From IMG/VR virus record IMGVR_UViG_3300006033_000037, positions 1 through 47,561 of that record: 47,561 nucleotides of DNA; one strand, given 5' to 3'. Within the stretch, counting starts at the first letter, position 1, and every line of letters begins with the position of its first letter. Made by a program: the position numbers and the translations under genes. Positions 1-47,561 of this stretch are shown one piece after another. A model generated the notes under the pieces. It did not search any database. It worked only from the letters and a program-made list of their open reading frames with translations, and was not told the origin of the DNA. Source of the stretch: a virus.

Positions 1-1
1 T

Positions 2-328
2 AAATTAAGTGTTAAGCAAAAATCTTTTGATATAATAAATAAATTATCCATACAATATGGATCATCTGCTATTTCTAAAATACTTAATACTCCAAAACAT
101 ATGATTGACCATGCTAAAAAACAAAAAATAGTCAAAAGATTGTATAAAACAGATAATTGCGAAAAATTTGATGTATGGTTAAATAAAAGATTAGATCAGT
201 CAAATCCTTCATGTTTATTTATAGAAATTGTAAATAAGACTTTTATCAGAACAGATGCTGTATATAACCTTTCCGTTGACTCAATCGATCATTCATATCT
301 ATTGGCAAATGGCATAAGAATATTCAAT
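2..328 (+). other. Intein C-terminal part inside terminase
   Basis: The translated segment just upstream of the terminase nuclease domain ends in VYNLSVDSIDHSYLLANGI followed by RIFN and then Cys. This matches the intein C-terminal blocks F and G: the VYDLTV-like strand, an H-x-Y-L-x-ANG motif and a terminal Asn before a nucleophilic Cys+1. The predicted splice junction is between 328 (Asn codon 326-328) and 329 (Cys codon 329-331). The penultimate residue is Phe where inteins usually have His. The sequence before it is Lys/Ile/Asn-rich (for example LSIQYGSSAISKILNTPKHM) and could be the end of a homing endonuclease, but no LAGLIDADG motif is visible here. The N-terminal intein half lies outside the window. 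Confidence 0.82.
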
Positions 329-1282
329 TGTTTTAGTTCGGATGGAGAGGGAGTATTCCAAAGACAATTTATTGATGCGGCTATAAAAAAATATGACTAC
401 AGTGATCTTACCTATGATCCAGAATGGTTTTATGGATTGGGCGTAGACTGGAACGACGTGGAAAATGGTACTCAGATATGTGTGGTAGGATATCATCCCA
501 AAGAACAAAGATATAAGGTGTTCGCCAAAGAGTCCGTTTCCATAGAGGGATGGCAACAGTTGGGAGCAATAGAAAAAGTAAAACAAATGAATAGATTGTG
601 GAAACCAGTAGTCATGTATGTAGACGAAGGTCATGGTAGCGCGGCAATAGAACTGTTACATAGAGACGGTGGTTACGCTAGTGTCGGAAGCATAGATAGA
701 AATTTGACAAAGATTAAAGGGGTTAACTTTTCGAGCAATTTTGAGATAAGAGATCCGTTTACAAAGCAGAAAGTTAAGAAACAGGCTAAACCATATTTGG
801 TTAATAATTCTGTTAGAGTATTTGAAAATCTACAAATAGACATATCAGACCAAGACTATATGTTAATAAAACAACTAGAAGGATATAAAATAGATCATAT
901 AACACAAAGAGGCGCCCCTGTCTATGCAAGCGACAAACGATACGGTGATCACGCACTAGACGCTCTTATGCTAGCCTTGCTAGGATTTCATATGGAATAT
1001 TCGTCTTTGGTTAAACCCAGAATAGCAAATAATATGTCATATGGACAACCATATTCTATGCAGAAAACAGCATCTATCTCCCCATTTGACAATGCAGCAC
1101 AAAGAGAAGTAGACAGAGCGTTGCAAAGAGATAAAGACAAGGAAAAACAAGAATATGAAGACGCCCACTATAAAGGATTTGCTAGCCGCGGTGGCAATAT
1201 AGAGAGAAGAACACAGCCAAACATGATATCCATATCTCGTCCAAACACTACACATAAAAGATATAATCGATCAAAATTTTAA
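2..1282 (+). CDS. terL: Terminase large subunit, C-terminal half with intein end (5' partial)
   Basis: This is the DNA-packaging motor protein; the visible part is the RNase H-like nuclease domain that cuts concatemeric DNA at the portal. The frame is open without a stop to the left edge, so the gene starts outside the window; the ATG at 101 is internal. Three acidic nuclease motifs are visible: GVDWN (Asp codon 446-448), YVDEG (Asp 623-625) and DHALDALM (Asp 947-949 and 959-961). The ATPase domain is not in the window. Residues encoded by 2-328 are not terminase-like and end in intein splicing motifs, so the mature protein joins an upstream extein to Cys at 329-331. The C-terminal 90 or so residues are polar and charged (RDKDKEKQEYED). 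Family assignment is strong from motif order and from the portal, protease and capsid genes downstream. The protein ends just before the LamG-like gene at 1292. Confidence 0.9.
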   Translation, partial: KLSVKQKSFDIINKLSIQYGSSAISKILNTPKHMIDHAKKQKIVKRLYKTDNCEKFDVWLNKRLDQSNPSCLFIEIVNKTFIRTDAVYNLSVDSIDHSYLLANGIRIFNCFSSDGEGVFQRQFIDAAIKKYDYSDLTYDPEWFYGLGVDWNDVENGTQICVVGYHPKEQRYKVFAKESVSIEGWQQLGAIEKVKQMNRLWKPVVMYVDEGHGSAAIELLHRDGGYASVGSIDRNLTKIKGVNFSSNFEIRDPFTKQKVKKQAKPYLVNNSVRVFENLQIDISDQDYMLIKQLEGYKIDHITQRGAPVYASDKRYGDHALDALMLALLGFHMEYSSLVKPRIANNMSYGQPYSMQKTASISPFDNAAQREVDRALQRDKDKEKQEYEDAHYKGFASRGGNIERRTQPNMISISRPNTTHKRYNRSKF

Positions 1283-1291
1283 GGTAAAATT

Positions 1292-2254
1292 ATGCTACAA
1301 TTATACTATGAATCAATAGAAAATAAAGATTTGGTATTAATCACAGAAAGTGATATGGCTCCTATTATAATGAATAATTCTGGGATTAGCAGCACTGTGT
1401 TTCTATTAAAAAATATATCTAACAAGATATTATGCAACATAGAAATATCTGCTGGTTCTATACCAGTCGAATATAATCTTAAGTCTGCTATAACCGATAT
1501 ATATACGATCGTTACAGATGCAGATTTAGCCGATGGTATAGAATACGACAAAACTATTGAACCTATCTTGACAGAGTTGTATCCTGGCGAAACAGTAAAG
1601 ATGACTATAAAAACCAATTCTGGAACCAATATTGGAATCGATTTTAATTCTTTCTCACTTGACATAGGATATATATATAGCGATATTAGTATATCAAATA
1701 TTTTGGCTTATTATTTGTTTAAAGAAAGCAAAGGAAGTTTGGTTGCCGCCAGCTCTGTTGGAGTGGTTAATGCTACTGTATCCAACTCTGATATTATAAA
1801 GGGTAATGGAATAGCTTATTTCCAAAATGACACAGATTCAATAAGCTTCTCTATAACAAGTAGCAATAATTTATCCCTATTCCTCCGTGGTATTTTTGAT
1901 GAGAAGAGCAATAATGTTATATTCACAAATGGAAATATGACGTTTGGTATGAATGCAGATAGAAAATTATATGTTACTATAGGTGGGTCGACGGTTGTCT
2001 CAGACTATTCATTGGTCGATTATAATCAGGAATATATAATTGGCATATCTGTATCTAGTACAAAAGATCTATTGATAACTGTCAACGGAGAAGCTACGGA
2101 TTTACTTGATCAACCCAGCACACCAGTTTTACTATCTGGCAGTTCATCGTGTTCTATAGGACCCAATCTTAGTGCAGAAATAGAAACGCTTGCCCTATAT
2201 TCAGAATATAAATCCTTGGCGTTTCACAATGAATTTTTTATAAGGATCTCTTAA
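1292..2254 (+). CDS. LamG-like (concanavalin-fold) structural protein
   Basis: A 320-residue protein. From about residue 135 to the end it reads as a LamG/concanavalin A-like jelly roll: alternating strands such as SISFSITSSNNLSLFLRGIF, KLYVTIGGS, YNQEYIIGISVSS and DLLITVNGEA follow the typical order of a laminin-G fold, which in phages usually serves in virion decoration or glycan binding. Residues 1-130 form a separate beta-rich part (NISNKILCNIEISAGSIP, a strand-rich segment ending near a PGETVKMTIK strand). No signal peptide or membrane segment is seen. It sits 10 bases after terminase and overlaps the next start by one base (TAATG), so it is co-transcribed with head genes. The exact virion location is unknown; the fold call is by eye. 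Confidence 0.6.
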   Translation: MLQLYYESIENKDLVLITESDMAPIIMNNSGISSTVFLLKNISNKILCNIEISAGSIPVEYNLKSAITDIYTIVTDADLADGIEYDKTIEPILTELYPGETVKMTIKTNSGTNIGIDFNSFSLDIGYIYSDISISNILAYYLFKESKGSLVAASSVGVVNATVSNSDIIKGNGIAYFQNDTDSISFSITSSNNLSLFLRGIFDEKSNNVIFTNGNMTFGMNADRKLYVTIGGSTVVSDYSLVDYNQEYIIGISVSSTKDLLITVNGEATDLLDQPSTPVLLSGSSSCSIGPNLSAEIETLALYSEYKSLAFHNEFFIRIS

Positions 2255-2817
2255 TGAGAGATGTAAAAAGTATAGGTATTTGGAATCCTTCTATTGCCAC
2301 CGACCCGACAAAATTTGGTCAGATAAACATAACGGCTACGGAAATTGCCAAGGATCAATTAATACAATTATATATTATGCTATATCCTTTTATAGCAACT
2401 GAGTTTGCGCATAGAAGTGACTTGCAAAATTGGGCTTCGACTATGAGAGATCAATTCAGATCCAATATAGACGAGACGAATATTAAACTGGATTTATTGA
2501 CACAGGAAGCTAAAAACCACTTCCATACTGGACAAGGCGCGGTACCTAGCGCCACAGCTAAAGCATTAAAAACTCCATCTATTTCACTGTGGAAAGCATT
2601 ACCAGAGGACAAAGACTTTAGAGAAGGCGAACAGTTTATAGTAGATAACAGTAGCTATACCAAGGCAATAACACATAGGAATCCTAGTGTAGATGCTAAA
2701 CATAGTAAAACGAAACTATTTATAAGTAAGTTATTCGCTGTTATATTAAAATTTACACCATATGATGTGAATAAAAATAATATTAATACTGGAGACGATG
2801 ATTTTGTCAATAGATAA
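2254..2817 (+). CDS. Hypothetical protein in head gene cluster
   Basis: A 187-residue protein I do not recognise. The ATG overlaps the stop of the previous gene (TAATG). The N-terminal half looks helical (residues about 25-85, with EIAKDQLIQLYIMLYPF and a long amphipathic stretch ending NIKLDLLTQEAKNHFHTGQG). A GLY/PRO/ALA linker follows (QGAVPSATAKALKTPS), then a short motif-like stretch, SLWKALPEDKDFREGE, and a basic C-terminal part with a hydrophobic run (LFISKLFAVILKF). Its position between terminase and portal and its tight coupling suggest a virion or packaging accessory role, which is inference only. The last 20 bases overlap the next gene. Confidence 0.6.
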   Translation: MRDVKSIGIWNPSIATDPTKFGQINITATEIAKDQLIQLYIMLYPFIATEFAHRSDLQNWASTMRDQFRSNIDETNIKLDLLTQEAKNHFHTGQGAVPSATAKALKTPSISLWKALPEDKDFREGEQFIVDNSSYTKAITHRNPSVDAKHSKTKLFISKLFAVILKFTPYDVNKNNINTGDDDFVNR

Positions 2818-4633
2818 AGATAATTCAAATCGTCTATTTTATAGACCGTCTATAAAACGAGAGGAACCATTTGTTTCTCCGGCGGATAATATAACTTATT
2901 CTTCTATACCAGAACCACCAGATAGTAATTCTTCGGCTTCTGATACTGCCGATGAGATATTATATATATATGATAATTTGAATTTTATAATAGATGATTA
3001 TGCAAAATTGCTAGACGTTCTTATAAAGAGAGCGGATATGCGTGGATTAGAGTTGTTTTTATATGATTTGCTTAGGTCTGACAAAGATCTGTCTTCGGCT
3101 ATATACTCTATATTTGGAGAGCAGAAGTCTAGTTTAAAATTCGGAGACTATTTAGATTTATTAATATATGAAAAAGAATTAGTCACGGCATCTACGATAG
3201 CAGAGATTAACCAAGTATCAAGTGGAGACTCTTCTATAAAATATAATATAGGCAAAATAAAAGGTTTGTTTATAACCTATATATATGAAAAGGGCGCCGA
3301 AGATTTACTTATGTCAAATCTTATAGTCAATAGAATCAGTGAAATAAATAGTGTTAAGAGTGCACTTGCAGAAGTAGATAAAACTGCGGATGGTGGCAAG
3401 CTTACAAATAAAATATATGACAAAGACAAAAAGAATAAATTAGACAAATGGATCCAAGACTGTGTTCCGTGCCAAAATCGCTCGTTTGGTATATATGAAG
3501 ATTTCAAAAAAATGCAACCATTCAAAGCATTTATAGATATGACATGGAAAAGATTATTGGGAGAATTAAGATATTTAGCTAATCTTAGACTGTCGATATC
3601 TGGTGTATATTTCTCTCAAGATATATGCCGCCTAATAGATCAGCTAACTCCTAGCAAATGGAGATGCGTTCCAGACATCCAAGCTATATTGAACCTGCTT
3701 CAAATGTCATCATTTAGATTGAAAAAATTAATTAGAACAGAATTTTCTAATATAAACATATCTGTTGATAGCATACCTATCTCTATAGCTACCGGCGCGG
3801 TAGCAGATTCGCTTGTTGCTATGTTATCTAAGATAGTAAATAACGTATTCTCTGCAATAGATTGCTACCTCACGTCTATAGAATTACAGACTGCCAAATT
3901 GGACGACTCAGTAAGAGAATTTTATGTAGGTCTCAAACAAAATTATGATGATACATATTCATGGCTAATGGGTTTAATAGGTGAATTAAATAAAATAATT
4001 AGGCAAGATATTACTTTTGGAGATAGTATAACGAAATTATATAGTGAGATAGATAAGATAGCAGGATGGATTTCGTTAACACAAGAGATATTGTCCACGT
4101 ATAATAATTACAAAGGCATAATAGATCCTAACGAATGGAAGAGAATTGGCAAATCTATCTGCGCAACCGCATATGGCAACACTCATCCATGGCTAGAAGC
4201 AATCATAGACATAACTATTGACAACGATGATACCGACGATAGGACGCCAATTGGTAATCCGCCAACAAATACAGATCCTAAACCAAAGCCGAAACCGAAA
4301 CCTATATCTAAGCCAGTTATCATAAAAGATAATACTTTGCCAAGCGATTTTTTCTCAAACGATCCTTTAAATATACTCAAGGATCCAAAATTTAAACAAT
4401 ATTATTCAAATATAGATTTTGACGACACATTAGAAAATGGCGACGATATACTTCGCATAGATGATAGTATAATAAATAGATACACGTCTATATCAGAAGC
4501 TATAGAGCCATATGCAATAGAATTGGATTTTCTGCCAGTTAAATTCTTTACGTTTGATAATTGTATAAGCGCAGAAGGGTTGTCGGATTATACAGAAGAA
4601 CAAATTAACGAATGGATAAATAAAGTAAAATGA
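2798..4633 (+). CDS. Hypothetical virion-type protein with Lys-Pro linker
   Basis: A 611-residue protein of unknown function. The start at 2798 follows GGAG at 2791-2794 and overlaps the preceding gene by 20 bases. Most of the chain is predicted by eye to be helical and acidic, with long amphipathic stretches through residues 50-450. Near residues 485-505 there is a flexible proline/lysine linker (PKPKPKPKPISKP), which separates the helical body from a C-terminal, acidic tail of about 100 residues (FDDTLENGDDILRIDDS). Two CxxC-like cysteine pairs are not evident. A helical body plus a tethered tail could suit an internal head, neck or assembly protein, but no family is recognised. It lies 7 bases before the portal gene. 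Confidence 0.6.
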   Translation: MILSIDKDNSNRLFYRPSIKREEPFVSPADNITYSSIPEPPDSNSSASDTADEILYIYDNLNFIIDDYAKLLDVLIKRADMRGLELFLYDLLRSDKDLSSAIYSIFGEQKSSLKFGDYLDLLIYEKELVTASTIAEINQVSSGDSSIKYNIGKIKGLFITYIYEKGAEDLLMSNLIVNRISEINSVKSALAEVDKTADGGKLTNKIYDKDKKNKLDKWIQDCVPCQNRSFGIYEDFKKMQPFKAFIDMTWKRLLGELRYLANLRLSISGVYFSQDICRLIDQLTPSKWRCVPDIQAILNLLQMSSFRLKKLIRTEFSNINISVDSIPISIATGAVADSLVAMLSKIVNNVFSAIDCYLTSIELQTAKLDDSVREFYVGLKQNYDDTYSWLMGLIGELNKIIRQDITFGDSITKLYSEIDKIAGWISLTQEILSTYNNYKGIIDPNEWKRIGKSICATAYGNTHPWLEAIIDITIDNDDTDDRTPIGNPPTNTDPKPKPKPKPISKPVIIKDNTLPSDFFSNDPLNILKDPKFKQYYSNIDFDDTLENGDDILRIDDSIINRYTSISEAIEPYAIELDFLPVKFFTFDNCISAEGLSDYTEEQINEWINKVK

Positions 4634-4640
4634 GTTTAAT

Positions 4641-6386
4641 ATGAAAGTTAAATCTATTACCAATATGCAAGATTTAAATATCTTTGCTATACCAACTAAG
4701 AGTCCTACAAACATACAATCTAGTATACCAGTTAAGACTCTTACGTATAAAAAATCTCATGTTCTTCCATATCGTCGATCGTGGGATTCTGAGGGCAACT
4801 ACCAAACTCCAGAGTATAATCTATCGGAGATTTGCGCCGCAGAAGATGCCGATGGTATTATCAGAAGAACCATTCAGAAAAAGAGAGCGCTAGCAGACAA
4901 GGAAGGCTGGACTCTTACTGGCAATAATAACAAAACAATTGCCTATATAGAGCAAAGATTAAAAGAGATATCTCTATCTCAGAATTATCCCATGCAATTG
5001 TTGATCAAAGATTCTGTGGGAGATTTAGTAAGATTTCACAATTGCTTCTGGAAAAAAGCTAGAGACAAAAGATCTTCTAGTGGCAAAAGAAGATTGGTGC
5101 GCACATACAATGGCGAAAAAGAGATGGAACCAGTTGCCGCTTATTTTCGTATTCCAGCAGAAACCGTCTCTATATTAACAGATAAATATGGTAATCCTAA
5201 ATGGTATATGCAACAAATGCCAGATGGCAGATATGAAGAATATCCAGCTAATGATGTAATACATTTCAAATTCAATAGAAGAGCTGGTTTCAATTTTGCC
5301 GCTCCTGGACTTCTTCCGGCGGTCGACGACATACGTTCTCTTAGAAGGATAGAAGAAAGCGTGGAACTATTAGTAGATCAACATCTTTTCCCATTGTTTA
5401 CACTTACCATAGGTAGCGAGGAATGGCCAGTTGAACAATATCCAGATGGTACATCAGAAATAGATCTGTGGGCTAATAAAATAAATAATATGCCCTCTAG
5501 TGGCGGTATCATAGTAACGCATCGTCATAAGTTCGATATATTAGAAGCCAAAGATGTTGTCCCAGTCGAGGAGTATTTAGATTATTTTAAGAAGAGAGCT
5601 TTTACATCGGCCGGCGTGTCTGCTATAGATATGGGCGAGGGCGACGGGATGAATCGCTCAACAGCAGACAATGCGTCAAAGATATTAATCAATGATGTTA
5701 AAGATTATCAAAAAGAATTTGAATATCAATTTGAATTCGAGGTTATATATGAGTTATTATTAGAAAGATATAATCCAACATGTCTGATGGAAGAGAATGT
5801 AGTTCATCTTCAATTTAACGAAATAGATATTGAATCTATGATTAAATTAGAAAATCATAGCGCACTTATGTATAACATGAATTATTTATCAGAAGACGAA
5901 AGTCGTTTACGCGCTAAGTTCAAAAAGTTAGATAAAGAAGAAGATCAACAAAAGATGTACCTACATAAAGTAGAAAAACCTAAAATTGATTGGACGGCAA
6001 AAGCTAAGCTTGGCATGTCAACTGGTTCATCTACTAAGAACGCAACTAATAGAAGCACTCCTACAAATCAGCATGGAACTAAGAGCGCTCCGACGGGCAG
6101 AAAGTCTTCTATGGATATAGAACAATTATTTTTATCTTCGATAATTGACGATTTCGATATAAAAGATAGCGATTTAACTAAAATTCAAGTGAAAAACTGG
6201 CTATTCTCTATTGATTTGGAGGATAATAATTCCGATATTAGTAATAACTTATTTTTCTACATAGACACAATTGTAGATCATGGCACAGAAATGTTGGAAA
6301 ACAAAGAAGTTAGCACGGAAGATGTAAAAGATTTTGTTAAGAGAAACATTTTAAAACTAATTGAAAAGGAAGATATAGACGCATGA
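4641..6386 (+). CDS. Portal protein
   Basis: A 581-residue protein that forms the dodecameric DNA entry/exit ring at one head vertex and docks the terminase. The N-terminal region (residues about 45-120) has the usual portal pattern: a PYRRSWDSEG opening, then a pair-wise helix (ADGIIRRTIQKKRALADKEGWTL in two parts) describing acquired subunits. A wing/stem region follows (residues 125-330), with RIPAETVSILTDKYGNPKWY and the ANDVIHFKFNRRAGFNFAAPGL segment, which resembles the portal 'vihfk...g..yG.s.l' motif. The C-terminal 110 residues are polar, with a Ser/Thr/Gly linker near residues 455-490. The length is typical of portals, and the gene sits just before the protease/scaffold and capsid genes, the standard order. 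The next gene overlaps by four bases (ATGA). Confidence 0.86.
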   Translation: MKVKSITNMQDLNIFAIPTKSPTNIQSSIPVKTLTYKKSHVLPYRRSWDSEGNYQTPEYNLSEICAAEDADGIIRRTIQKKRALADKEGWTLTGNNNKTIAYIEQRLKEISLSQNYPMQLLIKDSVGDLVRFHNCFWKKARDKRSSSGKRRLVRTYNGEKEMEPVAAYFRIPAETVSILTDKYGNPKWYMQQMPDGRYEEYPANDVIHFKFNRRAGFNFAAPGLLPAVDDIRSLRRIEESVELLVDQHLFPLFTLTIGSEEWPVEQYPDGTSEIDLWANKINNMPSSGGIIVTHRHKFDILEAKDVVPVEEYLDYFKKRAFTSAGVSAIDMGEGDGMNRSTADNASKILINDVKDYQKEFEYQFEFEVIYELLLERYNPTCLMEENVVHLQFNEIDIESMIKLENHSALMYNMNYLSEDESRLRAKFKKLDKEEDQQKMYLHKVEKPKIDWTAKAKLGMSTGSSTKNATNRSTPTNQHGTKSAPTGRKSSMDIEQLFLSSIIDDFDIKDSDLTKIQVKNWLFSIDLEDNNSDISNNLFFYIDTIVDHGTEMLENKEVSTEDVKDFVKRNILKLIEKEDIDA

Positions 6387-8338
6387 GTGAATTAGCTAAA
6401 GTTCCATTCTACGATCATATATCTATCAAACAATATTCTGTTCCAACTGATGTAAGGAATAAATTTTTTGATTCTATAATGTCTAGTATGGACAAACAGA
6501 AAGATGAAAAAGAATCCGATTCTATAACTGGTCTCCAAATCACAGCTAAAGTTACACATGCTGGAAGGTTGACTGGTCATTATCATTATTACTCTCCTAA
6601 AATGGTTGCTAAGGGCGCTGACACGTTATTGACCCCATTCAAGAAACCGTGGTTAGTAAATCACGATATGGATTCAGATCCTATTGGCCGCATACAAAAC
6701 GCTTATTATGTCTCCACGCCACCAGCTATCCTACCAGAAACATTTATAGATTCAATAAATAATATATCATATCATGATAAGAAAACATTATCCTATCTTA
6801 AACGCTTTAAGCCATTTCTATACGATAATAAGTTTGAAGGTTTGGGTTATGTGGAAGTTTCAGCTAATATTACCGATGAAGAAGCTATTAAAAAAGTTTT
6901 AGATGGCAGATACCACACTATATCAGTTGGATACGATACCAATTCTCTACATTGTTCTGAATGTTTTCAAGACTTAAAGAAAGACGGTTTATGCGAGCAT
7001 ACGCGCGGTCATGATTATGGCAGTGGTAAAATGTTCTATATATTTGGAGATATGACATATAGAGAATCGTCATTCGTTAATGCTCCAGCAGATAGTTTAG
7101 CCACCATAGTGGAAGCCAAGAAAATTACTATTCCATCTCTATTAGAATTAAAAGATTCGATATCGTCTATAGATAATAAAATTGAGAGAGCAGAAATGTC
7201 AATGATGGCCGCAGCCTACGATTCAATGACGGTTGCTGATCCTCTTAGAGTTTTAAGCACAAACATATCATTTTATACAACTAATGACGAAGATTTACAG
7301 TCATTAAATAATATTGGAGAACCGATGGGAAAAAGAAAACTAAAAAAAGAAGCCGATCTATATGTAAAGTTATGCGACTTCATTCCTGAAGAAAATAGAC
7401 TTACAGAAGATCAGATAGCAGAGTTGGCAGATACGGATTTTGTTGGAGCAAATAGAATGTTTCCTGCTCATGATTTAGTTCATATCGAAGCTGCTAAGAG
7501 TTATCTCAATACACAAGAAGACTCTGATGAAAAGACTGAGTTAATTTCTTTCTTAGATGAAAGAGCTACAAAATTTAATGTTGCGCCGGCTACGGAAGAC
7601 TCAACTGCGACAGCAGAACCAGTTGTAGAGACGCAAGATGAAATATCGTATTCATTTTCTTTATCGGCTGGCAGTTGGGGATGCCCAGAGAATAAAAATA
7701 CTGAATATGAGAAAGAAATATTACAATTGTTACTTAAAATAGTCTCTGCAGAAAAAGAAGGCGCAATGGATGCTATTAATTCAGTTCTATCATTTATGAC
7801 AGACGAAGACAGAGTATCTGCAATCGCCGAACTAAGCAAAGATTATGTCGAAGATTTAAGCGCTAGGGTCGAGAATTATAAGAATGAAGCTGCTGTTTGG
7901 AAAACCGAAAAAGATTCTCTTATTTCTGCTGTGACAGAAGCACATAGTGAACTTAAAGGATTTTATGCTGATTCATTATTGTCATTCATGGACAAAGAAG
8001 ATCCAAATAAAACCAAAGAAGAATTGGTCGACAGTCTGAAGACACAGACATTAGATCAATTAAAAACATCACTTGAAAATTTCAAGATTATCTTAGGTAA
8101 AGATAATATGCTCCCTCCTGTTGTGCCACAGAATATACTTACGCATAAAGATGGCGAAGATAGTGTAGAGATTACCGCGGAGGACATTGCCAAGCTGAAA
8201 GCTAATACACAGAAAACATTCCAGAAATTATATAGACGCGATAGTGCAATGGCTAACAAATTCTTGGTAGATCAAGAAGATAAAATTTCTAAATTAGAAA
8301 AGAAAATCAACAAAAACAACAATAATAATGTTGATTAG
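6383..8338 (+). CDS. Prohead maturation protease with C-terminal scaffold-like region
   Basis: A 651-residue protein. Residues about 45-245 resemble the herpesvirus-type capsid maturation serine protease of phages: KPWLVNHD places a candidate catalytic His at 94, and YHTISVGYD places the candidate Ser at 181. Directly after the Ser there is a zinc-knuckle-like set, Cys191, Cys194, Cys204 and His206 (CSEC...CEH), as known from some phage proteases. Residues about 245-300 form a linker helix. From about 305 to 651 the chain is acidic, Ala/Glu/Lys-rich and largely helical (for example ARVENYKNEAAVWKTEKDSL), ending in a Lys/Asn tail, as expected of a scaffold. Protease and scaffold fused in one polypeptide would make the scaffold self-removing. 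The start overlaps the portal stop (ATGA). The exact catalytic residues need a structural alignment. Confidence 0.8.
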   Translation: MSELAKVPFYDHISIKQYSVPTDVRNKFFDSIMSSMDKQKDEKESDSITGLQITAKVTHAGRLTGHYHYYSPKMVAKGADTLLTPFKKPWLVNHDMDSDPIGRIQNAYYVSTPPAILPETFIDSINNISYHDKKTLSYLKRFKPFLYDNKFEGLGYVEVSANITDEEAIKKVLDGRYHTISVGYDTNSLHCSECFQDLKKDGLCEHTRGHDYGSGKMFYIFGDMTYRESSFVNAPADSLATIVEAKKITIPSLLELKDSISSIDNKIERAEMSMMAAAYDSMTVADPLRVLSTNISFYTTNDEDLQSLNNIGEPMGKRKLKKEADLYVKLCDFIPEENRLTEDQIAELADTDFVGANRMFPAHDLVHIEAAKSYLNTQEDSDEKTELISFLDERATKFNVAPATEDSTATAEPVVETQDEISYSFSLSAGSWGCPENKNTEYEKEILQLLLKIVSAEKEGAMDAINSVLSFMTDEDRVSAIAELSKDYVEDLSARVENYKNEAAVWKTEKDSLISAVTEAHSELKGFYADSLLSFMDKEDPNKTKEELVDSLKTQTLDQLKTSLENFKIILGKDNMLPPVVPQNILTHKDGEDSVEITAEDIAKLKANTQKTFQKLYRRDSAMANKFLVDQEDKISKLEKKINKNNNNNVD

Positions 8339-8376
8339 TAAATAAAACAATCTCAATCAATTAAGGAGAAAACAAC

Positions 8377-9441
8377 ATGACTTTCATGCGTGCTCAAGTA
8401 AACACTGGCTTAACTACTCCTACCGTAGAAAAAAGTGCCGGTGTACGTCCAGCTCAGCATTTCAAACCAGCTCATTATTTACCGCTGGTAAGATTAGACT
8501 CGAAGACTGGCGCGTACAAAGTTGTTTCTACTGGTAAAGTATTAGCAGTAGACAACAATGGATTGCTAGTTCCTGCTGGTCTAGCTCTAGATATCGAAAC
8601 AGCCCTTGCCGCTACATGGGATGTAGATGGAACAGCTACTAGTCTTTTAGCTCAAGCTAAAGCTTTAGAAGTTGCTACACCTGGCACATTCGGCTTAGTA
8701 TATTCCGCAACTGACGTTTCCAATGGCGTAAAGAACTGGGCTGGCGACGCTGCTTCTGCTGGCGAACCTGTAGTAGCATCTATGCTAAAATCTGGTGCCG
8801 TTAACTATAAGACTGCAAATCCTGCAACAGCAGTAACCGTTGCTACTGGCGCCTACGTAGGCAAACCAATCGGTATTGCACCTTATGATATCTGGCAAAA
8901 TAATAGCTTAACAGCTAATATTGCTAACAATCCTAATAGTTTCACATATACCAACTTCAATATGCAGCAAGGTGCATCTGTACTTACTAGATACTTCATC
9001 GAAGTACCAGTAGTAGCAGATACGTCTGGTTTAGTATTGGCTGGTATGACGGTATTTGAAGGAACTCCATATAATGGTTCAATCGTATCCTTCAACAAAA
9101 ATAGTAACTTTGTAGTTCACACAGATTTAGCTCTATCTAATGCAGATAGCTATACAACTGCAGATCCTACAGATGCAGAATTGAAAGCTGAATTTGACAG
9201 AATAATTAACCATATCAATAAAACTAATGGTCGTATTCTAGGTAAGGTAATCTACGTAGATACCACTTTCCCTAAAGATTATCTCGACTATGTAAAAACT
9301 TGGACTCCAAGTATTAGCGGTGCCTCAGCTTTAGACAAAGCTCCTGGTACATCTACTGCTGGTTTACCAGACAATCTTTCTCTTGCTGGCATCACTAGTG
9401 CTGGAAGCGCAAAGGTAGCTAGAATCAATTTATGGATATAA
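8377..9441 (+). CDS. Probable capsid decoration/structural protein upstream of major capsid gene
   Basis: A 354-residue protein. It has a strong ribosome binding site (TAAGGAG, 8 to 10 bases before the ATG). The composition is Ala/Thr/Gly/Val-rich without long helices. Codon choice here and in the capsid gene is notably regular, as is common in highly expressed virion genes. The N-terminal part (HFKPAHYLPLVRLDSKTGAYKVVSTGKVLAVD) resembles phage head or decoration proteins that precede the capsid gene, with a 'K.L..D..G.lvPAG' loop near residues 55-75. Position between scaffold/protease and the major capsid protein is the classical place for a decoration or minor head protein. It has no obvious enzyme motif. 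The gene is followed by a stable UUCG hairpin rather than directly by the capsid gene. Confidence 0.65.
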   Translation: MTFMRAQVNTGLTTPTVEKSAGVRPAQHFKPAHYLPLVRLDSKTGAYKVVSTGKVLAVDNNGLLVPAGLALDIETALAATWDVDGTATSLLAQAKALEVATPGTFGLVYSATDVSNGVKNWAGDAASAGEPVVASMLKSGAVNYKTANPATAVTVATGAYVGKPIGIAPYDIWQNNSLTANIANNPNSFTYTNFNMQQGASVLTRYFIEVPVVADTSGLVLAGMTVFEGTPYNGSIVSFNKNSNFVVHTDLALSNADSYTTADPTDAELKAEFDRIINHINKTNGRILGKVIYVDTTFPKDYLDYVKTWTPSISGASALDKAPGTSTAGLPDNLSLAGITSAGSAKVARINLWI

Positions 9442-9461
9442 TCCCTTCCCTCCATGGATGT

Positions 9462-9479
9462 CCCTCTCTTCGGGGAGGG
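9462..9479 (+). terminator. UUCG-capped GC hairpin between decoration and capsid genes
   Basis: CCCTCTC (9462-9468), loop TTCG (9469-9472) and GGGAGGG (9473-9479) form a seven-pair stem with one G-U pair. A flanking T9461-G9480 pair may extend it. The downstream sequence is CGTTTGTGG, so there is no T tract and a full intrinsic terminator is unlikely. It may act as a partial terminator or as an RNA-stabilising hairpin that raises capsid mRNA relative to the upstream gene. Confidence 0.6.
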
Positions 9480-9541
9480 GCGTTTGTGGTACAAGATTAT
9501 GTCACACTAAAACAAATTAAATAATCAAGGAGACTCCACTA

Positions 9542-10756
9542 ATGGATAAGAAGTTATTCAGATTTCAAGACGATGCGAAAGAACTTTCGCTTCAGGATTA
9601 TGTTAGTGTGTGGAGAAGCGGTGCATATCAAACAGAAGACGGCGATTTATTCGACGTACAGATGGAAGATGCCCTTGCTCATCCAAGCAGCACTACATTT
9701 TTCCCGATTACAATCGAAACGATGGTTCGCGAAGCCATTGAGCCTTTGTTAATCGGAACTTCTCTTTTACAGAGAATTAATTACAAACCTGGTATGCAAA
9801 TCAGTTTTCCGTCTATCGGGGCTATCACAGCAGACGATATCAACGAAGCTGGTGAGTATCCAGAATACAGCCTAAACTTTGGACCTGGCTCTCAGATCAT
9901 CACAATCGGAAAAAGTGGCGTTGCCATTAAATATACCGATGAGATGAAGAGATATAGTCAGTACGATATGTTAGGCATTTATCTTAAAGCTATGGGTCGC
10001 GCGCTTGCTCGTCATAAAGAAAGTAAAATCTTCTCTATGTTCTCTGGTCTTGGCGTAGTTACTCACGATAATACAACTCCTGGTTCTTCTATCTATGGTA
10101 AAACAAGAGCTCGCGCTCTTGATGGAACTGCTAATGGCGGTTTGATTGCCGATGATATTTACGAAGCTTATGGCACAGTATTACAAAATGGTTTTACACC
10201 TAACGCTATTATAGTTCACCCACTTACTTACACTATGTTTTTATCCGATCCAGTCATGAGAGCTTTTGCTCTTAATCATGGTGGCGGAACATGGTTTAAT
10301 GGTTGGACTGGAAATGGTCAATCAGAATATCCGTGGTCACGCGGTATTCAGGGTGCTATGGGACCTGGTCCAGGAAGAGTAACATCTTCTACAGATCCTA
10401 AAACAATCAACAACCCAACTGCTAAGATGAAGCTTCCTGATTATTTAGGTCTTTCTCTTAACATTATCGTTTCGCCGTTTGTGCCATATAATCATTCAAC
10501 AAAATTGACTGATATCTATATGGTTGACACAAATAACATCGGCGCTCTTATTGTTGACGAAGAGCCTACCATGGAAGAAATTCCTGATAGATTGCGCGAT
10601 ATCACTAAGATCAAAATTCGTGAACGTTATGCAATTGCTCCTTTTAACGAAGGCAATGCTATTTCAGTAATGAAAAACGTTAAGGTTATCGCTAACGAAT
10701 TAATAGTACCTGCTCAGGCTACTGTAGCTGATGTTACTACACTTTCTAGAACATAA
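9542..10756 (+). CDS. Major capsid protein (HK97 fold)
   Basis: A 404-residue protein, the main shell subunit. It has a strong ribosome binding site (AAGGAG, about 9 bases before ATG 9542). The N-terminal part is helical and acidic. The core shows typical HK97-fold elements: a long spine helix region (YDMLGIYLKAMGRALARHKESKIF, read in two parts around residues 138-165) and a P-domain sequence (NGFTPNAIIVHPLTYTMFLSD) with the IVHP motif widely seen in capsid proteins. A Gly/Pro-rich loop follows (residues 255-285), then the A-domain pattern IVSPFVPYNH and the C-terminal ITKIKIRERYAIAPFNEG segment. No long N-terminal delta domain is evident, in line with a separate scaffold. It is isolated between a hairpin and a strong terminator, which fits high expression. 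It lies 100 bases after the upstream gene. Confidence 0.88.
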   Translation: MDKKLFRFQDDAKELSLQDYVSVWRSGAYQTEDGDLFDVQMEDALAHPSSTTFFPITIETMVREAIEPLLIGTSLLQRINYKPGMQISFPSIGAITADDINEAGEYPEYSLNFGPGSQIITIGKSGVAIKYTDEMKRYSQYDMLGIYLKAMGRALARHKESKIFSMFSGLGVVTHDNTTPGSSIYGKTRARALDGTANGGLIADDIYEAYGTVLQNGFTPNAIIVHPLTYTMFLSDPVMRAFALNHGGGTWFNGWTGNGQSEYPWSRGIQGAMGPGPGRVTSSTDPKTINNPTAKMKLPDYLGLSLNIIVSPFVPYNHSTKLTDIYMVDTNNIGALIVDEEPTMEEIPDRLRDITKIKIRERYAIAPFNEGNAISVMKNVKVIANELIVPAQATVADVTTLSRT

Positions 10757-10771
10757 TAGATAGCATATAGA

Positions 10772-10804
10772 AAAAGATAGGGGGCTTTGCGCCCCCATCT
10801 TTTA
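10772..10804 (+). terminator. Rho-independent terminator after major capsid gene
   Basis: AAAAGATA plus GGGGGC (10780-10785), loop TTTGC (10786-10790) and GCCCCC (10791-10796) plus ATCTTTT form a long hairpin with a six-pair G/C core, one bulged A and an A-tract facing a T-tract. It lies 16 bases after the capsid stop codon. This is the strongest intrinsic terminator in the window, and it may also work in reverse because of the A-run on the left. Confidence 0.88.
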
Positions 10805-10834
10805 ATAATTCGACAACGACAAAAAGGAGTTGAG

Positions 10835-10873
10835 ATGTTATCAAAGAAAAAGAAAAAAGGTAAACGCTGTTAA
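10835..10873 (+). CDS. 12-codon lysine-rich mini-ORF
   Basis: ATG at 10835 reads MLSKKKKKGKRC and stops at TAA 10871-10873. The start is preceded by AAAAAGGAG at 10821-10829, as good a ribosome binding site as those of the capsid and sheath genes, with five bases between GGAG and ATG. It lies between the capsid terminator and the 211-residue gene at 10916, with no other reading frame competing. Eight of the twelve residues are basic and the last is Cys. The peptide is too short for a standard fold. It could be a translated leader that sets ribosome loading or stalling before 10916, or a short nucleic-acid-binding peptide. Nothing but the start signal and position supports either. Confidence 0.45.
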   Translation: MLSKKKKKGKRC

Positions 10874-10915
10874 GTAATTAGTTTTTAAAAGGGAATAAGG
10901 GAAGGAAAATTTAAT

Positions 10916-11551
10916 ATGAAAACTACTTTATCACTAGAAATATTACAGATGAAACCAGTCGTGGTAGTTAATCCATTCTGGTTTACGGTCGACGGAAGCC
11001 TCCACTTAGGTGGAGATAAAAAATCTATGGAAGTAGATTTATCTACTGTTGGCAATCAAAATATATATGAAATAGTACGCGGTCTAAAGAAAAAGTTGAT
11101 TAAGTCTGATATACCAGTAGAAGAAATAGAAAAGTTGCTTGCGCCACAAGAAGTATCTCAGCCTAACGTAGAAAGACCAGTAGAGACAAAACAAATTGAA
11201 AAAAGACTGGATATAAAAAAGAAAAAAGTTAATAAAGAGACAGCCGAATTACTCAGTAAAGGAGCACAAAAGGTAAAAGAGGCCGTCGGCTCTGATGTCA
11301 TAGAAGATGGCATAATCTCTCCTGGTATGAATGATATTAACATGCTGAACTCAATGGTTGAATATGAAGTAGCCAATGCAAATAGAAAAGGCGTACTCTC
11401 TATATTGAACGCTAGAATAGATGCTGTGAAAAAAGTTGGAATAGATATAAATCCAGAAGTATTTGAAATTGAAGAAGTGGAAGATAAGAAACTGAAATAT
11501 GATCCTAACACACAGACCCTTAACGAAGTTAAAGATCAAGAGAATAACTAA
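10916..11551 (+). CDS. Hypothetical neck-region protein
   Basis: A 211-residue protein with no recognised family. A ribosome binding site-like GGAAGGAAA lies before the ATG. Residues 1-65 form a beta-like unit (TTLSLEILQMKPVVVVNPFWFTVDGS...) with a KKLIKSD helix. Residues 65-110 are a charged linker rich in Lys, Glu and Pro (PQEVSQPNVERPVETKQIEK). From about 110 the chain is helical and mixed-charge (VEYEVANANRKGVLSILNARIDAVKKVG). The stop overlaps the next start (TAATG), so it is translated with the Ig-like protein. The place after capsid and before sheath suggests a neck, connector or assembly role. A similar N-terminal part followed by coiled helices is known for several small tail and neck proteins, but this is inference. 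Confidence 0.6.
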   Translation: MKTTLSLEILQMKPVVVVNPFWFTVDGSLHLGGDKKSMEVDLSTVGNQNIYEIVRGLKKKLIKSDIPVEEIEKLLAPQEVSQPNVERPVETKQIEKRLDIKKKKVNKETAELLSKGAQKVKEAVGSDVIEDGIISPGMNDINMLNSMVEYEVANANRKGVLSILNARIDAVKKVGIDINPEVFEIEEVEDKKLKYDPNTQTLNEVKDQENN

Positions 11552-12888
11552 TGGTATTGCTTTCTAGTAGTCCTACGAATAATAGTATAAACGTTGCTTT
11601 GTCATCTACTATATATGTAGATTTTGATCTAAATATAGATGATTCTTCTATAGACAATTCTACTATTACAGTGGCCACTAATAATGCTAAAGTTATAGAG
11701 ACTAAAAATATTCTGCAACCAAATGATTTATTTCAGATAGATACATTTTTTAAAGATGGTGTCACTGGTTTTGTCGACGGTGTTGTGACGGCTTCTGGTA
11801 GTAGACTTACATTTACGCCCAAAAGGCCTCTTCAACCAAATACCAGATATATGGTATCTGTCGCCTCTACGGTAGCTGGCGAAAATGCTTCGTTATTAGG
11901 AAAGATAAAAGTGTTCTATTTTACAACTGCCGAAGCAGATGTAAACATAGAGGAATTGCCGGCTCCATCTAATCTTACAACTATAATAGGTTCTTCTTTA
12001 ATAGAGCAAACTCTAGCTCCTGGTGTATTCTCTTTCTTGAGTATATTTCCAGACTGTAATAAAATTATAAGAACCACATCTACAATATCGGTGGAATTCA
12101 GCGAAGACTTAGACGCTGGTAGCACGGCTGAGGGATTAAAGATATATGTATATGATCCGATGTCAGACGAACCTGTGGATAAGCTTACAGAAGACACTGA
12201 TTATACAGTTGTTGTCGTAGATGGTATGATGGATATAAGTTTCTCCTCTGGTGTACTCGTTGCTAATAAGATATTGTCTTTGCGGCTAACGTCTACGCTC
12301 AGATCCACAAGCGATACGATAACATATCTTAGTAATCCACAAGATTTTATGTGGTTTATAAGTCTATCGCCATACTATTCTTCTACTAGAATGCTCAGAC
12401 TAAAAGCTGGGACAATCTTGACATCTATGTCAGACGCTGATCTCTCTTATGCCATATGGACAGCATCTATGGATGCCGATAGCAATCTAGCCAATATAGA
12501 ATCTTCAAATATGGATACGCTCAAACAGAAATATGTTTTATATTTTACATTAGATACGTTATTGATGAATAATTTTTCATACGGATTAAGCGATTTTGTA
12601 AAAAAACAATTGGGCGACTTTAATATAACTCTATCTAATAAACACAAGATACAGTTATATAACAAATTGCTAGATGAAATAAAACATTGGAAAGATGTAA
12701 TAAAAGAATATATAAATCTAAAATCATCCACAGGATATTTTATGCGCGGTGTCAATAATAGAAGCGTTGATATAGGCAGACTTTGGACAGCCGGCAGTGG
12801 ATATCCAGGGTTGAATTCCTACGATCAAACTAGAGAGCGCTTGCTTAAGACCTGGGATGATATAGTTGAATACAATGAGGAAGGTTAA
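11551..12888 (+). CDS. Ig-like (Big_5/SbsA-type) virion protein
   Basis: A 445-residue protein. The first part (residues about 3-130) matches the bacterial Ig-like Big_5 pattern: SSSPTNNSINVALSSTIYVD at the start, LTFTPKRPLQPNTRYMVSV in the middle and KVFYFTTAEAD at the end. A second, more divergent copy follows at about 155-275 (NKIIRTTSTISVEFSEDLDA ... KILSLRLTSTLRST). The C-terminal 170 residues are different, mainly helical (LSDFVKKQLGDFNITLSNKH) and probably anchor the protein to the neck or tail. Ig-like domains in phage virions commonly give weak surface adhesion. The gene overlaps both neighbours by one base (TAATG), so it is made with the neck genes. I see no catalytic motif. Confidence 0.7.
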   Translation: MVLLSSSPTNNSINVALSSTIYVDFDLNIDDSSIDNSTITVATNNAKVIETKNILQPNDLFQIDTFFKDGVTGFVDGVVTASGSRLTFTPKRPLQPNTRYMVSVASTVAGENASLLGKIKVFYFTTAEADVNIEELPAPSNLTTIIGSSLIEQTLAPGVFSFLSIFPDCNKIIRTTSTISVEFSEDLDAGSTAEGLKIYVYDPMSDEPVDKLTEDTDYTVVVVDGMMDISFSSGVLVANKILSLRLTSTLRSTSDTITYLSNPQDFMWFISLSPYYSSTRMLRLKAGTILTSMSDADLSYAIWTASMDADSNLANIESSNMDTLKQKYVLYFTLDTLLMNNFSYGLSDFVKKQLGDFNITLSNKHKIQLYNKLLDEIKHWKDVIKEYINLKSSTGYFMRGVNNRSVDIGRLWTAGSGYPGLNSYDQTRERLLKTWDDIVEYNEEG

Positions 12889-13433
12889 TGATGAGCGATA
12901 ATTTTGCACCTTATATTGTTTCACAAAATTTTGATATAGACACAGATATAGATCTAAGTGGTGAAGTAACAAATATAATATACGGTAACGGCAAAGAAAG
13001 ACCAAGGGGAGTCTTAGTAGTGTTACAAAAAATTCTCAGAGATACTAAAGGTTTGCCAATAAAATCTCCATGGACACATAAAGTTACAAAAGAGGGACAA
13101 GCTAATAATAGAGGGCCAAATACAACTAGAGAAGGCTATCTCTGTGATGAAAAATTAGTAAGAGTTCTTTATCGGCCGGCTAGTCGTATGATAATGGATG
13201 AGCAGATGTCGCAGACTGGCATGCAACCAGTAACCAGAGACGTAATGTATTTTGCTAAAGAGGATGTGGTAGACGAACATGATTGTGTGGTATTTGTAAA
13301 ATTGAATTCGGAAGGTAAGATTACAAATCCAGTGACCGCCGCAAAAGAAGTTGTAGTTACAAAATTATATCCAAAACATTTAGACAATGGTCAAATACAA
13401 TATTATACATGTATAGTGGAAGAACAAAAGTAA
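12888..13433 (+). CDS. Candidate head-closure/neck protein
   Basis: A 181-residue protein. I chose ATG 12888 because it overlaps the preceding stop (TAATG) and follows GAGGAAGG; ATG 12891 is also possible. The chain is beta-rich with a loop of basic residues (PWTHKVTKEGQANNRGPN), and has VRVLYRPASRMI and CVVFVKLNSEGKITNP strands. Size, composition and position after connector-type genes and before the tail-completion candidate fit a head-closure or neck protein of a myovirus. No family is identified with certainty. The next gene begins one base after its stop. Confidence 0.5.
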   Translation: MMSDNFAPYIVSQNFDIDTDIDLSGEVTNIIYGNGKERPRGVLVVLQKILRDTKGLPIKSPWTHKVTKEGQANNRGPNTTREGYLCDEKLVRVLYRPASRMIMDEQMSQTGMQPVTRDVMYFAKEDVVDEHDCVVFVKLNSEGKITNPVTAAKEVVVTKLYPKHLDNGQIQYYTCIVEEQK

Positions 13434-13434
13434 T

Positions 13435-14133
13435 ATGAGATTCGTCGGACCACAAAATAGAGATCCTAAGATAGGGCAGATAATAACACAGTGGCTAGAT
13501 AGCATCGCTCCAACAGTCAATGAAACTCCTATGGAAGAAAAATATGATTCTATGACTGGATATGACGTAATGGAATTTATCGACGATTTATATGACTTCC
13601 TAAATGAATACCAGACTAAAACACAAAGTTTTCAAGATTTTTCTTTTCAACCAAGCTTCACATATGCTCTTCCTAATCCAGATGAACAGAATGCTTTTCG
13701 CTACACTTTACATATGAGAACAGATGCGTCTCTTGAGCAGGGTGCCGGCCAGCATAATGGTAGAAAAAGTCAAAAGTGGATACTATATAATGTAATGGAA
13801 GATAAGTTTAATCCAGGATATAAAGTTCTAGTTTATATAAAACCATTTGACAATACAATAGATTTTACATCTTGGTCCAAGAATTACACAGATGCTAATA
13901 AAGCTGCGTTTGAATTTGAAAATTTAATGTCAACATATGGCTACATGTTTAAAATGAAAGGTCTGCAAGATCTACGTTTTGAAGGCAGACAAAAGGATAT
14001 GTTCCACGAAAGAGGAAATGTAGCTTGGTATGGTTGTCCTCTAAGATATTATGTAAAAACATATAAGATTAAACTAGTATACGAAAAAATGTTAGAAGAA
14101 ATAATACTAGACTTCACAATAAAAAACAACTAA
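13435..14133 (+). CDS. Candidate tail-completion/tail terminator protein
   Basis: A 232-residue protein. The N-terminal part is helical (residues 10-65, DVMEFIDDLYDFLNEYQTK). The middle and end alternate strands and helices (WILYNVMEDKFNPGYKVLVYI, YYVKTYKIKLVYEKMLEEII). It is the last gene before the sheath and is separated from it by 32 bases holding a strong AAGGAG. In contractile phages the gene here usually encodes the tail terminator or completion protein that caps the tube and joins the neck. The gene order supports this; the sequence alone does not. No enzyme motif or membrane segment is visible. Confidence 0.5.
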   Translation: MRFVGPQNRDPKIGQIITQWLDSIAPTVNETPMEEKYDSMTGYDVMEFIDDLYDFLNEYQTKTQSFQDFSFQPSFTYALPNPDEQNAFRYTLHMRTDASLEQGAGQHNGRKSQKWILYNVMEDKFNPGYKVLVYIKPFDNTIDFTSWSKNYTDANKAAFEFENLMSTYGYMFKMKGLQDLRFEGRQKDMFHERGNVAWYGCPLRYYVKTYKIKLVYEKMLEEIILDFTIKNN

Positions 14134-14165
14134 TTAATTAATTAACACAATAAGGAGATTCCCAG

Positions 14166-16349
14166 ATGCTTAGTGAATTTAACAATTTACCTGGGATTTA
14201 CGTCAATAAAGATGACGGCAATCTTAGAATACTTGAGACTATTCCTGGCGGAGTTACCGTAGTCCTAGGTACCGCTCCTGATGGTCCACTGGGTAGACTC
14301 TATTTAGTAACAGACACTGGAGCAGCAGAAAGAGTATTTGATCCAGATTCAGACAAAACTGGCACGTTGATGCGTGGAATGTTTGAAGCTTTTGAATCTG
14401 GCGCTCAATATGTGGCTTTATATAGAGTTGGTGGTTCACCGCTAGCTTTAGATTTTGTCAATGGTTATACAATAGTAACTAACGACTCTAGTGAATCTGC
14501 TGGTACTAAATACAAACTGTACTATACTAACGACAGTAGTGGCGTTGAAGTAATTCGTATTTACGATGCTTCGACTGGCGCTATCCTATATGACAATGTC
14601 GCTGATATAGACAATGGTCAGTTTACCGTATACGGAACACAGGTTAATAGTTCTTCAACTCCAATTACAATTGGTGGCACAACAGCCGCTACTTCGCCTA
14701 CATTTGCTGCTATAATGGATTTTACAGATTCAGATTATGCAATTGGCTCGGCTGTAGTAGTAACTGCAGTTGCTTCTACAAAAACATTTACAACATCTTC
14801 ATCTATTTTCAAAGCTGGGCAAGTAGTGGAAATTGCCGCTCTCGGTGGCACTGGAAACACTGGTCATTTTGTGGTTAGTCACGTTACCCTTACCTCTTCT
14901 ACTTATACAGTAACTCTTTCTAGTAAAGTAAGTTATTCTAGTGGTGTCATTAGTGAAGTAGCATGGACTGGTTTCGTCACCGATGCTGACTTGGCTGGAA
15001 CAGCACAAGTTAAAGTTAAATACGTAGGTCAAACAACTGGATTAGATCTTTCGCTTAATGAATTATTCCAAGCTTATGCTCGTGCATATTGGGAATTAGA
15101 AGCAGCTAAAGTAGATATGGTTGTGCCGACTGGAGTATTTTTCAACGAAGCCAACGTAGTTAATAACGAAGGTCAATGGAAACAAGATCAAGCTGGTTAT
15201 ACTCAGCCGTCCGGTTCCTATCTTGGCAAAGGTTATGAATTTGAATATAATGGACAATTATACTTCGCTTTCAAAGATTCATTTACTAGCGCCGCAGATC
15301 TTACAGCTACAACCGTTCCTACTCCGTATGAATTAGGTATTGATGGTTGGGCAGCAGCTGCTTGGTTAGAAAAAACACACTCATTTGACACAGCAGTTCT
15401 ATGTTCTTCTTCTGCAGATGTATCTGCAGCCGCAGATGACATAGCTTATCAAGAATTAAACTTTGGATATCAACTGGCCGCTTATCTAGATGGCTTAAGC
15501 GCAAATGATAACGAAGCTAGTGGTGTCATAGCAATGAAGAGTCCTCAAAACTTTAGTAAAGCAGCTATTTCAAATTGGTTAGGAGTTAGTCCTACTGTTG
15601 ACGCAGCTGATGGAACTATAGTTAGAAGTGGAACTGGTTTATTAGGCTATAAGCATATGGCTGGCTCTCTAGGAGTAGCAAAAGGTCTATTCCGCACATC
15701 TAATGGATACTTCTCTGGTACAGCGGTGTTAGATAGAAATAATATGGCTATAGATATTGGAAAATATATCGACGTCATATCTACTCCTCTATTGGTCACA
15801 TCTGCTTACGATGGCACTTCGACTGGATATCTTTCGCCATCTGCTGGCGTATATAGCGGCGTATTGATGGGATTAGAGCCAAATCAGTCTCCTCTTAATC
15901 AAAAGGTTAAGGGTAATGTAAGACTTCCTTTCCCATTAGCCAAGAAATATCTAGATTCACTTGTTGCAACTAACTACGTCGCTTTTTCAACTACTCCAGA
16001 AGGAACAGTAAAAGTAGTCGATGCACCAACAGCAGCTCTTACAACATCCGACTATAATAGACGAGCCGTATGTCGTATAGCATGGGCAACAGTTGATGCA
16101 GTTCGCGCAGTGTCCGAACCGTATATTGGCAAGATGACCTCTGCTGTTATATTACAACATCTAGAAGATCAAATAAATGGTTTACTTCGCAATCTACAAG
16201 CTCCAGAAAAAGGTTGGTTGATCGCTGGTATGGCTCAACTAAAACAAACTAGAGCAATGTCTATACGCGGCGAAGCAGCCTTAAAGTTGACGCTTTACAC
16301 AGCTAACGAACTACGTAGACTAACAATCTATTTAGGCTTACAAAAATAA
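14166..16349 (+). CDS. Tail sheath protein
   Basis: A 727-residue protein that forms the contractile outer tail cylinder. The start opens with the sheath signature (LPGIYVNKDDGNLRILETIP), followed by GGVTVVLGTAPDGPLGRLYLVTD and the subunit-contact segment. The C-terminal domain (residues about 600-727) has the conserved sheath pattern: NYVAFSTTPEGTVKVVDAPT, RRAVCRIAWATVDAVRAVSE and the helix plus strand (LRNLQAPEKGWLIAG, ELRRLTIYLGLQK) used in the subunit mesh. Between about 160 and 290 sits a Thr/Val-rich beta insertion (for example VVVTAVASTKTFTTSSSIF), likely an exposed extra domain, which makes this sheath longer than the T4 sheath. AAGGAG lies 9 bases before the ATG. It is followed by the tube gene 19 bases on. 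This gene establishes myovirus morphology. Confidence 0.92.
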   Translation: MLSEFNNLPGIYVNKDDGNLRILETIPGGVTVVLGTAPDGPLGRLYLVTDTGAAERVFDPDSDKTGTLMRGMFEAFESGAQYVALYRVGGSPLALDFVNGYTIVTNDSSESAGTKYKLYYTNDSSGVEVIRIYDASTGAILYDNVADIDNGQFTVYGTQVNSSSTPITIGGTTAATSPTFAAIMDFTDSDYAIGSAVVVTAVASTKTFTTSSSIFKAGQVVEIAALGGTGNTGHFVVSHVTLTSSTYTVTLSSKVSYSSGVISEVAWTGFVTDADLAGTAQVKVKYVGQTTGLDLSLNELFQAYARAYWELEAAKVDMVVPTGVFFNEANVVNNEGQWKQDQAGYTQPSGSYLGKGYEFEYNGQLYFAFKDSFTSAADLTATTVPTPYELGIDGWAAAAWLEKTHSFDTAVLCSSSADVSAAADDIAYQELNFGYQLAAYLDGLSANDNEASGVIAMKSPQNFSKAAISNWLGVSPTVDAADGTIVRSGTGLLGYKHMAGSLGVAKGLFRTSNGYFSGTAVLDRNNMAIDIGKYIDVISTPLLVTSAYDGTSTGYLSPSAGVYSGVLMGLEPNQSPLNQKVKGNVRLPFPLAKKYLDSLVATNYVAFSTTPEGTVKVVDAPTAALTTSDYNRRAVCRIAWATVDAVRAVSEPYIGKMTSAVILQHLEDQINGLLRNLQAPEKGWLIAGMAQLKQTRAMSIRGEAALKLTLYTANELRRLTIYLGLQK

Positions 16350-16368
16350 TTAACAAGGAGATAGATCA

Positions 16369-17031
16369 ATGGCATTACCAAACATTAATAACACAAAAAG
16401 TACACCGTTTACCTCTTTTAGTGGTAGCGATATAACTTGTGTCATTGGGAATACTATTGTCGGTACTCTCCAGGCTATTAGTTATTCTGTTACTCGTGAA
16501 AAAGGTCCAATATATGTTATGCGTGGCTCGCCAAATCCTAGAGCTTTTGCAAGAGGAAAAAGAGCAATTGCAGGTAGTTTAGTTTTCGTTACTATAGATA
16601 GACAATCTTTTCTTTCGCACATGGAGGAAACTTCAGGCGGAAAGGGTGCTAATTTCTATGGTAATGTTACCGATATCACATATGACTTTAATGATAAGCT
16701 CACACCAGAAGATGTCTTCGGATTGTTTGAAGCTCAGTTAACCGATGAGAATGATTTCTCTTCAGTAACTGCTGGCGCTGGCGCTGGATACGAGAGACAA
16801 GAAGTAAAAGCCCGGTATGCCGATCAAGTATTACCATTTGATATCAATATTTCAGCTTCTAATGAATTAGGTCAAGCAATGAAACGTTCGTTTATCGGAG
16901 TAGAAATACTTAACGAAGGCGGCGGAGTTTCGATTGACGACTTAGTTATAGAAGAGCAGTATACATTTATTGCTAGAGATATGACAAAATGGGTTAAAGT
17001 ATTAGATGCTGGACAAATAAAAGTCAGCTAA
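16369..17031 (+). CDS. Tail tube protein
   Basis: A 220-residue protein forming the inner tube. It follows the sheath gene, the standard position, with an AAGGAG ribosome binding site. Residues about 20-85 show the tube pattern: a SGSDITCVIGNTIVGTLQAI opening, SYSVTREKGPIYVMRG, then RAFARGKRAIAGSLVFVTID. The C-terminal region (165-212) has LPFDINISASNE, FIGVEILNEGGGVSIDDLVI and EQYTFIARDMTKW. The same elements recur in the next two genes. Its 3' end is marked by a strong terminator 27 bases later, so sheath and tube form a separate transcript end, consistent with high expression. Confidence 0.88.
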   Translation: MALPNINNTKSTPFTSFSGSDITCVIGNTIVGTLQAISYSVTREKGPIYVMRGSPNPRAFARGKRAIAGSLVFVTIDRQSFLSHMEETSGGKGANFYGNVTDITYDFNDKLTPEDVFGLFEAQLTDENDFSSVTAGAGAGYERQEVKARYADQVLPFDINISASNELGQAMKRSFIGVEILNEGGGVSIDDLVIEEQYTFIARDMTKWVKVLDAGQIKVS

Positions 17032-17057
17032 TACACTTTAATATAATCGATTTACCT

Positions 17058-17096
17058 AGACCCCCTACTGATTTAATCGGCTGGGGGTCTTTTTTT
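17058..17096 (+). terminator. Rho-independent terminator after tail tube gene
   Basis: AGACCCCC (17058-17065) pairs with GGGGGTCT (17083-17090), with an inner CTGAT/ATCGG hairpin (17068-17080), followed by six T (17091-17096). The stem is long and G/C-rich with a proper T tract. It separates the abundant sheath/tube genes from the tail-tip genes. Confidence 0.9.
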
Positions 17097-17098
17097 AG

Positions 17099-17136
17099 TT
17101 GACTTAAGAAGTGTTTTTTCGTTTATTTGATATATT
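17099..17136 (+). promoter_or_regulatory. Candidate promoter upstream of second tube-like gene
   Basis: After the terminator, TTGACT (17099-17104) is a good -35. A 17-base spacer leads to TTTATT (17122-17127), a weak -10. Alternatively the extended -10 TGATATATT (17128-17136) can act alone. The gene starts at 17162 and has only a weak ribosome binding site (GAGAAAA). Which element is used is uncertain. Confidence 0.4.
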
Positions 17137-17161
17137 AATATTTTAGATTAAGCTGAGAAAA

Positions 17162-17983
17162 ATGGGCAAAACTAACGTAATATCATCGACTAAAGCAACC
17201 GATTATTCTGGATCATACGCTGGAGTAGATATAAGAGTATTCGCTATAATAAGCCATACATACTCCATGGAATATCAAGAATTCTTAAAGAAAATTAATA
17301 ATCATTATGATACTCAACTTATAGACGTAGCTAGTACAGACGGTATATATGATGAGCAAGAAATGCTTAGGTCTTCTTCTGAAGAAATGTCGTCTATTAA
17401 CAAGGAGAAAGATAGTGTATTAAGTTATGCTCAGTCTTTAGCTGATATAACATATAAAGAGTTAGGCGAAGTGCAAACTCTTTCTTATTCTATATATAGA
17501 GATAAACAAGCTGTTAATACGTTGGGGAAGAAATATCCGAAGGGTATTACGCGCGGAACAGCAACTATAGCTGGCACTATTATTTTTACAGTAATACACG
17601 AAAGGATATTGCACGAATTACTTAATACATCTCTTGGCACTGCTAGTGAAAATCTTAATTTAGAATTTATGACAATAGATGAATTGCCTCCGCTTGATAT
17701 ATTTATAACTTTTGAGAATGAATATGGTGATAAGTCTCGTCTTGGTATTTTTGGCGCTGAGTTTATTAACGAGGGACAAGTGATGTCTGTATCGGATTTG
17801 ATAACAGAAAATTCTGTAAACTATGTAGCGCGTCATATATCCCCTTTAAGAAAAGTAGATACTGCTTTTCCAGATGCATCCGACTTTATAGCAAGTTCTG
17901 TTCTTGCTGGAGTACCAATGCTAGACAGTGATTATACAAAGGCGTCTAAAGAAATCCAAGCACTTAAAAATAGGTGGCTATAA
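17162..17983 (+). CDS. Tail tube-like paralogue (first)
   Basis: A 273-residue protein that resembles the tube protein at 16369. Shared elements in order: VQTLSYSIYRDK against LQAISYSVTREK; ITRGTATIAGTIIFTVIHER against the FARGKRAIAGSLVFVTIDRQ segment; LPPLDIFITFENEYGDKSRL against LPFDINISASNELGQAMKR; IFGAEFINEGQVMSVSDLIT against IGVEILNEGGGVSIDDLVIE; NYVARHISP against TFIARDM. It has an extra helical insertion near residues 35-95 (YSMEYQEFLKKINNHYD and following). In T4 the tube-fold gp54 and gp48 start the tube on the baseplate; this could be an analogue of those or a tube variant. Three bases separate it from the third copy. Confidence 0.7.
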   Translation: MGKTNVISSTKATDYSGSYAGVDIRVFAIISHTYSMEYQEFLKKINNHYDTQLIDVASTDGIYDEQEMLRSSSEEMSSINKEKDSVLSYAQSLADITYKELGEVQTLSYSIYRDKQAVNTLGKKYPKGITRGTATIAGTIIFTVIHERILHELLNTSLGTASENLNLEFMTIDELPPLDIFITFENEYGDKSRLGIFGAEFINEGQVMSVSDLITENSVNYVARHISPLRKVDTAFPDASDFIASSVLAGVPMLDSDYTKASKEIQALKNRWL

Positions 17984-17986
17984 GTT

Positions 17987-18649
17987 ATGTATACACCACG
18001 TTATAATAGAGTTTATTTTACTGGCAGTCAATGTCAGATATATATCGGCGCCGCGTTAGTTGATGAGGCTATAGAGATAGAGGGCACGTATGACGTACCT
18101 ATGTATCCTATATATGGATATAAATCGCAACACTTTGATACTATAGCACAGGGCAGAGTTATAGCTATGGGAACAATGACCATCAATTATGTATTCGACG
18201 GATATTTATATGCTCTTATGTCTAAAGGATCAGATGGAATAGGCGCTGGCAAACAAGAGCCAACCACTTCATATCCCGAAATAGTATCGTCTGCCATTAA
18301 ACCATCCGATGATTATAACAAAGAATTACTATCTAGATATGAAGTAGAAGACGAACTATTTTCAAATACAAACAAAGAGATACAAGATTTGAGAGATGCT
18401 ATTTGGACTAAACCAAATGATTTTGACGATAAGGTAAGACCAGAATTTACCAAAGGGCCAGTAAAGATAATTATTAAAGATTTTAAATTAGGTTATTCAA
18501 AACCATCCATAGATGGTACTGCCATTAAAGAATCTTATGAAGAGAAAATATTCTTTGATGTATTTTTTACTAAATATTCTACGCTAAGAAATACGTCAGC
18601 CGCCCCAGTAGCCGAAGCATATCAGTTTATAGCAAGAACATTTGTTTAA
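17987..18649 (+). CDS. Tail tube-like paralogue (second)
   Basis: A 220-residue protein. It shows the same overall plan as the two previous proteins but more diverged: an early SQCQIYIGAALVDEAIEIEG strand pair, then VIAMGTMTINYVFDGYLYAL, and at the end YQFIARTFV, close to YTFIARDM of the tube protein and NYVARHI of the first paralogue. Residues 90-150 are an extra charged region (YNKELLSRYEVEDELFSNTNKE). AGGTGG lies upstream of the ATG as a ribosome binding site. With its neighbour it is a candidate tube-initiator or tail-tip ring protein. Similarity is by eye and weaker than that between 16369 and 17162. Confidence 0.55.
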   Translation: MYTPRYNRVYFTGSQCQIYIGAALVDEAIEIEGTYDVPMYPIYGYKSQHFDTIAQGRVIAMGTMTINYVFDGYLYALMSKGSDGIGAGKQEPTTSYPEIVSSAIKPSDDYNKELLSRYEVEDELFSNTNKEIQDLRDAIWTKPNDFDDKVRPEFTKGPVKIIIKDFKLGYSKPSIDGTAIKESYEEKIFFDVFFTKYSTLRNTSAAPVAEAYQFIARTFV

Positions 18650-18678
18650 TTAATAACATAATATAAGGGAAGTAAAAA

Positions 18679-19179
18679 ATGGACAAGAAAGCTAGTTTTA
18701 AAGATGAGATGAAACAATTGCAAGAAGATTTAAATAATTCTGATTTATTAGAATCAGAGACTATCGAGAACGCCAAAAAAGACGCAGTCGACACAACAGC
18801 CGCCAAGGAGAGAACTCTTTTAGATCTTATTAAAGAAGAAGAGAAATTGACCGACGAAGAAGTAGATAGATGGAAGGCTATGTATGGAAAAATATATGCT
18901 GTGCGTTTTGATGAAAACGAGACATACATCTATAGATATCTTACTCGCTTAGAAATGAAAGAATTAGCTAAGAAAATAGGTGGTATCTCTGGTAATGTAA
19001 ATCTTGCAGAGATGGAAGACGAGATGATAGTTGATAAGTGTGTATTATATCCTAAAATTACACCAGACTTTAAGCTTACAATTAAAGCTGGAACAGTGCC
19101 TACATTAGCTTATCAAATTAGAGTATCGAGCAATTATCTTCCAGACGCGGTAGCTTTAGATCTTATTACAAGGATATAA
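18679..19179 (+). CDS. Putative tail assembly chaperone (first)
   Basis: A 166-residue protein, acidic and helical at the N-terminus (residues 1-70), with a compact core (KIYAVRFDENETYIYRYLTR) and an end containing VDKCVLYPKITPDFKLTI. The core resembles the next protein (IYILKFDDKHVAVFRALTIK and EDCLIEYG), so the two look like tandem paralogues. In myoviruses and siphoviruses two such proteins precede the tape-measure gene and chaperone it, often made by a programmed frameshift. Here they are separate reading frames three bases apart and no slippery heptamer stands out at the junction. The function rests on position and on the paired arrangement. Confidence 0.55.
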   Translation: MDKKASFKDEMKQLQEDLNNSDLLESETIENAKKDAVDTTAAKERTLLDLIKEEEKLTDEEVDRWKAMYGKIYAVRFDENETYIYRYLTRLEMKELAKKIGGISGNVNLAEMEDEMIVDKCVLYPKITPDFKLTIKAGTVPTLAYQIRVSSNYLPDAVALDLITRI

Positions 19180-19182
19180 ATT

Positions 19183-19785
19183 ATGGACGCCTTGGTAAAA
19201 GCCAAGAAAGAACATAAATATATCTATATACTAAAATTTGACGACAAACACGTAGCTGTATTTCGCGCGTTAACTATTAAAGAATATAATTCTTATCAGT
19301 CTTTGATAACTGCTTTTCCTAAATTATATGAAGATATAAAAGATGATATATTGGAAGATTGCTTAATAGAATATGGATCTGAATTTGTAGTATATAAAAA
19401 AGGATTAATAGATGATTCTCACATGTCGTGGGAAGCTACGATGGACACTATGGATGCTGGCGCCGCTGAAACTTTGGTGTCGGCTATCCTAAATGTATCT
19501 GGAGTCAATAGTGCAGATAAATTTATGCAAGATATAGACGATAGAAGACAGTTGGCATTGTCTAATGCGTACGAAAGAATACTCTATTTAATATCGTCTA
19601 TATTTAAATATGACATAGACAAACTAGAAAATATGTATTGGGAAGATGTGTTGAAATTAATTAATCAAGGCGAATTAATTATATCTGGAAACATACCTAG
19701 CGCGCCGTTTACTATAGAAAAACGACCTCAAAGTTCTACTAATTTTGAAGAAGAAAATAAAAAAATAAACGAAGAGTATAATTGA
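19183..19785 (+). CDS. Putative tail assembly chaperone (second)
   Basis: A 200-residue protein that begins three bases after the first chaperone candidate. It shares the YILKFDDKHVAVFRALTIKE core and the EDCLIEYG segment with it, then adds a helical C-terminal part (residues 105-170, for example AYERILYLISSIFKYDIDKL) and a charged tail (EEENKKINEEYN). This longer second copy has the architecture of a gpGT-like extension. It ends in TTGA, which overlaps the TTG start of the giant gene, tying its translation to the candidate tape measure, as expected of a chaperone. Confidence 0.55.
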   Translation: MDALVKAKKEHKYIYILKFDDKHVAVFRALTIKEYNSYQSLITAFPKLYEDIKDDILEDCLIEYGSEFVVYKKGLIDDSHMSWEATMDTMDAGAAETLVSAILNVSGVNSADKFMQDIDDRRQLALSNAYERILYLISSIFKYDIDKLENMYWEDVLKLINQGELIISGNIPSAPFTIEKRPQSSTNFEEENKKINEEYN

Positions 19786-22700
19786 GATTAGCCAGCGAAA
19801 TATATAGTTCGCAAGAAGAATCCTATAAAAAAGGACTGCTAGAAACTTCCGTAGGATTGACGGCTAAACTTACTGCGGCTTGGACGGTCGATCAAGTATT
19901 ATCTCGCGTCGGCACTGGTAGAAGCAGAGATAGTTTAAGATATCTTAGAGAGTATCAAATAGAAGGTACTCCTTGGTTTGCTCATCCTGGTGTGCATAGA
20001 TATACTAAGACTGCATCTGTAAAAGAAATGATATGGAATTCTATAAAAGCATCAGAAGAGATGCTATTTAAAATTCCTCGTTCATTTTCTCTTTCTGCTT
20101 TATATGGCAGGGGTATTGTCGGCGTTGGCAATGTTGATTTCGCCGCAGATGGTAAGTTTTTACAAGATAAAAATAATATTAATTATCTGAATAAATTAAC
20201 CGGCGGCAAACTCACTCCAGAAGTTATAGCTCGTGGATTGAAGTACGAAAGATCGTCGAGTCAATTATTTGGACGTGGCAAACTATATGGCTTTGATGAA
20301 GCTGGCAACAAAATATTATTGCTAAATAAAGCCGATTTATTTCCTGGATATTGGGGAGAAAATTTATTTGCATCTGGCAAGCCACAAGGCTTCATGCCTA
20401 GATTTGGCAGATCTCTTTATGGACAACATGGTATTAAAATGGGACGTCCAGACGTATTTATGTCTGGTGGTAAGAATTTCTTTTCTGCTATAAAAGAAGA
20501 ATTTGGAGCTCTGTCTACTGTAGCTGTAGAAAACTATGTTAAATTACTAGATGATCCTTTTGAACTTCTAAGAAAAGGAATAGATAATTCTATCGGTAGA
20601 AACATAGGCAATGGCAGGCTATTTTCCCGCGCCTATTCTATGTTTAAAAAGGCTGGACTACAAAACCAATTTGGTGTTGGTGGCAGACAATTTATGGAAG
20701 GCAAGGGCGCCGCCGAATTACTTAAGCGTCATTCTCTTCGCGGGCTAAGTAAGCTGGCTGGTATTACGATGGCATACAAAGGAGTAGATTCTTTATTAAG
20801 AATGAGTGGCATACCAGGATTTAAAAGTGGAATTAAAGGTGTTGCCGCTAATTTATATCAAAAATTAAGCAGTGGCATAACTACGGCGTCAGATATAACT
20901 GGCATGACATGGCTTACTAAAAAACAAGAAGATAAGGCTCCTGGCTCTACGTCGCTAGTTGGACTTTCATCGTTTGCAGCGAGCGCAGCTATAGCTGGCG
21001 GAACATTAGGAAAACTGACAGATATTATACAGCGAGTGCCAGTAGGAGAGAAGGGTCCAGCGCCACAATTTTTCTCTGATTTCATATCTTCTATGCAGAG
21101 TAAAGGTGGCGCGCTAGGGAATATAATTAAAAGAAGCAATGCATCTAACTTTGGAAGAGTAGGTGCATATGCAACTATGGGCGCCGCGATAGGAGCCGCC
21201 TTAGTCTTGCCATTTATACCAGGTGCTCTAGGATCGAATAAAAGCGCCGAAGAATTAGACGCTATATATTCTGGTAAAGAAAAAGTCGCTATAAGACGCG
21301 GTCGTTTTTGGGAGGCTAGCTCTTCAAGTTTTCAGGGTGAAGATATAGAATTCTTCGCTCCTCACTGGACGGTTAGGGCTATGAGCGACGCGGGTAAGAG
21401 AGGTAGAACACCAGAAGAATATTATAAAAATCCTATTAGAGGTTTTTTAGCTAGGATGATTGATCCATATGCTTATGATAAGAAATTAGACGAGGAAAGA
21501 CCATATACTTATTGGGGTCCAACAGACTACGGATTCGGATTTGTAGAAAAATTATTTGCTCCTCTTAAAGAAGCGTGGAAGCCAACTATCCTTGCGCATC
21601 CAGAAGCGCTCGCTGGTGTTCATCCGTCGCAGATGTTGAGATATGGTCCAAACGTTCCGCGTAGTCTAGATGGTAAAGACGCCGGCACAACGACGAGTGG
21701 CTATCTACCAGACGTAACAAGACCAGATGCATTACAAACATACGCTAGTGAAGCTATGCAATCTCTTAAAGATGTATTCGGCTTACAAGGTTTTGTTATC
21801 TCCTCGGCTACCGATGCGCTCACTGGTGGACAATCATTTCTTACTCCTAATTCTATCTATGAAAGCAGTGGCAGAATTAACTCTGCTCAACGTGCATTTT
21901 GGGATGCAAGTATTGGCGGTGGCGGATCCAACACTGAAGCATATCGCCGTTTAAATCCAGACAGAGAATATTCTACTGAGTACATATCTGCTCCAATAAG
22001 AAATAAATTGCCATCCTGGATGGAGGGTACTCCTTATGTTTTTGGAGATCCGTTTAGTCAAATTAAGATGGGTGAATATAGGATGCCGGGTAGAGGTTAT
22101 CAAAGTCTTCACCCTGAACTAGAAGGTGTCGATCCAGAGGAATATCCGCTTGTTCATAGGCTGTCCATCCTTGGCGACGTGGCTCCTATGTCTCCTAATT
22201 ATTATAAATACAAGGGATTAGTAGAGGAACAAATAGCCACTGGTAAACTTAATCAAGCTGGTATAGATCTATATAATGAATCTATGAGACAAAGAGAGAT
22301 GGTTAGGAATGACGATAGATTTGATTATGGCGACGGAGCTATTGGTTCTTATTATCTTGCATTGAAAAAAGCTGGGCGCGCGCTTCCGACAGAATCACTC
22401 TATCCATTCTCTCCAGTGCATAAGTTTGCTGGCAACGTAGATCCACTGACTGAATATAGAGATAGATATGTCCTTGATAAACCATTTAAATTATGGCAAA
22501 ATCCGTTTTCTGATTTTATTAAGCCAGCGTATAATAAAACTATAGATATGTTTTCTCTTCACCCTTTTATGCCTAAAGAAACAAAAGAATTATACGGTAT
22601 AAATACATATTTTGATGCTTTACAGCAGAGTAAAAACGCCATACTGCAAGAACAGGCCGATGCTGCCGCTCAAGACGGTAAATTAGACGAAGCAGCTTTT

Positions 22701-23363
22701 TATAGATCTGGAATAAGGAAAACTCTACAGGGTACATCTGTATTAGAAGCTCCTGAAGTATTGGAAGGTATGTTGCCACAAAGAGATCAAAGATTTCTTA
22801 AGCAATTTATAGGGGCGCCAGCTAGCGCCAGAGAAGAATTGCTGTCTTCTGTATCGCCAGAAATGGGACAAATACTATCTGGACAATGGAAAGCAGACGC
22901 TATGTCTCTTGCTACAGATGCCGAACATATGAGAAACTTGCGTCAATCTAAAATAGATACCAGCCAGCAAATGGGATTCTCTTCATCTATGCCAGATAGA
23001 GACTTCATAGGATACGCGGCTGGAGTAGATTTGAATGCTGTAAAAGTAAAAACAGTAGATCATATGGGAAAGAATATTCGCGATTTTGGATTATGGAGAG
23101 AAGACGAGAGACAAGCTCAAATATTAGATGGCATAAATAATACTCGCATATTTAATAGTGGAGACTTTGATAAAATAAATCCACCTAGTCCAGAATTATC
23201 TAAAAAAGCATTAGAGGATTATCTTAAAAAAATAGGTATGCGTGGCGCTAGAATTATGGCCGTCCCTATAAATGGAGCCACAAGTGTGTCATTTGTCGGA
23301 TCTGAGAGTAGAAAAAATAAATTTAGAGATAATATGAGAGAGCGAGGAGAGTATAGTGGATAA
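19782..23363 (+). CDS. Giant tail protein, tape-measure candidate 1
   Basis: A 1193-residue protein starting at TTG 19782, which overlaps the preceding stop (TTGA) with GAAGAG upstream. It follows the chaperone-like pair, the usual position of the tape measure. It is Gly/Ala/Tyr/Pro-rich rather than a simple coiled coil. A hydrophobic helix-like segment lies near residues 460-485 (YATMGAAIGAALVLPFIPG), with a second apolar run at 390-405 (SSFAASAAIAGGTLG), possible membrane-inserting segments. The N-terminal 90 residues are basic and helical (SEIYSSQEESYKKGLLETSV), and residues 480-780 are rich in aromatic turn sequences. Long stretches such as RSFSLSALYGRGIVGVGNVD carry many glycines. No enzyme motif is visible. 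It could be a tape measure, or an internal tail protein delivered into the host. Confidence 0.5.
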   Translation: MRLASEIYSSQEESYKKGLLETSVGLTAKLTAAWTVDQVLSRVGTGRSRDSLRYLREYQIEGTPWFAHPGVHRYTKTASVKEMIWNSIKASEEMLFKIPRSFSLSALYGRGIVGVGNVDFAADGKFLQDKNNINYLNKLTGGKLTPEVIARGLKYERSSSQLFGRGKLYGFDEAGNKILLLNKADLFPGYWGENLFASGKPQGFMPRFGRSLYGQHGIKMGRPDVFMSGGKNFFSAIKEEFGALSTVAVENYVKLLDDPFELLRKGIDNSIGRNIGNGRLFSRAYSMFKKAGLQNQFGVGGRQFMEGKGAAELLKRHSLRGLSKLAGITMAYKGVDSLLRMSGIPGFKSGIKGVAANLYQKLSSGITTASDITGMTWLTKKQEDKAPGSTSLVGLSSFAASAAIAGGTLGKLTDIIQRVPVGEKGPAPQFFSDFISSMQSKGGALGNIIKRSNASNFGRVGAYATMGAAIGAALVLPFIPGALGSNKSAEELDAIYSGKEKVAIRRGRFWEASSSSFQGEDIEFFAPHWTVRAMSDAGKRGRTPEEYYKNPIRGFLARMIDPYAYDKKLDEERPYTYWGPTDYGFGFVEKLFAPLKEAWKPTILAHPEALAGVHPSQMLRYGPNVPRSLDGKDAGTTTSGYLPDVTRPDALQTYASEAMQSLKDVFGLQGFVISSATDALTGGQSFLTPNSIYESSGRINSAQRAFWDASIGGGGSNTEAYRRLNPDREYSTEYISAPIRNKLPSWMEGTPYVFGDPFSQIKMGEYRMPGRGYQSLHPELEGVDPEEYPLVHRLSILGDVAPMSPNYYKYKGLVEEQIATGKLNQAGIDLYNESMRQREMVRNDDRFDYGDGAIGSYYLALKKAGRALPTESLYPFSPVHKFAGNVDPLTEYRDRYVLDKPFKLWQNPFSDFIKPAYNKTIDMFSLHPFMPKETKELYGINTYFDALQQSKNAILQEQADAAAQDGKLDEAAFYRSGIRKTLQGTSVLEAPEVLEGMLPQRDQRFLKQFIGAPASAREELLSSVSPEMGQILSGQWKADAMSLATDAEHMRNLRQSKIDTSQQMGFSSSMPDRDFIGYAAGVDLNAVKVKTVDHMGKNIRDFGLWREDERQAQILDGINNTRIFNSGDFDKINPPSPELSKKALEDYLKKIGMRGARIMAVPINGATSVSFVGSESRKNKFRDNMRERGEYSG

Positions 23364-23559
23364 TGAAAATAGACGTTTGCGTAAATTTATATTGACAAAT
23401 AAATTATTAATTAAATTACTTAATGGTATTCTTAGTCATAAATTACCTAAAGATTCGCTAATAGTAGAGATAGGCGTTAATCATGAACACGATGCTATAT
23501 CTTTTATTATACACAGCGATCAATTTGAACCATTGCAAGAGGGAGAATCTGTTTTATGA
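23356..23559 (+). CDS. Small hypothetical protein between giant tail genes
   Basis: A 67-residue protein. It starts with GTG at 23356, inside the end of the giant gene (8-base overlap), with AGGAGA at 23345-23350 as ribosome binding site. It ends in ATGA shared with the next start. The chain is Leu/Ile-rich and helical at the N-terminus (RRLRKFILTNKLLIKLLNGI), then acidic. It has no recognised family. The tight overlaps on both sides favour a real gene. Confidence 0.6.
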   Translation: MDNENRRLRKFILTNKLLIKLLNGILSHKLPKDSLIVEIGVNHEHDAISFIIHSDQFEPLQEGESVL

Positions 23560-24035
23560 AAAATTATAATGTATTATTAAAAGATGATATATATGGATAT
23601 CCAACACTTCTTATAATTGGAGATTTTGAATACTATGATAGTGTATTAAAAAAAGATATGGGATGCGTTGGCGACGTAGAGCAGAAATATAACCTTGGCT
23701 TATGTTCGTCTTTTGTATTTACTCCTAAAAGCAATCCTAATGCAAAATATTATCGTAATATAATATGGATAAACACAGGAGTGTGCGACGATTTCAGAAG
23801 TATTATAAGCACTCTTGGACACGAAGTAATACACGCCGTATTTAATACATTCGACATAATCAAGTTTACTCCAACTGCGGAAAATTCAGAACCATTTAAT
23901 TACTATTTTGATTACATATATGATCAATGTATGACGGAGATTATGAAAACATTTAAAGTAGAAGAAATAGTTTCACAAATAAAAGTTAAAGCTAAAAAGT
24001 CTATACAAAAAACTAAGAAGAATAATAATAGATAA
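23556..24035 (+). CDS. Putative HExxH zinc metallopeptidase in tail operon
   Basis: A 159-residue protein. It contains ISTLGHEVIHAVFNTF, a metallopeptidase HExxH helix with candidate zinc ligands His89 and His93 and general base Glu90. Downstream, SEPFNYYFDYIYDQ (residues 111-124) matches the 'xEPxxYxxxY' helix that supplies the third ligand (Glu112) in small phage peptidase-like proteins. The first 85 residues are a beta-rich lead-in (NVLLKDDIYGYPTLLIIGDF) and the C-terminal tail is very basic (KVKAKKSIQKTKKNNNR). Its start overlaps the stop of the previous gene (ATGA), and it lies between two giant tail proteins, so it could process one of them or take part in tail assembly. Substrate unknown. 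Confidence 0.65.
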   Translation: MKNYNVLLKDDIYGYPTLLIIGDFEYYDSVLKKDMGCVGDVEQKYNLGLCSSFVFTPKSNPNAKYYRNIIWINTGVCDDFRSIISTLGHEVIHAVFNTFDIIKFTPTAENSEPFNYYFDYIYDQCMTEIMKTFKVEEIVSQIKVKAKKSIQKTKKNNNR

Positions 24036-24036
24036 T

Positions 24037-27000
24037 ATGGCAGAAAATAATAGCATATTGGGCACATTAGGAACAGTATCATTTTGGGCCGCCGCTGGTA
24101 CTGCTGGGACACTAGCCTACAGACGCGCTAAGGAAATGCAGGGTTTCGCCAAGGCTACAAAATCTGTAGTAACTCAAGCTGTCAGACCTACGCAGACAAT
24201 AGTAAACAATCTAAAGTCTACTGGATTTGAAAATATGAAGTTTGTTTCTACTAAGACAAGTCCTATTTTTACTGCTGCCTCAAATGCAACCGAATTATTT
24301 AATTTACAAAATAATCTTAGTGCTTTTGGAATATCCGCCGCTGAAACACAAGAGTTAAATGAAATAATATTAAAAGCTAATCAGTTAACTAATACAAAGT
24401 TTCATATACAAGCCAAACCAAACAACACTGGCGCCGCCGCGACAATCACCTTGCAAAGTGAGATGGGTCACTCTATATCCTTGGGTAATAGAGCTATAAA
24501 CGGACAAATAGTGCACGCCTCATCCTCGTCTATACATAATAAATATGTTCCTAGCTATATGGATAGAAGCCAAGTAGAATCCGTAATAGCTGGATCGTTT
24601 AACGACATAACTAGTATATCTACCGTTGATCATAATCTAGCGCAACTCAAAACTATTAAGCAAGAGCTATCTGGATTTAGCAATATGCATCCAAGAGAGC
24701 TAAAGAAAAGAATCGGCAATGTGACAACGTGGTTTGCAGCCAACGAAGAAGAGATATCTAGCAACCTTTCTATGATAGATACTAAACTAAACACAGTGAT
24801 CCCTATTATATATGACGAAAATAATAGATTGATACCAAGAAAGAATAGTGTATTTAATAAACACGTTAATGTATTTAAAGATAACCTATATAAGGCATTT
24901 AGAAAATCTGGATTTAACCAAGCTGGATTTATGCAAAGCATAGATGATATAGCCAGCGGAGCATTCTTAAACCCAAATACACCGACCAAACAACAATCTA
25001 TGTTTAATGCAATGGTTGGGCACGATCAGTTCCAGGGTTCGCATGAATTTAATCAATTATTCCAGAGAAATACTAGATTCGCAAATCCTACAAAATTTGC
25101 CAGTAAAGAACTGCAAGCTATGCAAGGAATAGCCAATATAGAATCTCTGAATATGTATAGGGTGGCGAAAGATGATAAGATGTGGAATACTATCTTAGCT
25201 AAAGGATTCGGCTCCAATGGTATACCAATGCCAGGTATGTATGACGACGGCATATTAATGAGTGTTAGAACGGCGAATAGGAAAATTAGATCTCCGCATG
25301 GTTTCAGTTTAAATATGGACAGCGGTGCGGCTAATATATCTAACGAATTAGAAAACTTAGTTAACACACTTGTGGCGCATCACGTAGGCAAAGCCAACTA
25401 TTCTGTCTCTCCGCTGTCTTCTAATAAATCTATACAGCTTAAGCTTATTCATTACAACAAAAGAAGATCTCTTGGCAAAGATATGACGCAGATTAATCAA
25501 ATACGCCAAGATATAATACAGGATATAGTATCTGAAAATAATGGAATGTCTAATCTGATTCAGGATTATACAAAAGACACTTATGGTGGAGGAGAATTTA
25601 GTTTTAAGCGTTTCTTTGGTAAAAAGAATGTCAATTTCATGACCGACAAAGTCGGCAAACATGGATTTGATAAAAATGTTAATTTTATAATGAAGGACAT
25701 AGCTCTTACTCCTACTGGTATGTCATTTGGCGGAGAAATAGAATATCCATTTTCTCAAGGCGCTGGTAAAGTATGGGGCGCCGCTAAAGCATTTATGAGT
25801 GGTCAAATGGCCAACAAAAATGCTGTGTTCGTACATCGCATAGCTAGTGAAAATCCAGCTATAGCCAATGAGATAATGAACAATAGTTTTACGCCAAAAC
25901 AAATGAAATCTAAAATTAAAGCTTGGAGAAAAGCATATAAAAATATATACAATGCTATACCAAATGATATAAATGTAACCAATATGAACTTTCGCCAACA
26001 TAAATTAGGCGATCCTAGCTATATGAAATTTATATCAGAATTAGAAACGGCAGCCATAGGAAAAAATAATCCATATTTTAATCCAGATAATAACTTTTAT
26101 TCTTATGTGTCTTCCATTGGACAGCCAGAATCTTTCTATGGTTTCGATATGAATAGAATGCATACTATTAATAGAATACAGCCAAACCGTCTTCGCGCGC
26201 AGGGAATAAACTCTGCTGCTGATTTTATAGAATCTAATTTTGAAACTTCTACGCTAAATAATCTATTGGACACATTTCAACCTATGTTCGGCGATCCATC
26301 GTCTAATCATTATGCTATTGATATAAATGATTTTAGACTCAGAGACGAGAAAGTAATGGGTAGACTGTTTGGCGAGAATATGCAAGAAGCAATAGAGCAA
26401 GCCAGGCAACTCACTATCAAACAACTAAGCAAAGATAATGTGTCAGCACAGACTAGATTCTTCATAAAAATAAATGAAAAACAATCTATACCATTGCCAT
26501 TTGTAGATAGTAATTATTCTTTTGCTATGAACGAGAATCGCTTCGACGAAGCCGGCGAACCACTCTTAAAAGGCATATCATCTAAAATACGTAAATTAAT
26601 AAATAACACATTAGGAGATAATGCCGAGACTTTTAATGCTGACTACGCAGAATTGTCTAATCAAGTAGCTGAGATATTAGGTAACCCGAATGCTTTTACT
26701 CACACGTATGGCATAGATAAAAGTGGCAAAAGTTTTGTATCTCAGGCATATGCTCAGAATGAAGGTATACTAAATAAAAATTTCTTAGATTTATACGAAA
26801 GAGAATTAGGCCCTGGTGGCAGAGATAAAATTAGTAAATTATTTGCCGAATATGGAGTAGATTATAATACGATGCATTCTGAAATATTAACTGGCGTATC
26901 AAATAAAAGATATGAATTTGAAACAAATAGGATGGGTATAAAAGGCAGTTTTGCCGAAAGAGCTAAGACGAGTTATAATGTAATAGGTAGAGAGCCGGCG

Positions 27001-28335
27001 TACGCTCATCAGGGAATGACTGTTTCTCATCTTTTGCCAATTGAAGAAATAAATTCTAGATTACTATCCATGCATCCTAATCTAGCTGGCGCAGATAGTC
27101 AAATAAAAGATTTCCTTAAAACACAAATCTCTGATAACGCTATCAATATTAATGAAGCTGGCAGAATGGCGGCTGGTATAGATTTAGACTTGGATCCAGT
27201 AAAGCTAATATCTATAACAGATGACGCAACTAGACTGAAGATGATAGACGAATACAAACATATGAATAGATTTATGTCTTCTATTTATACTGATAAAGGT
27301 ATTATGAAATCTGATACAGCCACGATGAAACAATGGTTAAGAGAAGCGGCCGACGCAGAGAAAACTGGCATATCTCAGTCGTATAACAAAGCCTTAAGAT
27401 ATCAAATGCCATTTAATAACTACGAAGGCATATTAACTGGAAATGATTTGATGATTGCCAATAAAAAAGCAGCTCTAAATTCTTTCTTTACTAATCTACC
27501 AGAAAATTTTATCGGTGGAAAAATGGCTCAAAATATGGAAGACACAAATAGAATTATGTCTATATTTGACGAGAATCTTCCTATAAAAGATAGAGTGGCC
27601 AATATGAGAACTATAGCAAAAGATATGAAATTTAGACGCTCTCTATCTGAGTTTGGAGTTACAGACGATATGATTGGCCAACAAGTATTCGGTAGTTATT
27701 TCTCAGAAGAAGAATTAGGCAAAATATTACAATCTGGGCAAGACGTGCCAGAGATAATAGTAGACTATCTTACTGGAAGCATAAAAGGTCCAAAAGCAAA
27801 ACAAAAATTTATAGATCTACAAGCTGCAATGAGGGAACATCCATTTGGTAGCAAAATAAGATCGTCAGAGATAAAGAACATAGAAATGGCCATGACTAAT
27901 TATGATGTTCCTGGCAAATATATGAATACCATAGCTGATATAGCAGAAGATGTTATACCTAAGGTATTAAAAAATCGCACAGTACAAGGATTGGCTGCGG
28001 CGAGTTTAATAGCTGGTGTGTTAATGCAGTCTCCAGATACCAATATGAGAAATCAAGATGTAAGAGAAGAATCTCAGCCAAAAGGTGTTCCTGGTGGCGC
28101 GCAGGCCATAGACCCTCCTGTTGGAATAGTAGCCCAGCCACGTCCAAAAGGACTAAGATTTAATATAAGAGGTAGATTACCAGAAGGAGTATCTGGCGCT
28201 TCTCTTAACAGAGGCTTGAGCGATATGGGCATGGCAAGCACAACGACTTATATAGATAAAAACACAAGAGTAGACGAAGGATACGTAAAACAATTAAACG
28301 AAGAAGAAAAATATAATAAATGGAATATAGGATAA
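24037..28335 (+). CDS. Giant tail protein, tape-measure candidate 2
   Basis: A 1432-residue protein beginning two bases after the metallopeptidase stop. The N-terminus has a membrane-like segment (residues 10-28, TVSFWAAAGTAGTLAYRR). Near the C-terminus is another, VQGLAAASLIAGVLM (about residues 1323-1337), followed by a Pro/Gly/Gln-rich tail (RNQDVREESQPKGVPGG). The body is polar, Asn/Met/Lys-rich and mostly helical without regular heptads (for example TFQPMFGDPSSNHYAID, LQAMQGIANIESLNMYRVAK). Apolar segments at both ends and a long helical body are typical of a tape measure, which makes this at least as good a candidate as the 1193-residue protein. One of the two may instead be an internal or ejected protein. 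Confidence 0.5.
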   Translation: MAENNSILGTLGTVSFWAAAGTAGTLAYRRAKEMQGFAKATKSVVTQAVRPTQTIVNNLKSTGFENMKFVSTKTSPIFTAASNATELFNLQNNLSAFGISAAETQELNEIILKANQLTNTKFHIQAKPNNTGAAATITLQSEMGHSISLGNRAINGQIVHASSSSIHNKYVPSYMDRSQVESVIAGSFNDITSISTVDHNLAQLKTIKQELSGFSNMHPRELKKRIGNVTTWFAANEEEISSNLSMIDTKLNTVIPIIYDENNRLIPRKNSVFNKHVNVFKDNLYKAFRKSGFNQAGFMQSIDDIASGAFLNPNTPTKQQSMFNAMVGHDQFQGSHEFNQLFQRNTRFANPTKFASKELQAMQGIANIESLNMYRVAKDDKMWNTILAKGFGSNGIPMPGMYDDGILMSVRTANRKIRSPHGFSLNMDSGAANISNELENLVNTLVAHHVGKANYSVSPLSSNKSIQLKLIHYNKRRSLGKDMTQINQIRQDIIQDIVSENNGMSNLIQDYTKDTYGGGEFSFKRFFGKKNVNFMTDKVGKHGFDKNVNFIMKDIALTPTGMSFGGEIEYPFSQGAGKVWGAAKAFMSGQMANKNAVFVHRIASENPAIANEIMNNSFTPKQMKSKIKAWRKAYKNIYNAIPNDINVTNMNFRQHKLGDPSYMKFISELETAAIGKNNPYFNPDNNFYSYVSSIGQPESFYGFDMNRMHTINRIQPNRLRAQGINSAADFIESNFETSTLNNLLDTFQPMFGDPSSNHYAIDINDFRLRDEKVMGRLFGENMQEAIEQARQLTIKQLSKDNVSAQTRFFIKINEKQSIPLPFVDSNYSFAMNENRFDEAGEPLLKGISSKIRKLINNTLGDNAETFNADYAELSNQVAEILGNPNAFTHTYGIDKSGKSFVSQAYAQNEGILNKNFLDLYERELGPGGRDKISKLFAEYGVDYNTMHSEILTGVSNKRYEFETNRMGIKGSFAERAKTSYNVIGREPAYAHQGMTVSHLLPIEEINSRLLSMHPNLAGADSQIKDFLKTQISDNAININEAGRMAAGIDLDLDPVKLISITDDATRLKMIDEYKHMNRFMSSIYTDKGIMKSDTATMKQWLREAADAEKTGISQSYNKALRYQMPFNNYEGILTGNDLMIANKKAALNSFFTNLPENFIGGKMAQNMEDTNRIMSIFDENLPIKDRVANMRTIAKDMKFRRSLSEFGVTDDMIGQQVFGSYFSEEELGKILQSGQDVPEIIVDYLTGSIKGPKAKQKFIDLQAAMREHPFGSKIRSSEIKNIEMAMTNYDVPGKYMNTIADIAEDVIPKVLKNRTVQGLAAASLIAGVLMQSPDTNMRNQDVREESQPKGVPGGAQAIDPPVGIVAQPRPKGLRFNIRGRLPEGVSGASLNRGLSDMGMASTTTYIDKNTRVDEGYVKQLNEEEKYNKWNIG

Positions 28336-28338
28336 TAC

Positions 28339-31300
28339 ATGGCTGATTCCAAAGATAAAATCAAACTTGTTGGCGATACAGAAATAGAATGGTACAATAA
28401 TGTTTCGTCATATCTATATAAAAATGATAAGAAAGATTTTAGAGATGATACACTTGTTGGCAAATATAGAACTTATAATGATAAATTTAGAGACATCACG
28501 TCGCAAAAAGATCATGGCGCACTAAGGATAAATGATCTGTGGTTCTCTATCCCTCCGCAGTCTATATCTATACAAATGACAGAAAACTCAATAGATGTAC
28601 CACAAATAAGAAGTAAACATAGTGTAAAATTAAACACTGGATATGGAGAGGTTGCTGTATCTTTAGATCTAGTTTTCACAGATAATCCAATATTGGGATA
28701 TTCTGTTGACGAAGAGATAATGTATAAATTGCTCCCTCTTATGACACAATTGAGAACTATGCCATTTGTACAAGTGGAGAATGAATTCATACAAGAAAGA
28801 CTACTTGATATAGCTAGGAATCAACTGCAAGTATCTCAAAAAGATATAGATGCGCAAACGGCCATTCGCGGCAAAGATAGCGACATTATGCTTACGTATA
28901 TAAGTCATTCAATATCTACAGTGCAAGAATCGCCGAGAATAATACAGCTATCTCTTCAATTCTCTCTATTTAACTATTTGCCATTTATGTCTTCTGTTCG
29001 ATATGTAAAAGATTATGACAGAGATGGCTCCAATCAATTAATTAGAGATCCTCAATATGATAAATTGATGCGACCCAAAGAGTTTGTATATGATCCATTT
29101 GAGAGTAAGCCATTCTATGAATTCTATGCTGGAGAAATGAAGCGCAGTCAGTTGATATTAGAACAAAATGATTTTTCATCATATAGCCATTCTGGTCATA
29201 GTCAAAATATAGAATTGACATATTTTACATATACAGAATTACGTCGTAGTCTTGTTCCAGCCAAATATGGTGTGCAATTAAAAACTGCTAAGAAAAACTA
29301 TGGCGCCACTACCCTATTACAAAATAAAACACAGAATCCGTCTACATATAGCGGAGTGTATCCTACCAATGGTAAACTTACGTCAAAATTTGGAGAAGAC
29401 AGAGGAGACCATAAACACAATGGCATAGACATAGCAGCCGAAAAGAACACTCCTATATTCTGTGTGTTTGGAGACGGAGTGATTGATTCGGTCAAATATA
29501 ACAATGGTAATGCTGGTAATTCAATAAATATCAAACATGCAGATGGATATATGACAAAATATTTTCATATGAATTCATTTGCTGATGGTATGAAAAAAGG
29601 TTTAGTAGTAAAAAGAAATACTATAATAGGATACGTAGGGAATACTGGTCGCTCAGATGGCAATCATTTGCACTATGAAGTTTGGCAAAATAGTATTCCT
29701 ATCAATCCAGTCGGCAAACAAATGGCTGGCGTATCCGTAGCCGAAATAGCTAAGATATCAGAGGCCGCAAAAGCTTCAAAAGAAAAACCAGTAGAATCTA
29801 CCACTACTTCAAAAGATAAAATAGAAGCAGATAATACTAAATTATACTTAGAAACTTTAGAAAAAGAATATTCTGGTCGGTGGGAATTTGCCATACAAGA
29901 TTTATATTCTGATATTATATATGTAAGAATTAGTCATACGCATAGTTTAGATCTAGATATATTAAGCAATGGAATGAAATTGATTTCCGTGGAAAACACT
30001 GGTGGCAATGATATTCCGCGTATTCCTATAAATGGTTATCAATATGCCACTCATCAATTCCTTGGCGGCCACATAGAGAAACTGCGTTTGTCTTTTGCTG
30101 TAACGGATGAGATGGGCAAAGCCACGCTTAGCGATTTTCAAAATATCATAGCTGTCAATAATGACAATAGTATAAATTATAAAAACGTAGCTTATTTAGA
30201 TGGTATAGGTATTAAAAATGATTTTATTAATACAATAACCGCTAGTCAATGGTTCTCTGTGGATAGCGTAGGGATAGCTACGGATCCAAATATACCAGAC
30301 GCTATGAATGTCGTAGTTGAATTAACAGATTATAGTCGAATAAAAGAATATATAAAACGTAGTTTTGAATTCAAGATGGATAGTAGGAAATATGAAGCTG
30401 CTTTTTATAAAGAATTTATACATGACTTTTTTGGTCAAATACAATATACTTTAAAAATAATAAAAAATCCCAACAATGATATTAGCGGATACACAGACAC
30501 CACAACCGCCACTGCATCAACTTATAAGACGGATATATTCTTAGATTTTCATTTGACGGGCGCCGCCAACGATGCTTTGGCTAATGCGGCTAAAGATTTA
30601 TTTAAATATTTAGAGCAAGTTGAATTTAATGCTACGCCACAGAACAATATATATAATATAAGATCTATATTCGAGAAACGATTAGATAGTGATGGTTTAA
30701 AAGATATATATAAAATGATTTGGACTGGCGCGCCAGGCGTTAAATTAGAAGATATACTGAGAGATTTTGCACTATCTAATTATTCATCTCTATGGGCATA
30801 TTTACCAAACTTCAAAAAGATATATACTAAAGATGCAATAAATGAATTAGAACAGATAGTTTCACCAGCATATGTCGATTTTGATCTTCCGCCTACGATA
30901 GATCCTGACTATTATTGGTATCAACCTCAAAAATATAATTACGTAGATGTCAAACATGAAGAATTTCTCCGTAGTCGTTTTTCTACCGCCCAAAAGACTA
31001 TTGGTGAAAGATTCATCAAGTATAAAGAACAATTGAAATATGCTAAAGTGAACGATCCACAAGATAATACAGCCAATATATTATATAAGCTATATGGTGG
31101 ATATAATAATGGCGAAGATTACAACACTATGAAGTTCGACGATAACTATGGGGAAACCGCTAGCAACTCTTCCTATGAGAATGTCAATATATCTATGGTA
31201 AACAGTGGAGAAATGGGATATGACATAAGAAATGGCGAAAAAAAGACTGATAAACTTAATGATATATATGGTGTAAAAGATGGTTTGGTTAATGCCGACA

Positions 31301-33606
31301 GAGATGCGAACATAGAAGAAGGATTAATGAATAATGTAACGAAAACATTTAATTTTCATTATCAACAGCCAAGTTATCTAGAAGCTCTTTTCCGTGTTCA
31401 TGGTTTTTTGAATTCATTTAGAGATACCACTATGGATATGTCTAGATGTTTTCCAGTATTTAAAGTATATATTATAGAAGAAGATGATATAGAAGTATTA
31501 GCTCCAGTACGATCAGATATAAATGAATACTATGGATTAAACTGCATACAAGAAATACGTCTTGCAGAGCACGACGACCAACCAGTTGACGTACTTACTC
31601 TTCGATTTTTAGATATCACAGGTAGATTCACTTCTACCAGATTTAAAGATAAACCATTTACAGAGAATAAACGTCTTGAAAACAGAGATACGGAGAGAGA
31701 GAATCCATTTGAAGGCATTATGCTAAAAGAAGGATCTCGCCTACAGTTTCGCTTTGGATATAGAAATAATATAAACGAACTTCCTATTAAGTTTAATGGT
31801 CAAGTGGTATCTATAGCTGGAGACAGAAATGAATTTGAGATAATATGTCAATCTTTTGGAGCCGAATTAGTATATGAAAAGAAACATAGTGACAGTCCAA
31901 AAGAAATAGCTACTTTTAATGCTGAGACTAAAGAAATATTAACATGGGCTATTTCTCATCCAGAAATAAAACATTTTGGCAGATGGAAACTTAGATCGTT
32001 GGATAATCTTCAGTTTTCTGAAGGCACAAGTGGTTTAAATATAGATACTCAAGTTATAACTGGCAATAACTATTATTCAAGACTGCGCCCAGATGGCACG
32101 CAACAAAAAACGTGGAGATTTGTTAAGAATCAAGCCGATCTTAATTTTGTTGCGCCAGATGAAAGTAATATTGCTGGCCTAGATGCTATGTTTGGAGATA
32201 TGAGAGATAATTTTCTAGATCATCTACTTTCTACTATTGGCATAGGCATAGACCCAACTTTTACTATAAAAGTTCCTATCTTAGCAGAGTTAATCCGCAT
32301 AATACAAAGCGTGTTCACTAATTATTACGTATATAATATGACTCCTTGGGAAGTGGCAGATGAGATGACATATCGCTATCCTGGATATATATTAAAGGTG
32401 CTTCCTTATGAAGATAGAAATACTCTTTATTATGGGCCGGCGGATGGAAACTATTTTGCTCGCGCTATGAAATTAGGTGAAAAATTAGAATATCATTCGT
32501 GGATGAAAGAACACAAAGCAGAATATGACGCCGCGGTCGCTGCTATGGGATATGGATACACAGAATATGAATATAGAGATGTGTTTACTAAACAAATAAG
32601 AAACGATGCGAAGATATTAAAAGAAGGAAATAAATATAGGTTAAAAACTCTTAAACCTGTACGTCAATATATCAATGCTAGATCAAGTGTCAATATAATA
32701 GCCAATAATATTAAAGCCGACTACAGAGATGTATATACTCGCGTTCAAGTTCCATATGCCAGACCAGATGGAGTTGGAGATAAGGAAGGATGGAAACTGC
32801 AAGATTGGGGCGGTAACTTTATTACTATGCAGATGAATGACTTTTTAGCAGATGAAGATATAAGAAGTACTCAATTGAATTTTCCTAATTGCGTAGGCAA
32901 AGAAGGAGAGGCTACTGGCGCATATAGATATGGAACACATGAACTGTGGAGACAAAGTAAAAAACTATATAAAGGAAATATACAGTTGCTCGCCGAACCT
33001 ACGCTGAAACCATATGATTATATTATATTGGACGATACACATTCAAATACTTTTGGACCTGTAGTTGTCAGAGAGCATATACTATCTATAGCTCCTGGCG
33101 AAGGAGCCGTGTCAAGTGTTGTTCCTGGAATGGTGTCGGATGTTACAAATATGGTTTCTATGACAATGTTAGATACTGTTCGTTATTATATATCTTCAAA
33201 AAATAATATAGATGATACAGAAAGAATAACTGGCGGATATGCCCCAGCGGCATTAGCTGCTGGTAGTGTTTATGGTATAGGTAAAACAATTGCTATGACG
33301 GGTGTTTTAGGTACTATGAGTATAGCATCTGTTCCTATTACGCTGGCTGCATCGCTTGGATTAGCTTCGCTAGCAACCAAACTGGTCTTTGCCGCTAAAT
33401 ATAGAGAACCAGTATTTCTTTCTCCATTAATTAGGAATGGAATACCATATCTTGTCGGGATGAATCATTATAAAATAGGCACAATGATGGAATGGGTAGA
33501 CCACGAATGGAAATTATTCGGAGATGGATTAAGTAATTTTTACGAATACACTGAAATAGGTATGAAAGAAGCATATAGAATGTGGAATGGAGAAAGAGGA
33601 CTATAG
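28339..33606 (+). CDS. Baseplate hub-like protein with embedded M23 endopeptidase domain
   Basis: A 1755-residue protein. Residues about 340-455 are an M23/LytM peptidoglycan endopeptidase: SKFGEDRGDHKHNGIDIA gives zinc ligands His360 and Asp364, and SDGNHLHYEVW gives His443 and His445, all present, so it should be active. On both sides lie related beta domains (WFSIPPQSISIQMTEN near residue 70; YQYATHQFLGGHIEKLRLSF near 570). Residues 1050-1200 resemble hub proteins of the gp27/gpD kind (LTLRFLDITGRFTSTRF, QLRFRFGYRNN-like strand and VSIAGDRNEFEIICQSFGA). Near the C-terminus two apolar segments (residues about 1635-1690, including PITLAASLGLASLATKLVF) suggest membrane contact. It would sit at the tip and cut cell wall during contraction. 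The following 89 bases are a candidate promoter region. Confidence 0.78.
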   Translation: MADSKDKIKLVGDTEIEWYNNVSSYLYKNDKKDFRDDTLVGKYRTYNDKFRDITSQKDHGALRINDLWFSIPPQSISIQMTENSIDVPQIRSKHSVKLNTGYGEVAVSLDLVFTDNPILGYSVDEEIMYKLLPLMTQLRTMPFVQVENEFIQERLLDIARNQLQVSQKDIDAQTAIRGKDSDIMLTYISHSISTVQESPRIIQLSLQFSLFNYLPFMSSVRYVKDYDRDGSNQLIRDPQYDKLMRPKEFVYDPFESKPFYEFYAGEMKRSQLILEQNDFSSYSHSGHSQNIELTYFTYTELRRSLVPAKYGVQLKTAKKNYGATTLLQNKTQNPSTYSGVYPTNGKLTSKFGEDRGDHKHNGIDIAAEKNTPIFCVFGDGVIDSVKYNNGNAGNSINIKHADGYMTKYFHMNSFADGMKKGLVVKRNTIIGYVGNTGRSDGNHLHYEVWQNSIPINPVGKQMAGVSVAEIAKISEAAKASKEKPVESTTTSKDKIEADNTKLYLETLEKEYSGRWEFAIQDLYSDIIYVRISHTHSLDLDILSNGMKLISVENTGGNDIPRIPINGYQYATHQFLGGHIEKLRLSFAVTDEMGKATLSDFQNIIAVNNDNSINYKNVAYLDGIGIKNDFINTITASQWFSVDSVGIATDPNIPDAMNVVVELTDYSRIKEYIKRSFEFKMDSRKYEAAFYKEFIHDFFGQIQYTLKIIKNPNNDISGYTDTTTATASTYKTDIFLDFHLTGAANDALANAAKDLFKYLEQVEFNATPQNNIYNIRSIFEKRLDSDGLKDIYKMIWTGAPGVKLEDILRDFALSNYSSLWAYLPNFKKIYTKDAINELEQIVSPAYVDFDLPPTIDPDYYWYQPQKYNYVDVKHEEFLRSRFSTAQKTIGERFIKYKEQLKYAKVNDPQDNTANILYKLYGGYNNGEDYNTMKFDDNYGETASNSSYENVNISMVNSGEMGYDIRNGEKKTDKLNDIYGVKDGLVNADRDANIEEGLMNNVTKTFNFHYQQPSYLEALFRVHGFLNSFRDTTMDMSRCFPVFKVYIIEEDDIEVLAPVRSDINEYYGLNCIQEIRLAEHDDQPVDVLTLRFLDITGRFTSTRFKDKPFTENKRLENRDTERENPFEGIMLKEGSRLQFRFGYRNNINELPIKFNGQVVSIAGDRNEFEIICQSFGAELVYEKKHSDSPKEIATFNAETKEILTWAISHPEIKHFGRWKLRSLDNLQFSEGTSGLNIDTQVITGNNYYSRLRPDGTQQKTWRFVKNQADLNFVAPDESNIAGLDAMFGDMRDNFLDHLLSTIGIGIDPTFTIKVPILAELIRIIQSVFTNYYVYNMTPWEVADEMTYRYPGYILKVLPYEDRNTLYYGPADGNYFARAMKLGEKLEYHSWMKEHKAEYDAAVAAMGYGYTEYEYRDVFTKQIRNDAKILKEGNKYRLKTLKPVRQYINARSSVNIIANNIKADYRDVYTRVQVPYARPDGVGDKEGWKLQDWGGNFITMQMNDFLADEDIRSTQLNFPNCVGKEGEATGAYRYGTHELWRQSKKLYKGNIQLLAEPTLKPYDYIILDDTHSNTFGPVVVREHILSIAPGEGAVSSVVPGMVSDVTNMVSMTMLDTVRYYISSKNNIDDTERITGGYAPAALAAGSVYGIGKTIAMTGVLGTMSIASVPITLAASLGLASLATKLVFAAKYREPVFLSPLIRNGIPYLVGMNHYKIGTMMEWVDHEWKLFGDGLSNFYEYTEIGMKEAYRMWNGERGL

Positions 33607-33627
33607 TTATTGGCATTGATTTTATAT

Positions 33628-33671
33628 AATAAATACTTGATTGTAAATAGTTTATTTATTACTTTTATAAT
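33628..33671 (+). promoter_or_regulatory. AT-rich intergenic region with inverted repeat and TATAAT
   Basis: In the 89 bases between 33606 and 33696, AATAAATA (33628-33635) is repeated inverted as TATTTATT (33653-33660). A perfect TATAAT lies at 33666-33671, with TTGTAA (33641-33646) as a poor -35 at 19 bases. The region may hold a promoter for the baseplate and fibre genes, an operator-like repeat, or a weak A/T-only terminator. Confidence 0.35.
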
Positions 33672-33695
33672 TGAAAATTAAGGACTATATCATTT

Positions 33696-33920
33696 ATGTC
33701 AAAAAATAATGGTTTTTGGCTATATACTGAATTATCACCATCTGAGTATGTAGCAAATGGTATTCCTAAGATAGGAGATCCTGTCAAGTTAGATTATGAC
33801 ACTAGATTTCAACCTTGGGTAGGTACTGTAACTCCAGTAGGCAGTTCGGTAGAAACAGCCAAAAAAGGATACGAAGCCAAGGAATTCGGCGCAAGTTTTA
33901 TATTCTCAGGAAATTTTTAA
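33696..33920 (+). CDS. Small baseplate-region protein
   Basis: A 74-residue protein with AAGGA before its ATG. It is mostly beta (NGFWLYTELSPSEYVANGIP, VKLDYDTRFQPWVGTVTPVG) and ends in FIFSGNF. No family is recognised. It overlaps the next start by one base (TAATG) and opens a run of baseplate genes after an intergenic promoter-like region. A minor baseplate or hub component is likely from context. Confidence 0.6.
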   Translation: MSKNNGFWLYTELSPSEYVANGIPKIGDPVKLDYDTRFQPWVGTVTPVGSSVETAKKGYEAKEFGASFIFSGNF

Positions 33921-34420
33921 TGATAGAAACTATATATGGCAAGATAATAAATGTAGATGTAAAAGAAAATGGCAATGTCTATGTGAAGATAGTTGTAGAC
34001 GGCAATGTAATAGGTGAGGGAGAGAGGAGCGGCGAACAGCAAAAGGGTGTGCTTAATTTACCATCTATAAATCAAAATGAGATTAAATATAAATCTATGA
34101 AGATGGGACAAAATTCCCCATCTATGGTAAAAGCATCTTATAATTATTCTAGTCTAATAGGATCGTCTGTTAATAGAATAGTATCAAGCGAAAAACATGG
34201 GAATTTCATCCTCGGCTCAACTACATTTACATCGCATCCAGAAAACATAAGAATAAGCGGAGTCTATAGGTTGAACGGATTACTCACATCTACGATGCCA
34301 AGTACTATAGTCACACCTATACCAATGTTGGTTTTTGATTTTCCACTTACACAAGCTGTGTCTAGTGTAAAAACTATGTTAGAATCATATAATGAAATGA
34401 TAAGTAGTGTGGTATTATGA
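33920..34420 (+). CDS. Baseplate-region protein, OB-fold-like
   Basis: A 166-residue protein. I place the start at ATG 33920 (TAATG overlap with the previous stop); the frame continues open to 33815 upstream but that part overlaps the previous gene and has no start signal. The N-terminal strands (TIYGKIINVDVKENGNVYVKI) have the alternating pattern of a small beta barrel such as the OB-fold found in spike or hub proteins, followed by a loop rich in Gly and Gln (GERSGEQQKGVLNLPS). The last third is helical (DFPLTQAVSSVKTMLESYNE). It overlaps the gp25-like gene by four bases (ATGA). A spike or hub accessory role is inferred from position. Confidence 0.55.
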   Translation: MIETIYGKIINVDVKENGNVYVKIVVDGNVIGEGERSGEQQKGVLNLPSINQNEIKYKSMKMGQNSPSMVKASYNYSSLIGSSVNRIVSSEKHGNFILGSTTFTSHPENIRISGVYRLNGLLTSTMPSTIVTPIPMLVFDFPLTQAVSSVKTMLESYNEMISSVVL

Positions 34421-34839
34421 ATACACCAGTAAGAAGAATAGTGGATTTAAAAGAAACGGTTAATGGCGATCTAGTAATTGTCGCTGGCGACCTATCAGAC
34501 ACCGGCAGCGATTATCCTCTCGCCACAGAACAATTATTTAGAACAATACTAAATACTAAAGTTGGCGAATCACTTCTTTTCCCATATATGGGATTTAATG
34601 CAGATACATACGAAGGAAAGAATAATACAGAAAAACTAGGCTATCAGATCGCGCGCGCTGTAAAAGAGACGCTTGTAGACCACTCTCCTTTCTATGCTAA
34701 TGAAATAACTACAGACGCTTATCCATTAACAAAAAATTCTATAGCTATAAGAATAGTTGTTCACACTGTTGGAGAAAGATTAACTATGACGATGGTATAC
34801 GATACATCCACTAATATGATAAAAAGCATGGTGGTATAA
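34417..34839 (+). CDS. Baseplate wedge protein, gp25-like
   Basis: A 140-residue protein. The order of elements fits the gp25/gpW-like wedge family: a GDLVIVAGDLSDTG start, the LATEQLFRTILNTKVGESLL helix (family pattern 'A..Q.i...L.T..GE..y.P..G') followed by FPYMGFN, and a helix (YQIARAVKETLVDHSPFYAN) with a C-terminal strand pair (IAIRIVVHTVGERLTMTMVY). In myoviruses gp25 joins the sheath base to the wedge and starts sheath assembly. It starts within the preceding stop (ATGA) and its stop overlaps the next short gene (TAATG). The length matches the family. Confidence 0.65.
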   Translation: MNTPVRRIVDLKETVNGDLVIVAGDLSDTGSDYPLATEQLFRTILNTKVGESLLFPYMGFNADTYEGKNNTEKLGYQIARAVKETLVDHSPFYANEITTDAYPLTKNSIAIRIVVHTVGERLTMTMVYDTSTNMIKSMVV

Positions 34840-34961
34840 TGGGTGTGCAAAGTTTAATATTTAATATACGCAAATTAATACGCTATGTGTATTTGCGTGA
34901 TTATAATAACGAAGTTTTATATGATTCCAATAACGAAATTTTACAAGCAGAAGAGGAATAG
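34839..34961 (+). CDS. Short hypothetical protein (40 codons)
   Basis: A 40-residue reading frame, MGVQSLIFNIRKLIRYVYLR at the start, then acidic Asn/Glu-rich (DYNNEVLYDSNNEILQAEEE). It overlaps the gp25-like stop by one base (TAATG) and ends five bases before the start of the fibre gene, whose GAGGAA ribosome binding site lies in its last codons. The tight coupling suggests that it is translated. Residues 6-19 form an amphipathic basic helix. Function unknown. Confidence 0.5.
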   Translation: MGVQSLIFNIRKLIRYVYLRDYNNEVLYDSNNEILQAEEE

Positions 34962-34966
34962 CGACT

Positions 34967-37900
34967 ATGTCTTTTAAATTAAAATACACTGGTTCTCAGA
35001 TAGACGATCTATTAACCAAAATAGATTCTATAAGTAATCCAATGTCTCTTATGGGGACAATATCTTCTGCAAGCGACTTTCCAACAGTAGCAGATGTCTT
35101 TGCTGGCGCTATTTATATAGCTACGGCCGCCGTAACAGATAACGATGTAAGCAAGACGAATACTGGTCTATCGTTTTTATCTGGAGACGAGATAATATGG
35201 GATGGCACTACATGGGTAGAACTTGGCCCATATCAATATTGGGCGCTGCTCGGCAATAGAATAATTCCAGTATCTAATCGTCAACTAGCGATGCACAATG
35301 GCGACAAAACCTATCCAGCATACTCATTTTCAAATTTTGTATCGTCTGGTATATTTGCTGGCTCAGATGGCTCTTTACATATATCTCTTGCCGACACAGA
35401 TTTAATACAAGTTGCTACATCTGGACACTTTACTCCGGTCACAGCCGCACAGGATTTAGGCTCTTCGTCTATGCCATGGAGAAAAGTATATGCGCTGGAG
35501 ATAGTGTCTACCTCAAGTGCTATAACCGCAGAGACAGGTTTGGTCGTCGGCAAATCCGGCGGAATAAACGGTTCTATTACTTTCGTGGCTAGTGATAATG
35601 ATCAAGGTACTATATCTATTAATACAGCAGACTCTTTAGTCTTGGCTGGCTTCGGTGGTGGATATAGTTTTGATTCTAAGATTTATCCCGCAACAGACGA
35701 CGGCGCCGCCTTGGGAGATGGAACGCATAACTGGTCGGATTTATGCCTAGCCTCTGGCGCAACGATTAACTACGCAAACAGCAACGTAATTCTAACTCAT
35801 ACCTCTGCAACTCTTACTCTTGGAACTGGAACATTAAAAATTACCACCCCAACTAATACAGCTAACTCTGTAGTGACGATCGACGGCACGCAAACTCTGA
35901 CGAACAAAACATTAACCAGTCCATATATAAACGAAGCAGTAGCTTTAACCACTACAGCCACTAAACTTAACTACCTCACCAGCGCGGCGGGCACGACTGG
36001 AACTACGTCTACCAATCTAGTTTTCTCTACCTCTCCTACTTTAGTTACACCTATCTTAGGAGTAGCTTCTGCTACTTCATTGGCTACATCTGCTGCTATT
36101 CCTTTATTAATGACTAATGGTCAATTAGTAAATATTTCTTTAACTGCTCAAACTTCTGGTGCTACGACTTTAACAATTCCAGATTTTGCTGGCGTAGTTG
36201 ATGAGTTTACATTCAAAACAAAAGCGCAAACATTAAGTAACAAAACATTTGTTGCTCCCGCTCTTGGCGTTGCTACTGCCACCTCTTTATCCATCGGTGG
36301 TGCAACGATTGGAAGTAATGTTCTTGCAATTACGGGTGCTTCGGCTTTTAGTGGAGTTAACACAATGGTTGCTACTGGCGCTAATGTAACGTTAACAGTA
36401 ACAGGCGATGATGCTCAACAACCTTTTGTTGTAAAATCAACAAATGGAGTTCTTGGTTTTAAGACCGGAGTAAGCTCTAATACAAATTATGTTCGTTCAT
36501 TAAATGGTGCTCAAAGTAGTTATCAGGCGTTAGTTTTTGAAGCATCTTCTTATACTTTTGGGCAAAACGGCGGAGTAAGTATTGGTGGTGCAACAATAGG
36601 CACTAACGCGTTAGCGGTAACGGGGACAGCATTGTTTAATAATAGTATATCAATCGCAAACGCTCAATCAATACAACTAAGCGGTGGTGATGTTATTATA
36701 TCATCAACTAACGGCGGTTCATTCTCTGTTACTAACGGCGGTGTATTGACGAACGGCAACACTATATTAGGAGCGTCCGCAATCGGGACATTATTTTTGA
36801 AGAATGGATCAACAAATTCTGTTTCAATAACCTCCGGCAACGCCACTTTTGCGGGAAGTGTAACGATAAATAATTCCGGCTATAATAGCTCTTTGAGCAT
36901 AATGTCAGACGGGGCAAATGTTAGTAAGATTAAAGAATTAAATAGCGGACATATTGAATATTGGGGATATACACATACATTCAAATCTCATACAGGAACG
37001 ACAAAATTAACTCTTGATGCTACCGGAACAACTACTTTTGCTGGTTCTATCCTTGCTGCTGCTGGTAGTGCTGCAAGTCCTTCTATTAGTTTTAGTGGTG
37101 ATACTAATACTGGTTTATATTCTGTTGGCGCAGACTCTTTAGGTATAGCAGTTAATGGTACAAACGCAGTTACTGTTACTACTACTGGTGTCGGCATCGG
37201 GACGACGGCACCGGGATCATATAAGTTAAATGTAAATGGTTCTCTTTCTACTCTTGGTGGTAACTTTACCGTTACAGAGAATTCTTCAAATGTTTATTTG
37301 CAAAGTTATAGTTCTAAACCTCTTTATATAAATAATGATGGAAATACTATTACCACGGGGGCAGCGTTAATATCTGGAGGATCGATTCGTCCATCAGTAG
37401 ATAGTTCTTATAGTTTAGGAACGAATACATATTATTGGTCAAGTACTTATACGGATAATTTATATACCACCGGCAACGTCGGCATCGGTCTTACTAATCC
37501 TTCTCTTACTTGCACAATATCTTCTACTGGTACTTTTGGTTGGGATAATGGTAGTGGTACTGGTGATGTAGTACTAAGAAGAGAAGCAGCAAACACATTG
37601 GCGCTGCGTAATTCTACTTCTGCTCAAACCTTTAATATATATAATACATATACTGATGCTTCAAATTACGAAAGGACACAATTCTTATGGTCATCAAGCA
37701 TATTTAAGATAAATGATTCTTTTTTAGGAACCGGTGTTACAAGAGCTTTTGAATTCTCTAACTTCTCAAGTTATACTTTTGATAAAACTGTAAAGACAAC
37801 ATCTCTTAATCTAACTGGTATACAAGAAATTAGCGCGGCGACATATACTATCTTGGCAACAGATAGTGTTATAAGAGCTAATGCTTTAAGTAATTCTATT

Positions 37901-38095
37901 ACGCTTACTTTACCTCCTGTCGCAACAAATTTGGGAAAATTAGTAATAATTAAGAAAACAGATACGAGTTCTAATCAAGTTATTTTAGATGGTAACGCAA
38001 GTGAATTGATAGAAGATGCGTTGACGTTGACGATGTATGACACTTTTGATAGTTACAGTTTAATAGCTACTTCAAGTGGTTGGATAATTGTATAA
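34967..38095 (+). CDS. Tail fibre protein
   Basis: A 1042-residue protein with no enzyme motif and a strong Thr/Ser/Gly/Ala bias. Residues 1-120 form an N-terminal attachment part (MSFKLKYTGSQIDDLLTKID helix, then a small beta domain). The middle contains short repeating units typical of trimeric fibres: QTLTNKTLTSPYINE, LGVASATSLAT, IGGATIGSNVLAITGASAF, IGGATIGTNALAVTGTALF, TGVGIGTTAPGSYKLNVNGS and GNVGIGLTNPSL. The C-terminal 90 residues (about 950-1042) form a globular tip (EISAATYTILATDSVIRANA ... SLIATSSGWIIV), a domain common at the ends of phage fibres. No intramolecular chaperone is visible. It is the first gene of the adhesin cassette and is followed by a 49-base gap. Confidence 0.78.
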   Translation: MSFKLKYTGSQIDDLLTKIDSISNPMSLMGTISSASDFPTVADVFAGAIYIATAAVTDNDVSKTNTGLSFLSGDEIIWDGTTWVELGPYQYWALLGNRIIPVSNRQLAMHNGDKTYPAYSFSNFVSSGIFAGSDGSLHISLADTDLIQVATSGHFTPVTAAQDLGSSSMPWRKVYALEIVSTSSAITAETGLVVGKSGGINGSITFVASDNDQGTISINTADSLVLAGFGGGYSFDSKIYPATDDGAALGDGTHNWSDLCLASGATINYANSNVILTHTSATLTLGTGTLKITTPTNTANSVVTIDGTQTLTNKTLTSPYINEAVALTTTATKLNYLTSAAGTTGTTSTNLVFSTSPTLVTPILGVASATSLATSAAIPLLMTNGQLVNISLTAQTSGATTLTIPDFAGVVDEFTFKTKAQTLSNKTFVAPALGVATATSLSIGGATIGSNVLAITGASAFSGVNTMVATGANVTLTVTGDDAQQPFVVKSTNGVLGFKTGVSSNTNYVRSLNGAQSSYQALVFEASSYTFGQNGGVSIGGATIGTNALAVTGTALFNNSISIANAQSIQLSGGDVIISSTNGGSFSVTNGGVLTNGNTILGASAIGTLFLKNGSTNSVSITSGNATFAGSVTINNSGYNSSLSIMSDGANVSKIKELNSGHIEYWGYTHTFKSHTGTTKLTLDATGTTTFAGSILAAAGSAASPSISFSGDTNTGLYSVGADSLGIAVNGTNAVTVTTTGVGIGTTAPGSYKLNVNGSLSTLGGNFTVTENSSNVYLQSYSSKPLYINNDGNTITTGAALISGGSIRPSVDSSYSLGTNTYYWSSTYTDNLYTTGNVGIGLTNPSLTCTISSTGTFGWDNGSGTGDVVLRREAANTLALRNSTSAQTFNIYNTYTDASNYERTQFLWSSSIFKINDSFLGTGVTRAFEFSNFSSYTFDKTVKTTSLNLTGIQEISAATYTILATDSVIRANALSNSITLTLPPVATNLGKLVIIKKTDTSSNQVILDGNASELIEDALTLTMYDTFDSYSLIATSSGWIIV
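36291..36630 (+). repeat. Imperfect direct repeat within fibre gene
   Basis: The sequence GGTGGTGCAACGATTGGAAG (about 36296) is repeated as GGTGGTGCAACAATAGGCAC (about 36584), 288 bases on, within longer similar units at roughly 36291-36340 and 36579-36630. Both encode IGGATIG(S/T)N followed by (V/A)LA(I/V)TG, repeated fibre units. Substitutions are mostly silent or conservative, so this is an older duplication within the fibre shaft. Confidence 0.6.
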
Positions 38096-38144
38096 GAATA
38101 ATATGCGCATAAAAGAATAATAAAATTTTGTTAAGGAATTAAAA

Positions 38145-41100
38145 ATGAGCTACCTCTCAAAATCAGGAACGATTGCGCTGAGCGAAAGAGATCAGGCAAT
38201 GAAGGCTTGTGGCGTATTTAACGGAGTGGATAATTATATTGCAATTTCACCCGACCCGACAACCACGACATATAATTTTTCAAGCGACACTGTTGGGCAG
38301 GCTCCTATTGACTGGGAAATAACTTCGGGAGCTTATACTGTTCAATCAGCTTCCCCTTCTCCTTTTGGTTCTGCCGCGAAATATTTAAGATGTGATACCG
38401 CTGGAGTAATTAGTATTCCTTCTACTTGGGCATTTGGTACAATAGAAATGGATGTGTATAAAGCTCTTACTGGTAATTCGTTAAGGACAATACCAATAGC
38501 ATCTGCAACAAGTGGTTGGGCAGGGTATTCTCTTAACATTTTTGATACCGAAGATATAAATTTAAGCAGGGCAGTAGGTGGAGTAAACAACGAAAGTAAA
38601 TTAAATTCTGCTGCTTCTTATATCGCCAACGCTACTTGGTACAGATTAAAAGTAGTTCGCAATGAAGCTGGTGTATTTTCAGTTTATATAAAAGCTAATG
38701 TAGGTGGTAATTACGTTCTCGTAAGTACAAGTGGAGGAGGTGGTCAGAATCCAGTCACCGACTTAACCTATACTACATCAAAATATTTTGTACTTGATCT
38801 TGATGCGGGGGACTGCATAAGTGAGATTGTATTAAACTCGGCAGTAGGACAATTCGATTTAAATGGTTATGAACATATTACTGATAGTCAGAATAGAGAT
38901 TTTGAAGAAGTGTTAGGACAAGAATTAATAACGGTTACGGCTGACAGGGATTTTAGTGGCGCGAATAATTGGGCTAATGTAACGTTAAGTGCTTTTGATA
39001 GTTCTGGTGATTTGACTATATCTTCAACAGCAAGTGGTCAGTATTGTGGGTTAGCAGCTACTTATGCTCCTTTAGTAGTAGGTAAAACGTACAGACTAAC
39101 TGTTACAGGCAGTGCTTTGTCTGGGAATTCTTTTTCTATTAGAGATAGGGATGCTTATATTTTCGATGGGGTGTCTGATAATGTTTTAGTAAGTGGTACA
39201 AATACATTTACATTTATATATAATCCAACTGGCGGTTCTAAAATAGGTGGATTTGCATTAAGAGCTTCTGGAACTGGAAGTATTACATTAGATAATGTTT
39301 CCGTTAAAGAAGTAGGAACCCATTTTGGTAGTGAACTTGTAACAAATGGAAGTTTTGCAAGCGATACTGATTGGGCAAAAACTGCGTCAGGTTCTACAAT
39401 ATCAGGTGGAATACTAACATTAAATAATTCTGACGGAACCATTGCAGATGTTTTTGCTTATCAAGATATTACGACAGTAGTAGGAAAAGTCTATAAAGTT
39501 TCTTTTGATATAACAGCACTAACATTTGGAAGCTCGCAGTATTTACTTGTTGCGGATAATGCTAACGCTGCTTTTTATAGAAGCTATCGCACCGCTGGGA
39601 CGCAAAACATATTTACTTTTGTGGCTAATGCCGTAACGACTCGCCTTATATTTAGAAGGCTTTCCGCTGGCAGTGGTACTGAGTTTAATCTAATAGCTGG
39701 TATCGACAACGTCTCCGTCAAAGAAGTCCTATCAGAAACTAATGTTCTTCCAGCTCAAGATTTTACAAGTGGGTGGGCTACTGAATCACTGACAACAATA
39801 AATAGTTCTACTAAATTCACTACATCGGCAAATGGTTATGGTATTTATAAAACAGCTATATTTACAATAGGTAAGACGTATAAAATGAGAATTGCTGGTT
39901 ATACGACTTCATCCTTTGCTATTGTAAATTCAGGTAACGGCACTAGTTATTCTGGGCTTATCGGTACAGGAGCTTTTGATAATAGTTTCGTTTTTACTCC
40001 ACAAGGTAATCAGACGTTGTATTTACAAAATTCTACTGCTGGTGTCACAGAAATCTTCAAAATGGAACTCTATGAAATCCAAACTACCTTTAACGACAGT
40101 TATTTGGCGCATAGAAGATCGGGAAGTTTTAATGGAACAGATAATTATGTTTCAGTAGCGGATAATGATAACTTAGATTTTGGGATTAATGATTTTACGA
40201 TTTCTTTTACTATTAATTTTGCATCTTTAGCAAATGCACCATATTTGTTTAGAAAAATTGATGGTAGTGGTGGTTATTTCATATTAATGAATTCGGATGG
40301 AACTGCTAGAGTGTATGTAGGTTTAACAGAATTTAATAATCTTAATATTGGAACAGTTTCGTTAAATACAAATTATCATTTTGATTATGTTTTCAATCGT
40401 TCTGGTAATTTACTTATTTATAAAAACGGAGTACTCGCTAATACTACGAATATTTCTGGTGCATCAGCTCAGATTTGTTCTTCTCCAACTGCACTAAGCC
40501 TATCTATAAGTTCAGTTTATACGTTAAATGGTAAAATATACCAATCCCGTCTCTTCAACCGAGCATTAAGCGCAGCAGAAGTTCTCACATATTACAACGG
40601 GGGCAGACCAGAATTATATAGAACTCCAGTAGCAGACTTTGGTGCTAGCCAGACAGAATTGATAACAGTTGCTGCTGATAGAGATTTTAGTAGTGATACT
40701 GGATTTTGGGTCAAAGGAACTGGTTGGACTATATCTGGCGGTACAGCTAATGTAAATGGAACATTAGATCTCGGCACTGGTACTAGTCTTTGTAAGGTAG
40801 GATTTTTAACAATTGGTAAAACGTATAAACTCACATATACTATAAGTAATTATGTTTCTGGCATTCTCGGATTACAAGTCCCAAATGTGAATTTAGGTTC
40901 TTCAAATGGAACGTTTTCAGTTACATTTGTTGCTACGAATACACAATTAGGTTTTAATAAGTTAAGTGGTTCCTCAAACCCAACAGTTTTAAGTATAGAC
41001 AATGTATCAGTAGTCCAAGTCGGTGTCGTAGCAGAATATAAATTCAATCAAGTAAGTGGAACTACAGTACATGATTATTCTCTTAATGGTTTACATGGCA

Positions 41101-42803
41101 CTGTTAATGGAACGACTACTAATTTTTGGCAAAGAGAAAACTATGGTAATCATTCAGTTGAAATATCAGATGTAGATAAAAAAGCTGGGACATACAGTGC
41201 GAAAATAATTTCTACTGGTGTAGGCGATGGAACAAGTAATTATATTCAACTTCCTTCAACTTCTCTTAACCCATTAGAATCAGCTAAAAAATATACTATT
41301 GAAGCTTGGGCAAGAGGAACTGGAGTGTTAGGTTCGGATTTAGCAAGTGGATGGAATTTTACGAGTGGATGGTTGGTCGGGAGTGGTGCAACAGTAAGTG
41401 ACAATAATACTTTTGTAACATCATCAGGCACAAACAGTTGGATATTCAAGGCTTATTTTACAACTGGTTTAACTTATCAAGTTTCTATTTCTGGAACTGT
41501 TTCTGCCGGTAATTTAACTATTTATGATGGCAATGTTACATCTGGCGGTTATAAAACTGTAACAGGAACTTTTAATGAAACATTTAATTTAGTAGCTCTG
41601 AATACTTATATCCTTCTCAAAACATCCCAAGCAGCAACAGTAGACATTACTACTTTAACAGTCAAAGAAGTAACTCTCCCAACAACTACTCTTCAAATAG
41701 GTTCTCAGTCTAAATCTATTAGCTCAATTTCTTGCGTTCCGGGTACATTCACTAAACTTGTTTGGAACTTCCTCGCAACATCAAACGAAGTTGCACAAGC
41801 GTTAAAAGTCTGGGCTAATCAAGCAGACGGAATATATTTAGACCAAGTAAGTGTAACACAAGCTTATGATATGGTAATTACAGGGCAAGTCAGAGTTGGA
41901 AGTGCCTATACAACTGGCGGACAGTATATCTATTCTAGAAGAAGTGGTGGGGTTCCATATGTCCAATTTGGTTATAACAATACTTTAATAGCAGTAGAAA
42001 TATATGATGCTAATAGTTCAACATCTATTAGTTATAGTACACCTACTGTTTCAGATAAACGTAATCATACTATATATGCCTTATTAGATAAAATAAATGG
42101 AATAAAAGTAGGATATGATGGTTTATTAGGGACATCTAACTCTTTTAATATGTACGGGAATATGAATAATACACTTCCCTTGCTGTTAGGTAAGGACGCT
42201 ATTTCAAGTTATAATAACGGCAACATCTCAGACGTTCAACTAATCCGTTTCTCAGATATCGCATCATCTAATTTTAATGCTGCTACTGCTTATAACTACT
42301 ATATACAGTCAGGGAAATATCCTCAAGTAACTGGTGGTGGTGCTACGATTATTTTTGATAGCGCAATTAATGATGGTCACGCTTATCAAGTTAAAGATAA
42401 GTCTACTTATAAAAAACATGGTGTATTAAATGGAACTATAACTGAGTTCTGGAATAATAAACCTTTATACTTTGAGCAAGAATATACTTTCAAAGCTTCT
42501 CAAATAAGTGCTTCTGCTGCTACCACTGCTCTGCTTAAACTTCCAGCTAATGTTAAGGTAGTAGAAATAAGTGCTGATATAGAAAAGTTTTCTTCTGATG
42601 TAACTTTAAGCTTAGGTTATAGTGGAAGTGATGCTTGGTTGGCTACAATAACTGGAACCAATGTTAATGATAGTAAAGGTGTTACTGTTGATAAAGCTTA
42701 TTCTTCCTTAACAGAGAAACAACTTTATATTAAGAAGTCTGCTGCTACTACTTATGGTAGAATTAAATTGAGAATTAAATTTGAATATCTAAAGGAAGTT
42801 TAG
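38145..42803 (+). CDS. Modular adhesin: LamG and carbohydrate-binding-like repeats
   Basis: A 1552-residue protein. After a short start (MSYLSKSGTIALSERDQAMK) there is a jelly-roll domain (about 40-235). Then come repeated beta modules (about 260-390, 394-528, 532-645 and 835-962), most opening with a form of ELITV.ADRDFS and closing with (I/L)DNVSVKEV, the plan of CBM4/9-like carbohydrate-binding domains. A LamG-like domain lies at about 648-825 (SFNGTDNYVSVADNDNLDFG ... RLFNRALSAAEVLTYYNGGR). Near 1065-1180 another binding module appears inserted into a further jelly roll. The last 150 residues (EQEYTFKASQISASAATTAL ... LRIKFEYLKEV) recur at the end of the adhesin at 42947. It is likely a receptor-binding adhesin of the tail. 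AAGGA lies before the ATG. Confidence 0.75.
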   Translation: MSYLSKSGTIALSERDQAMKACGVFNGVDNYIAISPDPTTTTYNFSSDTVGQAPIDWEITSGAYTVQSASPSPFGSAAKYLRCDTAGVISIPSTWAFGTIEMDVYKALTGNSLRTIPIASATSGWAGYSLNIFDTEDINLSRAVGGVNNESKLNSAASYIANATWYRLKVVRNEAGVFSVYIKANVGGNYVLVSTSGGGGQNPVTDLTYTTSKYFVLDLDAGDCISEIVLNSAVGQFDLNGYEHITDSQNRDFEEVLGQELITVTADRDFSGANNWANVTLSAFDSSGDLTISSTASGQYCGLAATYAPLVVGKTYRLTVTGSALSGNSFSIRDRDAYIFDGVSDNVLVSGTNTFTFIYNPTGGSKIGGFALRASGTGSITLDNVSVKEVGTHFGSELVTNGSFASDTDWAKTASGSTISGGILTLNNSDGTIADVFAYQDITTVVGKVYKVSFDITALTFGSSQYLLVADNANAAFYRSYRTAGTQNIFTFVANAVTTRLIFRRLSAGSGTEFNLIAGIDNVSVKEVLSETNVLPAQDFTSGWATESLTTINSSTKFTTSANGYGIYKTAIFTIGKTYKMRIAGYTTSSFAIVNSGNGTSYSGLIGTGAFDNSFVFTPQGNQTLYLQNSTAGVTEIFKMELYEIQTTFNDSYLAHRRSGSFNGTDNYVSVADNDNLDFGINDFTISFTINFASLANAPYLFRKIDGSGGYFILMNSDGTARVYVGLTEFNNLNIGTVSLNTNYHFDYVFNRSGNLLIYKNGVLANTTNISGASAQICSSPTALSLSISSVYTLNGKIYQSRLFNRALSAAEVLTYYNGGRPELYRTPVADFGASQTELITVAADRDFSSDTGFWVKGTGWTISGGTANVNGTLDLGTGTSLCKVGFLTIGKTYKLTYTISNYVSGILGLQVPNVNLGSSNGTFSVTFVATNTQLGFNKLSGSSNPTVLSIDNVSVVQVGVVAEYKFNQVSGTTVHDYSLNGLHGTVNGTTTNFWQRENYGNHSVEISDVDKKAGTYSAKIISTGVGDGTSNYIQLPSTSLNPLESAKKYTIEAWARGTGVLGSDLASGWNFTSGWLVGSGATVSDNNTFVTSSGTNSWIFKAYFTTGLTYQVSISGTVSAGNLTIYDGNVTSGGYKTVTGTFNETFNLVALNTYILLKTSQAATVDITTLTVKEVTLPTTTLQIGSQSKSISSISCVPGTFTKLVWNFLATSNEVAQALKVWANQADGIYLDQVSVTQAYDMVITGQVRVGSAYTTGGQYIYSRRSGGVPYVQFGYNNTLIAVEIYDANSSTSISYSTPTVSDKRNHTIYALLDKINGIKVGYDGLLGTSNSFNMYGNMNNTLPLLLGKDAISSYNNGNISDVQLIRFSDIASSNFNAATAYNYYIQSGKYPQVTGGGATIIFDSAINDGHAYQVKDKSTYKKHGVLNGTITEFWNNKPLYFEQEYTFKASQISASAATTALLKLPANVKVVEISADIEKFSSDVTLSLGYSGSDAWLATITGTNVNDSKGVTVDKAYSSLTEKQLYIKKSAATTYGRIKLRIKFEYLKEV

Positions 42804-42805
42804 CT

Positions 42806-42931
42806 ATGAATAAAGAAGATAAATTATTGTTGATTAAGACCATTGTGCTCGCCGTCATACTAGCTTTGCTCCTATGGCACGCTTCTACTATTGTTCCAAG
42901 AACACATTATAATCCAGAATTTTTTAAATAA
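42806..42931 (+). CDS. Small single-pass membrane peptide (41 codons)
   Basis: ATG 42806 to TAA 42931 encodes 41 residues: a charged start (MNKEDK), an uninterrupted apolar helix (LLLIKTIVLAVILALLLW, residues 7-24) with one Lys, and a polar end (HASTIVPRTHYNPEFFK). It fits one membrane-spanning helix. It begins two bases after the large adhesin stops; a GGAAG lies 7 bases upstream inside the end of that gene. It is followed by the second adhesin 15 bases on. A small holin- or spanin-like, or an anti-receptor membrane role, are options; nothing in the sequence decides. Confidence 0.55.
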   Translation: MNKEDKLLLIKTIVLAVILALLLWHASTIVPRTHYNPEFFK

Positions 42932-42946
42932 TAGGGAACGAATATT

Positions 42947-44398
42947 ATGAGTTATTCAATAGGAAGAAATGCGCTAAAAGAATTTGATATAAATAGAGCA
43001 ATCTATGGAAAGTTTGATGGATTGACTAACTATGTATCTGTACCTGATAATGTTAATTTGAATTTAGTAAATAATTTTTCAGTTGAAATATTTTTTAGCA
43101 CAAAGAGTTTTACTAATTGCGAATTATATAATAGGTATTCAACAACCGGTTCTAACAGACAAATAATAATAAGAATTGTTAATTCTACAAATGTCAGAGT
43201 TATTTTGTCGGCTGATGGCGTGAATACCTCGATTTATGATATAAGTGTGCCAACTATAACTTTGAATTCTTTATACCATTTATTTGTTATTAAAACAACG
43301 ACAAATATAGCTTTATATTTGAATGGCGTGTTTATTTCAAATACTACTGTAGTAGATACGATTTCGGTATCTGCGTCGTCTTACATAGGAGGGTATTTAT
43401 TTGGCGGTTCTCCAGTCTTTACGCTTAGTAATATCTATCTAACCCGTCTTCATAATCGAGCACTCTCAGCAAGTGAAGTCTTAGCTTATTATAATCAAGG
43501 TCGTCCAGACCTCTATCAAATTCCATATGCTGATAGATGGGGAAGCCAAACAGAATTGATAACAAATAGCGCCAATAGAGATTTTAGCAGTGATACTGGA
43601 TTTTGGACAAAAGGAACTGGTGTAACTATCGCAGATAATGTTGCACATTTCGTTGATGTTCCTGTTGGAGTAAACGGTCTCTTAAGAGCGACATTAATGT
43701 CTACAGGAAAACAGTATAAACTAACATTTACAATTAGTAATTTCGTTAAAGGTTCATTAACTATATTTTTTGGTAGTACACAGGCAGTAGCCCTATCTGC
43801 AAATGGAACATATTCTATAACAATGGTTTCCTCAGGAAATAATTATATTTATTTTGCTTGTGGTGTTATATCTACATTTGATATAGATGATGTTTCTTTA
43901 GTACAGGTTGGCGCAGTAGCAGACTACCGTTTCAACGAAGGTTCCGGTTATCAAATTAAAGACTACTCAACTAACAAGTTACATGGTACATTAAATGGTA
44001 CTTATGATAACTTCTGGCAGAATAATAAACAATTCTTTACAGCAGAGCTTACATTTTTACATAGCGCAATTAGTTCAACTGCTGCTACTACAACATTATT
44101 CAAACTTCCAGCTAATGTAAAAATAAAAGAGCTAATAACTGACCCAACAGTTGCTTTCGATACTGATAATACAATAAGCTTAGGTATAAGTGGTAATGAT
44201 ACGTGGTTAGCTACTTTAACTGGAACTAATACTACTACTCCTCAATATGCTAATGTTGATAAAATGTATTCGCCTAATAATGAAGTACAATTATATATTA
44301 AAAAATCTGGTGCTAGTTCTGCTGGTTCTATAACTTTGAAATTTAGATTTGAAAATATGAACTACAAAGGTGGTACTAATTGCAACCCGATATTATAA
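42947..44398 (+). CDS. Modular adhesin, shorter paralogue
   Basis: A 483-residue protein related to the 1552-residue adhesin. Its start (MSYSIGRNALKEFDINRAIY) and the whole C-terminal domain (FFTAELTFLHSAISSTAATT ... ITLKFRFENMNY) match. Its LamG domain (residues about 20-185, ending NRALSASEVLAYYNQGRP) matches the internal LamG of the large protein, and the binding module at about 200-325 (QTELITNSANRDFSSDTGFW ... FDIDDVSLVQVGA) matches its 835-962 copy. The linker 'RFNEGSGYQIKDYSTNKLHG' corresponds to KFNQVSGTTVHDYSLNGLHG. It looks like a minimal version of the same adhesin. It has AGGGA upstream. Two adhesins with shared ends may be alternative receptor binders. Confidence 0.75.
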   Translation: MSYSIGRNALKEFDINRAIYGKFDGLTNYVSVPDNVNLNLVNNFSVEIFFSTKSFTNCELYNRYSTTGSNRQIIIRIVNSTNVRVILSADGVNTSIYDISVPTITLNSLYHLFVIKTTTNIALYLNGVFISNTTVVDTISVSASSYIGGYLFGGSPVFTLSNIYLTRLHNRALSASEVLAYYNQGRPDLYQIPYADRWGSQTELITNSANRDFSSDTGFWTKGTGVTIADNVAHFVDVPVGVNGLLRATLMSTGKQYKLTFTISNFVKGSLTIFFGSTQAVALSANGTYSITMVSSGNNYIYFACGVISTFDIDDVSLVQVGAVADYRFNEGSGYQIKDYSTNKLHGTLNGTYDNFWQNNKQFFTAELTFLHSAISSTAATTTLFKLPANVKIKELITDPTVAFDTDNTISLGISGNDTWLATLTGTNTTTPQYANVDKMYSPNNEVQLYIKKSGASSAGSITLKFRFENMNYKGGTNCNPIL

Positions 44399-44413
44399 AA
44401 GGAATTAAATAAA

Positions 44414-44674
44414 ATGGAAATAATTACTCAGAATAGTTTCACTGTTGGTGATAAAGTCAGAATGCACTATGACCCAGTTACGGGTGAACATGGGATGCAG
44501 ATAAAAGTGCAAGTAGGAGAAGCAGTAGTAAAAGGAAGTCCTTTAGCTGTAAGTGCTGCCGCTAATAATAAATATATAAAACAAACGTCTGGATACGATG
44601 TTGTTTGTATAGCGTATGAAGCTGGGTCTACTGATGGGTATATTTGGGGCTTGGGATACCGGTGCAGTTTGTAA
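44414..44674 (+). CDS. Small beta-rich virion-like protein, N-terminal frame (frameshifted)
   Basis: Residues 1-86 of an apparently split gene, with AAAGGA upstream of the ATG. The frame reads VGDKVRMHYDPVTGEHGMQI, VVKGSPLAVSAAANNKYIKQ and SGYDVVCIAYEAGSTDGYIW, then continues only nine codons to a stop at 44672-44674. Translation of the overlapping frame from 44649 continues naturally as AWDTGAVCKVLFKE. Skipping one G of the GGGG run at 44646-44649 joins the two frames into one protein of 157 residues. The combined protein is beta-rich and of the size of small decorating or tail-associated proteins. No firm family is recognised. Confidence 0.6.
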   Translation: MEIITQNSFTVGDKVRMHYDPVTGEHGMQIKVQVGEAVVKGSPLAVSAAANNKYIKQTSGYDVVCIAYEAGSTDGYIWGLGYRCSL

Positions 44675-44888
44675 AGTATTGTTCAAAGAAAACACAGGTT
44701 CTACAAGAGGCTTTGTTGCTTTAAGTAGTTTGACTGATGGTTATTGTGAAGATATTGATCTTGCTACTATTGGTGGTTCTCCTGCGACTGATGCTCATTT
44801 CCGTGAAATAGGGCATGTAAAAGAAACAGTAGCTGCTGCTGGTGCTGGAACATACCAATTAGTGCTAATTCATTTTCATACTTTATAA
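44616..44888 (+). CDS. Small beta-rich virion-like protein, C-terminal frame (frameshifted)
   Basis: The C-terminal part of the split gene starting at 44414. The open frame begins at ATG 44616, but no ribosome binding site precedes it and its first ten residues (MKLGLLMGIF) are an out-of-frame reading of the upstream gene; the real sequence most likely joins at 44649 (AWDTGAVCKVLFKE). It then continues NTGSTRGFVALSSLTDGYCE, ATIGGSPATDAHFREIGHVK and AGAGTYQLVLIHFHTL to the stop at 44888. The next gene starts 15 bases later with AAGGAG. Confidence 0.6.
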   Translation: MKLGLLMGIFGAWDTGAVCKVLFKENTGSTRGFVALSSLTDGYCEDIDLATIGGSPATDAHFREIGHVKETVAAAGAGTYQLVLIHFHTL

Positions 44889-44902
44889 AGGAGTAAATAA
44901 CA

Positions 44903-45190
44903 ATGATAGTATTAGATAATGTAGCAAAACAATTTGGAGTAAATGAAAACTTCCAACCGTTTACTGAAAAAGTGCAAGTATTATTTGATGAATTAAAGGA
45001 GGAATTTCCTGGCATTATACGTCTGCATATATATGGAGATATTACTACCGTGGAAAAAGAGATAGACGGTCTATCTGGCGTGATTGAACAGATGGCTACT
45101 GGCGAAGGGTTATTGAGTAAAGTCGAGGCCTCTTTTATCAACGATGTAATTAACATAGAGGAGAAAAGCAATGATCTTTTGGTGGAATAA
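44903..45190 (+). CDS. Small hypothetical protein
   Basis: A 95-residue protein with AAGGAG 10 bases before ATG. It is mixed helix and strand (FTEKVQVLFDELKEEFPGII, RLHIYGDITTVEKEIDGLSG). The C-terminal half is acidic and helical (SKVEASFINDVINIEEKSND). It overlaps the metallopeptidase gene by 20 bases, which makes co-translation likely. No family is recognised. Confidence 0.55.
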   Translation: MIVLDNVAKQFGVNENFQPFTEKVQVLFDELKEEFPGIIRLHIYGDITTVEKEIDGLSGVIEQMATGEGLLSKVEASFINDVINIEEKSNDLLVE

Positions 45191-45575
45191 AAGAAATTGG
45201 GACAAAGTTAGCGAATACGATAAACATATTTATAAATATTCTGATTTCATCATTTGTGATCCAGATAAAGATCTTGACATATATCTAGCTGTCGGCTGGC
45301 CGAAGGGTAATATCCTCGGCACATACGCTGGCAAGAAGGGTATGTTTGTTAGAAATAATGAAGATCCTATATCTGTAAGATCTACTATACAACATGAATA
45401 TATTCATCATAAATATAGATTGGAGTGGGATAGAAGATATGGTAAGATTCTTGGTTTTATCCTCTATTGGGGATGGGCCGGAGCCAACTACCTCGGCGGC
45501 TTTCTAGGTATATATACGCATGATACTATGCCATTTGAAAGAGAAGCTGAGAAAGCAGAAATTAAACGTCAATAA
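45171..45575 (+). CDS. Second putative HExxH zinc metallopeptidase
   Basis: A 134-residue protein with ribosome binding site GAGGAG 10 bases upstream of ATG 45171. IQHEYIHHKYRLEW gives candidate ligands His75 and His79 with Glu76. Near the end, DTMPFEREAEKAE matches the 'PxExEA' helix that supplies the third ligand (a Glu at 123, 125 or 127) in several phage-encoded and bacterial HExxH families. Between the two, residues 93-115 (ILGFILYWGWAGANYLGGFL) form a strongly apolar segment, perhaps a membrane insertion. It has no similarity by eye to the HExxH protein at 23556 other than the motif. It lies in the adhesin cassette, where a processing or host-surface role is possible. Confidence 0.62.
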   Translation: MIFWWNKRNWDKVSEYDKHIYKYSDFIICDPDKDLDIYLAVGWPKGNILGTYAGKKGMFVRNNEDPISVRSTIQHEYIHHKYRLEWDRRYGKILGFILYWGWAGANYLGGFLGIYTHDTMPFEREAEKAEIKRQ

Positions 45576-45594
45576 TAAATTACAAGGATGCATT

Positions 45595-45966
45595 ATGTGG
45601 ACAATTGAAGTTGAACCGAAACAAATTTATGTAGATGAGAATAAGCCTAGAGTTAGCGTGGTGCAAATATATCCAGTTAATTTCGAGCCAGAGATCGGCT
45701 TAACATTCAGAGTGGCCGGCTGCACTGGATTTAAGCAATTGATATTCGAGGATGTAGAAAAATTGGTGGAGACGACGAAAGAAGACGGCTCTACTGTTTT
45801 AGAGCATGTTACTGAAAGAGTTTCCAGAGAAGTTATTCATTCTGGCAATGAGTTATCTAGTGATTTAGTAAAAATTGAGGGCGAAGAATACACAAACTGG
45901 ACTGGCGGCGACCTGCCCTATCTAGAAAACATCATCTTGTCGTCTTGCGGATATAAAAAAGCATAA
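45595..45966 (+). CDS. Hypothetical protein at end of adhesin cassette
   Basis: A 123-residue protein. I chose ATG 45595 (MWTIEVEPKQIYVDE) because AAGGA (45584-45588) lies six bases upstream; a longer in-frame reading from 45520 overlaps the peptidase gene and has no start signal. It is beta-rich, with VVQIYPVNFEPEIGLTFRVA and EYTNWTGGDLPYLENIILSS, and has two cysteines (AGCTG and SSCGY). The E-rich middle contains the helix KLVETTKEDGS. No family is recognised. It is the last gene before a terminator. Confidence 0.6.
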   Translation: MWTIEVEPKQIYVDENKPRVSVVQIYPVNFEPEIGLTFRVAGCTGFKQLIFEDVEKLVETTKEDGSTVLEHVTERVSREVIHSGNELSSDLVKIEGEEYTNWTGGDLPYLENIILSSCGYKKA

Positions 45967-46002
45967 AACGAATAGCCGAACACTATATTTTACGCTAGAA
46001 CT

Positions 46003-46030
46003 GGCTCTGTAATGGAGCCTTTTCTTTTTT
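46003..46030 (+). terminator. Rho-independent terminator ending the adhesin cassette
   Basis: GGCTC (46003-46007), loop of seven bases, GAGCC (46015-46019), then TTTTCTTTTTT (46020-46030). A G-U pair may extend the stem by one. It lies 37 bases after the preceding stop codon and 29 bases before a consensus-like promoter. Confidence 0.82.
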
Positions 46031-46058
46031 GATAAAATCGATCTATGTGGTTTTGAAG

Positions 46059-46087
46059 TTGACAAAAGAACTAGCAAATATTATATT
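46059..46087 (+). promoter_or_regulatory. Near-consensus sigma70-type promoter
   Basis: TTGACA (46059-46064, perfect -35), a 17-base spacer, and TATATT (46082-46087, five of six -10 matches). The expected start is near 46094, leaving a short leader before GAGG and ATG 46115. It follows a terminator directly. It would drive the baseplate J-like gene and those after it. Confidence 0.65.
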
Positions 46088-46114
46088 TGTATTTATAAAA
46101 TGAGGTAGTTTGTT

Positions 46115-47320
46115 ATGGCTCTTTTTTCTAAAGATAGTGAACAAATAGTTAATGATGCGATAGCATTTATGAGGGCCAATACCGTACTTACGGCAGATAG
46201 TCCTGGCGCCAAATTTCGTACTTTAGTAGAGATAATAAGAACTGAATTAAACGATGCATATGCTACGTTTGATGCCAATACTGCTATTGCTATGATATAT
46301 GGTGCAAGAGGTAAATATCTAGATTTTCTTGGTGAGATGTTCAAAGTTTATCGCATTAAATCATCTGCCGCTGGTGTAGATAGCGAGCATGAGAATATAA
46401 AGTTCTATACTAAGAGCGGGGCAACATTTTCATCTATAAATAGTAATTCCAATTTTACTATTCCGAAAGGCACAAAAGTGTGGGCTCAAAGAGACGGCAA
46501 TAATTTAGAGTTTATACTTACCCAAGATCTACTCGTCAACAAAACTGTGACAGAAGCTTTTGCCTCGGCCAAGGCGTTGCGTAATGGCGTAGAGTATAAC
46601 GTGGCTACCGGCGCTATAAATCAACATAATTTTACTTCCTATGCAGATAGCATTAACTCGTCTCTTTTGGTTACAAATGTACAGGCTGTGGATAATGGTA
46701 TAGATACCGAGAGTGACGAAAACTATAGATATAGGATAATGAATAGTCGGTTGCAAGACTTATCGGCTAATAAAACTGCTGTAACTATGGCGGCTTTGGC
46801 CGTCCCAGGCGTAGCTGACGTGGAAATACTAGACAAATATTTCGGTATAGGCACGTCTGCCGTGTTGATAAAATCTACTACTCCTACGGTATCAGATAAT
46901 TTAGTAGCTGAAGTTCAAGTAGCAATTGACAGCGTCAAGGGAGAGGGCATAGATTTACTAGCTATGAAGCCAGTATATAGCACTATGAAGTTCGTTATAG
47001 GCTTAAATTACAAAGAAGTGCTCAGCGCTCAAGAAGAGTTAAATATAGAAAATGCAGTAAAGCAAACCGTTGTCAATACTGTAAATAATCTAGATGTCGG
47101 CCAAGGCTTTTCTATTAATGAGCTCGCAAATGCTATATTGCTGACGGATAGCAGGATAAAGAGTATTGGTACGCCAAACAAATTCTTTAATAGAATATAT
47201 GTAATAAAGACCACTAGAAGTGGCGCGACAATCATTAATGAGATACAAAGAGATTATTCAGTGAGCCAATTTAACAAGTTGATCATTTCTACGGATATAG
47301 ACGCCGTGAGTTTTGTATAA
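46115..47320 (+). CDS. Baseplate J-like protein
   Basis: A 401-residue protein. It shows the order of the baseplate J/gp47/T4 gp6-like wedge family: a helical start (DSEQIVNDAIAFMRANTVL), a segment beginning SPGAKFRTLVEIIRTELNDA, then ARGKYLDFLGEMFKVYRIKS (the family's 'G..LD..g...g..R' region). It is followed by FTIPKGTKVWAQRDGNNLEF (the typical 'ip.Gt.v'), AQAVDNGIDTESDENYRYRI-type segment (DTESDENYRYRIMNSRLQDL, 'G.d.Es.e.fr.Ri'), and an ALAVPGVADVEILDKYFGIG strand. This is a wedge component of the contractile baseplate. GAGG lies before its ATG and a strong promoter upstream. The stop overlaps the next start (TAATG). Confidence 0.85.
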   Translation: MALFSKDSEQIVNDAIAFMRANTVLTADSPGAKFRTLVEIIRTELNDAYATFDANTAIAMIYGARGKYLDFLGEMFKVYRIKSSAAGVDSEHENIKFYTKSGATFSSINSNSNFTIPKGTKVWAQRDGNNLEFILTQDLLVNKTVTEAFASAKALRNGVEYNVATGAINQHNFTSYADSINSSLLVTNVQAVDNGIDTESDENYRYRIMNSRLQDLSANKTAVTMAALAVPGVADVEILDKYFGIGTSAVLIKSTTPTVSDNLVAEVQVAIDSVKGEGIDLLAMKPVYSTMKFVIGLNYKEVLSAQEELNIENAVKQTVVNTVNNLDVGQGFSINELANAILLTDSRIKSIGTPNKFFNRIYVIKTTRSGATIINEIQRDYSVSQFNKLIISTDIDAVSFV

Positions 47321-47561
47321 TGTCTATAGCACAATATAGAAATACCGTCAAAAATTATATATATAGCCCTTCTACCATAAAAATGGGTAACTGGCTGTCT
47401 CCATATATGTATGGAAGACAATATAAATATTCAGTATATAAACAAATAATCTCTGTCTTCGCTGAGCAAATCGACGAGGTTAATTCAGCTTTGGAGAGAC
47501 ATAATCTCAACCAATTTCCACATACACATTTAGATGATACTATGGACGTGGTGTACGTAGC
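47320..47561 (+). CDS. Baseplate/tail protein, 3' partial
   Basis: The first 80 codons of a gene cut by the window end. It starts at ATG 47320, inside the stop of the J-like gene (TAATG). The chain begins MSIAQYRNTVKNYIYSPSTI and continues with a helical segment (YKQIISVFAEQIDEVNSALE) and TMDVVYV. It is basic and aromatic-rich at the start. Genes here in contractile phages usually encode the next wedge protein or a tail protein I-like component. No further call is possible. Confidence 0.55.
   Translation, partial: MSIAQYRNTVKNYIYSPSTIKMGNWLSPYMYGRQYKYSVYKQIISVFAEQIDEVNSALERHNLNQFPHTHLDDTMDVVYV

Follow-up and report, generated by a model that had tools for sequence, protein, structure and literature searches.

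A probable non-programmed one-base frame break in a small fibre-cassette gene from a large myovirus

The closest described counterparts of the split gene reported here are the singletons of the GeneTack survey of prokaryotic genomes (PMC3711429), in which two coding frames are joined by one missing or extra base and the second half has neither a ribosome-binding site (RBS) nor a conserved counterpart. That survey put two thirds of its orphan single breaks down to sequencing errors or indels, and inferred recoding in 146 of its 19,430 clusters. The length of a homopolymer decides the reading frame in tract-based phase variation, for example in Campylobacter (PMC8808543), and the genome-wide survey took runs of at least 7 nt as its criterion for variation of this kind (PMC3711429). 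Net +1 changes of frame are known from prfB and from Listeria phage PSA; in PSA the shift, in a gene of the virion region, takes place at a proline codon that adjoins a stop or pseudoknot, and between them these two systems use a proline, CUU or stop context. PRFect treats 'four' as a possible forward motif where the A-site codon of the +1 frame is used more often than that of frame 0. The locus described here shares both the one-base junction and the second half without RBS or conserved counterpart with the survey singletons, and differs in that it lies on a metagenomic virus contig whereas they come from complete genomes. It is an ordinary kind of frame break.

The window, that is the whole stretch of DNA analysed, is an entire IMG/VR virus record of 47,561 bases and is itself a fragment. 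Its gene content reads like a structural module from a large tailed phage, with a terminase (C-terminal part), capsid and sheath genes, a tape-measure-like gene, and baseplate and fibre genes; the source virus is taken to be a large myovirus. The predicted major capsid protein shares 69% and 55% identity with its counterparts on two contigs of ~155 kb, and 30-34% identity with the capsid proteins of Bacillus phage KLEB27-3, Moorella phage MTATph1 and Acinetobacter phage ME3. The split gene and its surroundings are listed in Table 1. The two baseplate genes that flank the fibre cassette are adjacent in a related 154-kb contig (L009, 14512-14988 and 14990-16204), whereas 11 kb of fibre-type genes separate them in the window; the other related contig (end of L011, start of L010) carries a different gene set beside its baseplate J gene. 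A phmmer search of all ORFs of these two nearest large phage contigs detected no relative of the window's cassette genes, and a search for the cassette elsewhere, queried with the neighbouring genes, found none. Since the cassette lies between conserved genes and is without relatives in the related contigs, the split gene belongs to an exchangeable cassette, and the interval as a whole has the look of a hot spot at which host-recognition genes are exchanged.

Table 1. Positions, in window coordinates, of the split gene, its signals and its surroundings
Feature	Coordinates	Strand	Remarks
ORF1, first half of the split gene	44414..44674	+	86 aa in frame 0 from ATG 44414, stop ending at 44674; codon-frame posterior 1.0 up to ~44640
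Frame +1 portion (second half) of the split gene	44649..44888	+	79 codons plus stop
Mechanical ORF2	44616-44888	+	from ATG 44616, without RBS
GGGG run, likely but unproven frame-break site	44646..44649	+	codon likelihood brackets the shift
AAGGA-type RBS of the split gene (approximate)	44399..44405	+	AAGGA ~10 nt before ATG 44414
Upstream neighbour, fibre/adhesin-like, Laminin_G_3	42947..44398	+	Pfam PF13385, E = 2.5e-12
Downstream neighbour, orphan, 95 aa	44903..45190	+	intact, with RBS
Fibre cassette holding the split gene	34967..45966	+	between two conserved baseplate genes
Conserved baseplate genes flanking the cassette	34417-34839; 46115-47320		adjacent in contig L009

A first-pass annotation of this DNA had proposed that the frame opening at 44414 and the frame closing at 44888 become one 157-residue protein if a single G of the GGGG run is skipped, and this we confirm: with one G unread, the joined frame stays open through the junction YIW-AWDTGAV to the distal stop. 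Frame 0 has a codon-frame posterior of 1.0 up to ~44640, frame +1 scores as coding between ~44650 and the distal stop, the last ~8 residues of ORF1 lie outside the gene's frame, and the frames of ORF1 and ORF2 overlap by 59 nt. Over the 79 downstream codons, codon-usage scoring favours frame +1 over frame 0 by 94 nats, compared with a median of 82 nats for true frame minus off-frame in the window's known genes, and in only 2 of 2412 trials was an off-frame stretch as long as these 79 codons open; the second half is thus not a chance ORF. The mean log p values of the two halves (-3.84 and -3.85, as against -3.81 for the window's genes) are accompanied by third-position GC and codon usage that match those genes in both halves, and because 79 codons pass without a stop the downstream half is undecayed. 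A Shine-Dalgarno match is present for ORF1 (AAGGA) and for nearly all neighbouring genes, whereas, as the first-pass annotation had also noted, ORF2 has none before its ATG. Both halves are therefore coding behind a single start signal, with the switch inside one gene, as in a single-gene indel break, and ORF1 together with frame +1 constitutes one 157-codon gene.

Codon statistics place the change of frame at about 44636-44660, or more broadly 44620-44660, and both intervals include the GGGG run. Before the run frame 0 is favoured by 3.9 nats and after it frame +1 is favoured by 6.0 nats; the shift points with the highest codon likelihood are 44636, 44633 and 44648, all within 2 nats, and both halves stay open for any shift point between 44616 and 44674. 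The run is the likely site of the break. Its coincidence with the shift is only suggestive, since a stretch of 59 nt holds a G/C run of at least 4 with a chance of 4% and any run of at least 4 with a chance of 63%.

Translational coupling of two separate genes, with ORF1 giving 86 aa and ORF2 restarting at TTG 44679 or at ATG 44616 or 44634, is a less likely and in our judgement improbable reading of these data. Start codons are indeed present at each of these positions (the TTG, 5 nt past the ORF1 stop, is the only start near that stop), several genes in the window overlap, and phages commonly have overlapping genes. However, frame +1 is already coding at 44649-44672, ahead of the TTG, frame 0 is still coding past ATG 44616 (by the 6.0 and 3.9 nats given above), and ATG 44616 lacks a Shine-Dalgarno match. 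Programmed +1 frameshifting, which the first-pass annotation offered among its explanations and which at UGG-GGC would yield an 86-aa and a 157-aa product, fares worse: the site shows neither a known +1 motif nor a rare codon, a stop or a structure, and the other in-frame copies of UGG-GGC in the window (25774 and 32806) are decoded normally, as are five more UGG-GG sites, all within unbroken genes. Two coding frames with a 59-nt overlap and four identical bases at the switch would suit such a mechanism, as would the greater frequency of the +1 A-site codon GCT (35.0 per thousand) over the 0-frame codon GGC (19.4), the relation that the PRFect 'four' motif wants; yet GGC at 19.4 per thousand codons is itself common and has no stop directly after it. 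Re-pairing of a P-site UGG on GGG produces a first-position mismatch, which argues against a shift here. Folding was no better than that of shuffled sequences (z of +1.5, -0.45 and +0.6), inspection by eye of the stretch ahead of the shift site showed no SD-like element, and the shift lies within one small protein. Listeria phage PSA likewise changes frame by a net +1 in a gene of the virion region, but the split gene has none of the features of that shift site, neither the proline codon nor an adjacent stop or pseudoknot, and it has no CUU context either. We infer that decoding at this site is not programmed and consider a programmed shift very unlikely; that a new kind of +1 frameshifting at UGG-GGC would be the sole route to a full-length fibre-cassette protein, regulating its amount in the virion, is a shade less credible still. 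If real and programmed, the site would be an unusual one, and nothing in the analysis favours that.

Least probable of all is phase variation, with the length of the G tract turning a host-recognition gene on or off, even though the gene sits in a fibre cassette that is wholly different between related phages. The tract has only four G, short of the at least 7 nt that the published survey required (PMC3711429), and is not special, since 40 G or C runs of 4 nt or longer occur across the window. A pattern scan of viral contigs that allowed a run of three, four or five bases within the junction sequence matched no contig. As in Campylobacter, homopolymer length would decide the frame; unlike the tracts described there (PMC8808543), this one is four bases long and no length variants were seen.

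The best explanation, to which we give a probability of roughly 83%, is a non-programmed one-base indel in a single fibre-cassette gene. One base would have been inserted (or, equivalently, two bases lost) at or near the GGGG run of the 157-codon gene, and in the sequence as written translation would end after 86 residues. A sequencing error and a real inactivating indel are accordingly the two of the four options put forward in the first-pass annotation that survive, phase variation and programmed shifting being the two that found no support. An error or minor variant in a single metagenomic consensus is nearly an even prospect; the complete lack of decay in the downstream half tips the balance slightly towards it and away from a fixed mutation. 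A genuine inactivating mutation is somewhat less likely and, given that undecayed half, would have to be very recent. A coding-frame Viterbi scan that allowed shifts across the 47.6-kb contig returned a single mid-gene switch, at 44636, the others (2243, 2812, 6384, 33918 and 45176) all being ordinary junctions of overlapping genes, and each of ~25 window genes with relatives in the two large phage contigs aligns in a single frame. The window sequence is thus generally good, so that one isolated error in 47 kb is credible and so is one real indel, and the freedom of the rest of the contig from frame errors mildly weakens an error in favour of a real change. The proportions reported in the GeneTack survey (PMC3711429) agree with our weighting of error or indel over recoding. 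The case calls for caution, since on this metagenomic contig one base is enough to split a small gene, and annotation would therefore list two hypothetical proteins for one.

Searches for homologues of the joined 157-residue protein found none in phages, plasmids, IMG/VR, GTDB contigs, PHROGs, Pfam, NCBIfam or PDB, and phmmer gave no match among all ORFs of the related contigs. Because no full-length homologue was found, the intact form has been seen nowhere beyond its reconstruction here, a point against the indel reading. A tblastn search of INPHARED phages gave nothing better than E 0.7; matches in PA5oct (E of at least 0.7) were rejected as homologues, as they fall within an unrelated block of small hypothetical genes. 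ORF1 has non-significant matches to phrog_766 (E 0.11) and phrog_673 (E 0.011), and pieces of the joined protein match phrog_673 at E 0.019-0.03, whereas the full joined protein finds neither family at E<=1. These head decoration/scaffolding families resemble the split gene weakly and non-significantly over residues ~22-77 (E ~0.01-0.1) and differ from it in setting, since it lies among fibre and baseplate genes and not head genes. The earlier description of the gene as virion-like is plausible from its place among fibre genes, but the homology is sub-significant. Judged by its position, the gene probably encodes a small accessory protein of the virion and belongs with the receptor-binding (fibre) functions of the cassette. 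Single-sequence AlphaFold modelling of a near-identical version (G for A at residue 79) gave a pLDDT of 30.

Several other features of the contig were noted. The terminase frame at 2-328 opens with a predicted intein C-terminus (TIGR01443, 20.9 bits against a cut-off of 15.6; ...LLANGIRIFN|C), and because it starts in this way the terminase appears to be interrupted by an intein, the N-terminal part of the intein lying off the contig. The 1755-aa baseplate/tail protein encoded at 28339-33606 has an inserted Peptidase_M23 domain (E 3.5e-25) and is likely a cell-wall-cutting tail component. Two neighbouring fibre proteins, at 42240-42800 and 43907-44395, have a common C-terminal domain with 51% identity; no relative was found when the second protein was compared with phage records and the domain alignment with viral contigs. 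Finally, the protein at 45171-45575 matches the metallo-protease family phrog_87 at an E value of only 0.07, and the HExxH motif that it and the small protein at 23556-24035 contain (HEYIH, HEVIH) suggests that both are putative zinc metalloproteases.
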